In this document: positions 1 through 64,000 of the stretch, piece by piece
How positions within the stretch are numbered: position 1 is the first letter of the stretch
How the letters are laid out: each line of letters opens with the position of its first letter
NCBI GenBank assembly: GCA_946807835.1
Contig: OX327690.1
Coordinates: 12,186,501 to 12,250,500, forward strand
DNA from: Ailanthus altissimus
Lineage: Eukaryota; Streptophyta; Magnoliopsida; Sapindales; Simaroubaceae
Reading direction: 5' to 3'
Length of the DNA: 64,000 nucleotides
Made by a program: the position numbers and the translations under genes
The notes under the pieces: model-generated
Told to the model about the DNA's origin: nothing
Seen by the model: the letters and a program-made list of their open reading frames with translations, nothing else
The model's database searches: none

Positions 1-1665
1 AATACATTGTCGATTTTCTTTGAACAAGTAACCATTATGAACCATAAAGTCATCATTTGATTGTCTCATGAGATGCTTAGACCAAATTTGTCTGAAGTCA
101 TAATTCTTATCATAAAGCTCTTTAAATTAGGTCATTAGATGTATGAAGGTACTCGACTAATTTGACAACTCAAATATCATGACTAACCACTCATACATGC
201 CATCATTAATCTTAAAGGCAGTTTTTCATTCATTCCTAAGGCGTATTTGGATTTGGTGTTATCCACTCTTTAAGTATATCCTGGAGAATACCTTAGCACT
301 ATTCAATTGGTCAAGCATTTTATCAAGGTGAGGGATAGGAAAATGATACCCAATAATCTTGTTGATGAAATAAATGTCCACACATATCGGCCAACTCCCA
401 TCATTCTTTGGGTTGAGTAGAACAGGAACAATATAAGGACTAATAGCCTTTCTAATGTGTCCTTTCATCAACAACTCTTCTACCATCTCCATTGGAATGT
501 CATATTTTTATGGGTTAATCCGATTAAGTGGTAAATTTGGTAAGTTGCCGGGAATGAAACCAATGTGGTGTTGGATATCTTGAATTTGTGGCAATATAGT
601 TAGTTCGACCATAGGGTTTAGAAACTCGAGCACCAACCCTTAGACTTCATTCAACAATGATTGTTTAGGAAATTCTCCTCTTTTCACCATCAATTTGGTA
701 CACGTGCATGTATGCTTTATCTTTCCACGAACTTATCCTTCTTGTGGATCTCCAAAAATAAAGTATTCTCCTCTAATTTAGGGACTGCCCTTTTGGTTTA
801 ACTTGGTACCATCATTATCCATTTTTGGTTCCAAGTAAAAAAATAAGTATTATACTTTTCCTTGTGTATAGCATCTATATCGTATTGCTAGGGCCTATCT
901 AACAAGACATGACAAGCATCCATTTTTACTACATCATAAAGAACATTAGGTTTATAGCTCTTGGAAATAGAAAGAGACAATTGACATTGCTTTATAATCT
1001 CAAAACTTGGCCCTATCGTAATCCACCCTATGTTGTATGGTAATGGATGTGATTGCATTTAGAGTTTGAGATGATCAACCAAGCTTTGAGACAATAAGTT
1101 CTCACAACTATAACTATCAATAATGAGTTTACACACCTCATTAACAACGAAACATTTTCCTTCAAATATTTTCCTTCGTCGGGTTGAACAAGTGTATACA
1201 TCAACCTTTGAACCATACATACTGCATGCTCTCTCTTTTCTTTAGCGATCTTATTTTTATAATCATCATTATTTTTTGGGTTCAACATCATCTGGATCCA
1301 TTTTATTTCTTTCTCTTAAATCATCAACTGAATGGGTAAAATGATAAGCCCTTCTTCATTCAATCATGGTTGTTCTTTTGACTTATTGCTAAACCTCAAC
1401 TTCATCTTCAATTTCCCCCTTCAAATTGATATTAAAGGGTATAGAATGCAGCTGCATATGCAGTCTTCTCCTTGCCACCATTGGTTTTTGTGCTAATGGA
1501 TTATTAGTTCTCAGAGCCATAAGATGTTTGGTCATTGTTTTTATGCGATCTTGCATATCTTTTGAAAACTCTGTAATACATGCTTCCATTCTTTGTTCAA
1601 ACGTATTCAAATGATTACAGTTTAAGTAACTGAGGCCTGCCATCTCAAGATAATGGTATGATACC
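1..1665 (-). pseudogene. Decayed Ty3/gypsy chromovirus-like gag-pol fragment
   Basis: This is the internal part of a minus-strand Ty3/gypsy retrotransposon. The 259-492 reading frame gives a reverse-transcriptase segment with the gypsy pattern LLMKGHIRKAISPYIVPVLL followed by KNDGSWPICVD and FPIPHLDKMLDQLNSAKVFS, the palm region just before the catalytic aspartates. The rest of RT lies beyond the left edge of the window. Frames at 1389-1643 and 1028-1291 look like gag or spacer remnants but show no diagnostic motif. Only about 0.9 kb separates the gag-like frame from RT, so the protease region is shortened. Stops and frameshifts break every domain, so it cannot be functional. RT identity is firm; the lineage (chromovirus with a Met-tRNA primer site) is an inference. 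Confidence 0.7.
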
Positions 1666-1667
1666 CC
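1654..1667 (-). other. Degenerate tRNA-Met-type primer binding site
   Basis: Read on the minus strand this resembles the TGGTATCAGAGC-type primer site used by many plant LTR elements, with several mismatches. It lies between the gag-like frame to its left and the presumed 5' LTR to its right, which is the expected order for a minus-strand element. Confidence 0.4.
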
Positions 1668-2160
1668 CTAACGTAGGATGAGCGTTGATGAGTTTGTGAT
1701 TTCATTCACGAAGACAAGGGTTGTTAAAATCGTTCAACAAGACGAAAGAAAAATAGCTCAGAAATTAGAAAATCTAAATTGAACTCTTAGTAGAGAATTC
1801 TACTTTTCATTAATCATCAAAAGCTACTGAAAATACAAATGAAACTAATTAAAAAACTAGAAACTTAGAATAATCCTTTAAACATAATAAAACCTAAATT
1901 AAAGTTCTAAGACAATCATCAATACTAGAATTAAAAGTCCTAAGACCACAAAAATATCAAAATATATTAAATGTAACTAAAACTTTCAAATTTACAATTA
2001 TTATCAAGATGAAAAAAATTTAATATTAAATAAAACTACTATGATAAATATAGTTGCAAACTTTTAGAATGATTTTTTATCTTTTTTTTGGACTTTGCAT
2101 TACATGAGCTAGTGATGCCTCCTATCAAAAATACATTCGAAGCTCTTTTACTATTAGACC
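1668..2160 (-). mobile_element. Probable 5' LTR remnant of the left-edge gypsy element
   Basis: AT-rich non-coding sequence directly follows the degenerate primer site, so position argues for a 5' LTR. No second copy is in the window for comparison. The TG...CA ends are not clear and the right boundary is a guess. Confidence 0.35.
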
Positions 2161-2460
2161 ATTTAAAATGTTAGTATTTTACTACTTAATAATTATTTAA
2201 TATATTAATTTAAAATAAAAATTTTAATATTATTTTAAAAAAGTGTAATATTATTGTTCTATCACTAATTAGATTGAGAAATCTCGTTGGGCTTCAAAAT
2301 AATAAAAATTTCATTTTCACGTCTAACTTGAGACTGCCACGTGTATTCCAGGTAGAACCCACCACGCAATTAGAATTTAGTACAAAAGAAAAATGTACGA
2401 TTAATTGTAAAAAAAAAAAAAGAAACGTACAATTAAAAATATATAAGCAATGTCGACAAT
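2161..2460 (+). promoter_or_regulatory. Upstream region of the RanBPM-like pseudogene with a G-box
   Basis: About 300 bp of AT-rich sequence precede the RanBPM-like first exon. It contains the G-box core CACGTG at 2338-2343, in the context GCCACGTGTA. A run of 13 A follows near 2410. I see no convincing TATA box. The promoter role is inferred from position only. Confidence 0.3.
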
Positions 2461-2827
2461 AGAATTCCGTCGTCGTTGGATGAAAGAAGAGTAATTACAA
2501 AGAATGAGTAGGAACAACTACAACAAGATGAAGAATCAAGATCAAGTGTAGGCTTATACTTTTTCGAGGTGGCTCGCGCATCCAAGTCGCTTGGTGTGAA
2601 GGAGGAGGGGAAAGAAGACGAAGACGCACTGACAAAGCTGAACACAATCAATAGCTCGGGAGGGTTCCTGGTAGTTTCCATAGACAAGTTGACGGTTAAA
2701 TACACAAGCGACAGTTTGCACGGCCATGACGTCGGCGTCGTTCAAGCCAACAAACAAGCGCCAGTCAAGCGCTTCCCCTACTTCTTCGAGATTTATGTCA
2801 AGGACGCTGGTGTTAAAGGCCAGATTG

Positions 2828-3245
2828 TGTTGGAAATGAAACACTCACACAAACAACTTTTATTCAAACTCAAACAAATATTACAAGAGCACTCTCACTC
2901 AAAAAACAAGATACTACAACTCACTCTTATTAGAGTTTGCTTCTTCACTCACTTAGAAGCTCTTAATTTTTCTTGATACCTAAACTAAAATGGGGAGGGG
3001 TATTTATACTACTTAAGAACAATCCCACACCACACAAATAAACTAATCCAAAATTACAATAACCATACAGCTCATTCTTCTTCATTCTTCCCCATCCTTT
3101 TAAATTATTCACATGCATAATTACCACACTCTAAAAGATTCTAGGTAGAAGGTTAGTAATTTTGGACATTGATTATGGACTTAGACTCCAATTTAATTGG
3201 TTTTGGGTTTGGGCTCCCATAATAAATCAAATTTATGATCCAACA
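2828..3245. mobile_element. 418-bp solo LTR inside RanBPM exon 1
   Basis: The insert begins TGTTGGA and ends TCCAACA, so the termini are inverted and of the TG...CA type. The host codons GATTG at 2823-2827 are repeated at 3246-3250 as a 5-bp target-site duplication. Removing the insert and one GATTG joins KGQI to AISFTNDSFK in frame, which is the family sequence. There is no internal coding region, so this is a solo LTR or a very small non-autonomous element. Orientation cannot be assigned. Confidence 0.85.
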
Positions 3246-3296
3246 GATTGCTATTAGCTTTACCAATGACAGCTTCAAGATGCGCCGGCAATCTGG

Positions 3297-4267
3297 GTTA
3301 CTAAATTATAACTGTTAATTGGATTGTCTTTGCTCGTTGAAATCATGATGATGATGATGATATTAATAATAGCAATAGTTATAATATGACGGAAAAATCA
3401 AAAGAAACAAATTAGGGTTAAAAGTGAGACAATAGTTCCAAAGAAATGCATTAATTAGTAGAACAAGAAAGGAAAAATGATTTGACATCTTACATTTAGT
3501 GAGAGAGTGATAATTAAAGGAATGGCAGTGACAAAATAATCATGTTAAGGATATCTATCTAATGCAATTTTTTGTTTTAAAATTGCTTCAATATTTTATC
3601 ATTGTAAAGATGAATTATTATAGGGTTTCATGTTTCAATTGATTAGTCTCGATGAGTTGGGGAGTGTTAAACTAAAATCTCCTTTTCAATAAAATCATTG
3701 TAAAAATTCTTTAAAATTGCAAATTAATTAAATGCAACGTTGTCATTAAACTTTAGGTTCTCTGAAGGATTTTACATGTTCTTTTAGGATGGCTTTTGTT
3801 TTCAAGGGGGTGTTTCTTTTATGCTTGTTGTGTGAGTGTTTCTTGGTGATATATATGTGTCTAGCAAACAATTTATGATTTCATAAATTTGCTCAAATGA
3901 GAAATTAATCAACTCATTGTGCGTAGAGTTGCATAATCCATTCACTGGAATCGATATTTGTTGTGCGTAGAGTTGCATAATCCATTCACTGGAATCGATA
4001 TTTGTAAGTCTCTTAAACAATTTCTTGTACAAAAAATCGAATATTTTGATTTTAAAGAAAATGTGGATGTGCACTGGAGAGACCATCCTAACAGAAGGGT
4101 GAAAGGGAGTTCGTTTGAGATTTTGCGATTTTTTAAAGTAGTTAATGTTGATGTGCTTCTGAACATGCAAGGGAAAAGATCTTGCTCTGGCATGTCGATT
4201 CAATTATTTGTTTATGATATATTGAAATCTACCTTTATCCTTTCCCTTCTCCATATTCCTTTTGTAG
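3297..4267 (+). other. Intron 1 of the RanBPM-like pseudogene
   Basis: The intron runs from the GT donor after exon 1 to the TTTTGTAG acceptor before exon 2, about 970 bp. It contains a perfect 44-bp tandem duplication (3917-4004). No other gene is recognised in it. Confidence 0.75.
3917..4004. repeat. Perfect 44-bp tandem duplication
   Basis: The 44-bp unit starting TTGTGCGTAGAGTTGC and ending TCGATATTTG occurs at 3917-3960 and again at 3961-4004 with no differences. This points to a recent slippage or repair event in the intron. Confidence 0.95.
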
Positions 4268-4628
4268 GTGGGAAGCAAATAGTTGTGGATATCATGGGGA
4301 TGATGGATTGCTTTATCGCGGACAAGGAAAGGGGGAGGCTTTTGGGCCAACCTTTATATCTAATGATACTGCTGGTGGTGGTATTAACTATGCTTCACAA
4401 TAATTCTTTTTCACGTAAGGCAGTTATGTACTTTGTTTATTGTACATGGCTTGATTACGTAGTTATGTTTGGTTTATATACATCATCATTTTACTCCGTT
4501 ATCCTTTTTTCTAAAGATCTTATTATGAAACTTTATGTTGCCAGTTAAAATGGTGCATTAGTAGGAACGGTCTACAAGGACATCAAGGGTCCCCTGTTCC
4601 CTACCATTGCTGTTTACAGTCAAAATGA

Positions 4629-6600
4629 GTAGGTTATACTTTCCTTTTTAAAGTGCTACTTTTTCTTTTATATTGAAGCAAGTTTTACTGCAAGATTCAT
4701 GTAGAGCAAAATATCATACTCTCTGAGTTTGTTCCTCTAATTGAGATGGATTATTTATGTTTTGGTTTTATTATTATATGAATGTGATATTTTGACTTTA
4801 TTTGCGAGGACGTTGTTTTTCTTTTGCCCTTTTCGTTATTGTAGTTTTGCTGCCATTAGTTTTCAAACACTAGCTGAATTACCTGCTAGTTTATTTGGTA
4901 AAATTTGGAATTAGGTGCAATTTGTGGCGATCAAGTTTCGGTTAGAACCGACCTCAATAAATGAGCAATGAAAAATAAAGTTGGTCAAATAAACAAAATT
5001 GGTCATTTAACTCTAGTACAAAATGAAAATGGCTATTTTTGTTGAATGGCGTGTCGCAAACTTGATTAGATTGCTTTATCCTCTTTTGGTAACGATTAAA
5101 ACATTTAAAAAAAAATTTACTTTCTACATGTTTCTCTTCTACCTTTTTGAATGTCAAAGTAAATGGATTTTTTCTTTTTCTTTTTTGATTCCGAAGTTAA
5201 CGTGAACTCAGAGGTTTCTTTTTCATTTTTATTTTTTTATTGGCCAATGTATACATTCATTATGCACTTCATCAATCATGCAAAGTTGTTACAAAACTCA
5301 GCTTTGATCATGGTTTCATAGTTGTTTACTGTTTTACTTCAATTCGTTCATAAAACTTTTCTCCCTATTAAATTTCTTCAAGAGCCCCCGACTGTTTTTA
5401 TGGACATATAAGTTCTTCCTGTGAAATATTTAAGACAATCACCGCTACAGCCTTAGAAAGGAAATCAGTACCTTACAAAAATTTGGGACATTGGAAATGC
5501 CTTTTGATATTATTGCTGTTTTCACTATCTGTTCTTGATTCTGAAGAAAATGAAACACGATCATAAAGGCACTAGATAATAGGTTACTCTCAGAACTTTG
5601 GGTTGCTCGTTGATTCTGAAAAAACAGGGCAAAACATGCCTAATATTCATAGATTAGATATTTGAATACACGGGTCTATGAGCATTCTTGATGCAGACAA
5701 GCTTTTGGTTAACAGCTAGATAGGGGCTGTACGTGTAAGCTGGAATTACAGTGACAATTAAAGCCGAAAGAAGTCAGCAGTCAAAGTTGCAACAACTAGA
5801 AACAACGTAGATAATTGAGAGTTCTTACAAATCACTTGATAGGATCTTGGGAATCTTAGGAGAAGGATTGCATGCATGCCGTATTCATTACAATACAAAG
5901 CACACAAGTTGAGAATAATGGTCTTCAAAATTGTTCTTCCCAATTTGTTAGAACCTAACATAAAGCTTCTTAGATGAGTTTCTCCGAAGTGAAGTGCTCA
6001 TATATCAAGAGAAGAATTAGACACAAGAAGGCATCCCTTCCTTATCTGCCCAATAACAGATCTAGCCGGTGAAGAAGACATTTGAAGCAAAATAGCTGCT
6101 GCCCTTCAAAAGAGATTGCTGAATGAGCCGCTGCTTCCTCGAAAGCTGGTTTCTTAAGATGTACTTTCTAGTGATGAACTTCATAATTGCAACTAGTCCC
6201 GTGTCAAACAAAATTCAGTACTCCCACTAAATTAAATAATCCTGCATTTTCAGCCCTAAAAGGAAACCAACTACATCAAATATTGGACTCGGATGGGATA
6301 ATAGGGTGCATTTTCCAGGTCTCTTTAAGCTCTAATTTTAAGAACTTTGAGGGGTTTCTGTTTGTATTGAACAGAATTGGCAAACTGTATTTTTTCTTTT
6401 CCCGTGAATAATAATTTATGTGTTCTATAAATTAAATGTGGCATAACTATCAAAATAAAATAAAAATAAGGCAAAAAAGGTTTTTCTTTGGTAACAAGGC
6501 AAGTCGAACACAATCAGCATGAGTTCTAATGTATTGGTCATTTGTTTTGGTGTTTCTAGTTCTTGGATCGATGGTCAACATATTAAAAGATGTCTTTAAT
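4629..6600. other. No identifiable gene; possible degraded exon near 5190
   Basis: This AT-rich stretch follows RanBPM exon 3. At 5193-5240, after an AG, the plus strand reads EVNVN and then a Phe-rich segment. This weakly resembles the next SPRY exon of the family, but low-complexity sequence could produce it by chance. On the minus strand, 5758-6180 is less AT-rich and has open stretches, one containing SSPARSVIGQIRKGCLLVSN, which I do not recognise. No supported gene call is made. Confidence 0.3.
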
Positions 6601-6609
6601 GTCAGTATA

Positions 6610-7070
6610 GTGGTTGGGGTCTCAAAATTGTTGTAATTTTTTAAAATTGCTAGAGAATTTAAAGAAATTGTATCTCATTATTGCATTAGAATTCACTGCT
6701 TTTAATTTTCTCTTTGATAAAATGTCTATTAACTTCAACGTGTTTAGTCTTGTCATGCCAAACAAGTTATAAGCAATTTTAATAGTAACTTTATTATCAT
6801 AGTAGAACTTTATTGTACCCATTTTAGTAACTTGTAGTTCTTTTAGCAAAATCCTTAATCATATTATTCACATAATCCTTGAGTCATTGCTTTAAATTTG
6901 GTCTCGATATTTGATCTAGCTACTATAAAATTATTTCTTACTTATCAAAGGAACTGGATCTCCTTTAATAAATGTCCAATGTAGACCTTTTGTCACTTAT
7001 TGAACCAAAAAGACTACCATGTTCCCACTACTAATTTTATACACACAAGATTCTTCTTCGTTTTTGATGA
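6610..7070 (-). pseudogene. Ty1/copia RNase H remnant
   Basis: On the minus strand, 6622-6849 gives LLKEL-like residues followed by YYDNKVTIKIAYN and ending ILSKRKL. This matches the copia RNase H pattern with CDNKAAI and VEVDRHFIKEKL. Sequence up to 7070 aligns by eye with the preceding GGN-LVSW-SKKQ-VARSSAEAE segment, with stops throughout. It abuts an integrase region directly, so the reverse transcriptase that should lie between is missing. Either a deletion occurred or two different copia fragments are fused. Confidence 0.7.
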
Positions 7071-7119
7071 AATTAGACCATTTGATTACTTCATCAAAAC
7101 GAAAATTTCAATTTATGCA

Positions 7120-8500
7120 AGTGTGGTAACCTAAATTTCTAACGTTGGTTCATTTACATCCTGCTTGAGTTCATCTAACTCAATCTTTCTACAATGCTCA
7201 CAATCTATGAGAAATTACTTCTCTAGAAAGGTGGCATTTCGAGCAATAAACACATTTCATTCCTCAAGATCATAGAACTGGTATCCTATTGAATTCTTAG
7301 GATATCCAATGAATCGATACTTGTATCTTTTAGGTGCAAGTTTATCCTGTTACGTAACTTTTACGTAAGCAGGACAGCCCCAAATCTTAACATATTTAAG
7401 ACTCAATTTCCTTCTATTTCATATCTTATAAGGAGTAGAATGAATAACTTTCGATGGAACTTTGTTCAATGTATGAGCAACAGTTTATAGAGTATAGCCT
7501 CATAGATATTTAGGGAGATCGATGAAACTCATCATTGATCGAACCATATCTAATAAAGTTCGATTCCTCATCCCCAAAACACCATTGTGTTGTGGAGCAC
7601 CTGGAGGAATATATTAAGCGAGAATCTCACTCTCTTTAAATAATCTAAAAATTCACTGTTCATGTATTCACCGCCTCGATCTGATCGAAGGCATTTGATA
7701 TACATTTTGGTTTGTTTCTCTACTTCGATTCGAAACTCTTCGAACTTTTCAAAAGTTTCTGACTTGTGTTTTATAAGAAACACGTATCCAAATCGTGATA
7801 GACTATTGATAAAGATTACGAAGTATCAAAATCCACCGAGTACATTGTGATTCATTGGACCACATACATCACTATGTATAAGTTCTAACAAATCAGTGGC
7901 GCGGTGTCCGACACTAATAAATGGAGCTTTAGTCATTTTCCCTTGAATACAAGATTCACAACTGGATAAGACTCTATGGTCAGATCAGGTATCTAACCAT
8001 CCTTAACCAGATGGGTTATGCATCTCACACCTATATAACCTAATCTCATATGCCACAATTCTGTATCATTTAAAGTTCCTAATTTATTATCAACATTCAC
8101 CTATATATTCATGACATTTTTTGCTATATCCAATATATAATGGCCATTAATCAACTAACATTCAGCTAATAAAATATTATCCAAATCATACAAACATAAA
8201 GAACTGTTCTGCACATACATATGATATCCCTCACTGGATAATGTTTGGCACATAATAACAATTATTCAATACAAAAAATTTATTACATGGAAGAAGTAAA
8301 TTAAATTGTCCAATAGCTTCGACCTGCAGGAAATCTCCATTTTTAACATGAAGCTGTACTTCTTTAAGCTGTAACAGTCTAACTTACTTCAGACCCTACA
8401 ACACATTCAGATATGAGAAGGACAAGCAGTATCTAATACCCAACTAGTATTAGCATTAAATGCTACAGAAATGTCAATGATAGGCAAATGCATACCTGAA
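7120..8500 (-). pseudogene. Copia element 1: integrase and protease region
   Basis: The minus-strand frame at 7568-7783 encodes KHKSETFEKFEEFRIEVEKQ, then IKCLRSDRGGEYMNSEF. This is the copia integrase core with the catalytic Asp in LRSDRGGEY. The sequence to the left (7130-7560) matches the integrase C-terminal part, and that to the right (8000-8500) the GAG-pre-integrase and protease part. Around 8560 a zinc-knuckle-like stretch is discernible. Frames are broken repeatedly. It belongs to the same family as the copia element at 16744-27190, whose equivalent region at 22480-23700 aligns closely. Confidence 0.75.
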
Positions 8501-8739
8501 GGGGTCTTCTTAATAGTGGCAAGATATTTTAGGCAGTTTCACTTTCAATGCCCATCCTTGTTGCAATGGAAATATTTTCCTTTTGCTTTGTTCTTATGTT
8601 GAGGCTTAGACATGTGTTGCTTTTGAGGTCCTATTTTGGGTGCATACTTTGCTTTCTTTTTATTCTTTCCTTTGAACTTCCTGAAATTCTTTAGGACAGA
8701 AGATAAAGGGTCGTACCCCATTTATTTATGTCCTCTTGA

Positions 8740-9377
8740 GCTATTTTTAGCATGTTATACAAATCAGTATAAGTAGGGGTCAATACTTGCATATTAAAGT
8801 TCATGATGAACTGTGCAAATGACATTGGAAGTGATTAGAGAATCAAACTGTTCCCCAATGTATTACTCAGTGAGATATCCATAGTTTCTAACCTCTCAAT
8901 ATGAGATATGATCTTGCGGATATGTGGACTCATTAGACTGCCCTCAAGTAGTCTAGCTTGAAAGAGAGATTTGGCAAATCTATATATTTCAACTTGAGGT
9001 CGGTCACTAAATAACACTTTCAGGTGTAGCATTATACTTTCAACACGATTCATGTAGACATGCTCTCTTTGGAACTTTGTAGACATTGAGCCGAGGATGT
9101 ACGATTTGACTTTCAAATCATCATCCAACCATTTTCAAAATGTCTCATTTTCTTCTAGAGAAGCATCATCAGAAACGGCTCGGGGCAAGCGTTGATCAAT
9201 TACATATTCAAGCTTTTCATAATTCAAAACTATTCTAGGATTCATAAGCCAGTCAGTATAATATTCTACACCTTTGAGTTGGTGTGCATCAAGGATTTGA
9301 ACTAGTGGGTTGCTTAAAGCCTTTTGATCTTGACAAGACAAATAACGTTTTATATCATAGGTATAACAGTTATACAT
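8740..9377 (-). pseudogene. Copia element 1: gag remnant
   Basis: Minus-strand frames 9135-9377 and 8835-9128 together form a copia gag. The first begins MYNCYTYDIKRYLSCQDQKA and carries LNYEKLEYVIDQRLPRA. The second begins DDDLKVKSYILGSMSTKFQ and carries HIRKIISHIERLE. This matches the plant copia pattern in which a target-binding N-terminus is followed by YILASM-NELQ and helical repeats. A stop or frameshift separates the two halves. Confidence 0.75.
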
Positions 9378-9922
9378 TTTTTAATCTAGAAAACGCCCTT
9401 TTACTGTTTTACATAATCCCTTTAATCTCTCAAACGGGAAAATGATAGTTTTATATTCTTTAAACTATACAGTGAGAAGTGGATCCTATTGGCATTTTAC
9501 TCTAGCCTCGTGCTGTAACAATATTGGCTTTTGTAAACCTAAAAAGTGGACAACTCTTATCAATTGCATCTTATACAACTCTTACGACTGATCCTAAATA
9601 CACATTATCCTTACGCTATAGCAATAGTGTATTCCAGATTAACTTGTCAATCATTAAATATATGCTACCAGTATAGCACTCACGCTGTAGCAATATTAGG
9701 CAATATGTTCGTATATATTTACCTCATCTCATGTTTAACTGGTATAGCCGGAATCACTCCGACCAATCCCTCACGTTGAAGCGATATTACGAAAGACCGA
9801 AGTGAACCATCTAATACCGTATTAACAAGACGATCATTATATAATATTATCTCATAATACAATATTATTTAATCTAATTTATAGAGATTTTTTTCTTTTT
9901 ATTATTTATTTATTATATATAA

Positions 9923-9979
9923 TTATTATAATTGTTAATGGTAAATTATAATTATTATTACCATTAACAATTATAATAA
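9923..9979. repeat. Perfect 22-bp inverted repeat with 13-nt loop
   Basis: The arms at 9923-9944 and 9958-9979 are exact reverse complements (22 of 22), around a 13-nt AT loop. The core arm reads TTGTTAATGGTAA. It lies in the copia 1 leader. Confidence 0.95.
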
Positions 9980-10289
9980 ATTTTTGCATCTCATATAAAT
10001 CTAATATTAGAATATTTGTTTATGCAATCACAACTAACCCTCACCAATAGGGCTTCCATTGTAATTACTAAGCATAAACAAATATTTATTACATTTAATA
10101 CAATGATATAACAATTATAATTGTATTAAATGAACCTCACATGCAAAAATTTTAAATTGGAGTGTATTATTCAAAATGATCAGCGTTAAAAGTTGAACGT
10201 TATAGCATTATACAATATAATGCTCAAAAAACAAATTTTTTACTTCTTTTTTTTTGTCTTCAACTTAAAGCGTCTCGGGTTTCTGACTT

Positions 10290-10532
10290 ATGAATGCTCT
10301 GGCATTCAGTACTTGAATGCCTCTGCGTTCATCATTAAAAATGTCCTAGCGTTAAACACATAAATGCCCCTTCAACACTTGAATGCCTCGGTGTTTTATC
10401 CTTTAAACGCCTCTATGTCAAGAACTGTAACGCCCCAACGTTATATAAACAACGCCCCCGCATTAATCAACGAACACTCCTGCGTTTAGTACTTAACGTT
10501 CCTATGTTACGTTCTTGACGCCGCGATATTTT
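10290..10532. repeat. Degenerate 23-bp minisatellite of mini-hairpins
   Basis: About eleven units of 19-24 bp follow the pattern AAYGCCNCNGCGTTNANNAC. Examples begin AATGCTCTGGCATT, AATGCCTCTGCGTT, AACGCCCCAACGTT and AACGCCCCCGCATT. Within most units the first five bases are complementary to the last five of the 14-mer, so each unit can fold into a short stem-loop. Several units have compensating A/G and C/T changes. Confidence 0.8.
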
Positions 10533-10647
10533 TTGAAAAAAACTATTTTTTCTACACTTTAAATACTTCAAAATGCAATTTTCACTATTTTCAGGCATTT
10601 TAAACATTTCATATAACACTCTAACAACCTAGAAATACAATAAACAT

Positions 10648-10659
10648 GCTCTGATACCA
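10648..10659 (-). other. Primer binding site (tRNA-Met type) of copia element 1
   Basis: Read on the minus strand this is TGGTATCAGAGC, the exact consensus primer site for initiator tRNA-Met in plant copia elements. It is two bases from the LTR that begins at 10662, fixing the element as minus strand and that LTR as its 5' LTR. Confidence 0.9.
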
Positions 10660-10661
10660 CT

Positions 10662-12136
10662 TGTTAACGTATTTTAGGGTGTATACATATGATTGTGGAC
10701 ATGTTAAAAAACTAAATACATGTATCATATACACTAATTTTTGCAGCAGAATTAAGCATGTAATCAACATATACACATTAACTTAAATTCTTAACAACTT
10801 AAGATTATGAAACATACATTTGAAGACCGCCAGTGAAGATTTCAAATCCGGATTTCTTAGCCCTAACTTTGAGCTCATCTTGAAGTGCACTTTTGTTCAA
10901 TTTTAGTTCATAACAATCCAGTGGGATTGTGAAGCCAGAATAGCAGCAATTTAATCTCCAGCAACAAGGTTTATGTTACTTAAAAGAAAAATAAGAGGAA
11001 TTTATTTTTCGTTTTCTCTAGTTTTTCTTACAACTCTTTGTTTAATGAAAAATTCTCAAAAATCAAACTCTTCTTTTTTCTCTCAACACTTGCATGAATT
11101 TTGATTGACCCTTATTCATCAAAATGGAATCCAACTATTTTAAGTGCTCTTAATACTTCACAAGTGATCCACCAAAATTAGATTAAGTGGCCAACTACCA
11201 AAAATAATTTTTGGTGGCATATTAATAGTCTAATAAAATTGACCATTAATTCTACAAAATGGTGCTCTGCTTAATTTAATTTATGTTTCTCAAATTAGGT
11301 ATGTCTTCCATTTAGAAATAAAATAACAAATAAATAAAATCATATTTTATTTATTTATTCAAAAACTATTTGAATAATTAATATTTACCCTATTTGATTT
11401 TACTAACATGGTTAATGGGTGAATTCATGGTAAAAATATTCATGGAACAAAATTGTGCCACATATTAACATCTAAGTAGTTTACAACGCTTGTCAATTAA
11501 TTAAATGATATACTTAACATTTAAGTCTAGACAAGTGCACAACCCAAGGAACCTTGAAACATATTTTCGATTTGCTGGAATTTCTAGGATGGAACTGTTC
11601 AATCCATTATGTTGCCCCATTCCATTACAAGTACACTTCATATTATGCGACTCTCGAGGTCCATGCTCGCATTGTCATAAGGAACTCCTTTATATGTCCG
11701 TGAACGATGCCCCCCACACACATTACGGATATATTAGATCAGGAACATAATATTTGAGAACATATTTATATGATGACATTTTTTGGCATTATTTGCAACT
11801 CTATACAATTACGTCATTACTAATATATTTTGAGGTCTTTGTTCCATTTCAGACAAGGCTATAACTTTTTAGATATCGCTGACTCTTTTAACCTGATAAC
11901 TCTTATCAGTGCCAACTCATAGCATTTATAACTTTAAGTATTGTTAAGTTTTAGCACTGATCTAAACTCATTTAGACTAGATCTGAACTCTTTCAGATTG
12001 TAAAATGTCTGAAACGTTACAAGCATCTTACCATCTATAAAATATAATTAGCGATTTAATGAAATGATAATACTAGTATAAATATTAAACAAATATTCAT
12101 ACATAAATGGATGATACGTAATCACAAATCCTAACA
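10662..12136 (-). mobile_element. 5' LTR of copia element 1 (about 1475 bp)
   Basis: The LTR starts TGTTAACG next to the primer site and ends CCTAACA at 12136, giving TG...CA termini. Related LTRs occur at 16744-18836, 25343-27190 and 61885 onward. All share a block resembling TGCACAACGAGTAC, TCCCTAGGTCC and GTCACGGATAT, and a terminal block with ATAAATAT and CACGTAAGCAC. The matching 3' LTR of element 1 is absent; only an LTR tail of this family is found at about 13338. Confidence 0.8.
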
Positions 12137-12770
12137 TTTAAAACATATAACTGATTCATTTTCTCTTGATCTTATTACTTTCATTATATCTAACCAATAT
12201 TTTGATTAATCGAGAAACCATGATGAACTTGACAAAGAGATTCATGTGCTTAGCCTATGATAACTTGATGTATGATAATAGGGTAACAACTATGAGTTTC
12301 ATCTAGGATAAACATATACCTATATGACATGTGGCATGATTTAGACTTGATCTTAATGAATTGCATTATATTCTGATTACCATCGACATATAGGTAGTTG
12401 TTAGAATGTGTAATATAGTCACTCGACCATTGACAAAGGCTTGTGATGAGATTAGAGTCTAGCCAATCAATTTGTATTAAGGGATTAACTAAGAAGTTAA
12501 TGAGTCCAATAAAATAGTATGGGATAAGTCTAAACCCTAGATTTCTTTCAATTGGTAAATTCAACTGTTCATTTATTTATTAATTAGGTTTAGTTTAATT
12601 GATAGAACTAGGTTAGTTAATTGAATTTTAGATTTTTATTTTTATTTGAATAAAAGTTCGCTGGATATAATTTTAGTACTTGATTTAAGAATTAGATTGC
12701 ATAGTCCTTGTGAAAACGATATCTGGACTTAAAATCCTATATTACTTGATACAATAACATGCGTCAATCA
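12137..12770 (+). mobile_element. Gypsy LTR fragment, sense orientation
   Basis: The stretch 12145-12310 is the reverse complement, with substitutions, of 48040-48205. The right part has GTCCTTGTGAAAACGATATC, which resembles the conserved 3' end of Athila/Tat-type LTRs (CTCGTGGGAACGATACTC in the solo LTR ending at 22192). I read it as the 3' part of a gypsy LTR. Both ends are truncated. Confidence 0.45.
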
Positions 12771-13337
12771 GTTACCTTCCAGATTTGAAGATATCCTCAG
12801 TAGTAAGAAAGTGTTAAGTTGAAAAAGTCCATGTATGTACTACAATAGTCACCTCAAGCTTGATTTGAAAAGTTTACTAATGTACTTCGCCAACATAAAT
12901 ATACTTAAAGCTAAGGTGATCACACTATGTCTTCAATCACAATGAAATTAAAAAATTTTATTTTGACTGTTTACATCGATGACATCATCATCACCCAAAA
13001 TGATGCTAAAAAGATAAGAAGTCTCAAAGAAATGTTAGCCGAAGAATTTGAAATTAATAATTTAAGAGCTTTGAGGTATTTCTTAGGAATCGAGGTAATG
13101 AAGTCAAGGAATTGAGGTAGCAAGGTCAAAAGAAGTATGTTGTAGATCTCTAAGAAATAGAAATGTTAGGCTATAAACCAAGAGATACACAAATTGATCC
13201 TAATCATAATTTTAGAGTTGATGCTAAAGGTGATGCAGTTGACAAGGGTTGATATAAAGATTGGTTGGTAAGCTAATATATTTGTCTCATACTAGATTTA
13301 GTATTGCATTTGATGCAAGTGCGGTGAACCAATTTAG
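12771..13337 (+). pseudogene. Copia reverse transcriptase fragment, plus strand
   Basis: The frame 12927-13115 encodes TVYIDDIIITQND, the copia RT catalytic YVDDI motif, then EMLAEEFEINNLRALRYFLG and IEVMKS. The continuation to 13337 reads as KYVVDL, DTQIDPN, DKG and then VGKLIYLSHTRFSIAFDASA with stops between. This is the RT C-terminus. It stands in the opposite orientation to the RNase H fragment that directly follows. Confidence 0.8.
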
Positions 13338-13910
13338 TATAAATATTAAACAAATATTCATATATAAAGGGATAACACGTAAGCACAAATCTCAACAACT
13401 CCTACTTGCTTTAATACTATTCACTATGGTATCTAATGCCCATTGATTCCACATGTCTTTCAAATACTTTTAGAGTTAAAGATTTAGTAAGTGAGTCTGC
13501 TACATTATTTATAAAATCTACTCTACAAACTATTACATCTTTTGTAGCCAAGATTTCTCTAGTGATATGGTATTTTCTTTCCATATGCTTAGACTTTTAG
13601 TGTGCTCTCAATTCTTTAGCTTATACAATAGCTCTGTTATTGTCGCAAAACAATGGTATAGGATCCATTGCACTTAAAACTATTCCAAGTTTAGCGACAA
13701 ATTTATGTATCCACACCGCTTCTTTTGCTACTTTTGAGAATGTAATATATTTTACCTCTGTTGTGGAATCAGTTGTGGACAACTATTTGTTGCTTTTCCA
13801 ACTAACTGCAGCACCGTTAAGAATGAATACATATCAAGATGTATACTTTCTATCATTTAGATCAGGCTGAAAGTCTAAGCAGCACCGTTAAGAATGAATA
13901 CATATCAAGA
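13338..13910 (-). pseudogene. Copia LTR tail, PPT and RNase H fragment, minus strand
   Basis: Bases 13338-13396 match the terminal part of the copia 1/2 LTR (compare 12068-12136). The ACTCCTACTTGC that follows is the reverse complement of a polypurine tract. The minus strand from about 13690 leftward then encodes RNase H: CDNNRAI-like, SKHMERKYHITRE and ADSLTKSLTLKVFE. To the right, GYVF-LNGAAVSWKSSKQ and STTEAEYIA patterns are visible with stops. It is therefore the 3' end of a minus-strand copia element of the Tork/Angela type. Confidence 0.75.
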
Positions 13911-13911
13911 T
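13808..13911. repeat. 33-bp direct repeat, 71 bp apart
   Basis: GCAGCACCGTTAAGAATGAA and the next 13 bases at 13808-13840 recur at 13879-13911 without a change. The first copy is part of the copia RNase H; the second follows a short unmatched spacer. This looks like a local rearrangement scar. Confidence 0.85.
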
Positions 13912-13986
13912 ATTAGTATTGATCTAAAGAAGAGATAGAAATAGTCCCTAACAACGACACCAAAAACTTGATTGGTGTTATAGTAG

Positions 13987-15154
13987 TGATGAACACATGA
14001 AAATTCATATTTATTAAGAAATTCAGTCACCATTAATGTCACTAATTTTAGCATTTTTGTATTTTTAGCTTGAAATAAAGTGTTCTCCTTAAATTGTGAT
14101 TAATGAATATTATTTGCAGAAGTTTAGGTAAAATGGACGTAACTCTCAATGTAGAAATTAAAATAAAGAAATTCTTGAACTCAGAGTAACATGAATCAAT
14201 ATTACACAAACTTGAATAACAGTTGAAAAGCCAAATCTAACATTTTATAGGCAAAATTTGGGATACAACAGAATTGGATTACAACTTCCGCTCAGCTTGA
14301 CCCACCTCACGTATTTGGACCGAATTTCACAAAATACATACCATTGGTATAATTCTTGAAGTTGTGAAATATTGACTCAATTATCAACAACTCTTATGTT
14401 GATGGTAAAGTCCAAATCAGTCGTTATCATAGACCAAATTGTATTGCAAGTGGGTAAAAGGGTTGTTGGTCGAAATTTGACATTTCTTTAGAATGTTGCC
14501 CATATCTCATTGGATACTCATCCAATTTGCATAAACCTAGTGCCTATGGAAAGAAGAGACAAGATGCTACAACTTTCATGTCAGCTGCAAAGGCTACATC
14601 GGTCATTTACATTATCAAAAAAGTACTGCAAGTGGGTGAACGAGTGGTTGGCCTAAGTTATTTAAGATTGAAGTCACACTTAACATATTTCTATTCATTG
14701 CCTATATAAGGACACTCTTATGACGTTTTCAACATTATAAAATTCTCTCATATTTTCTTCTCTTTAACATGTATTGTAAGTTAGGCTAAAGTTTTTGGCA
14801 AGGGTAAGAGATGAACTTTTATGTGTAGTAAATCTATTTCTATACTTTGATTCTTTGTCAAGAGTTACAAATGTTTGTTTGTGTCTAAACTCTTATCTAT
14901 TTTATCTTCTATAATCCAAAGGTTATAATTCTCATATTTCATATATTTTCAATCATGCTTTCTTGCATCATCATAAGACATGTTTCTCAATTCATAGACA
15001 ATTCTATCTCATCCACTTAAACCAATTAAATAATTTTTTCATTTGCTACTGCTTTAATATTTTATTTCACCAACCTATTTTTTCAAAAGCTTCCTTGTGA
15101 GATCGATACCTCAATCTATATTGCGATAGCCACATTATATTTTGAGCGTAAACA
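13987..15154 (+). mobile_element. 5' LTR of Athila-like element G1 (1168 bp)
   Basis: The LTR starts TGATGAACACATG and ends GCGTAAACA, matching the two LTRs of element G2 at 29367-30908 and 40114-41665. A TATATAAGG promoter box lies at about 14703. Compared with the G2 LTRs it lacks roughly 370 bp after about 14965, between TCATGCTTTCTT and ATCATCATAAGA. The flanking target duplication cannot be confirmed because the G1 3' LTR is lost. Confidence 0.9.
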
Positions 15155-15159
15155 AAATT

Positions 15160-15177
15160 TGACGCAGTTGCCGGAGA
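15160..15177 (+). other. G1 primer binding site (tRNA-Asp type)
   Basis: TGACGCAGTTGCCGGAGA lies 5 bp after the LTR. It differs at three positions from TGGCGCCGTTGCCGGGGA, the tRNA-Asp 3' end used by Athila elements. Confidence 0.75.
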
Positions 15178-15729
15178 GGCACACTAAGCAAAAGTCAGTT
15201 GCGTTTATCAATACTAAAGCAGTAACTTTGTACATTTTCTTTTCTTTGTAAAATTTTAATTTTTAAATTTATTTCTCTTGTTGTAATTTATTTTATTGTT
15301 CATGGTTGGTTCTACCAGCTAACTTAGTTTATTTTCTTTAGTTATTTTGTTGTATGTTATTTTATTTTAATAATTGGTTCTACCGCCTAACTTAATTTAT
15401 TTTCTTTTATTTATTTATTATACTTTGCATTTTATTTTATTTTATGTATTTATTGTACTTTGCATTTTATTTTCTTTTATTTATTTATAGTATTTATTTA
15501 TTGTACTTTATTTTATTTATTTATTGCATCTTTTTTTTATTGCACCTTTTTCTTTTATTTATTTATTATACTTTACAGTTTATTCCTTTTTATTCATTTA
15601 TTGTATTTTATATTTATATTTTATAGTTGGTCTTACCACCTAACTCATTTCTATTTTTATTTCACTTCTTTTTCCTTGAGAATTTCCTTCATTAAAAAAA
15701 AGAGTAAAAAAAAAAAATTGTTAGGATGT
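15178..15729 (+). repeat. G1 leader: AT-rich low complexity with repeated GGTTCTACC motif
   Basis: The leader between the primer site and gag consists of TTATTTATTTATTG-type low-complexity sequence. It is punctuated by GGTTCTACCAGCTAACTTA near 15308, GGTTCTACCGCCTAACTTA near 15375 and GGTCTTACCACCTAACTCA near 15629. The open frames it contains are hydrophobic artefacts of the T-rich sequence. Confidence 0.75.
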
Positions 15730-16743
15730 ATGCATCGACTTAGAGATAAACGAGGAAGATTTGTGAGAGAAGTAGAACTAAAACCACTACCACAATTTGT
15801 AAGGGAAGAGAATTCACCATCTAGTTCATCTTGTAATTCTAACACAATGAGCCAATATGAGGATAACCCAGTTAGAACTCTAAAAGATTACTTGCATCCT
15901 ACTCGCATAGCCACACCATCATACATTATATTTCCACCTAACACACCACATTCAGATTTTAAATCTGGAATGATACAACTTCTACCCACTTTTTATGGTC
16001 TAGAGAGTGAAAACCCTTATGTACATGTTAGAGAATTTGAAGAGGTAATTACCACCTTCCATAGCCAACCTGAAGCTATAGACACTGTTAAGCTTAAATT
16101 TTTTTCCTTTTTCTTTGAAAGACAAAGTAAAGAGTTGGCTATACTCTTTGAGGCTGAGGTCTATAAGAACTTGGGCAGAAATGACTCAAGCATTTTTCAA
16201 TAAATACTTTCCACAATACAAAACTAATGGCCTCAAAAGATAAATTTCTTCTTTCTCCCAAAAAGACAGTGAAACCTTATATCAAGCTTGGGAAAGATTT
16301 AAAGAGTTGCTAAATCTATGCCCTCACCATGGGTACGAAAATTGGCGCTTGGTTAGCTATTTTTATAAGGGACACAAAATTAGAGAGCGCCAATTTATTG
16401 AGATAATGTGTAATGGAGAGTTTATTCACAAAGATCCTAAGAAAGCTATAGAATTTCTTAAGGACTTAACCGAAAAGGCCCATACATGGACTGGACCTAG
16501 CACTACAAAAAGCACAAATAGGTCACGACCTAGTGGGGTTTTTCATCTTAGGAAAGATGATAGCCTTAAAGCCCAGCTAGAGGTCTTAATTAGGCAATTA
16601 AAGGCCTTGAAAAACCAAAGATAGAAGGGTCACCCATACAATTGCTAGAGTTGAGTCACATGATGTTTGTTTTGTCTGTGGAGGAACGGAACACTTAGCT
16701 CAGGATTGTCCCACTTATAGTGAGATGAGACGGATATATGAGT
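15730..16743 (+). pseudogene. G1 gag, frameshifted and interrupted
   Basis: Gag starts at ATG 15730 (MHRLRDKRGRFVRE). It carries the retrotransposon gag block with LKDYLHPTRIATPS, GMIQLLPTFYGLESENPYVH and VREFEEV. After about 16100 the frame shifts; the second half continues at 16307 with NLCPHHGYENWRLVSYFYKG. A zinc knuckle CFVCGGTEHLAQDC (CX2CX4HX4C) lies at about 16668-16709. The reading stops where copia element 2 enters at 16744. Gag forms the virus-like particle and binds the genomic RNA. The equivalent G2 gag at 31708 supplies the alignment. Confidence 0.85.
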
Positions 16744-18836
16744 TGTTATCGGGGATCTAATACATGTGGGTATATGCATGTGCTATTATGCCTATTACTT
16801 AAATACGTATCAAATACAAATTTATATGCGGCAGAAGCGTAAAATATACAATAAACATAATAATTAAATATATTAACAACATTAATATATTAGTAAGGTT
16901 GAGAACTCACCTCAACGTTTAACGTTATACACGTATTTTTTTCGAAGTCTAAATAGAGATCAACTCGTGGGCAGTTCATGTCACCAACACGACGGGCTTG
17001 GTGAGCTAGAACATTAGCCCTATACGTAGCACTGGGTTTAACTCGTAAACCCTAAAATGGTCAGGTGTGTTTTCATCTTTTTCTCCAAAAGGATAAGAAA
17101 TTGAGAGTTTGAAACAATTCACCATTGCTTCAATTGGAACCATAGGAAAAAATGAAACAATTTCATTTTTCCCTCTTTTGTTTTCCTCCTTCTTCTTCTC
17201 TTCTTTCCTTCTCCATTTCTTCTTTCTCTCTCGGCACAAATTGCACCAATTTCCCGTAACACACCAATTGCACACACTTTCTCACTATTATATATATATA
17301 TATCTAATATATAATAATAATATAAAATTAATAATGGGTGCCAACTATTTAGCACCCAAAATATAATATTATTATATATAATATAATAAAATAATGAAAT
17401 ATTTTAATTATTTAACAATTAAATAATTAAAGTGTGAAATGACAATTTTGCCCCTCATAAATAGTTACCAAGTATACCCCTTAGTGGGTCCTACCAAATC
17501 TCACACTTGGCTAAACTCAACCGAGGGTAAACAATGTGCGACGTATCCTTATACAATTAGTAAATAACAATTATTAACTAATTGTTATATTTAACACTTA
17601 AATACAGACACGTACGTATTCTTGTGGTAGTGCTGAATATTACTGGATTAAACAATTTAATCTGGCACGCTATCCCAATGCACAATGAGTACACTCTATA
17701 TCGCGGGACTCCCTAGGTCCATGCTCGATTCGTTAAATGGAACTATTCCATGAGTCTATGAGCAATGCCACATGCACACGTCACGGATATACAAATCAGC
17801 GCGTTGAACCATACAAGCTGAGGTTACAACGCAAACGTATAGTCTTTCCGTCATGATATCCTATATGTGCGGGGATATAGATTATCACCATCAAATCCCC
17901 TAGTGCTCATCCATGTCTTATCTCCAGACTTGTATCTCACATAACAATATGTGCAAACTCCTTTACTATATTGTTCTACCCTGGCGGAACTCTTTCCTGA
18001 GATTGATACTTGTGGCCACAAGACTTTTCGAGATACAGTCTCGAAGCATCTGGATATCAAACTCTTTATACGGGCTGACGGATCCCATATCTATACACAC
18101 CGGACTCTATAAGCATCGGACCATACCCAATGACGCCTAGCGGTCACACCATGAAAGGTCTGTACATGCGTGGAACCAAAGCATAGTGAATCACTTACAA
18201 GCCCACCATGGCACTCAAGTTAAAGGACCACTTATACTACTCAACTTGAGAAGACCCTCTATTAACAGCTTATATAGGATGTCTATCAGAAGCCCTCGTG
18301 AGTCTGTTCCATATCCAGTCCTAACTGGATACCTATATGTCAATACAAGCTCCAAGCTTACAGTCGGCTAGGAACGACCATCTATACCCTATAGGTACAA
18401 CATATGCTGATCTATGTATAAAGGTATCCATCGACAGAGCCGCATTGGCAGAAATAGATCAAGGATAATTATTTGAGAACATACTTGCGCTACTAGCATT
18501 TTCTTGCACCCAATTGCAACTTGGCAGTTACTAGTATATTTTAAGGTTTATGTCCCATTATAGATAAGGCTCCAACTCTTGGATCTGCTGAGTATTATAA
18601 CCAGCTAACCTTAGTTGTGCTAACATTTAGCATTTATATCTTTCAGAGTGGATAACTATGAGCTCTTATCTAAACTCCTTTAGATCTGATCTAAACTCTT
18701 TCATATCGTACAATATTTGTAATGTTACATGCATAGTACTATATTAATGGGTATTAACGATTTAATGGCAATGTACACTTGTATAAATATACAAGTATAT
18801 TATATTCGAGATGGCACGTAAGCACCGACCCTAATA
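16744..18836 (-). mobile_element. 3' LTR of copia element 2 (about 2.09 kb)
   Basis: The LTR starts TGTTATCGGGGATC inside G1 gag and ends CCTAATA, a mutated CCTAACA, at 18836. A reverse-complement polypurine tract (ATCTCCCACTTGC) follows at once. Its partner LTR starts at 25343 and aligns over its whole preserved length. On the plus strand it contains the family blocks GCACAATGAGTACACTC, ACTCCCTAGGTCC and CGTCACGGATAT. Short frames within it are not conserved proteins. Confidence 0.85.
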
Positions 18837-19905
18837 ATCTCCCACTTGCTTTAGTGCCATTCCTGATGGCATCTTATACACATGTACTCTACATATTTCA
18901 TAAACACTTTTAGAGTCATGGCCTTAGAAAGTGGGTCCGCTAAATTATTTATGGAATAAATTTATAAATAATCACATCTCCTTCAACCAAAATCTGTTTA
19001 GTCATATAAGACTTCTCTCAATATGATTAGAGTACTGGTGCGCTCTTGGCATCTTTGCCTATACTACGGCCTAGTTTTATCGCAAAAGTATGAGATAAGA
19101 TCCATCTGTCTTGGAACTCTTCCAAGGCCAACGATAAACCTACGAATCCTCACTGTCACTTTCGCTACGTCCATATAGATCTGCAGTGAATCCCAGTTTG
19201 GTGCAATTCCAACTTACTTAGTACTAATGAGAATGAGCACATTTTTAAAAGTAGACTCTCTTTCATCTAGGTCAAACTTAAAGTCTAACTCTATGCATCT
19301 TCTCATTTATAAGCCATTTTCTCCATATTTGAGAAATTTATCCTTTGTACCCTTAAGGTACCTCAAGATATGTCTGACTACCATCAATGGCGGTCACCTG
19401 AATCAAGTTGAAACCCGCTTGTAACTCTTACAGTCAAACTAATTTCAGGTCTAAAAAACATCATAGCATATATTAAGCTCTCAATAGATGATGTATCTGG
19501 TATGTCAGACACTTTAACTTTCTCATCTTCCATCTGAAGAGGCACTCTCCTCGAAAGATGAACACCAGGTCCAAAAGATACATTACTAACATATAGTTAA
19601 TAAACCTGTACCTTTTAGACGCTATTGATGTGAAATAATTTGGGAGAGTCCTATCAGCATCCTGGCTCTATCTCTATAAAGCTTTATACCTAGTATAAAA
19701 GAAGCCTCTCTCAAATCCTTTATAGAGAAATTCTTATGAATTACTTCTGACTGATTATAACATACTGACATCATACCCAATGACCAGTATGTCATCAACA
19801 AATAGCATCAAGAATACTATCATGCTCCCACTTGCCTTTCATGCACACTAGACTAAAAGTCTGGCTGAACGTAAAACTTTCAGGTTGTTTTATGAATATC
19901 TCTTA
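18837..19905 (-). pseudogene. Copia element 2: RNase H and C-terminal RT
   Basis: This minus-strand sequence runs parallel to 13397-13900 and then onward into RT. The RNase H region is at 18850-19220, and RT sequence follows to the point where the solo LTR sits. Stops and indels are frequent, so no frame longer than about 65 codons remains. Copia RT and RNase H copy the genomic RNA into cDNA; this copy cannot do so. Confidence 0.65.
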
Positions 19906-20089
19906 CTGATAAGGCGTAATTGTATAAACTATTTTATCTTCCTAACTTGATATTTGTTCAAATTATCTCAATAATTGGGCTATTTATACATATTAATGTT
20001 GTTTTATAGGTTGAAGCATTATCGGAGCAAAAATACCGGAAAAAGGACGCAAATCGGAGCATTAGAGATAAAAATACGAATGGGGGCAC

Positions 20090-20215
20090 TGTTTGCTACA
20101 GTACCACTGTAGCTACAGTACACTGCTACAGTACACTGTAGCAACAGTGCAGCGCCGCAGCGCTGGATTTCAGCGCCGCGGCGCCAATTGCAGAAAGTGA
20201 GCGCCGCAACGCTGA
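20090..20215. repeat. CTACAGTA and GCGCCGC short-repeat cluster in the solo LTR
   Basis: GCTACAGTAC occurs several times with its complement (TACTGTAGC-like, CACTGTAGC). GCAGCGCCGCAGCGCTGG and the 12-bp palindrome GCGCCGCGGCGC at 20173-20184 follow. The sequence lies just upstream of the TATA box. Similar GC-rich tracts are seen at 25030-25270 and 48610-48680. Confidence 0.8.
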
Positions 20216-20599
20216 ATTCTGGGCACTCCTAAGGGCAGTTTTGTCCTCTTTTTGCAACCCTACCTATATAAACACCCATTGTTTAGCCAAAGAGAAAAGG
20301 AGGGAGTAGAGGCACGAAATTGAAAGGAGGAGAAGGCTTGAGCTCGAATTGAAGGAGAAGAAATGATGTCTCCAAGGTTTCATGTGCATCATTGAAGACA
20401 ATTGAAGAATTGAAACCTTGGAGACATCCCAAATTCGGTTTTCCCTTTCCTTTTCTTTGTTTTTATCCTTTGTTGTCATTTCAATTATGAATATTAGTTT
20501 TAATGAGATGTATCTATGGATGGTTGGATAATTATAGTTAAAGTTGGATTTTCATGTGATTAAACTTGATTTCAAGGATTGATGTAGTTTTATTAATAA

Positions 20600-22000
20600 T
20601 ATGTTTTGATGATTTAGCATAAATTCGAGTAATTCATTTATGTTTCTTTATGCTTAATGCTTCCAATTGATTGATAAATGAATTGGTTGTTGTGAATGTA
20701 TGGATTTATGCTTGAAAGAGATTGATCCATTTATAGGATTTGGGAGAAACATAGCTTTAGGTTGCTATTGAGTTGAAAGGCCAATAACACCTAGGTAATC
20801 TTCATGATCTTCCTTAGGATTTGCATGAGGTGCACTCCAAGTGTTTGATTAAATGCGTGACAGGCGCAAACTCTTTGGGGTGTGCTATTATGCCTAGGGT
20901 TACATGTGGTGCTCTCCGTTTTAAAGTGTTTGATAAGCGTGACAGGCCAAACTCTTTAGGGTGTATCATTATGTCTAGAATTTCATTTGATGAAGTGACA
21001 GTGATAATGAAATTAATCCTTGGGGTAGTCATTTAAGGGTAGCTTAATGCGTGTATATATAACAGGTTAGATAGACATATCAACTTGACTATGTATGCAT
21101 AGTATCTCATTCGAACTCGAAAGATGGAATGAGATTAGTCTTAAGCCCTTGATTAATGAATTGAACAAATTTGCTAAAGAAGAAGAACATAGGAAGAATA
21201 GAATGAAATCAATGTTTAGGATCCCATTTGTATAGAATTCGCCATATCGCAAGATTATCATTTTGTTGTAGATTGTAGGTTCTAGGCCTTAATGGAACTT
21301 TATTGAACTTTATGTGTTGAAGTTGTTATGTGATTAATAGTTATCTTGTGTTATTCGTTTATGCTTTTTATGCGCTTCATGCTTCTAATTGCATTGAAAA
21401 ATGGATTGGATGAATTAAACATTTGGGTTATGTGCTTGACAAAGTTTAATCCATATGTCGATCTTAAAAAGCATAGCTTTGAGTTTGTTAAGTTGAGAGA
21501 CTAATGAACTTAGGTAATCATCATGATCTTCCTTAGGATTTGTATGAGGTGCATTCCAAGTGTTTGATTAAATGCGTGACAGGCGCAAACTCTTTGGGGT
21601 GTGCTATTATGCCTAGGGTTACATGTGGTGCTCTCCGTTTTAAAGTGTTTGATAAGCGTGACAGGCCAAACTCTTTAGGGTGTGTCATTATGTCTAGAAT
21701 TTCATTTGATGAAGTGACAGTGATAATGAAATTAATCCTTGGGGTAGTCATTTATGGGTTGCGTAATGCATGTCTATGTAAACAAGTTAGATAGACATAT
21801 CAACTTGAATATATATGCATAGTATCTCATTTGCACTCGAAAGATGGAATGAGATTAATCATACACCCTGGATTAATGAATGCATAAATTGGTTGTTGAT
21901 TACTAATGACAAAGACCATAGGAACAATATAGAGAAATCAAGTCTCTAGAGCCCCATTGCCATAGATATCTCTTTTCCTTTATTTATCTAGCTAATTAGT
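20600..22000. repeat. Tandem duplication with 719-bp period in the solo LTR
   Basis: The stretch from about 20600 is repeated 719 bp later. The central segment 20813-21012 and its partner 21532-21731 are nearly identical, with only a few differences. The flanks on both sides are clearly more diverged. Each central segment also holds an internal pair built on GTGACAGGC and AAACTCTTT.GGGTGT. Confidence 0.9.
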
Positions 22001-22197
22001 TTTTAGTTGCTTTTAATTCAATAACTCACCCTGCCATTTAGATTAGCCTAAATAAAGTTAGGTTGCCAACATCGTAGTACTTAGCATTAATTTAGGACAC
22101 AATCCTCGTGGGAACGATACTCTACACATCACTTTATTACTTGTTGCGATACGTGCACTTGCGTTAGTTTGTGTTATAGAAATCACACAACACTTAC

Positions 22198-24280
22198 TCG
22201 AGGTATACATTCTGAAATGCCATCTTTACATCTATCTGCCAAACCTAAAAGTCATAATATGCTACAAGAGCCAATAACATTCTAATTTACTATTAGCATC
22301 AAAACTGGTTCAAATTTTTTCTCTTAGTTGATCCTAAATCACTGAGGATAACCTTTCTATAACCAATATAAGGCCTAGAAGGTTTCTACCTTCATTTCGG
22401 CTCTCACTACCTCTTTGTAAACCCTTTACAACTAATGAGAATAATTCTCATAGGTAGCTTTACCCAAGTTCTAGACTTAATTCTGATGTATATAGTCAAT
22501 ATTTATTTTTATGGCTTCTTACTACTTCCCTAATTGATGTTTAACATCGTCTCCCTATAGGTCAAAGGATTATTTTCTTCTACCAAGAAAACTCCAAGTT
22601 CACCTTAATTGATCATGAGTTCTCATCCTTGGTTCATTGATTTCTAGATTGACTTCACCAAGCTGAATCTTTCTATGATTCCTACGATCCATGAGAAACT
22701 CTTCCTCTTGAATAGTGGTCTACCGAGATACGAATACACTTCGCTTCTCTAAATCATAGAACTAGTATCCAATTGTATTCATAAGATACATAATGAACCT
22801 ATACTGGTGCCTCTTGGGGCTATTTATCTTGCTGAGTAACTCTTACAAAACAAGATACCCTGCTGCGTAACTCTTACATAAGCAGGACAACCTCAAGTCT
22901 TAACATATTTAAGAAATAGTTTCCTTCTTATTTGTATCTCATACGAAATAGAATGAACAGTTTTTGATGGAACTCTACTTAATAAGCAGCTGATTTTTGG
23001 AGCAGAAACTCACAGATATCGAGCAGGAACACTCATTATCAATCAGACCATATCTAATAAAGTTTGATTACTCCTTACCCAAACATCATTATGTTATGGA
23101 TTACCTGGAGGACTGTAATGAGTAAGAATTTCATTCTCCTTAAATAAACCGAAAGCTTGCTATTAATATACTCAATACCTCGATCTAATCGAAAGGATGT
23201 GACATACATACTTGTATGTTTGGTCATCTCTGTGAATACATTATTCACAAACTGGTTAAGTTTTTATGGTTAGATTACAAATCCAACCATCCTTAACCAG
23301 ACGGATAAGTGTCTCACGCCTATATGACCTGAACTTATATACCACAGCTCTGTATAATTTAAGGATTTTGATCTACAGACATTTTTAATTGTATATAATT
23401 TCTATTTATTAACTGACATTTAACTAATAAAACATCATACTTATTATGCAATACAATTGTTATATTGCATACAAGAAGTAAGTCAAGTTACCTAACAAAT
23501 TAGACCTACAAAAAATCACTATTTCTTAATCTTAACATTACTTCTTCAAGCTGTTACATGCTAGTCTCTCTCAATCCCAGAAATATGTTGTAGATATAAG
23601 AGGGACATGTGGTATCTCATACCCAGCTTAAACTGGCATCACATGCCCTAGAAATATGTATGTTTGTCAAGCATAAACCTGTGAGAGTCTTTCTGACTTT
23701 TATAAGGTTTCTAGGGTAGAGGGATTTCCAAAACCAACCTTACTGAAGTGGAAGCACTTTCTATCTACACGTTCTCTTATTGATCTTTAGATAAATGTTG
23801 CCTTTGAGGATTTATATTGGGTATCTGCCTTATCTTCTTCTCCGTTATACATCTGGTCTCACCAGATATACTTGGAGTAAACAATGAAGCACCATAAACA
23901 GAGAAGGCCACACTCTCTCTATTCAATCCTCTTAGAGAGGGGTTATCAAAAATACCTTACGGCAAACTCTAATCAACAATAAATCCAAAATTTCTGAATC
24001 CAAAACATTTCTGAGATTGATCCACCGGTCAGAGTAATTCCTAGTACACTAGAGTTGAATTGCATCAACTATGCATATTAAGTGGTTCGTAGTGGCCATT
24101 AGACTTAACTGGACAAAATAAAGGGAGATGTAAGTGGAATATTCATTAAATCACTAATGGAATGTTTTAAATCATGGGTATACTAATTATACATTTTTTA
24201 TTTAAAGCCCCCTCCCACTGTTTACATAATCCCAGTAATCTCTCAAATAGGAAGACAATAGTTTAAACTCTTTTAAACTA
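22198..24280 (-). pseudogene. Copia element 2: RT N-terminus, integrase, protease, gag
   Basis: Directly after the solo LTR the minus strand reads WQIDVKMAFQNVYLE, the copia RT block VWQMDVKTAFLNGxLEE. Integrase follows at about 22480-23400, parallel to 7130-8000 of copia element 1. Protease and GAG-pre-integrase remnants lie at about 23500-23800 and gag at about 23800-24200. All are heavily mutated. Order and orientation are as expected for a minus-strand copia element. Confidence 0.7.
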
Positions 24281-25342
24281 TACAGCAAGAAGTATATCCC
24301 ATTAAAATTTACTCAGGCCTCACATTGTAAAAATATTGGCTTTTGTAAACCCAATATGTAGATAATATTTGTCAATTGCATCTCATGCAACTCTTACCAC
24401 TTGATCCTGAATACACCTTATCCTCACGCTGTAGCAATATTGGGTAAGTATATTCCAGATTAACTTGTCAATGATCAAATATATGCTACTGATACTATCC
24501 CCATGCTATAGCAATATTGGGCAATACTTTCGCCTATATTTGCCTCATCTCATATTTAACTGGCATAGTCCAAGCCCAACCGACCAAGTCCTTCACGCTG
24601 TAGCAATATTGGAAAAAGGTTGATGTGACTCGTCTAACACCATATTGACAAGACAGATCATAATAAAACATTATCTCATAATGTAATATTCTTCAATCTG
24701 ATTAAGAGAGATTTTTATGTCTACTTGGTCTCTATTCTCCTAAGGAGGGTGATTCTTAATTAATTATTTTTTTTATACAAGCACAACTAACCCCCAACAT
24801 TAGGGCTCTCATTGTGGTTATCAACATAGAAAATTTAATCTTGGTTTATAATGCAGACTGATAACTCTTTATCACTGCATCTCACAAACCCCAATTTATA
24901 ATGTAGACTGATAACTTTTATCACTACATCTTCTAAATCCACACATGCAAAATTAATTTTGAAACACTGTTAAAAAATATTGTACTTGTGAATAGTAAAA
25001 ATTACTATATATGTGCTACTGTTCAAGTGAACAGTACCTGTCGCCGCACCGAGTGTCACCGTTGTAGTGCTAGGAGGTCGAACCTCCAGTGTCGCCGCAC
25101 CAGCTCACCTCGCTGCAGCGCTGGAAGGTCGAACCTCCAACACTACGGCGCTCCTGCTTCACAGTGGGGAGCGAATTCTAGAAACTCAGCACCTCAGTGC
25201 AGCCTTGCTAACACCTCAGCACTGAGAGGTCGAACCCCCAATGCTGCGGCGCCAGCCTACTAACGCTGTAGAGCCCAATGCTTCCCCTTTAGCATACCCG
25301 TTTCAACACTAGGCCTTTTGCATCTATTCACTCGAACAACAT
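24281..25342 (-). other. Copia element 2: leader with repeated motifs
   Basis: This is the non-coding leader between gag and the 5' LTR. Four copies of the CTCACGCTGTAGCAATATTGG motif lie at 24318-24339, 24422-24442, 24499-24520 and 24590-24612, matching the four in copia element 1. A GC-rich block at 25030-25270 has three copies of GGTCGAACCTCCA-like sequence (about 25077, 25128 and 25227). The primer site just before 25343 is too mutated to recognise. The frame at 24988-25263 is an accident of the GC-rich repeats. Confidence 0.6.
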
Positions 25343-27190
25343 TGTTGTCGGGGATCTAATACATATGGGTGTATGTATGTACTATTGTGCCTATTGCCTA
25401 AATAAGTATCAAATACGAATTTATACGCGGCGGAAGCGTAAAATATACAATAAACATAATAGTTAAATATATTAATCACATTAATATATTTAACTATTAT
25501 GTTTATTGTATTATATTTAATATATTAGTAAGGTTGAGAACTCACCTCAATTTGTAATGTTATATATGTATTTTTTTTCAGAGTCTACATGGAGACCAAC
25601 TCGTAGCAGTTCTAGTCACCAACACAATAGACTTGGTAAGCTAGAACAGCAGCCCTATACGCAGTAATGAGTTTAACTCTTAAACTCCAAAATGGTCGGG
25701 TGTGTTTTCATTTTTTCTCCAAAAGGATAAAAAATGGAGAATTTGAAGCAATCCACCATTGCTTCAATTGGAACCATAGGAAAAAAATGAAATAATTTCA
25801 TTTTTCCCTCTCTTCTTTTCTTCTTCTTCTTCTCTTTTTTCTTTCTTTCCTTCTCCATTTCTTCTCTCTCTCAGTACAAATTGCACCAATTTCCCATAAC
25901 ACACCAATTGCACACACTTCTCACTATTATATATATATATATATCTAATATATAATATAACAATAATATAATATATGATAAAATAATAAATAGTAATATA
26001 AAATTAATAATCGGTGTCAACTATTTAGCACCCAAAATATAATATTATTATATATAATATAGTAATATAACATAATAATATATAATATAATAAAATAATG
26101 AAATATTTTAATTATTTAACAATTAAATAATCAAAGTGTGAAATAACCATTTTGCCCTTCATAAATAGTTACCAAGTATACCCCCTAGTGGGTCCCATAA
26201 AATCCCACTTGGGTAAACTCAATCGAGGGTCTACAATGCTCCACGTATCCTTATACAATTAGTAAATAACAATTATTAACTAATTATTATATTTAATATT
26301 TAAATACAGACACACACGTATTCTCGTGGTAGTGCTGAATATTACTGGATTAAACAATTTAATCCAGCACGCTGCCTCAATGCACAACGAGTACACTCCA
26401 TATCGCGGGACTCCCTAGGTCCATGCCTAATTCGTCAAATAAAATTATTCCATGAGTCCGTGAGCAATGCCATACGCACACGTCACGGATATTACAAATT
26501 AGAGCGTTGAATCATACAAGCTGAGGTTACAACGCATACGTATAGTCCTTCTGTCATGATATCCTAGATGTGTGGGAATATAGATTATCACCATTAAATC
26601 CCCTAGTGCTCGTCCATGTCTTTTCTCCAGACTTGTATCTCACAAAATAATATGTGCAAACTCCTTTGCTATATTGTTCTACCCTGGCGGAACTCTTTCC
26701 CAAGATTGATACTTATGGCCATAAGACTTTTCGAGATACAGTCTCGAAGTATCTAGATATCGAACTCTATATACGAGCTGACGGATCCCATATCTATATA
26801 CACCAGACTCTATAAGCATTGGACTATACCCAACGACACCCAGCGGTCTCAACATGAAAGGTCTGTGACATGCGTGGAACCAAAGCATGGTGGATCACTT
26901 ACAAGCCTACCGTGGCACTCAGGTCAAAGGACCACGTATACTACTCAACTCGAGAGGACCCTCCGTTGACAGCTTATAGAGGATGTCTTTTGGAGGCCCT
27001 CGTGAGTCTGTCCTATATCCAGTCTTAACTGGATACCCATATGTCAATACAAGCTCCAAGCTCACAGTTGGCTCGAAACGACTATCTATACCCTATAGGT
27101 ATGACATATGCTGATCTATGTATAAAGGTATCCACTGACAGACCCGCATCGGCAGAAATAAATCAGGGATAATTATTCGAGAATATACTT
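25343..27190 (-). mobile_element. 5' LTR of copia element 2, truncated at right end
   Basis: The LTR starts TGTTGTCGGGGATC and aligns with 16744 onward. It breaks off at about 27190, after GAGAATATACTTG, where its partner continues for about 340 more bases. Beyond the break lies G1 protease sequence. About 0.9 kb of G1 (the equivalent of 32720-33645 in G2) is missing too, so one deletion removed the LTR tail and part of G1. It contains a 67-bp palindrome that its partner lacks. Confidence 0.85.
25445..25511. repeat. Perfect 32-bp inverted repeat with 3-nt loop
   Basis: Arms 25445-25476 and 25480-25511 are exact reverse complements around CAC. The sister LTR near 16846-16905 has only the left arm (with one change) followed directly by the downstream sequence. 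The right arm is therefore an added inverted copy. Confidence 0.95.
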
Positions 27191-29366
27191 GTAATTGAGA
27201 CTTGGCAAGATTAAACCTACATCTGTAGTCTTACAATTAGCTACCCGATCAATCAAGAAACCACGGGGAATAGTAGAAGATGTTTTATTGTAAATTGAGA
27301 AATTTTACTACCCTGTTGATTTTCTTGTTTTGGATACTCATTCTGTGGTTAACATGGAGTCTAAAATCTCACTTATTTTGGGGAGACCTTTTCTTGCCAA
27401 TGCTAACACTCTTATTAATTGTAGAAATGGTCTAATGAAATTATCTTTTGAAAATATGACTCTTTAAGTGAAAAGCTTCTATATTGGAAAGCAACCACGA
27501 GAAGAAGACGAATGCTATCATTCATATATGATAGATACACTTGTAGTGGAGGAAGCTTATAAAAATCATGGCTCTGATTCTTTAGAAAACCTCTTTGATT
27601 TTGATTTTGAAGAATTATATTATCCTAATGAAACAACTGATGTGTTTAGTATTTTTGACTCATAAGATAAAGGGAATTGATTTTGACAGCCACGCTTTGA
27701 AGAGTTACCATAAGAGTGGGAGAGACCGAAACCATCAAATATCAAGACACCACAAGTTAAGCTTTCTCCACTGCCCAAAGGTTTGACACACGCATTCTCG
27801 GGACTAGGGGATACCTTTCCTATCATCATTTCTTCTGAACTTAGTGCTGAACAAAAGGAAAAATTGATAAAATTGTTAAAAGAACATAAGTTTGCACTAG
27901 GTTGGACCATAGTTGATATTAAAGGTATTTCTCTATTGATATGCTACCATATAATTCATTTAGAGGAAGGTGCCCAACTCCGTAGGGACACACAAAGAAG
28001 GCTTAACCCAACAATGAAAAAAGTAGTGAAGAAAGAGGTCTTGAAACTATTAGATGCAGGTATAATCTACCCAATTTTTGATAGTCAATGAGTAAGTCCA
28101 ACTCAAGTAGTTCCAAAGAAATCTACGGTTACTATTGTGAAAAATGAGAATGGGATACATGTTCCAACTAGGGTAGTAAGTGGTTGACGAATATGCATTG
28201 ATTATAGAAAATTAAACACAGCCACTAGGAAAGACTATTTTTCGTTGCTTTTTATCGATCAAATTTTAGAACATGTAGCTGGACATCCATTTTATTGCTT
28301 TCTTGATGGGTATTCAGGATATTACCAGATTACGATAGCTATAAAAGATCAAGAAAAAACTACTTTTTTCATGCCCTTTTGGTACTTATGCTTTTCGTAG
28401 AATGCCATTTGGATTATGTAATGCACCAATTACTTTTCAACATTGTATGCTGAGTATTTTCTCTGATATGGTTAAAAAATGCATGGAAGTTTTTATGGAT
28501 GATTTGACTATTTTTGGTAATTCTTTTGATTTATGTCTACTTAACTTGAAAGCTGCTTTGAGTAGGTGTGAAGAAAAAGGACTTGTGCTAAATTGGGAGA
28601 AATGCCATTTCATGGTATCTTCAGGAATTGTTTTGGGGCATATTATATCTGAAAGAGGGATAGAGGTTGACACGGCCAAAATTGAATTAATCTTTAAATT
28701 ACCCACACCCAAAATGGTAAAAGATGTTTAATCTTTTCTTGGACACGCTGGCTTTTATAGGAGGTATATACAAAACTTTTCTGCCATATCTAGGCCATTT
28801 GTAACTTTTTGCTAAAAGATGCAGAATTTACATGGACACAAGAGTGTGATGAGGCATTTCGAACACTCATTTCCAAACTCACTACCGCTTTTATCATGCA
28901 ATCACCAGATTAGAACCTCTCATTTGAAATTATGTGTGATGCTAGTAATTATGCTATAAGAGCAGTTCTTAGTCAACGAAGGGAGGGAAAACCCTTTGTT
29001 GTTTATTATGCTAGTTAGACTTTGAATGATGCTCAGATGAATTACACTACTACTGAAAAAGAACTACTAGCTGTTGTTTTTACCTTAGAAAATTTTTGTT
29101 CTTATTTTATTGGTTCACCTATTATTGTTTTTACTGACGATGCGACCCTTAAGTACCTTCTTTCTAAAAAAGATGTTAAAGCTCGTTTAATTAGGTGGAT
29201 TCTTGTTTTGCAAAAATTTGATCTAGCCATCAAAGATAAGAAGGGCATTGAAAATGTTGTTGCTGATAATTTATCCCTCTTGAGTTCACTAACTCTACTA
29301 ATTTGCCACTCATTCGATATGATTTCCCTGATGAACACCTTTTGACTATAAAGCCAAATACCTTGA
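27191..29366 (+). pseudogene. G1 protease remainder, reverse transcriptase, RNase H
   Basis: G1 resumes after copia element 2 with the C-terminal part of protease and the linker. RT then follows: CIDYRKLNTATRKDYFS-like at about 28195, FMDDLTIFGNSFDLC at about 28494 (the catalytic aspartates), and HIISERGIEVDTAKIELIFK. RNase H follows from about 28925 with EIMCDASNYAIRAVLSQR, then [18 protein letters not shown] and [15 protein letters not shown]. The protease active-site block (DLGASVN in G2) was lost in the deletion at 27191. Several stops and a frameshift near 28370 break pol. It ends at 29366, where G2 is inserted. Confidence 0.85.
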
Positions 29367-30908
29367 TGATGAACACATGAAAATGCATATTTGTTAAGAG
29401 ATTCAGTTACCATTTAATGTCACTAATTTTAGCATTTTCTGTATTTTTAGCTTGAAATAAAGTGTTCTCCTTAAATTATGATTAATGAAGGGTTAGGTAA
29501 AATGGACATAACTCTCAATGTAGAAATTGAAATGAAGAAATTTTTGAACCTGATGCAACATGACTCAATCTTACACAAATTTGAAGAATAGGGTAAAAGC
29601 CAAATCCAATATGTTATGGGCCACAAAGTGAGATACAATAGAATTGGCCTACAACTTCTGCCCAATTTGACCCAACTCACGTATTTGGACCGTATCTCAT
29701 AAAATACGTACTCAATTGGTATAATTCTTAAAGCTGTAAAATACAGACTTAATTATCAATAACTCGTATATTGATGGTAAAGTCCAAATCAGCCATTATC
29801 ATGGACAAATTGCATTGCAAGTGGGTAAAAGGGTTGTTGGCCGAAATCTGATGTATCTTTGGAAGTTTGCTCATATATCATTGGATACTCATCCAATTTG
29901 CGCAAACTCAGTGCCTATGGAAAGAAGAGACAAAATTCTACAACTTTTATGTCAGTCATAGAGGCTACATCAGTCATTTATATTATCAAAAACATACTGC
30001 AAGTGGATGAATGAGTTATTGGCCTAAAATTATTAAAGATTGATGTCATTCATGACATATTGCCATTCATTGCCTATATAAGGAGACTCTTAGGATATTT
30101 TCAACATTGGATAATTCTCTCTTATTTTCTTCTCATTAACATGTATTGTAATTTAGGCTAAAGTTCTTGGCAAGGCTAAGAGATGAACTTTTATGTGTAA
30201 TAAATCTACTTCTATACTTTGATTCGTTGTCAAGAGCTACAAATGTTTGTAAGTTTGGTTTTGATTAAACTCTTATCTATTTTATTTTCTATAATCCAAA
30301 GGTTATAATTCTCATGTCTCATATATGTTCAGTCATGCTTTTCTTATGTGATTCTTATTGAATTATAATTGTTATTGGTTACATTGTTTTATATGTTAAT
30401 CTTTTACTGCAGCATTGTCAAATTGATATATTGTCGATCTTGGATAACATGTAAGGGCAATAAATGTTTGATATTCAAGTTGATCTTTTACTGCAATATT
30501 GTTAAAATAATATATTGTCGATCTTAGATAACTTGTACAAGTGAACATGATGTGTGTTAATGCTTGCAAAGAGTTTAATTACATCAAATACATGTGTTAT
30601 CAAATGTGCTATATTTTACATATCTTTCGATTGATTGTTTGGGATGTAAAACTTTCAATTGCGTTATAAGTATTGAATCAAAGTGTAGAGTAGATTTATA
30701 AAGCATAATTGTGATTCTCAAAGCCTTGTTTAAATCATCATAAGATATTTTCTTCAATTTATAGACAATTCCATCTCATCAACCTATTTTTATCCTTTGC
30801 TACCTCTTTATTATTTTACTTCACCAACCTATTTTACCAAGAGCTTCCTCGTGGGATCGACACCTCAATCTATACTGCGATAGCCGAGTTATATTTTGAT
30901 CGTAAACA
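29367..30908 (+). mobile_element. G2 5' LTR (1542 bp)
   Basis: TGATGAACACATG to CGTAAACA, nearly the same as the 3' LTR (1552 bp). Differences include a 10-bp gap near 29490 and scattered substitutions. A TATATAAGG box lies at 30076-30084. The U5 end reads GCTTCCTCGTGGGATCGAC. Confidence 0.95.
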
Positions 30909-30913
30909 AAATT

Positions 30914-30931
30914 TAGCGCCGTTGCTGGGGA
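30914..30931 (+). other. G2 primer binding site (tRNA-Asp type)
   Basis: TAGCGCCGTTGCTGGGGA lies 5 bp after the LTR and differs at two positions from the tRNA-Asp complementary consensus TGGCGCCGTTGCCGGGGA. Confidence 0.85.
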
Positions 30932-31707
30932 GGCACACTAAGCGAAAGTCGGTTGCGATTATAAATACTAAAGTGGTAACTTTGTACTTTTTTTGTGTAA
31001 AATATTAGTTTTATTTTCTTGTAATTCATCTTATTGTTCATAGTTGGTTCTACCACCTAATTTATTTTATTTTCTTTAGTTAATTTATTATAATTTATAT
31101 TGTTTCAATGGCTGATTTTACCGCTTAACTTCGTTCACTTTCTTTTATTTATTTATTGTACTTTATTTCTTTAGTTAATTTATTGTATTTTCTTTTGTGG
31201 CTAGTTCTACCGCCTAACTTAGTTTATTTATTTATTTTATTGTACTTTATTTATCTATTGTACTTTTTTTTATTGTACTTTATTTTCATTCTCTTTTACT
31301 TATTTATTGTACTTTATTTTTTTTAGTTAATATGTTGTATTTTCTTTTTATTTTAATGGTCGGTTCTACCGCATAACCTTTTATTTATTTACTTATTGTA
31401 CCTTTTTTTATTGCACTTTATTTTATTTATTTCTTTTATTTATTTGTTATACTTTGCATTTTATTTTACTTTATTTATTGCACTTTCTTATCTTTTATTT
31501 ACTTATTGTATTTTCTTTTTATTATTTATTTATTGTACTTTTTTATCGTACTTTACAGTTTATTATCTTTTGTTCAGTTATTGTATTTATATTTCATGGT
31601 TGGTCTTATCACCTAACTCATTTCTATTTCTTGTTGTGTTTTATTCTACTTCTTAATTTTCATTAAGCATTTCCTTCTTTAAAAAAATAAAAAAATTGTT
31701 AGGATGT
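30932..31707 (+). repeat. G2 leader with five GGTTCTACC-type motifs
   Basis: The leader is T-rich low complexity (TTTATTTATTGTACTTTA) with motifs at about 31046 (GGTTCTACCACCTAATTTA), 31114 (TTTTACCGCTTAACTT), 31206 (GTTCTACCGCCTAACTTA), 31364 (GGTTCTACCGCATAACC) and 31602 (GGTCTTATCACCTAACTCA). G1 has three. Spacing is irregular, roughly 70-240 bp. Hydrophobic open frames here are not genes. Confidence 0.8.
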
Positions 31708-32723
31708 ATGCATCGACTTAGAGACAAACGAGAAAGATTTGTGAGAGAACTAGAACTAGAACCACCCCCACAATTTGTAAGTGAAGAGAATTCACCTTCT
31801 AATTCATCTTGTAATTCTAACACAATGAGCCAACATGAAGAAAACCCCGTTAGAACTCTAAAAGATTACTTGCATCCTACTCACATAGCCACACCATCAT
31901 GCATTATATTTCTACCTAACACACCACATTCGGATTTTAAACCTGGAATGATACAACTTCTGCCCACTTTTCATGGTCTAGATAGTGAAAATCTTTATGT
32001 ACATGTTAGAGAATTTGAAGAGGTAATTGCCACCTTCCATAGCCAACTTGAAGCCATAGACACTGTTAGACTTAAATTTTTCCCTTTTTGCTTGAAAGAC
32101 AAAGCAAAGAGTTGGCTATAATCTTTGAGGCCGAGGTCTATATGAACTTGGGCAAAAATGACCCAAGCATTTTTCAATAAATACTTCCCACAACACAAAA
32201 CCAATGGACTGAAAAGACAAATTTCTTCCTTCTCCCAAAAAGACAGTGAAACCTTATATCAAGCATGGGAAAGGTTTAAAGAGTTGCTAAATCTGTGCCC
32301 TCACCATGGGTATGAAAATTGGCGCTTGTTTAGTTATTTCTAAGAGGGACTCACAATTAGAGAGCGCCAATTTGTTGAGATGATGTGTAATGGGGAGTTC
32401 CTTCATAAAGATCTTGAGGAAGCCATAGAATTCCTTAATGACTTAGCCGAAAAAGCCTATACATAGACTGGACCTAGCATTGCTGATAGCACAAATAGGT
32501 CACGACCCAATGGAGTTTTTCATCTTAGGGAAGAGGATGACCTCAAAGCCCAATTAGAGGTCTGAACTAGGGAATTAAAGGCCTTAAAAACCAAAGATAG
32601 AAGGATCACTCACACGGTTGCTAGAGTTGAGTCACACGATGTCTGTTTTGTCTGTGGAAGAGCGGAACACTTAGCTCAGGATTGCCCTACTTATAGTAAG
32701 ATAAGAGGGATATATGAGGAATA
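31708..32723 (+). pseudogene. G2 gag with internal stops
   Basis: Gag starts at ATG 31708 (MHRLRDKRERFVRE), the same position as in G1. It carries LKDYLHPTHIATPS, GMIQLLPTFHGLDSENLYVH and VREFEEVIATFHS, then KDKAKSWL before a TAA at about 32119. The second half runs from 32158 (AFFNKYFPQHKTNGLKRQIS and WERFKELLNLCPHHGYENWR). The zinc knuckle CFVCGRAEHLAQDC is at about 32644-32685. The capsid and nucleocapsid functions would need all these breaks repaired. There is no env or signal peptide. Confidence 0.88.
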
Positions 32724-33977
32724 ATGTAATGCCCTAGGGATGTACAAGAAGTTTTATTCACCCTACTCTGAAACATATAATCCTAGCTGGAGAAACCACC
32801 CAAATTTCAGTTGGAAATCTGACCAACAAGCCAACAGCCAGTGGAAACAAGAACAACAAGCACCCAAGTCTTATGTTGCATCTCAATATAATGCACGACC
32901 AACTAGGAGTTCTTTAGAGGATACATTATAAGCATTTATGGAGGCACAAAGTAAGACTAATCAAAAATTTGAAATAATTCTTACACAGGTGGTAAACGAA
33001 AACAAATAAATCAAGAGTCAAATTACAAAGTTGACCAGTGCCTTAACTGTACAAGAGCGAGGTAAGTTTCCATCTCAACCTCAATCCAATCTGAAAGGAC
33101 AATTCATGGCACAAGCTTCTACTTCTGATGTTCAAAATCTCAAAGAAATCAATGCCATTACTACTCGAAGTGGTAAGATTGTAAGTGAGCTTACTTCTGA
33201 AATTAACACATCTACGAGTAATAAAGACGTCCCTTTGAAAAAGAGGCCACAGTGGAAAAAGAGCCCGAAAATAAGTTTTCAATCCCAGTGCCTTTTCCTC
33301 AAGCTCTTTGACCGGTTGGAAAAAATTCAGAAATTCAAGGTGAGATTTTAGAAGATTTGAAACAAGTTAAAATTAATCTTCCCTTGTTGCATTTGATTAA
33401 GCAGGTTCCAACTTATGCCAAAGTCATCAAGGATTTATGCACTATCAAAAGAAAACACCATGTGAAGAAAACTGCATTTTGGGTAGAACAGGTAAGTGCA
33501 GTGATTGAACAAAAGACACCACCCAAGTATAAAGACCCAGGATGTCCCACAATCTCCTGCCAAATTGGTACACATGAGTTTGGTCAAACATTATTGGACT
33601 TAGGAGCAAGTGTAAATTTAATGCCTTATTCTATTTACTTGTAGTTGGGACTTGGTGAGATTAAACCAACATCTGTAGTCCTACAATTAGCTGACCGATC
33701 AATCAAGAAACCACGGGGAATAGTAGAAGATGTTTTGTTGCAAATTGATAAATTTTACTACCCTGTTGATTTTCTTGTTTTAGATACTCATTCTGTTGTT
33801 AACATGGAGTGAAAAATCTCTCTTATTTTGGGGAGACCTTTTCTAGCCACTGCTAACGCTTTTATTAATTACAGAAATGGTCTAATGAAATTATCTTTTG
33901 GGAATATGACTCTTGAGGTGAACATTTTCAATATTGGCAAACAACTATGAGAAGAAGACGAGTGCTATCATTCATAT
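32724..33977 (+). pseudogene. G2 gag-pol linker and aspartic protease
   Basis: The linker continues with low-conservation frames at 32740-32931 and 33031-33351. The protease is visible at about 33540-33640: PGCPTISCQIGTHEFGQTLL, then LDLGASVNLMPYSIYL. DLGASVN is the Athila form of the retroviral DSGA active site. A TAG at 33642-33644 and further stops near 33809 and 33948 interrupt it. In an intact element it cleaves the gag-pol polyprotein. Confidence 0.8.
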
Positions 33978-35352
33978 ATGATAGACACACTTGTAGCAGA
34001 GGAAGCTTATAAAAATCATGGCTCTGATTCTTTGAAAAACCTTCTCAATTTTGATTTTGAAAAATTGTATTATCCTGATGTAACAACTGATGTGTTTAGT
34101 ATTTTTGACTCACAGGATAAAGGGACTCGATTTTGGCAGCCACTCTTTGAAGAGTTGCCACGAGAGAGGGAGAAACCAAAACCATCAAACCTCGAGACAC
34201 CACAAGTTGAGTTTTCTCCACTGCCCAAAGGTTTGAAACACGCATTCTTGGGACCAAGTGATACCTTTTCTATCATTATTTCTTCTGAACTTAGTGCTGA
34301 ACAAGAGGAAAAATTGATAAAATTGTTAAAAGAACATAAGTCTGCACTAGGTTGGACCATAGCTGATATTAAAGGTATTTCTCCATTGATATACTCCCAT
34401 AAAATTCATTTAGAGGAAGGTGCCCAACGTCGTAGAGACCCACAAAGAAGACTTAACCCAACAATGAAAGAAGTAGTGAAGAAAGAGGTCTTGAAACTAT
34501 TAGATGCGGGTATAATCTACCCAATTTCTGATAGTCAATGGGTAAGTCCAACTCAAGTAGTTCCTAAGAAATCTGGGGTTATTGTTGTTGAAAATGAGAA
34601 TGTGATACCTGTTCCAACTAGGGTAGTAAGTGGTTGGAGAATGTGCATTGATTATAGAAAGTTAAACACAGCCACTAGGAAAGACTATTTTTCATTGCCT
34701 TTTATCGACCAAATTTTAGAACGTGTAGCTGGACATCCTTTTTATTGCTTTCTTGATGGGTATTCAGGGTATTACCAGATTGAGATACCTATAGAAGATC
34801 AAGAAAAAACCACTTTTACATGCCTTTTTGGTACTTATGCTTTTCGTAGAATGCCATTTGGATTATGTAATGCACCAGCTACTTTTCAGCGTTGTATGTT
34901 AAGTATTTTCTCTAATATGGTTGAAAAATGCATGGAAGTCTTTATGGATGATTTGACTATTTTTTATAATTCTTTTAATTTATGCCTACTTAACTTGAAA
35001 TTTGTTTTGAGTAGGTGTGAAAAAAAATGACTTGTGCTAAATCAGGAGAAATGTCATTTCATGGTATCGTCAGGAATCGTTTTGGGGCACATTGTATTTG
35101 AAAGAGTGATAGAGGTTGACAAGGAAAAAATTGAATTAATCTCTAAATTATCTACACCCAAAACGGTAAAAGATGTCCGATCCTTTCTTGGACACGCTGG
35201 CTTTTATAGAAGGTTTATACAAACTTTTTCTGCCATATCCAGACCATTGTGTAACCTTTTGCTAAAAGATGCAGAATTTACATGGACACAAGAGTGTGAG
35301 GAGGCATTCCGAACACTCATTGCCAAAATCACTACCACTCCTATCATGTAAT
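33978..35352 (+). pseudogene. G2 reverse transcriptase
   Basis: A 350-codon open frame (33978-35030) covers the linker and most of RT. RT blocks include LNPTMKEVVKKEVLKLLDAG, WRMCIDYRKLNTATRKDYFS, FLDGYSGYYQIEI, FGTYAFRRMPFGLCNAPATF and the catalytic EVFMDDLTIF at about 34936-34965. A stop at 35028-35030 breaks the frame. The next frame (35034-35351) has GHIVFERVIEVDKEKIELIS and VRSFLGHAGFYRRFIQTFS (thumb and connection). RT copies the genomic RNA into cDNA in the particle. Confidence 0.92.
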
Positions 35353-35760
35353 CACCGGATTAGGACCTCTTATTTGAAATTATGTGTGATGCAAGTATTT
35401 ATACTGTAGGAGCAGTTCTTGGGTAACGTAGGGAGGGAAAACCCTTTATTATTTATTATGCTAGTAGGACTTTGAATAATGCTCAAATGAATTACACTAC
35501 TACTAAAAAAGAACTACTAGCTGTTGTTTTTGCCTTAGATAACTTTCGTTCTTATTTGATTGGTTCACCTATTATTATTTTTACTGACCACGCAGCTCTT
35601 AAGTACCTTCTTTCTAAGAAGGATGCTAAAGCCCGTTTAATTAAGTGGATTCTTCTTTTGCAGGAATTTTATATAACCATCAAAGACAAGAAAGGCGTTG
35701 AAAATGTTATTGTTGATCATCTATCCCGCCTTGAGTTCACTGACTCCACTAATTTGTCAC
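35353..35760 (+). pseudogene. G2 RNase H
   Basis: RNase H starts with EIMCDAS at about 35378. A TAA at 35424-35426 lies where G1 has Gln (SQR). It continues at 35472 with [20 protein letters not shown], then [20 protein letters not shown], and ends near [10 protein letters not shown], the usual C-terminus before integrase in this family. Confidence 0.88.
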
Positions 35761-37112
35761 CCATTCGAGATGATTTTCCTGATGAACATCTTTTTGCTAT
35801 AAGCCAAATACCTTGGTATGCACATATCGTAAATTATTTGGTTTGTGGTGAACTTCCATCTGACTTGAGTGCACAAGATAAGCGTAAGTTCTTGGTTGAG
35901 GTACGTAATTTTTATTGGGATGATCCATATCTTTTCAAATACTGTCCTGACCAAATCATAAGACATTGCATTCCTGAAAGTGAAGTTTCTAGTGTCTTAA
36001 ATTTTTGCCATAGTGCTGCTTGTGGTGGCCATTTTTCTATGAAGAAGACAGCTGTGAAAATTTTACAGTGTAGTCTTTATTGGCCCACTTTGTTCAAAGA
36101 CACTAATAATTTTTGTCGTTCCTGTGAAAGATGTCAAAAGTTAGGTGCTTTATCTCGAAGAAATATGATGCCTCTTAACCCTATTCTTGTTATCGAGATA
36201 TTTAACTGTTGGGGTATCGATATTATGGGTCCTTTTCCCTCATCTTTTGGCTACCTTTACATCCTTTTGGCTGTTGACTATGTATCAAAATGGGTGGAGA
36301 CTGTAGCTTATCCTACTAATGATAATACAACTGTAGTAAAATTCTTAAAAGAAAATGTGTTATCTAGGTACGGTACGCCACGTGTCATCATTAGTGACCA
36401 AGGAACACATTTTTGTAATCATTCTTTTGAAGCTTTGATGCGCAGGTATGGTGTTCTTCACAAAGTTTTCACTGCATACCATCTACAGACAAATGGACAA
36501 GCCGAGCTAGCAAATAGAGAGGTTAAATAGATTTTGGAAAAGATGGTTAACCCGAATCGCAAAGATTGGTCTCTACGCCTTTCTGATGCATTATGGGCAT
36601 ATCGTACTGCATACAAAACCATCTTAGGAATGTCTCTATATTGGCTTGTTTATGGGAAAGCTTGCCATTTACCTGTTGAGCTAGAGTATAAAGCTTATTG
36701 GGCTGTCAAAGCCCTTAACTTTGATTTGAATGTTGCAGGTCTCTAGAAAAAGTTACAATTGTCAGAAATAGAAGAGTTACGAAATGACGCATATGACAAC
36801 TCCAGAATTTACAAAGCTAAAATGAAAGTAGCTCATGATAAACAGATCTCAAGGAAACACTTTGAGCCAAATCAACGGGTCTATCTTTATGATTCTTGAT
36901 TGCATTTACACCCTGAAAAGTTGAGATCTCAATGGACTGGTCCATTTATGGTAAGGCATATTTTTCCTAATGGTGCTGTTGAAATAGAGGACCCCACTGA
37001 TGGATGAACTTTCAAAGTGAATGGACAGCGGCTAAAAAGATATGTGGAAAAGGTAGACAACTCTATGTACCTAGGCGAGATCCCTCTTGTGGATCCTGTC
37101 TATCATGCTTGA
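35761..37112 (+). pseudogene. G2 integrase
   Basis: The zinc-binding module is at about 36005-36140 ([13 protein letters not shown], then CRSCERCQK). Catalytic residues are Asp in [10 protein letters not shown] (about 36211), Asp in IISDQGTHF (about 36393) and Glu in [14 protein letters not shown]. An in-frame TAG at 36528-36530 comes right after this block and is also present in G1. The rest continues at 36534-36746 and onward to a GPF-type module with QWTGPFMVRHIF at about 36930. The frame ends with TGA at 37110-37112. Integrase inserts the cDNA. Other stops near 36744 and 36897 are private to G2. Confidence 0.9.
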
Positions 37113-37236
37113 TCAGTGTGATTTTAGTTCCCAGTCAAGTGGCGGATACGGTACTCCATGACTATTAAAGTCAGTTTCTTAGTTCCCTAAAACCTGTCCC
37201 TCAAACTATGCATTCATCTCTTTTCTTTCTTTCAAA

Positions 37237-37784
37237 ATGGATCACATTCTTGCCAACCTTAAAAAATATTTTCCTTCATTGCCTCAAAATGCTCTACTTA
37301 AGATTTACAAAGCACGGTGTGAAAGATTAAGGCTATTGATGTTAGGTAATATCCTTGTAGATCTTCGTTGGTTAATTGAAGCCAAGGTTCGGTTATCTGG
37401 TGAGTTTATAAATGATTTTATTTCTTATATGCCTGGTCTTGGTAGAAGCTCTTATGCCAAAAGGCGACGAGCAAAAAGGTTACAAGTCTGTCATAAATGT
37501 GCTTGATGGAATTGTAACTGGAGTTGTCGTTCTTTAGGATTTGCATCTAGAAATCGAGAAGACAAAATTCAATTCATTAAAGATGGACTGAGTAAGGAGT
37601 CTTTGGATGATATCCTATTGACTCTTGAGACGCATCCCTGTGGGCTCATGCAATGTGAACTTCTCAATTTATGGAACAAATTCAAAAATGAACATCAACG
37701 GTATAGTCTTAGGAATCTGACTATAAAAGACCCTATTTGCCAATTATAAGAAAATTGGATGGGAAGCTTATCCCCGACCCATAG
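37237..37784 (+). pseudogene. G2 copy of the basic cysteine-rich (viral NABP-like) ORF
   Basis: The ORF starts at ATG 37237 (MDHILANLKKYFPSLPQ) and runs 89 codons to a TGA at 37504-37506 where the G1 copy has an Arg codon. Sequence homologous to the G1 protein continues to 37784, with a one-base loss near 37745. Residues about 68-87 hold a basic block, GRSSYAKRRRAKRLQ, followed by a cysteine cluster beginning VCHKC. This layout resembles the nucleic-acid-binding, silencing-suppressor-type proteins of carlaviruses and relatives. It lies 124 bp after the integrase stop and 315 bp before the LOG-like ORF. Homology to a viral protein is by motif only; it could be an unrelated zinc-binding protein. 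Confidence 0.6.
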
Positions 37785-38038
37785 AGGGCGTTTAAGCCGT
37801 TACTGGACGTAAAACCAGAGGAAGATGTGAGCCACAATCACAACTACTTGTAAATACATGTGTTTTAATTTCAAAGTTTATTTTAAGAATAGTATGGCTA
37901 CTCATGTAGATGTCTTAAATTCAAATCTTTTTGTTCAATAATGCATGTGGGTCATTATGTTTAAATTTTTGTGTTTTATTTTTAACTCTCTTTTGACAAA
38001 CTGTCGGGTTACCATAATCATTGTTATCATTTGGTACT

Positions 38039-38047
38039 CTATAAATA
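38039..38047 (+). promoter_or_regulatory. TATA box upstream of the G2 LOG-like ORF
   Basis: CTATAAATA lies 53 bp before the degraded start codon. The G1 copy has the same box at 44015-44023. Retention in both copies supports an internal promoter, though this is only inferred. Confidence 0.45.
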
Positions 38048-38099
38048 CAATACATCATTGTCTTCATTTTCATATATTGAGATAAAGGTGAGTGTAAAT

Positions 38100-38747
38100 A
38101 CGGAGGAAACCCTAGTTCAACAAATTCGAAATATATGTGTATTATGTGGATCTAGTCCTGGAGAGAGTAAAGTGTTTGTAGAGGCAGCAAACAATCTAGG
38201 AAAAGCATTAGCTATAAGAAAAATTCATTTAATTTATGAAGGGGGTAGCCTTGGGTTAATGGGGTGTGTGTCAACAGCTGCACATTTAGGAGGAAGTCAA
38301 GTTTTAGGTATTATTCTTACAGCTTTAGCCGTGGAAAATCTGACCGGGAAAACAATAGGGGAAGAATTAGGAGTCTCATCCATGCATGAACATATAGCTA
38401 GAATGCTTTGTAATGCAGACGCTTTTATTGCTTTATCAGGTGGTTTTGGTACCTTGGAAGAAATTTTTCAAATTGTCTCCTGGACCCAACTGAATATCCA
38501 TTGAAAACCCATAGGTTTGTTGAATATTAATAACTATTTTGATTGCTTACTTTGTTTTCTTGATCAAGCTGTGGAACAGAATTTTATTTCACATTCGGCA
38601 CGACAGATCTTGGTTTCTGCTACTAAGACGGATGAATTGATTATCAAATTACAGGCAGTTAACTACGAACCTGACCCAGCAATAACTCGGATCTATTGGT
38701 CAGTGGGCCTTAACAAGCGAAAATTGGATCTGACATTTCGTTTGTAA
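38100..38747 (+). pseudogene. G2 copy of the LOG-like cytokinin phosphoribohydrolase
   Basis: This region aligns codon for codon with the intact G1 copy (648 bp in both, no indels). The start ATG is changed to ACG at 38100. A TGA at 38502-38504 replaces an Arg codon after WTQLNIH. Two key motifs are damaged: the nucleotide-binding loop reads YEGGSLGLMG instead of YGGGS, and the catalytic motif reads LSGGFGTLEE instead of LPGGFGTLEE. LOG enzymes cleave cytokinin riboside 5'-monophosphates to active free-base cytokinins in the cytosol. This copy is probably inactive. Confidence 0.85.
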
Positions 38748-40113
38748 ATTTTTCTTTGTTTTATTTATTTATCAGCATCATCATTTTAGTTTATATTTGC
38801 TTAAGTGTCTCTCAGGTTTATTTCTTTCAAATAACTGGCGTTTCAGGTAATGTCTCATATAATTTATCTCTTTCAATTTAAACATTGAAGACAATGTTTC
38901 ATCTGGTTTGGGGGAGGATAGTAGACACAAGTCGTACTTTAAAAAAAGAAAAGTTGTGGTTCGATACTTGATTAAAATGGCAGAGTAAAGAGTTTATTCT
39001 TGAACTCTTGAGACGCATTCTAGGTCAAGTTAAAATGGCAGAGAAAGGAGTTTTAGTTCTAACTTTTGAAACGCATTTTAACTAACTTTTTGTTGTTGTG
39101 TTTTATGTTTCATGTATTGTTGTTTATTGCTTGTAGTCTTGGTAATTCTTGTATAAAAGAATTTTCTTTTCTGCCTAGGTATGATTTCCCAATTGTTTAG
39201 GTTAAGTCACTGTTTCTATTTAGGTTACTAAAAAATGACTTCCAAAATATTTTTGAGCACAATGCTAAGCCTTGTGGTAAGACGGATGATTCAATTTATA
39301 TAGCCAAGGGAATTTCCATGTTTAAGCATATAGTTTTCTAATCTCACATATATTTTGTGAGTAAGCGGGAAAGGTTGAGAAAACAGCTTATGAACCTTCA
39401 TTGATCCTTAAATTGGTTAAGTTTTGTTTAGATTGATATTATTTGAATTAAGGGATAAGTTGGTTGCATTTGTGTATAATATAATTTGGTGAGAAACCTT
39501 TGTAATACTTCCTTGTATTCTTCAAAAAAACAAAAGAAGCAAAATACCAAAAAAATTAAAAAAATTAAAAAACAATTTTTAAAAAAAAAGAGAAGAATCA
39601 ACTCAGTTTAATAAAGTCTTTATCCAATTTTAGAAGACAAATATTTTGTAAAGTAGTTTTCTCACCAAGTTATATTTGTATTATTCTCACAAGCCAATTG
39701 AAATTCTAAAGTTGGCGTATGATAGGAATAATTGATTTTTAAACAAATGATTTTCCTATCTTTGGATCAATGTTAGTTTATATGTCTGTCCTTAAAATTG
39801 ACTTTTTCTTGAGTGCTTAACTGATTTTCAACTCTATAAGAGAAGTCCTAACCTTTTAAACAGTCATACACTTGTAAGGATATGGAGTTGAGGCTTTTAC
39901 TTGGAGAAATTCTCAAGGCTATATCTATTGTGGTTTGTGGTCAGATGGTTATGGCTTAGTTTACATATACACAAATTTTGGAAGTTGTAATTGAAAAAAC
40001 CATGATAGCAACAGTGATCTTGAATTGACATTTTATTTGAAATGCTTAAGTAGTTTTGCATATTCTATTTACGCTTGAATTGCTAGAGACTAGCAATAAG
40101 CTGGTTGGGGGCT
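38748..40113 (+). other. G2 3' non-coding region with polypurine tracts
   Basis: No ORF is supported. An imperfect palindrome ACATTGAAGACAATGT (38882-38897) is followed by the purine-rich GGTTTGGGGGAGGA at about 38906, a block common in Athila/Tat 3' regions. Two related ~65-bp segments with AAAATGGCAGAG and AACGCATT follow at 38970-39080. An A-rich stretch lies at 39520-39590. The element's own polypurine tract, GCTGGTTGGGGGCTG, ends at 40113 against the 3' LTR. Confidence 0.7.
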
Positions 40114-41665
40114 GTGATGAACACATGAAAATGCATATTTGTTAAAAGATTCAGTCACCATTTAATGTCACTAATTTTAGCATTTTCTGTATTTTTAGCT
40201 TGAAATAAAGTGTTCTCCTTAAATTGTGATTAATGAATGTTATTTGGACAGGGTTAGGTAAAATAGATATAACTCTCAATGTAAAAATTGAAATGAAGAA
40301 ATTCTTGAACCTAGTGCAACATGACTCAATCTTACACAAATTTGAAGAATAGGGGAAAAGCCAAATCCAACATGTTATAGGCCAAAAAGTGAGATACTAT
40401 AGAGACGGGCTACAACTTCTGCCCAGCTTGACTTAACTCACGTATTTAGATCGTATCTCACAAAATACGTACTCAATTGGTATAATGCTTGAAGCTGTAA
40501 AATGCAAACTTAATTATCAACAACTCTTGATGATAAAGTCTAAATCAGCCGTTATCATGGACCAAATTGCATTGCAAGTGGGTAAAAGGGTTGTTGGCCG
40601 AAATTTGATGTATCTTTGGAAGTTTGCTCATATATCATTGGATACTCATCCAATTTGTGCAAACTCAGTGCCTATGGAAAGAAGAGACAAAATTCTACAA
40701 CTTTTATGTCAGTCATAGAGGCTACATCAGTCATTTACATTATCAAAAACATGCTGCAAGTGGATGAATGAGTTATTGGCCTAAAATTATTAAAGATTGA
40801 TGTCATTCATGACATATTGCCATTCATTGCCTATATAAGGAGACTCTTAGGACATTTTTAACATTGGATAATTCTCTCTTATTTTTTTCTCATTAACATG
40901 TATTGTAATTTAGGCTAGAGTTCTTGGCAAGGCTAAGAGATGAACTTTTATGTGTAATAAGTCTACTTCTATGCTTTGATTCGTTGTCAAGAGCTACAAA
41001 TATTTGTAAGTTTGGTTTTGATTAAACTCTTATCTATTTTATTTTCTGTAATCCAAAGGTTATAATTCTCATGTCTCATATATGTTCATTCATGCTTTTC
41101 TTATGTGATTTTTATTGAATTATAATTGTTACTGGTTACATTGTTTTATATGTTAATCTTTTACTGCAGCATTGTCAAATTGATATATTGTCGATCTTGG
41201 ATAACATGTAAGGGCAATAAATGTTTGATATTCAAGTTGATCTTTTACTGCAATATTGTCAAAATGATATATTGTCAATCTTAGATAACTTGTATAAATG
41301 AACATGATGTGTGTTAATGCTTGCAAAGAGTTTAATTACATCAAATACATGTGTTATCAAATGTGCTATATTTTACATATCTTCTGATTGATTATTTGGG
41401 ATGTGAAACTTTCAATTGAGTTATAAGTATTGAATCAAAGTGTAGAGTAGATTTATAAAGTATAATTGTGATTCTCAAAGTCTTGCTTAAATCATCATAA
41501 GATATTTTCTTCAATTCATAGACAATTTCATCTCATCAATCTATTTTTATCCTTTGCTGCCTCTTTAATATTTTACTTCACCAATCTATTTTGCCAAGAG
41601 CTTCCTCTTGGGATCGACACCTCAATCTATACTGCGATAGCCGCGTTATATTTTAAACGTAAACA
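40114..41665 (+). mobile_element. G2 3' LTR (1552 bp)
   Basis: It starts TGATGAACACATG after the polypurine tract and ends ACGTAAACA at 41665. It is nearly identical to the 5' LTR, with a TATATAAGG box at 40832-40840. The target duplication CTTGT follows. Confidence 0.95.
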
Positions 41666-41670
41666 CTTGT

Positions 41671-42965
41671 TACGCACATATTGAAAATTATTTAGTTTGT
41701 GGTGAACTTCCATCTAACTGGAGTGCACAAGATAAGCGTATGTTCTTGGTTGAGGTACGTAATTTTTATTGGGATGATTTACATCTTTTCAAATACTGCC
41801 CTATCCAAATTATGAGATGTTGCATTCCTGAAAGTAAAGTCTCTAGTGTCTTAAATTGTTATCATAGTAGTACTTGTGGCGGTCATTTTTCTATGAAGAA
41901 GACAGTTGCAAAAATGTTACAATGTGGTCTTTACTAGCCTACTTTGTTCAAAGAAACTAATAATTTTTATCGTTCTTATTAAAGATGTCAAAAGTTAGGT
42001 ACTTTATCTTGAAGACATATGATGCCTCTTAACCCTATGCTTGTTATTAAGATATTTGATTGTTAGGGTATCGATTTTATAGGTCATTTTCCCTCATCTT
42101 CTGGCTACCTTTACATCCTTCTAGCTGTTGACTATGTATCAAAATGGGTGGAGGCTGTAGCTTGTCGTACTAATGATAATACAACTGTGGTAAAATTCTA
42201 AAAAAGAAAATGTGTTATCTAGGTACGGTATGCCACGTGTCATCATTAGTGACCAAGGAACACATTTCTGTAATAGTTCTTTTAACATTTTGATGCGCAG
42301 GTATGATATTCTTCACAATGTTTCCACTGCATACCATCCACAGATAAATGGACAAGTCGAGCTAGCAAATACAGAGGTTAAATAGATTTTGGAAATGACG
42401 ATTAACCCAAATTGTAAAGATTGGTCTCTACACCTTTCTGATGCAATGGGCATATTGCACTGCATACAAAATCATCTTAGGAATGTCTCTATATCGGCTT
42501 GTTTATAGGAAAGCTTTTCATTTACCTGTTGAGCTAGAGCATAAAGCTTATTGGGCTGTCAAAGCCCTTAACTTTGATTTGAGTGCTGCAGGTCTTCAGA
42601 GAAAGTTACAATTGTTAGAAATAGAAGAGCTATGAAATGATGTATATGACAACTCCAGAATTTAAAAAGCTAAAATGAAAGTAGTTCATGACAAACAGAT
42701 CTCAAGGAAACACTTTAAGCCAAATCAACAGGACTATCTTTATAATTCTCAATTACATTTACACCCTGAAAAGTTGAGATCTCAATAGACTAGTCCATTT
42801 ATAGTAAGGCACGTTTTTCTTAATGGTGCTGTAAAAATTGAGGACCCCACTAATGGGCGAACTTTTAAAGTGAATGGACAGTGGCTGAAAAGTTATGTGA
42901 AAAATGTAGATCACTCTATGTACCTAGATGAGATCCCTCTTGTGGATCATGTCTATCATACTTGA
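41671..42965 (+). pseudogene. G1 integrase, continued after the G2 insertion
   Basis: G1 resumes at TACGCACATATTG and runs through integrase. The zinc-binding module contains [17 protein letters not shown]. Asp positions survive in YRCIDF-like (about 42068) and [10 protein letters not shown] (about 42245). The Glu block reads QINGQVELANTEVK followed by TAG at 42383-42385, the same stop as in G2. The continuation has [14 protein letters not shown] at about 42460 and a GPF-type module. The frame ends with TGA at 42963-42965. Private stops are at about 41935 and 41979, so it is inactive. Confidence 0.88.
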
Positions 42966-42969
42966 TCAG

Positions 42970-43094
42970 GTTCAATCTATCTGTACCATATTTTATATTT
43001 TGTCTATATTTTATATTTTGACTTTTTATTTTGCTTTTATTTTCTTTTATATTTTTATTTACTTTATTTTCTTCTTTTTCTTTTTTTTCTTCAG
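42970..43094 (+). other. 125-bp GT-AG intron-like segment, absent from G2
   Basis: G1 reads CTTGATCAG then GTTCAATCTATC ... TTTTTTTCTTCAG then TGTGATTTTA. G2 at 37109-37131 reads CTTGATCAG directly followed by TGTGATTTTA. The extra 125 bp begin with GT and end with AG. They are AT-rich and close with a long pyrimidine tract, as plant introns do. It starts 5 bp after the integrase stop and ends 120 bp before the cysteine-rich ORF. Confidence 0.8.
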
Positions 43095-43214
43095 TGTGAT
43101 TTTATTTTCCAGTCAAGTGGCAGATACAGTACTCTGTGAGTATTAAAGTCTGTTTCTCAGTTCCCTAAAAATTGTCCCTCAAACTGTGCATTCATCTAGT
43201 TTCTTTCTTTCAAA

Positions 43215-43762
43215 ATGGATCGCATTCTTGTCAACCTTAAAAAATACTTTCCTTCATTGCCTCAAATGCTCTACTTAAGATTTACAAAGCACGGTGTGAA
43301 AGACTAAGGCTATTGATATTGAGTAATATCCCTGTGGATATTTGTTGGTTAATCAAAGCCAATGTTCGATTATCTGGTGAGTCTATAAATAATTTTGTTT
43401 CTTTTATGTCTAGTCTTAGAATAAGCTCTTATGCCAAAAGGCGACGAGTAAAGAGATTACAAGTCTGTCATAAATGTGCTCGATTGAATTGTAACCAGAG
43501 TTGTCGTTCTTTAGGATTTGCATCTAGAAATCAAGAAGACAAAATTCAATTCATTAAGGATAGACTGAGTAAGGAACCTTTGGATGATATCCTATTGACT
43601 CTTGAGACGCATCCCTATGGGCTGGTTCAACGTGAACTTCTCAATTTATGGAATAAATTCAAAAATGAACATCAACGGTATAGACTTGGGAATCTAACTC
43701 TAAAAGACTCTGTTTGCCAATTTATAGGAAAATTGGATGGGAAGCGTATCCCCGACCAATAA
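43215..43762 (+). pseudogene. G1 copy of the basic cysteine-rich (viral NABP-like) ORF, one frameshift
   Basis: The ORF starts at ATG 43215 (MDRILVNLKKYFPSLPQ). It loses one base in an A run near 43266, and is then open from about 43270 to a TAA at 43760-43762. Without the slip it would be about 182 aa. In order, it has a helical N-terminus, a basic block SSYAKRRRVKRLQ, a Cys4 cluster VCHKCARLNCNQSC (C-X2-C-X4-C-X3-C), then an acidic/hydrophobic C-terminus with KDRLSKEPLDDILLTLETHP. The basic block placed directly before the cysteines resembles carlavirus-type nucleic-acid-binding proteins, some of which suppress RNA silencing. The C-terminal half has no match I recognise. Confidence 0.65.
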
Positions 43763-44014
43763 AGAGCGTTTAAGCCTTTACTAAACGTAAAACCAGAGAA
43801 AGATGTGAGCCACAATCACAACTACCTGTAAATACATATGTTTTAATTTCAAAATTTTTTTATGAATAATAAGGCTACTCATATAAATGTCTTAAATTCA
43901 AATCTTTTGGTTAAATAATGCATATGGGTCCTTATGTTTAAATTTTTTGTTTTATTTTTAAATCTCTTCTGACAAATTGTCGGGTTACCAAAATCGTTGT
44001 TATCATTTGGTACT

Positions 44015-44023
44015 CTATAAATA
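44015..44023 (+). promoter_or_regulatory. TATA box upstream of the G1 LOG-like ORF
   Basis: CTATAAATA lies 43 bp before the ATG at 44067 and is shared with G2. The spacing would put transcription start just before the ORF. It is a candidate for LTR-independent expression. Confidence 0.45.
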
Positions 44024-44066
44024 CAGCACCTCATTTTCTTCATTTTCATATATTGAGATAAAGGAT

Positions 44067-44714
44067 ATGGAGGAAACCTTAGTTCAACAATTTCGAAATA
44101 TATATGTATTTTGTGGATCTTGTCCTGGGAAAAATAAAGTATTTGTAGAAGCAGCAAACAATCTAGGAAAAGCATTGGCTGCAAGAAAATTTTATTTGAT
44201 TTATGGAGGGGGTAGCTTTGGGTTAATAGGGTGTGTGTCAATAGCTGCACATTTAGGAGGAAGTCAAGTTTTAGGAATTATTCCTACAGCTTTAGCTGTG
44301 GAAAACCTTACTGGAAAAATAATAGGGGAAGAATTACAAGTCTCATTTATGCATGAACGTATAGCTAGAATGCTTTACAATGCAGACACTTTTATTGCTT
44401 TACCAGGTGGTTTTGGTACCTTGGAAGAAAATTTTCAAATTTCCTCTTGGACCCAACTTAATATCCATCGAAAACTCATAGGTTTGTTAAATGTTAATAA
44501 CTATTTTGATTACTTACTCTGTTTGCTTGATCAAGCTGAGGAACAAAATTTTATTTCACATTCGGCGCGACAGATCCTCATTTCTACTACTAATGCGGGT
44601 GAATTGATTGACAAATTACAGGCAGTTACTTACAAACCTGACCCAGCAATAACTCGGATTAATTGGTCAATGGGCCTTAACAAGCAAAAAATGGATCTGA
44701 CACTTCGTTTCTAA
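44067..44714 (+). CDS. LOG-like cytokinin riboside 5'-monophosphate phosphoribohydrolase carried by G1
   Basis: Intact 215-aa ORF. ATG 44067 (MEETLVQQF) is chosen because it aligns with family N-termini; the frame stays open upstream to 43977. Motifs in order: YVFCGSCPG near residue 14, LIYGGGSFGLIG near 45, LGIIPTAL near 70, MHERIARM near 95 (the Arg of the substrate site) and LPGGFGTLEE near 112 (PGGxGTxxE, with catalytic Glu). It ends about 30 residues beyond the core with PAITRINWSMGL. Length and motif order are those of plant LOG enzymes, which release active cytokinin bases from their nucleotides. It is intronless, unlike host LOG genes, and lies after the cysteine-rich ORF inside a retrotransposon. 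The sequence has drifted well away from typical plant LOGs (for example IARM where KAEM is usual). Whether it is expressed is unknown. Confidence 0.88.
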   Translation: MEETLVQQFRNIYVFCGSCPGKNKVFVEAANNLGKALAARKFYLIYGGGSFGLIGCVSIAAHLGGSQVLGIIPTALAVENLTGKIIGEELQVSFMHERIARMLYNADTFIALPGGFGTLEENFQISSWTQLNIHRKLIGLLNVNNYFDYLLCLLDQAEEQNFISHSARQILISTTNAGELIDKLQAVTYKPDPAITRINWSMGLNKQKMDLTLRF

Positions 44715-45435
44715 ATTGTTTTTTATTTTATTTATTTATCAGCATCATCATTTTAGTTTATATTTACTTAAGTGTCTCTCAGGTTTATTTCTTTCGAATA
44801 ACTGGCGTTTCAGGTAATGTCTCATATACTTTATCTCTTTCTATTTAAACATTGACGATAATTTTTCATTTGATTTGAGGGGATGATAGTAGACATAAGT
44901 TAAATTTTGTATTTAAAAAAAAAAGATAATGGGGTCCGATATTTGATTAAAATGGCAGAATAAAGAGTTCATTCTTGAACTCTTGAGACGCATTCTAGGT
45001 CAAATTAGAATGGCAGAGTAAAGAGTTTTATTTCTAACTTTTGAAAAGCATTTTAACTAACTTGTTATTTTTCATGCATTGTTATTTATTGCTTGTAATC
45101 TTGGTAATTCTTGTATAAAAAAAATTTATTTTTCTACCTATGTATGATTTCAATATTATTTGGATTAAGTCACTGTTTCTATTTAGGTTATTAAAGAATG
45201 ACTTCCGAAACATTTTTTAGCATAATGCTAAGCCTTGTAGTAAGATGGATGATTTAATTTATATAGCCAAGAGAATTCCCATGCTTAAGTATAAATTTTT
45301 CTAATCTCACATATCTTTTGTGAGTACTTGGAAAAGTTGAGAAAGTAGCTTATAAACCTTCATTGATCATTTGAATTTGTTAAATGTTTTTTAGATTGAT
45401 ATTATTTAAATTAAGGAATAAGTTGGTTCCATTTG
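44715..45435 (+). other. G1 3' non-coding region, truncated
   Basis: It aligns with G2 38748-39475 and includes the two AAAATGGCAGA segments. It stops near CCATTTGTGTATAA, where G2 continues. About 640 bp, the polypurine tract and the 3' LTR of G1 are missing. Confidence 0.8.
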
Positions 45436-48035
45436 TGTATAAAACGGGCAAAGTTTCCCTTATTTTTCTGAAAATCCAATACAAAACCTGCAAAGAATTA
45501 CACTTATATTTCAATACAACTTCTCAATATCTCCAAATAAGACATCCGATCCTTTTCAAAACCAAATCCATCTCTACTTAACAATTCCATTTTTTATCAA
45601 AAATTGGCATATTAGTAAAACATGAAATGACCATCACAATATCAAAATCTTTTCTTGTTTGTTCAAAACATATGTACAATACACAAGCCTATACTACTAT
45701 GCAGAAAGCAAAAAGAGTGCTACATTTACAAAAAATAATCTTCAGATTTGGCCCATTGATCAGCGGTAGGAGAATCAGCAGCTTGCGTACCGAAACCTGC
45801 ACCTGAAAAGGGGGTTTAGAAAACATAAAACACAAAACAGTGAGCTAAAGGAGCTCAGTGAGTACATTTAAGATTTCAAATAAAATAAATTTCTGCATAG
45901 ATATTAAATTCTAAGGACATGCATAAATCATGTTTCTAAAATTTGTATAAAGCAGTAAAATAGTTTCTAACATCATAAGTCGATGAAATCTTGCCGAGCG
46001 GGTTTTATTTACATCTTCGAAAAACTATATCCAAGATTTGTAAAACACAATAACTAGCATGTACATATAAATGCATAATATACGATTGGTAGATCAAAAA
46101 TTATTAAAGACCTCGCTCGGCCATTTTCTTTCGAAACTGTACCAACGATAACCCTAAGGCTCTATACTTGTGCAACGACTCAACTAGCACCGCACACGTG
46201 AGTAAGTCATGGGGCGTTTCAGCTAGCAACACCCACTATGCCATCTCAAGACATCTCACTGGCTATACAGTGGAATCCTACATCGCATACATATAGTGAG
46301 ACAATACCCCGTACACATAGAGAGACTCACATGACTCGATAACCCGACATCTTAGAGTTAGTGACATACCCCATAAAACCTGCCCATGTGTACTGGATAT
46401 ACTGGTCGGGTCTTAAATCATCACCACCATTATAATCTGAGGGTACTAATGGCCTTTTTAAAGCTAATACAGTAATTTTAAATCTGTTTCTTAAACCAAA
46501 CATGTAAAAGAATATCTATGTATATATATCAAAATCATAAATCATGTTTATGCATTAAAAGCACATAAAACATACAGTTTCATTTTACGGAAATATAATA
46601 AACGAAAGATAAACAAAATGACAAATTTTCACTCACAACCGTTCCGAGCTCAATTTCGCTCCGAATTTCTACTCCCATTATCGGTCTCGATTTTCTTCAC
46701 CTACATGCCATAAATGACATTTAGAACCAAATCAAATACTAGAATCTCATTTAACTACTAAACGCCCTAATTGGCATACAAAGCCCGGATGAATATTGAT
46801 TTCCAATTTTTATTTATGGAGTCATTTAATCTAATATAACTCACTATCCGACACCCTAAAAATTTCTTAACACCCTATAACGTTCGTTGGACATAATTGC
46901 CCTTCACCTTACCAAAATGGACAATTATGTCCCCTTTTTTTCATTTTTTTTATTTTTCATCATCCATATACATTCAATTTACACAAGACACCATTTATAC
47001 ACAACAATTCAACCAAAACACAACTCAACCCAAACTTCCCTAAAGTGGCAAAATTTACATCCACCATCCAACATATTTTTTTTCTCAATTTCTTATTCTA
47101 ATAGCATCAAAATCTAGCTAATTTCATTCTAATGCCCTAATTACAACTAATTGAAATCTTTACATCAAAGTCACCCAAAAGCCTAATTCTTTACCTTGCC
47201 AATTTCTTCAATTTGATGACTCCTTCAAGCTCCACACTAGAATTCAAGCAAATCTAAACCAAGAATACACACAAGAACATCAATTAAAGCATTCTTGAAA
47301 GTTCACATATCATCCTTACAAAATAATGCTTTTCTTACCTCTTTTTCTTGACTTTTCACTAATGGAGGCTTCAATTGATCTTTAGGAACTTGTATTTGAC
47401 CTTATTTTAGCCTGATTAAGCATGAAAAATTATGAAAAAAATCTTTAAATTTCACTGTAGCAGCACCCCTCTTCACTTGGACAAATTTTGCTTCTGTTTT
47501 GCTCTAAGTGTTATGCTTTTAATCTCATGAAATTTCTACACACTTCTACTTTATATATAATGCTCCCTCAATTAACCAAGTTGTCCCTCAACTTACTCTA
47601 AATTTCTAATTTGCCATTGGTTGGAAACTAAGTATATAATTGCTTCCTTTGTAACTATCTGGTTGGAATAGTCAAAGGAACTAACTAGAATTCCCAATTT
47701 GGAAATCCATGAACTTGCCTCTAATTAGTCCATTCTCTAATATATGGATTGTGTTTCTCAACAAAGGCTTGTTCTATACATAACCCTTAAATGAAAATTC
47801 ATGTAGAACATTAAAATTTTCTTTTCCAAGCCAATAGAGAAAATTTCCAAAAATATTTTAGGGTCGTTTGACTCTCCGACAGAGTGTGAAATTACCAAAT
47901 TAGGTCTAATATCTCTCACGCTCACTATAAAAAAAATATTTCTAATAGGGTTAGAATCGGGTAACCCTACGGTGTCTTTATTACTCTATACCAAAATTTA
48001 GGCACTAATACTACTAATAGAGATTGGATATTACA
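45436..48035 (-). mobile_element. Probable Tekay/Del-like gypsy solo LTR (about 2.6 kb)
   Basis: On the minus strand the right end begins TGTAATATCCAATCTC, and GAGCTCCTTTAGCTCACTG with GGTGCAGG occurs near 45800-45860. These features are reminiscent of long Tekay/Del chromovirus LTRs. Flanks ATTTG (45431-45435) and ATTTC (48036-48040) could be a mutated 5-bp target duplication. There is no primer site or coding sequence, and short frames in it (such as 46887-47117) are not conserved. The exact left end is uncertain, because G1-like bases seem to extend to about 45442. Confidence 0.5.
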
Positions 48036-48880
48036 ATTTCTATCCTAGATAGAACTCATAGTTGTTACCCTATGATTATGCATCAAGCTACCTAGGTTAA
48101 ACATATGAATCCCTTTGTCAAGTTCATCATGGTTCTTCGATCAATCAAAATATTGGCCAGATATAATGAAAGTAATAAGATTAAGATAGAATGAATAAGT
48201 TATATGTATTAAGTTCATAAACTAAGAATTAATAAAATTTAATTACATACTAGGTTCAAAAGTCTAACCTTAAAAATAAAAACTTAGGTCATTGTGAAAT
48301 AAAGAGTTCTAGATACTATTAAGAATAACATCATGAAAATCATAGAAGACTAGAAAGATAAAGAGTTAAAGAGATAAAACTAATTTTTCTACAGTCTTTA
48401 ATCTTCTAGTCATCTTGATCCTTAAAAAATTGCTCTTTCTCTCTCTTCTTTCCCTCTCCTCTTGATCTTTAATTAAGCTTTTTAATCTTCTACTTATAGA
48501 TTTATATCTTCAATTTAGGATAAAACATCAAATATAAGTCAAATCAGGATTACTGTACATAAGTACTATTCATAAGTTATTATTCACGCTCACTGTTAAC
48601 TAATACTATTCATGCTGCGCTGCGGTGCTAGATTTTAGGGGCTGAGGCACTGTACATTTTTATTTTGGGTGCCGTTCTAGGCGTTGCTGTACTGAGCATT
48701 ATAGAAATTACCTTAGCTCGTTACTGTAACAATTTTGATGTTTCTGCCTTATTTTTATTAGATTTTTATCCCTATCTAGTCAATTGACTCCAAACCTACA
48801 AAATAACAATAAAATATATAAAAACAGTCATAATCTTAATTTCAACGAACAAAAATTAGGCTTGGAAGATGGAAATATTG
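48036..48880 (-). mobile_element. Gypsy LTR fragment, antisense
   Basis: Bases 48040-48205 are the reverse complement of 12145-12310 with substitutions. Further right, read on the minus strand, TTTTGTAGGTTTGGAGTC and a CACCGCAGCGCAGC tract parallel the front part of the solo LTR at 19911 (TTATAGGTTGAAGC, then GCAGCGCCGCAGCG). It is therefore a related Athila/Tat-group LTR piece. Its ends are not defined. Confidence 0.5.
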
Positions 48881-50960
48881 GACCTAAAATATGCTTTCTT
48901 CTAGGTCTCTATGAAAAAAGGCATCTATTACATTAAGCTGTTTGAGGTACCAATTCATATTAACTACAAGAGAAAGAGCTTTGATTGAGTTTATTTGTGT
49001 TATTGCCGTAAAGGTTTCTCAGAATTCAACCAATAAGTTAGTTTGAATCCTTTTGTCACAATTTTATCCTTATATCTTTCAACTCTCCTATAAATTTTAT
49101 GTTAGATTGTGAAAATTCATTTGCATCCTACTAGTTTTTTCCTATGTAGAAGATTATTAAGCTTTTCATGTCTCATTCTTTTGTAAAGTTACATTTTTTC
49201 ATAAGTAGCTTCTTTCTACTTTGGAGTTATAAGAGCATTTGTATATTTTTTGCAAGAAAATTACAGAATGACAAGTTAATAATAAAGAATTTATAAAAAA
49301 AGAGAATTTGTCATAAGAAACAAAATTGAAATCAGTTGTTAAGTACAAGATCTAACTCTTTTCGATGAGTAATTAGGATATCAAGATTTAAAAACTTAGT
49401 TAAACAAGTTTTTTAGAGAGATTAGGTTTAAAGTTGTTACCTGTATTTGCTAGACTTTTTGCACATAGTTAAGAAGACTAGTGAAGTTAAAGAGATTTAT
49501 CTTGTTTTGTCTTAAGTAAATTTTTAGTTAATAGTTTCTATCTTGCTCACATCCAAGTGAAGTCATATAAATTATAGGTGAAAGCAAAGAATTCTCAGGA
49601 GAATGAGTAGAAATTTCACGCATATGATCAAAATTATCGAATGGAACAAAAGATCAAACTTTTAGATGACTTAGAAGCTTCAAGGATATTAGGTAAGGTA
49701 GTTGTAGGTGACTCAAAGGATTTAAGAGTATTAGGTAGATTAGTAACAACAAATCTTCATCATGTCTGCTCTCCCATTGAAGAGAAGTTTTTCTAAAGAA
49801 AAAAGTTTTCTCGAAAAAGGTAATATCCACTACACAATTTTTTTTTAAGGATAATAACACTTGTAACTTTTTTTTGTGTAGGATAATACTGTTAGAAAAT
49901 ACAACTTAGAGGATTTAATTTTCCTTTATTATGATCATATATGTGAACATAGGTAACACAACTAAAAACTTTGAGAGAAAGTGAACAAAAGAATTTGCTC
50001 ATCAGATATATACATTTTAGGTTGTCAAGTGGTATTTTGAAATTCAAGACCCTTGATGGCATCCTATTGATAATGTAGTGCAAGAATAATTTCACCCCAA
50101 AACTTTTTAGGAACCTTGTCTTAAACATTAAAGCTCTATCCACCTCAAAAGATGCTTATTTTTTCTCTCAATTATCTTATGATGTTGGGGTGTCTTTACA
50201 TAGGAACTATGATGTACAATTCCATGATTTATGATTATGAGCTTGAGATTAAATAAAAATACTCTCTCCTATTTTCTATCCAAAGAATTTGAAGATTAGC
50301 GTGAAATTGGATTTTAATAATTTGACAAAAAATTTCAAAGAGGTTTTGCTACTTCAATTTTTTCTTTGAGTAAATAAACCCAACTTTCACAAATATGGTC
50401 ATCAATAAATGTAATGAACCATCTAGCCCCAAAAATATTATCGACACTTTAAGGTTCCTATATATTACTATCAACAAGTATAAAATTATTTTATCAAATA
50501 TGACAAATTTGGATGACAATTGTTTATGCCAAAGCATAATTTTTTGAGTGGAATTTGTAGTAAAACAACTTAAGTATGTACGAGATAGACTATCCAAACT
50601 AATGGATTCACCATCAAAGTAATGAGGACTAATAATCTCTCTACTAACACTAATGAGCTTTCCCATGCCCAAGTCTTGAAACATACAATAAAAAGAGTTA
50701 AAGTTAGCAAACAAAATTAAGATCTTTAGTGGTTTGCTAATGGAAATGGGATTATTATAGAGCTTTTGATAATGTAAAACAAAGTGTAAAGTTTTTGAGA
50801 TGACAATACTCCAATATAGGATAGAGAACTATCAATAACCTTACCTTTTTCTCTACATGAACAAGGTGTATACGAAACATACATGTTATAGTGGCTTGTT
50901 ATATGATCTGTGGCTCCAAAATTAATAATCCAAAAATTACTTCGAAAGGTGAACAATATT
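48881..50960 (-). pseudogene. Copia element 3: RT N-terminus, integrase, protease region
   Basis: On the minus strand, about 48900-48990 reads NWYLKQLNVIDAFFHRDLEE, the RT block with DVxxAFLHGDLEE. Frame 49892-50143 encodes ALMFKTRFLKSFGVKLFLHY and IINRMPSRVLNFKIPLDNLK, the integrase C-terminal part. Frame 50349-50714 has FQDLGMGKLI and MLWHKQLSSKF, the GAG-pre-integrase WHxRLGHPS region. Frame 50726-50956 has NFWIINFGATDHIT, the protease site (DSGATDHMT in functional copies). All parts are in the right order but the frames are broken. Confidence 0.8.
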
Positions 50961-51753
50961 TAAGCTGGTAGAATAAGCTAATGCATAAAAAAAATGAGGT
51001 ATTGTCAGTAACATTATGCTTGATTAACTCTTGTCATTCTTTAAATAGTCATGGTTTCTTTTTAACAACTGTGACAATTCAAATGTTATAATAAATTATA
51101 AAAAAAACCCCAAAAGTTTCAGTAAATTACAAAAAAAACTTCTAAATTTTTAATAAATTATAAAAGGACCTTAAGTTTCAGTATTTTTCAAAAAAAAAAC
51201 TCACTTTGTAAATTACAAAATAACCACTTAAGTTGAAGTAAATTATGAAAAATCCCAAATGTTTTTGGATTATAACCAATAACCCCTCTAACTAATTTAT
51301 AGCTAGCACCATATAATTTAGAATCTTGATAGAGAAATCACTGATATAAATATAAAATCGGTAAAAGCTTGTTTTAAGTGAGCAAATACCAAAATAACAA
51401 CCTAAACTAATAGATTGGCTCAAGAGGGTTTGAATGAGCTTAGTGGTGAACCTTCACTAATCGAAGACACATGGCGGCAAATCAAAACTTTAACGGGTGT
51501 TTGAGGTAAAACTAGAACTCCAATGACAATGATTCAAGGGTCGATTAATAGATCAACAACTTTTCTTTCATGCAAAATTGGTTGTGTGGAAAATAGTAAT
51601 TGTAAACGGAGACTGCTAACAGTGTATATGTTGCTACTATAAATATTGTAGCACTGTTTATGTACTATTGCTATTTACTTATTGTATTACTATTCAAAAC
51701 TACTGTGCACAAAAAAAAGTAACCCCTTAACAATTACTTCTTATTGCTTTGAT
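50961..51753 (-). pseudogene. Copia element 3: eroded gag and leader, with degenerate tandem repeat
   Basis: This interval should hold gag, but no gag motif is recognisable. Bases 51082-51270 are a tandem array of about six 27-37-bp units built on TAAATTAYAAAA followed by AAGTTTCA. The primer site is just before 51754 (minus strand ATAGTATCAAAGC, a mutated TGGTATCAGAGC). Confidence 0.45.
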
Positions 51754-51938
51754 ACTATGTTAGAGGATTTAAAGAAATGATACTTCACTCTTGCATTAAA
51801 ATTTATATTATAGTCGCCTTTATATAGGTTTTATATTCCTAACCTATATGAAACCTTCTAGTACAAGTATTATGATATGAATAGGAAAAAACTTACAACA
51901 TAGCATTAAGTTGTAAAGCCAATAAACTTTTTTCTACA
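51754..51938 (-). mobile_element. Copia element 3: probable 5' LTR
   Basis: The sequence starts TGTTAGAGGATTT next to the primer site and may end TTCTACA at 51938, giving TG...CA and about 185 bp. The right end is uncertain, and no second LTR was found. Confidence 0.5.
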
Positions 51939-53440
51939 GTCTTTTGGAACTTTATGTTATGATAAATAAAACTTTAAAGCCATTGAATGTAGTAGAGTGC
52001 ACTACAATAGATTTTTTAAAGTTTGAAGAGCCTATTTGGGATTACATCCTTGTAAACTATGCAAATAAAGATCATTGGGAAATCATGATTTGCAAAAGAG
52101 GGAAGTACTGACGGAGCCTTATAGTTTTGACTAAGTGCCTAAAACACCCTCTTATTTTCAAAAATACGTTGGAGACTCTCGTCTGTCAATTTCATCTATT
52201 AGTTTCGACAGAATTTTGTCCAATTTGAAGAAAGTTACAATTTTATCCTTACTATAGCGCGTGTTTTTAAACTACATTTATTTATTAGTTTAAAATACCA
52301 TTTTTGTCCTATATTTATTCTAAAAACCCAAAAATGCCCTTATCTTTGATCTTTTTTGTCTTCTATTAATGGCTACTTTTTGCAGGCTTGAAGCTATAAA
52401 TAGTGCTATTTCAACGATTTTTACTTCATCAAACCCCCTAAATTTCTCAAACCCACACTTCATTTATTTGTGCCTGTTGCCATCCAAATTACATTTCATT
52501 ATGCGTATTTTTGAACTATTATTTTTGACAAAATTATTTCTTTTCTTCTTTGTCATTGAGAATTCATTTCTTTTTTGCCAGTATTCTTTTGTTTTGCCAC
52601 CATCAAGAAATTATTTTTTTCAGAATTTTTTCTTTTTTTATTGGCCATCAAGAATTCATATTTTTGGCCATTATGAGGAAAAGATATCAATATTCTTATT
52701 CTTCTCAATATGCACCACCAAATATTTCTCAAAATCTATCATCAAAATCTTCACAAAATACCCAACCAAATATCAATGGAGACTTAATAAAATTCAAAAG
52801 CTATTTATGTAATTGCGATGCATAAGTTGCCATCTTAATTTGTGAGAGAAATAGGCTATATTTTTGTTGTTTTCCAAATAATTACAATTTCTATGAACTA
52901 TGGCAACCTGCTGTGGATGAATTGGATTCAAGCATTAGTTTATCTTTCCAAAACAAAGACATTAACGGAGGGCTCATAAAATTCAAAAATAGAAAATGTT
53001 ATTATAATGCTATTACAATATTAGCCATCTTAGAATCACTATAGAATCCTAACAAGCTTTATTTTAGATGTATAAAAAGGAGATGCAAATATTTCATGTT
53101 CTGGGAGCCATATGATCATGAGTTTATGTACATTATTCACTCCCGTCAAGCTAGTGGCCAAGTAAGTTATGAGAAGCATGAATATGAAGTAAAATAGTAC
53201 ACTGATGAAGGTGGTAGTTCTATTGTCCAAGGGGTCAAAAGAAGTAGCAAGGAACATAATGGGATCTTAACAATATATGTAATTTTAATATCTCTAATTA
53301 TAGGTATTTTCTTAGGCATTGAATTAAGGGGTCATTATTGTTGTAATGTTAAATAGCCTACTGAAATGTATTCACATAATGTTATATAATGTATATCAAT
53401 AAATTTCATTTGATAAAACACAAGCACATAATATTTATAA
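51939..53440. other. No supported gene; possible degraded GRF-type zinc-finger remnant
   Basis: The plus strand at about 52800-52920 reads YLCNCDA, then later FCCFP and YNFYELWQPAVDE. This vaguely recalls the GRF zinc-finger layout CxCG...FYGCP...F.W, but stops intervene. The frames 52369-52812 and 52550-52825 are rich in Phe and Leu and look like AT-rich artefacts. Nothing else is recognised. Confidence 0.25.
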
Positions 53441-54700
53441 ACTGCATAAATTACGGCATTTGCTTTTAATTTCTTTGGTGACTGACTTAGGCAGGGTGAA
53501 AATAGAACACCAGTAGACATGCATACTCATTATGACAGATTTTATTAATTGCAACCGCCCCACATAACTCAAATATTTCATAGTCCAGCTTGAGATTCTA
53601 ACGATGATCCTATTAATAAGCTCCTAACAGTGGTCTTTCTTCAGTCCACCTAAGATTAGGGGAATACCTAACTATTTGATAGGCAGTACACCTTGTTGGA
53701 ACTAAGTAATCTGCAGAATTGTCTCCTTGGTAGGCTGAGGAACATTCCCAAAGAAAATGAAGCTTTTACTAGCGTTAAGGTGTAGACTTAAAACCATTAA
53801 AAATTCATCAAGCACTTGCTTAAAGTAGCCCATTGACCTGTCATCGCCATGAGAGAACAAGAATAAGTCATCTGCAAACATCAAGTGATTTAGCTTCAGT
53901 CTCTTACACTCCCTATGATATATAAACTGGTTCTGAAGAATACAGCTTAGGCTCCTACTAAGGTATTCCATGGCCAACACAAAAAGCAGAGGGAACATAG
54001 GATCCCCCTGCCTCAATCCTTTTTTCCCCGGGAAAAAACCCTCTAATCTTCCATTTACCACAACTGAGTACGTGCTTGTTCTGACACACTTTATGATAAT
54101 ATTGATAAAATGATAAGGGAAGTTAAGCCCTATCAATACCTCTTCTAAGAAATCCCAAGAGACCGAATCATAAACCTTGCGAAGATCTATCTTAAGTGCA
54201 CATCTTGGGCTACCACTATTATAATCATAACCCTTCACAAGTTCATGTGCCAGTAAAACATTATCGGTTATCTTCCTATTAGGAATAAAAGCTTATTGAC
54301 TAGGGTTGACTAAATAGCTCACTAAATTCCTTAGCTTGCAGGTAATTATTTTGGTGGTACATTTGTATAGGACCGTACAACATGCAATTGGTCTATAGTC
54401 CCTCAAGCTATGAGGATTAATAATCTTAGGCACGAGAGTAATAGCAATGGCATTTATAGGGTTGTAAAACTGATCTGAAGAGAAGAAATGTTGCACAGCT
54501 TCAGTAACCTCCGTTCCAAGAATGTGCCAACATTTTTGAAAAAAGTAACTGTTATAACCATCAAATCCTGGGGCTTTATCACCATTGATGCTGAAAATAG
54601 CATTTTTTAGTTCTTAGGCTGTTACAGGAGCATTCAACATGTCTCTATCATCTACCTTTAGTTTAGGGCCAACATCTATGATTCTCTTTTGTATGGATGC
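53441..54700 (-). pseudogene. LINE ORF2: reverse transcriptase
   Basis: Frame 53702-54238 encodes LINE-type RT: ALKIDLRKVYDSVSWDFLEE, GRLEGFFPGKKGLRQGDPMF, PLLFVLAMEYLSR and LNHLMFADDLFLFSHGD (the FADD catalytic motif). Frame 54293-54496 gives the upstream TLVPKIINPHSLRDYRPIAC and YKCTTKIITCKLRN. Leftward to about 53440 further RT/thumb pieces can be followed through stops (PLLGAY, KLDYEIFELCGAVAINKI, CHNEYACLLVFYFHPA). The 3' end, with no RNase H or tail visible, is missing. Non-LTR RT primes cDNA synthesis at the target DNA. Confidence 0.92.
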
Positions 54701-55935
54701 CTTATAGAAAGTGTAGGTTCCCAAAAATTTTTGTAGTAACCGACTATGGCGTCTTTCACAACCTTGGGATCTTCAGAATTTTCCCCATTTTGGTTCTCAC
54801 TCGAAATGATTCTATTCTGAGCTCTTCTCTGCTTAACTAACTTATGAAAGTAGCTGGTATTTGAATCCTCCATTTGAATCCATCTAATTCTTAATTTTTG
54901 TCTGATAATGCTTTCTTTAGCATAAATAAGTTTCCTTAAATGCTGATAAATGCCCATTTTCTCATCTTGAAGAATTTGGTTGAATGGATCATGGATCATA
55001 CTACTTTGTAAGGAGGCCAACATCATTTTGTAATCTTCGATCTTTTGCTGGACATCAGAGAAAAAGACTTTGTTGAGCTCTTTTAGCTTGGGTTTTGATA
55101 ACTTGAGTTTGAACCAGACCCGGACCATTAGAGAGCCATAACAGTCATGCTGCCAAACTCAATCGACTGTGGAAAGAAACTCAAAGTGGGCACACTAGGC
55201 ATTGAAGAACTTGAAAGAAATAATACCACTATAGGATGCTCTAGAGATGGAGATCACAAGAGGAGAGTGATATGAAATGCCTGGTAAAACTTCATACTCA
55301 GAAAACTCCAATGCATCCAACCAGTTTCCATTAATGAATGCCCAATCAATTTTTCTCCAAATTTTTTGTCATCCTATTTAATTATTGCACCAAGTGTAGC
55401 AATAACTATGGTTCTTTAACTCGAATAATTCTAGTCTCGACATCCAACTTTTAAACTATTCCACCATGTTATCATTTACCCATTGACCACAAATTCTATC
55501 ATTGTTGTTGAGGACATTGTTGAAGTCCCCTTAGAATAACCAAGGTGTAGTGTTGGGAGTTAAGTCATCACTAAGATCCTTCTACAGGCTCTCTCTCTCT
55601 CAATAGTGGTAGAGGCACCATAAACAAGCATTCAGTAAAACACAATGCCATCAATAAGAAATCTACTATGTATGAATTGCTGGTGCTTTTGTAAGATCGT
55701 GACATTGCATCTAGCAGGATTAAAGATAATCCAAATTCTTCCCATATCTAGACACTATAAATTATTTTCTAGCTTCCAATCCCGTAATGCTAATTTTTTC
55801 TAAATGGTATCTAGATTAGATAGTTTAACTTTTTTTTCTAACAATCCCAAAATAGATAATCAACAAGATTTAATCAGAGACCTTACCTCTGATTGTTTAC
55901 AAGGGTCATGGAGACCCTGAATATTTCAGATTGCG
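54701..55935 (-). pseudogene. LINE ORF2: linker and endonuclease remnant
   Basis: Frame 54676-55128 encodes VWFKLKLSKPKLKELNKVFF and LRIRWIQMEDSNTSYFHKLV, the conserved linker (WLxxGDxNTxFFH in other plant LINEs) between endonuclease and RT. Sequence to about 55935 is where an apurinic endonuclease should be. It is heavily broken: GISYHSPLV-like and WIHWNF-like pieces are faintly visible but no catalytic residue is certain. Confidence 0.7.
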
Positions 55936-55936
55936 A

Positions 55937-57618
55937 TCATTGTCCCCTATTTGGGGATTTAAAGCTCCTTGTGGCACGTCGACCCTTATCTATAATTCCC
56001 ACATCATGTGTCAGAGTAATAGTCTTCCTTAAGTTGAATCTGTCTACTACCTGAATTACCTCTGATCCCCCACTACCTAACGTGTGTTTCATTGCCTTAT
56101 TTGTAGGGACATTCTCCTCATTGCCCTCTGGAGTTTGTGTATCCATTTCTGCTTTGCCTGTATTTAGATTTTTTTGTTCCTGCTTTTCAGGGTGAATAAT
56201 AGGTGCTTCAATTCCGCCTTGATTGTTCTGATCTATCTCTTTTACTTTCCACACTTATTTTATCCCTGTCTTACAATCTTTCCCATCATAACCAACCCGT
56301 TTACACTTGGGGCAGACAGTAGGATTCCACTCATAAGTCACCTCCTACATAACCATATTACCCTCTTCATCCTCTAAGGTAATCATGGAAGAAAAATCAC
56401 CCTCCACATCCATTTCCACCAGAACTCTCGCAAATGCCATCCTTGTTCTATTCACAGTATATTGATCATAGAATTTAGGGGATCCCAAAGAGCTAGCAAT
56501 ACGACTCAAAAGTGGGGGGGCTCCAGAATTCCCACGATAGTCCTGAGAATTGCACCCAAATAGATAGAGTTTTGATACTAGCTACATCCATAACCATTAT
56601 GGGTTTCCAAGCTTTGAGAATCAAATAGCATTTATCAAAGGTCAATGGTCCATCATCAAGTGCTTTTTGTTGCCCAAATGTATTCTCAAAGTTAAACAGA
56701 AACAACCCATCTTTAATGGAGTAAACTGAAACTAAGCCAAATTACTTCCAACGATGCATTACAAAGGCTTGGAGTGGTTGGAATTTAGGAAATAATCCAT
56801 ACACACAACCAATTAACGTATGCTGCCACTTTTTCTCTTCTTTTCTAAGTTCATTACAATTGAATTTAACAATTTTCTTACCATTCAAAAGGGTCAGGGG
56901 GATAAATTGTAGTTCACTTCCATTACTTTGAATTCGGTTGTTAGCAAATAAGGACGCCCACAGCCGATTGGAATGCACGACCTTGTTACCGAAACAATCT
57001 ACCACTATAGCAGCCACCGCCACTGGCGGCGCACTGGTGCCCGGCTCGCCACCAGCAGAAGCCAGAGCCAAGTTCTTGTAGTCGTCAGCCATCGCAACGG
57101 GAGGTCTATTGCCAAAATGATCGGGCGTTGTTTCATCCATAGCCATTGGAGGAGCACCGTCGGCCTGCCCAGATCCTGCAGAAGCTGGAGCCAAGGTGGC
57201 TAAGTTCGTAGCAGCACAATAGCCTTTAGTGGGCGTCAGGGAGGAGCTTGTGAAAGCTACACATTCAGGGGGAGCTAGTAGCCTTCATTCCATCGCCTAC
57301 AGAGATAATAGGAAGGACAGTCGGCATCGTGGCAAAATCTACATGAGCTTCTCCAGACTAGGAAGATGCATTTGCAGCAGTTTCAGCGCCCAGAGATACA
57401 ACAGGGAGCACGGTCGACAGCGCGGCCAAGTTTGTGTGAGCTTCTCCAAACCAAGAAGATGCATTTGCAGCAGTCAGAGGATCAACCACGTCGAACGCCA
57501 GAGACTGACTTGATAAGGATGGAACGGAAGCAGAGCTAGCAACCTCTATCACGCCAAGTTGAGACACAGCAAGAGAAGAGCGCACCAGGCGACGGCGAGT
57601 GGCCGAAGGCGGCGGCAT
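55937..57618 (-). pseudogene. LINE ORF1: DUF4283-type RNA-binding protein with zinc knuckle
   Basis: The frame from ATG 57618 (MPPPSATRRRLVRSSLAVSQ) leads into Ala/Ser-rich sequence in which ANASSWFGEAHTNLAAL-like words recur. Frame 56742-57194 holds the start of the DUF4283 domain: NGKKIVKFNCNELRKEEKKW, then QHTLIGCVYGLFPKFQPLQA. Frame 56493-56705 continues with FLFNFENTFGQQKALDDGPL and the TFDKCYLILKAWKP block. Near 56281-56318 a knuckle, CPKCKRVGYDGKDC, has Tyr where His is usual. ORF1 binds the element RNA. Frameshifts separate the segments. G+C is higher here than in its surroundings. Confidence 0.85.
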
Positions 57619-58468
57619 TTTGCTTGGTTTTTTTCTCCCTATGGGAAACTGCGTAGGTTATTACCATGCGCCGAGAAAAAAAACCTAGTACGCCATGTCA
57701 CATATTTTACTTTATTTTTTCTTAAACCAGCTATTGTATTTCCTGTTTACTTAAACCTTAAGTTCCATGTTGGTGTTTGTATGTCTCTACACTGATGTAT
57801 TCGCAAGGAAAAAACTTAAGTGATACAGATTTTGTAATTATACCTTGGGTTGTCATGAAACACTTTTTCTTTCTTGCAGTTCTGTGAGATTCTTTTCTTT
57901 GTTCTTTTAATTCTTTTTTGTTTATAGGAAACCAAAAAGAAATTATTAATCAAAGCAAAAGATAGGACGTCCACCAAAAAAACATTTGAGCATAAGATAG
58001 ACACCCATTATAAACAGAAGTACATCTTAAAGGATCTATTTAAAATATATCTAACCCTCTCCTAAACTGGAAAAGAGAGAAGGGAAAAAGACATTTAAAC
58101 ACTGAGTGAGATATTTACATTCTAATGGACTCAAAAATACCCATCTAAACCCTTGTCCATTATTAGGTTCGCTAATTTTAATGGCGACAAAAATAATGTT
58201 GATATTTACCCTTAGAAGAAGCCCAACATAATTTGGTAGATTTATATTTTTATTTTATTTAATTATAAACTTCTATCGTATAAAATAAAAACGTAATTAA
58301 AAAAATTTGTTTTGTTAACAATGTTGATGATCACTGCTAACATTACTTTATTATAGATTTCTTGATCTTTGCAAAGGTAGAGTTGATAACAAAGTATTGG
58401 AGGTCTAAACGTGACCAAAAACTGTGGTGGTTGCTGTCTCCATCTGTTAATAGGTTGACCAATAACGT
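57619..58468. other. LINE 5' flank and AT-rich spacer; nothing supported
   Basis: The LINE 5' untranslated part probably ends near 57690, at CTAGTACGCC. Beyond it the sequence is AT-rich without coding motifs, RNA genes or strong repeats. Confidence 0.3.
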
Positions 58469-58690
58469 TGTTGGAGGTAACTGAAGAGAAACTTGAGAGA
58501 ATAACTCTTTTTCTTTATATTCCTCTCTTTCTTTAGAATTTACAAATATTTATAGGCTACAAATATAAAAGAAACCTTATATAAACAATTCTTATTAATT
58601 TAATGTCTTAATTTATAAATCAATTCTATTTTGGATAAAACATGTTTTTCCACTCTCTCTCAAACTTGTTCAAATATATCAAACATCCCT
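58469..58690 (-). mobile_element. Possible 3' LTR of copia element 4
   Basis: The sequence starts TGTTGGAGGTAAC and precedes the 3' part of copia element 4 on the minus strand. The size is plausible for a short copia LTR. The right end is not defined and no partner is present. Confidence 0.35.
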
Positions 58691-61620
58691 ATCTTGTTCT
58701 GCGGCTCGAAACTCAAGCCTCTGCAATGCTCTTAACAACCACAAACTATTATTTCCTTCTCTAAATTACTAAATTCCCTTTTACGAATAAACAGTAACAT
58801 GAACTCACTTTAACAACCTGTCCAATCTGCATCAGTAAATACTTTTCAACTTTAATGACTTACCTTTTTAAATAGTAAACCCTTTCGTGGAGTTCTTTTC
58901 AAGTATTTAAAAGTTTTATTGACAGCTTCTAAATTTCCTTTATTTGAAGGATGCATAAATTGATTAACTACACTTTTTGTTAAAGTTATATCTGGTTGAG
59001 TATGTGGTAGATAGATCAATTTATCTACTAACCTTTGATAATGTTCGTTGTCCACCAAGATGTTAGTCTTTGTTACAAGCATTTAGTGATTTGGATCAAT
59101 AAGAGTATTAGTAAATTTTACACCCTAACATATATGTTTCTTTTAACAAATCTAATATGTACTTTCCCTATGATAAAGATCCTTTTTTTGACCTAGCAAC
59201 ATCCATACAAAACAATACCTTAAATGATCAATGTCTTTCACCACAAATTCCTTATCGAACAAAGCTTTTAGTTTTTCTAATTATATAATATTATCTTTTG
59301 TAGGGATAATGTTAGTAACATATACTACAAAAACAATAACTTTCCCAATAGAATGTTTACAAAACGTAATCTGATTTTCCTAATTGAGAATATCCATGGT
59401 TTTGGATAAACTTGGTAAATCAATCAAGCCAAGTCTTAAGAGACTATTTTAGACTATATAGAGATTTTTTCAATTTTTAAACTTTCTTAGCCCCATAAAA
59501 ACTAGTTGACATCTAGTTTATTTTGGTGGCAAATCCATAAAAACTACTTCTTTTAGCTCTCTATTATTTTTGACATCTAGTTGTTGCAGTGGCTAATTTG
59601 GGTTAGTTACAATAGATAACAAAACTCAAATCATATTTACCTTTGCTATTGAGAAAATGTTTCTCAATAATCAATACTGTATGTTTGTGTGAACTCTTTT
59701 GCAACAAGTATTGTTTTATATTTTTCAATTGACCCATTTGTCTTATATTTAACAGTAAATATCTATTTACAACTCACAAGCTTCTTTCTTTATGACAAGT
59801 TTACTAGTTATCATGTGCCATTTTTTTCAAGGGCTTTCATCTCCTCTAGTACAACCTCTCTATTAAATAAAGTATATAGTTTTTAGATTTTCAATATTTT
59901 ACAAACTAATGGTAAAGGCTTTAAATGATAGAAATAACCTATCATATGACACAAATCTAGAAAGAAGATGCATAATACTAGTTCCCTTTCTAAGTACAAT
60001 AGGAATAATAAGATTATCCATATTTGACTCTAGATTGCCAATTTTTTGTGCTGACTTTTGGCTGAGTAAGTATAGATAGTTGTTGCTCTACATCTTGATA
60101 ATTTTTCCTTTTTGTTGAAACACATAGCTCAGATTGAAGATCAACAAGTAGTGTGTCTCCCTTTGTCAGTGATTTTGTTATTGTCTAACATAATAGATGG
60201 AAGTGAAGAATTAGAATCTAATGAATTGATAGGATTTGGATTGGTAAGACTAGAATTATGAATAGGTAATGATAATGGTAATGGAATATCTTAAAAATAA
60301 TATTTTATAATCATGTTCTCTCATTAAAGAGAGTTTCTGGGAAGGTAGGATTGATTTTCAATGAAAATATCATCCATATTGAAGAAAATATTTCTAATAA
60401 TAAAATTATACACTTATATTCTTTTTTAATCTAAGAATAACCGAAAAACACACTTTAATGCTCGAAGATTAAGTTTGGACCTATTGTGATTATAGTTATG
60501 GACATATGCTAGACACCCAAAAAATTTACGAGGAATATATATGAAAATCTTGGTGTGAGGATACATGTTGGAAAGAACATTTGCAGGTGTTAGGAATTAC
60601 AGAATTCTAGTTGGCATATGATTAATAAAATAAAATGCTATGAGGACATCTTCACCTCAGAAAAGTTTAAGAATTGTAGATATAAGCATGATGGCTCGGG
60701 CAACTTCCAACAAGTTCCTATTTTTCTTTTGGCGGTGCCATTTTGTCAAAGAGTATCAGCACAATAGGACTAGTGAATAATTCCTATTTTATTAAAATAT
60801 CTCCTAGAGTAAGAATATTTTTTTTTTTTGTCTATTCTAAGAACTTAAATTTGAGTATGGGATTAGGCTTTGATTATGGCATGAAAATTCTTAAAGACTT
60901 TGTTTCAAAATTTTATTTTAGTAGATACACCTTACACTTGTGTGATTATCAATAAAGGAGATAAACCACTTAGTACTTGTAATATTTTTCACACAAGAAG
61001 GCTTCTAAATGTATAAGAGAAACAAAACTTAGATTCTTTAAATAACAGTGAAGGAAAATAAATGTGATGATGTTTAGATAAATAATAGGTTCCGCATTGA
61101 AATAACGAATGATTTGTAATTTTGAACAATAAAGGAATTCTTAAAGAAAACTAAGATGTCCTAATCTACATGCTATAACACTATTTTATCTTTGGTAGAA
61201 AGATTGCTTGAGCTTTTCCACTTGTGATGCTACCATTCTCATAATAATATAATCCATCAACCTCTGTAACTCTGCCAATCATCTTCCGTGAACATAAGTC
61301 CTAAAATTCATTATGAGAAAGAAAGAATTTAGCAACATAGTTTAAATCATTTGTAAGTTTGTTGATAGATAAAATTGCAGGAAAGTTTTGAAAAATGAAG
61401 AATTGAATCTAATTCTAAAATTTTGTAAATTACAATTGATCCTTTTCTTACTATAGATGACAAAAAACCATCAATAATACTAAACATGGAGTATAAGATG
61501 AAAATAGATTAGAAATACTTGTCATTTGATCTGTTGCACTGCATCAATGATCCAAGGTACTTGAATGGTAGAAGAGGTATTTGAAGCGCTTAGAAAATTA
61601 CTTGTTTGGGCTAACTAGAT
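58691..61620 (-). pseudogene. Copia element 4: RT, integrase and protease remnants
   Basis: Frame 58852-59082 encodes copia RT: NEHYQRLVDKLIYLPHTQPD, SVVNQFMHPSNKGNLEAVNK and YLKRTPRKGLLFKK. RNase H is missing to its left. Further right, 59140-59560 shows more RT, and 60560-60760 integrase: minus-strand QNGTAKRK, LLEVARAIM-like and GEDVL pieces. The 61100-61560 stretch resembles the protease and GAG-pre-integrase area. The frames are broken, so the element is dead. Confidence 0.75.
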
Positions 61621-61884
61621 TTTCGAGATGTGAAAGACGAAATAAACTAAGAAAGACAGAATTTTATACATGTAAGAATATCATATATATGTAGATTGGT
61701 GAAATTATGTGTATATATCCTATAGTTGTGATCTACATACATTTATACCTTATTAGGTGGCTCATTGTTATCTTTCTTTCCATAACCAATCTATATCCTA
61801 TGATTATAGAAATCAAATGATCAAAAGATTATTTCCTAAATTAAACAGTATTTATTTATGTTACTTCCTATTGTAAGTTCTTAT
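61621..61884. other. Junction sequence, nothing identified
   Basis: Short AT-rich spacer between copia element 4 and the next LTR. No primer site is recognised before 61885. Confidence 0.3.
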
Positions 61885-64000
61885 TGTTGGGTGTTTATCA
61901 TAGAATGTGTGATTATACGAGTGTGTGCGTAATTTCAAAAATTACTATATGCGCAGCGGAAGCATGTTACAAAATACACCCATTTTAACAAATTCAACAT
62001 ATATCACATATATGCATAAGTATAACAATTATACAATTATGAACATGATGAACAACATATATCACATATATGAACAAGTATAACAATTATACAATATAAA
62101 CATGATGAACAATATTGTATTATAACACATAATGTAAAATACTCACCTAATGAAGGTAGCTTTACAAATTCTTCAAGTTCTTCAATAATCCATATGAAGA
62201 GCTCACCTTGAAGTATATGTTGAACAATTCTAGTCCATAACTTTTGGTGGGATTAAGGAGCTAGAATGGTAGCTTAGTATTTAGAATTTTGAGCACTTGT
62301 ATTCAAACTCTTTTGAATACAATTTTTGTTTCTTAAATGGAGATGGTAAATATTTTCTATACAACTCTTGTATTAATTAAAAATCTTTAACATACAACTC
62401 TTGTATATTAATATTAGAAACAATTTCTACATGATAATTATTTGAACAACTCTTTGCAAAATAATTATCTTTTTCTCCATTTACATATCATTCATTTTTG
62501 GCCATCCATTAAAGAAGGAGATGAAGAGAAGTTTGTTTATTTTTCAACACTTGAAAGAATAAAACTCAAAGAACTCTCTCTTACCTCTCTTCCTTGCCAT
62601 TGCCAAATTCTTCTCCCAAAATTGAATGAATGAATGAATTCAATTGTTTTGCCAAAATTCATTTTGTTTATTCAACACTTTGATTAAACAAAATAAACAA
62701 AATGAAGTGCTCCACCAATTTTATTGTTGGTCTCCCATTTAGAATTAATTAAACCAAGCACTAGAATAATGCCCACCAAAATTAATCTTTACCTAACAAT
62801 TATAATTACTTTAATTATAATGGGTAATTAAATGGCCAACATCTAGGCCACTCATTGTATTAAAATACAATGCCATGATCTATATATATTATAATATTAT
62901 CTAATAATATATGATTTAATTATTCAAAACAATTTTGAATAATTACTTTTTACCTTACTAATTTTTACTACCATGGTTAAATGGTAAAAAGGTAAAATCA
63001 AATCATGGAACAAATTTTGTCATTTGTCAATATTCTATTAATTAACAACCCTTGTTAATTAATTAAGTGATGTACTTAACAATTAAGTCTTGACAAATGT
63101 ATAATCCGAGGGATCCCTAAACAATCGTTCTCTTTTGCTGAAATTTATTGGATCGAACTATTCAATCCAATCCGCTACCCCAGTGCACAACGAGTATACT
63201 TCATATTGTGAGACTCTCTAGGTCCACACCTAATTTGTCATATAAAGCTCCTCCATACGTCCGTGAACAATGTCCTACACACACGTTACGGATATTACAA
63301 ATTAGTATGTTAGACCATACAAGTTGAGGTTATTATATATTCGTATAATCCTTCCATCATTTATATCCTTGAACAGCAGAGATATAGATCATCACCGTCA
63401 AATCTCTATTTGCTCAACCACGAACTTATCACCAGATTTATATTTCATAAAACAATATCCACAAACACTTTTGTGATATTGTTTATTCCTCCGGAATATC
63501 TTTTCCAAGGTTTATGCTTGCGGCCACAAGACTTTCTGAAATACAATCTCAGAGCATTAGGATATACAACCCACTCATATGAGCTGATGGATCCCATATC
63601 TACGCACACCGAACTCCATGAGCATCGGACCATACCCAGCGACACCCAGTGGTCAGACCATGAAAGGTTTCTGACATGTGTAGAACCAAAGCATGGTGGA
63701 TCACTCACAAGCCCACCGTGGCGCTCAGGTCAAAGGACCACAAATACTACTCAACTCGAAAGACCTTCCATTGACAGCTTTATGAGATGTCTATTGGATG
63801 TCTTCGTGAGTCTGTTCAATATCCAGTCCTTACTGAATACCTGTATCTCTATACGAGCTTCCTACTAAGCTCATGGTTTGCTAAGACTAACCATCTGGAC
63901 CATCCAGATATAGACATACACTAATCTATATTAATGGGTTTCACCGATAGACCCACATCGATGAAATTAGATCATGAACATTATGTTTGAGAACATACTT
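61885..64000 (-). mobile_element. LTR of the copia 1/2 family, running off the window
   Basis: The LTR starts TGTTGGGTGTTTATC and shares GCGCAGCGGAAGCATG, then CAGTGCACAACGAGTATAC, ACTCTCTAGGTCC and CGTTACGGATAT with the LTRs at 10662, 16744 and 25343, in the same order. At least 2.1 kb are present. Small frames such as 63410-63868 are LTR sequence and not genes. No primer site precedes it, so it is a 3' LTR or a solo LTR read from its left end. Confidence 0.75.

Follow-up and report, generated by a model that had tools for sequence, protein, structure and literature searches.

The two related retrotransposons in the analysed window (the whole stretch of DNA, 64 kb in length) raise the question of what an Athila-like element does with a pair of genes lying between its integrase and its 3' LTR, and whether this pair is a lasting property of an element family. 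The original prediction had read the pair as a viral-NABP-like protein followed by a cytokinin-activating LOG-like enzyme, carried by the retrotransposon where an env-like ORF is normally found. From the analyses below we consider it rather probable that a eudicot Athila-like Ty3 lineage carries a conserved two-gene accessory module at the env position, the roles of which we infer.

Self-comparison of the window identified two related Ty3-type insertions of one family, G1 and G2, with a 3' cassette common to both, G2 being nested within the pol region of the older G1. All features of G1 and G2 given here lie on the + strand. The G1 pol region is split into the segments 27183-29384 and 41666-42969, each 89% identical to the G2 pol region; the latter segment is the integrase part, which adjoins the cassette upstream and is 89% identical to G2 35812-37116. 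G2 is delimited by a 5' LTR at 29367..30907, starting with TGATGAACACATG, and a 3' LTR at 40115..41665, ending with CGTAAACA, with 72 differences over 1536 aligned columns. Its flanks, CTTGA and CTTGT, differ at one position and are suggestive of a 5-bp target-site duplication; a G-rich tract precedes the 3' LTR. Each G2 LTR also contains two copies of a 59-bp repeat (30395-30537 and 41152-41294). No G1 LTR was found in the self-comparison of the window, and the likeness of G1 to G2 stops at 45442.

A tRNA-Asp-type primer binding site is a mark of the Athila lineage. That of G2 (30914..30931) agrees at 16 of 18 positions with what we take to be the tRNA-Asp primer binding site sequence. Within the G2 pol pieces (33978..36530), Pfam detected RVT_1, RT_RNaseH, Integrase_H2C2 and rve, corresponding to the reverse transcriptase at 33978-35030 and to RNase H and integrase at 35472-36530. 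The Pfam output for these pieces contained no further RNase H domain besides this one, and the Athila order RT-RNase H-integrase, lacking the extra RNase H of Tat, is therefore read from an absent Pfam match. The ATHILA ORF-1 domain PF03078, present in 16% of Athila elements according to PMC6317226, was not detected in any of the four G2 ORFs examined for it. Several other repeats were observed in the window. A third, partial related element spans 13987-18487, with an LTR-like segment at 13987-14964 (85% identical to the G2 LTR) and further parts at 15325-18487; the self-comparison detected no cassette in it. A fragment near the window edge (63136-63859) is 78% identical to 26333-27055, a direct repeat of about 540 bp (20629-21171 and 21350-21890, 87% identical) spans 20629-21890, and ORFs on the - strand at 53702-57194 resemble a LINE reverse transcriptase and its neighbours, as named by eye.

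The cassettes, G2 37113-39479 and G1 43091-45442, are 88% identical and in both the integrase is followed by the NABP-like and then the LOG-like gene (37237-38747 in G2). In G1 the NABP-like gene occupies 43215..43762, with a start codon at 43215, an early break in the frame and an open part at 43316-43762, and the LOG-like gene occupies 44067..44714 as an open frame of 215 aa (PF03641, 3e-32). The G2 NABP-like gene (37237..37755), delineated by similarity to G1 and by translation, is interrupted by an in-frame stop and, towards its 3' end, by a frameshift; the G2 LOG-like gene (38100..38747) has lost its start codon and contains one in-frame stop. The predicted arrangement of a basic Cys4 protein and a LOG-like protein downstream of integrase is thus borne out in both copies by the Pfam matches and the cassette identity, and its location on a retrotransposon at the place of an env-like ORF by the anatomy of G1 and G2. 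The claim that both copies contain the ORFs stands for homology and order and fails for integrity: both NABP frames are broken, and only the G1 LOG frame, one of four, is open from ATG. The cassette resembles the env-like 3' ORFs of Athila-type elements (as described in PMC7264820) in its position between pol and the 3' LTR and in its sense, but consists of two genes with named homologues, and no env family was among the Pfam matches.

As the name given to it in the original prediction implied, the first protein passed the Pfam cut-offs of both viral families: the G1 ORF 43316-43762 scored 24.3 bits against PF05515 Viral_NABP (cut-off 23) and 21.8 bits against PF01623 Carla_C4 (cut-off 20.9). 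Protein searches recovered 117 relatives (E up to 0.01), including P0001, which is 81% identical to the open part of the G1 gene. A profile search returned 928 matches (E up to 0.1), of which the best 120 were listed and those beyond may include viral proteins. Most relatives are listed with neither host name nor locus; among the matches listed, the named hosts were Rhamnella, Xanthoceras, Acer, Populus, Citrus and Orobanche; five named hosts are eudicots belonging to Rosales, Sapindales (two), Malpighiales and Lamiales, or at least four orders. When Pfam was run at 1e-3 over 46 aligned relatives, Carla_C4 was detected in 38 and Viral_NABP in 37. The intact form, of about 182 aa, comprises predicted helices, a basic patch, a C-x2-C-x4-C-x3-C motif and a conserved C-terminal part. 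In an alignment of 110 relatives K110 was invariant (110/110), D109 and H133 were each kept in 109, and all four cysteines behind the basic patch in 87. Flexivirus NABP and cysteine-rich proteins (CRPs; PF05515, PF01623) likewise have a four-Cys motif immediately preceded by a basic patch, whereas the element protein is retrotransposon-borne, reaches about 182 aa and has its own cysteine spacing and conserved C-terminal part. According to PMC12172455, viral CRPs act as silencing suppressors, and one of them, the carlavirus protein p12 of Chrysanthemum virus B, is a transcription factor inducing hyperplasia.

Structure models pointed the same way. A first model, built from 46 rows, was poor (pLDDT 61.3); its matches in the viral fold library numbered 20 (15 named plant-virus proteins, 4 unnamed and 1 from a phage), with a best E-value of 0.08. 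The better model, built from 110 rows (pLDDT 74.2, pTM 0.42), gave 32 Foldseek matches in this library, 24 of them named proteins of plant viruses, which also fill the first 11 places; 21 of these 24 are named NABP, RNA-binding protein or silencing suppressor, the remaining eight matches being four unnamed proteins and four from phages or a giant virus. For both models the E-values were 0.08 or worse and the TM-scores low, none being significant singly, and we take the predicted folds as support for the Pfam result and no proof by themselves. Neither sequence nor fold gave a usable match in the PDB; no relatives were found in two scans of IMG/VR viral contigs or in the phage collection.

The second protein belongs to the LOG family. 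The G1 ORF 43980-44714 reached 112 bits against PF03641 (cut-off 27), the G2 piece 38031-38504 reached 68.1 bits (1.1e-18), and G1 44067-44714 scored 138 bits against TIGR00730 (cut-off 96.35); the protein carries the PGGxGTxxE motif and the G1 ORF also matches AtLOG3. Relatives were numerous, with 664 matches at E up to 1e-10 (the best 120 being listed), and P0191 is 83% identical to the G1 protein. A tree was built from 44 hand-picked rows, namely 40 of 116 relatives (P0302 among them), G1 and three references. In this tree 40 rows, G1 included, formed one group (99/98) beside Xanthoceras P0302 and apart from AtLOG3 and AtLOG8, a topology that fits one capture: the element LOG was apparently taken once from a plant LOG gene. 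The element-type group is defined by tree place and not by the locus of each row; likewise, P0302 is read as a probable host gene from its residues and tree place, not from its locus. P0221 of Populus trichocarpa, named LOGL10, falls in the element-type group, again by tree place and not by locus, which bears on its annotation.

The element protein shares with the plant enzymes AtLOG3 (2a33) and AtLOG8 (1ydh) the sequence family, the PGGxGTxxE motif and the catalytic Arg and Glu, but differs from them in having Lys100 and Glu125 replaced and in being encoded, in the window, by one uninterrupted frame inside a mobile element. According to PMC4979012, Arg99 and Glu122 of CgLOG are the proposed catalytic residues, the adenine is held by Met96, Lys100 and Glu121, and the prenyl site (Met96, His97, Lys100, Glu125, Trp129) is common to CgLOG, AtLOG3 and CpLOG. 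Pocket residues were counted in 116 of the best 120 of the 664 relatives, those of 190-235 aa. The catalytic Arg and the PGGxGTxxE motif are mostly kept: Arg99 in 109 (and lost in 7), Glu122 and Glu121 in 114 each and Thr119 in 115, all four occurring together in 105. On the prenyl side, Trp129 is kept in 114 and Met96 in 104, His97 in 29. Other residues stand in place of Lys100 and Glu125 in the G1 protein and in 115 of the 116 relatives, P0302 being the sole keeper. Among the four rows outside the length range, P0192 and P0193 (both Xanthoceras) keep the two residues and P0195 and P0244 keep neither, which brings the relatives lacking both to 117 of the 120 listed; P0302, P0192 and P0193 keep them, as do the three reference LOGs. 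The substitutions are mostly L, I or M at position 100 and H or Q at position 125, and the two changes occur together. None of four proteins tested, among them P0302, reached the 300-bit cut-off of the NCBIfam cytokinin equivalog, which was therefore discarded as a discriminator. These residues suggest that the element LOG kept its catalytic residues and had the N6/prenyl side of its pocket rebuilt; its substrate may have changed, or its activity may have been lost. The predicted cytokinin-activating function is not supported, given the replacement of Lys100 and Glu125, the more so as PMC4979012 reports activity to be nearly abolished in CgLOG active-site alanine mutants, S19A excepted.

The two genes are also found together elsewhere. 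Four pairs of NABP and LOG rows have the same source and identical contig sizes (8723, 2128, 4511 and 66318 bases); the expectation from a jitter control was 0.57 exact matches, and a count of 4 was reached in 13 of its 5000 runs. This test took 97 of the 190 listed NABP rows and 58 of the 120 listed LOG rows, with contigs of at least 1200 bases; it left out chromosomes and large scaffolds, and one source was written for multi-source rows. For contigs above 4000 bases (24 NABP and 19 LOG rows), there were 3 matches against 0.017 expected, and none of 20000 controls reached 3. Equal sizes also occur among the omitted shorter contigs (905, 950 and 1018 bases); contigs of this size could not accommodate both genes, and the agreement appears coincidental. 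The four contigs, known from the two gene rows alone, appear to carry both genes. Moreover, two predicted proteins, P0078 (Citrus) and P0089 (Rhamnella), contain NABP and LOG parts, and in two others, P0073 and P0096 (both Rhamnella), NABP sequence is fused to an integrase tail; these fusions were read by eye, and Pfam detected LOG in P0089 and nothing in P0078, P0073 and P0096. The linked contigs and fused proteins indicate that order and neighbourhood recur outside the plant of the window, and together with the wide range of relatives they argue for a conserved pair and not two accidents. Chance ORFs were ruled out by the homology of both proteins (Pfam matches, relatives elsewhere). A restriction of the ORFs to these two copies, which the original prediction had named as grounds for rejecting it, is excluded by the NABP (117, or 928 by profile) and LOG (664) matches as well as by the linked contigs and fused proteins.

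We also compared G1 and G2 for selection. The dN/dS values were 0.61 for NABP (bootstrap 0.33-1.34), 0.55 for LOG (0.32-0.91), 0.52 for RT (0.32-0.91) and 0.69 for IN (0.41-1.31). The anticipated values below 1 were thus obtained for both cassette genes, with an interval that includes 1 for NABP. The cassette behaves like pol in this comparison, a weak test because both copies have decayed. Conservation across genera is the stronger evidence, although it partly reflects survivorship because protein databases list only open frames.

Candidate expression signals were noted around both genes. In G1, a 125-bp GT...AG segment (42970..43094, 66% T, ending TTTTTTTTCTTCAG) that is absent from G2 lies downstream of the pol stop and upstream of the NABP start. 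It may be an intron or a splice acceptor region, perhaps an intron removed before G2 was copied, through reverse transcription of spliced RNA; alternatively, a plain deletion across the 4-nt TCAG repeat at its ends may account for the difference. Two copies of the TATA-like CTCTATAAATA were found on the + strand, the strand searched across the window, each of them just upstream of LOG (44013..44023 in G1, about 45 nt before the LOG start, and 38037..38047 in G2). In G2, 9 nt at 38089-38097 that are missing in G1 give a good-looking 5' splice site, AAAG/GTGAGT, just before the LOG start.

Part of this combination had been seen before. LOG (YgdH/PF03641) domains were reportedly described in Citrus and Populus LTR elements by Steinbauerova in 2011. 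In a screen of 121 genomes, the YgdH/LOG domain was found in LTR elements of two Citrus species and, with the filter off, also of Populus trichocarpa (PMC9289625, which cites Steinbauerova 2011 as in line with this result). These Citrus and Populus elements resemble ours in carrying a LOG-like ORF in plant Ty3/gypsy elements, but the published text, as far as accessible, mentions neither an NABP partner nor an altered pocket (PMC9289625). A large survey of extra ORFs required at least 250 codons (PMC6317226), more than either gene has, and this minimum may explain why it passed the pair over. A limited search of open-licence main texts found no earlier report of an NABP gene or of the pair in LTR elements. 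The supposed novelty of the combination therefore has to be narrowed: LOG in LTR elements was already known, and what is apparently new is the NABP member, its pairing with LOG and the altered LOG pocket.

We propose that the element probably kept both genes to manage the host cell. The first would be a basic Cys4 protein homologous to the nucleic-acid-binding and cysteine-rich proteins of plant flexiviruses, perhaps made by splicing onto the T-rich acceptor; it would enter the nucleus, bind nucleic acid, and there weaken silencing or change transcription to the element's benefit. The second, possibly expressed from its own TATA, would be a LOG-family protein derived from a plant LOG gene, with catalytic residues kept and a rebuilt pocket. 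It might act as a hydrolase on an adenylate-type nucleotide, which could be an unusual cytokinin precursor, and so shift the growth or nucleotide state of the host in favour of transposition. Silencing suppression or growth control would thus be the putative outcome of the pair.

Other accounts of the LOG-like protein differ in how they treat the pocket. An ordinary cytokinin-activating enzyme, the pair then promoting host cell division with the NABP-like protein as a growth-inducing transcription factor like p12 of Chrysanthemum virus B, would agree with the mostly retained catalytic Arg and PGGxGTxxE and with the hyperplasia-inducing carlavirus CRP reported in PMC12172455; we hold it to be quite unlikely in view of the replacement of Lys100 and Glu125 in 117 of the 120 relatives listed, set against their presence in P0302, P0192, P0193 and the three reference LOGs. 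The loss of Lys100, an adenine-site residue of CgLOG according to PMC4979012, would suit an enzymatically dead protein acting as a binding or structural partner, but a dead enzyme need not keep Arg99 and Glu122, which remain in 109 and 114 of the 116 relatives, and we find this account unlikely.

Two further accounts concern the origin of the cassette. LTR elements are known to transduce genes (PMC7264820), and of the four cassette ORFs in the window three are disrupted, as would be expected if the genes were captured host and viral fragments without function; that they are such neutral passengers is nevertheless very improbable, as length and many sites are kept across plant genera and linkage of the two genes recurs in other sequences. 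As for the direction of exchange, the NABP-like gene could be cellular or retrotransposon-born and have been taken from such elements by plant flexiviruses, in which case the homology would be no mark of viral capture. The plant proteins reach about 182 aa and the viral Pfam models match their middle part only, which favours this direction; we regard it as doubtful.

The accessory module of an Athila-like lineage remains our preferred reading, and a broader version of it can be offered tentatively, as possible though short of probable: eudicot Athila-like elements would long have kept a host-control kit, made of a zinc-finger protein that resembles silencing suppressors and is common to these elements and RNA viruses, together with a LOG whose base pocket was rebuilt for a different nucleotide, the counter-defence family having since passed between RNA viruses and LTR retrotransposons. 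If true, a plant LTR retrotransposon would keep a gene of a family used by RNA viruses against silencing, beside a relative of a hormone enzyme, and the old question on the role of Athila-like 3' ORFs would have a testable answer.
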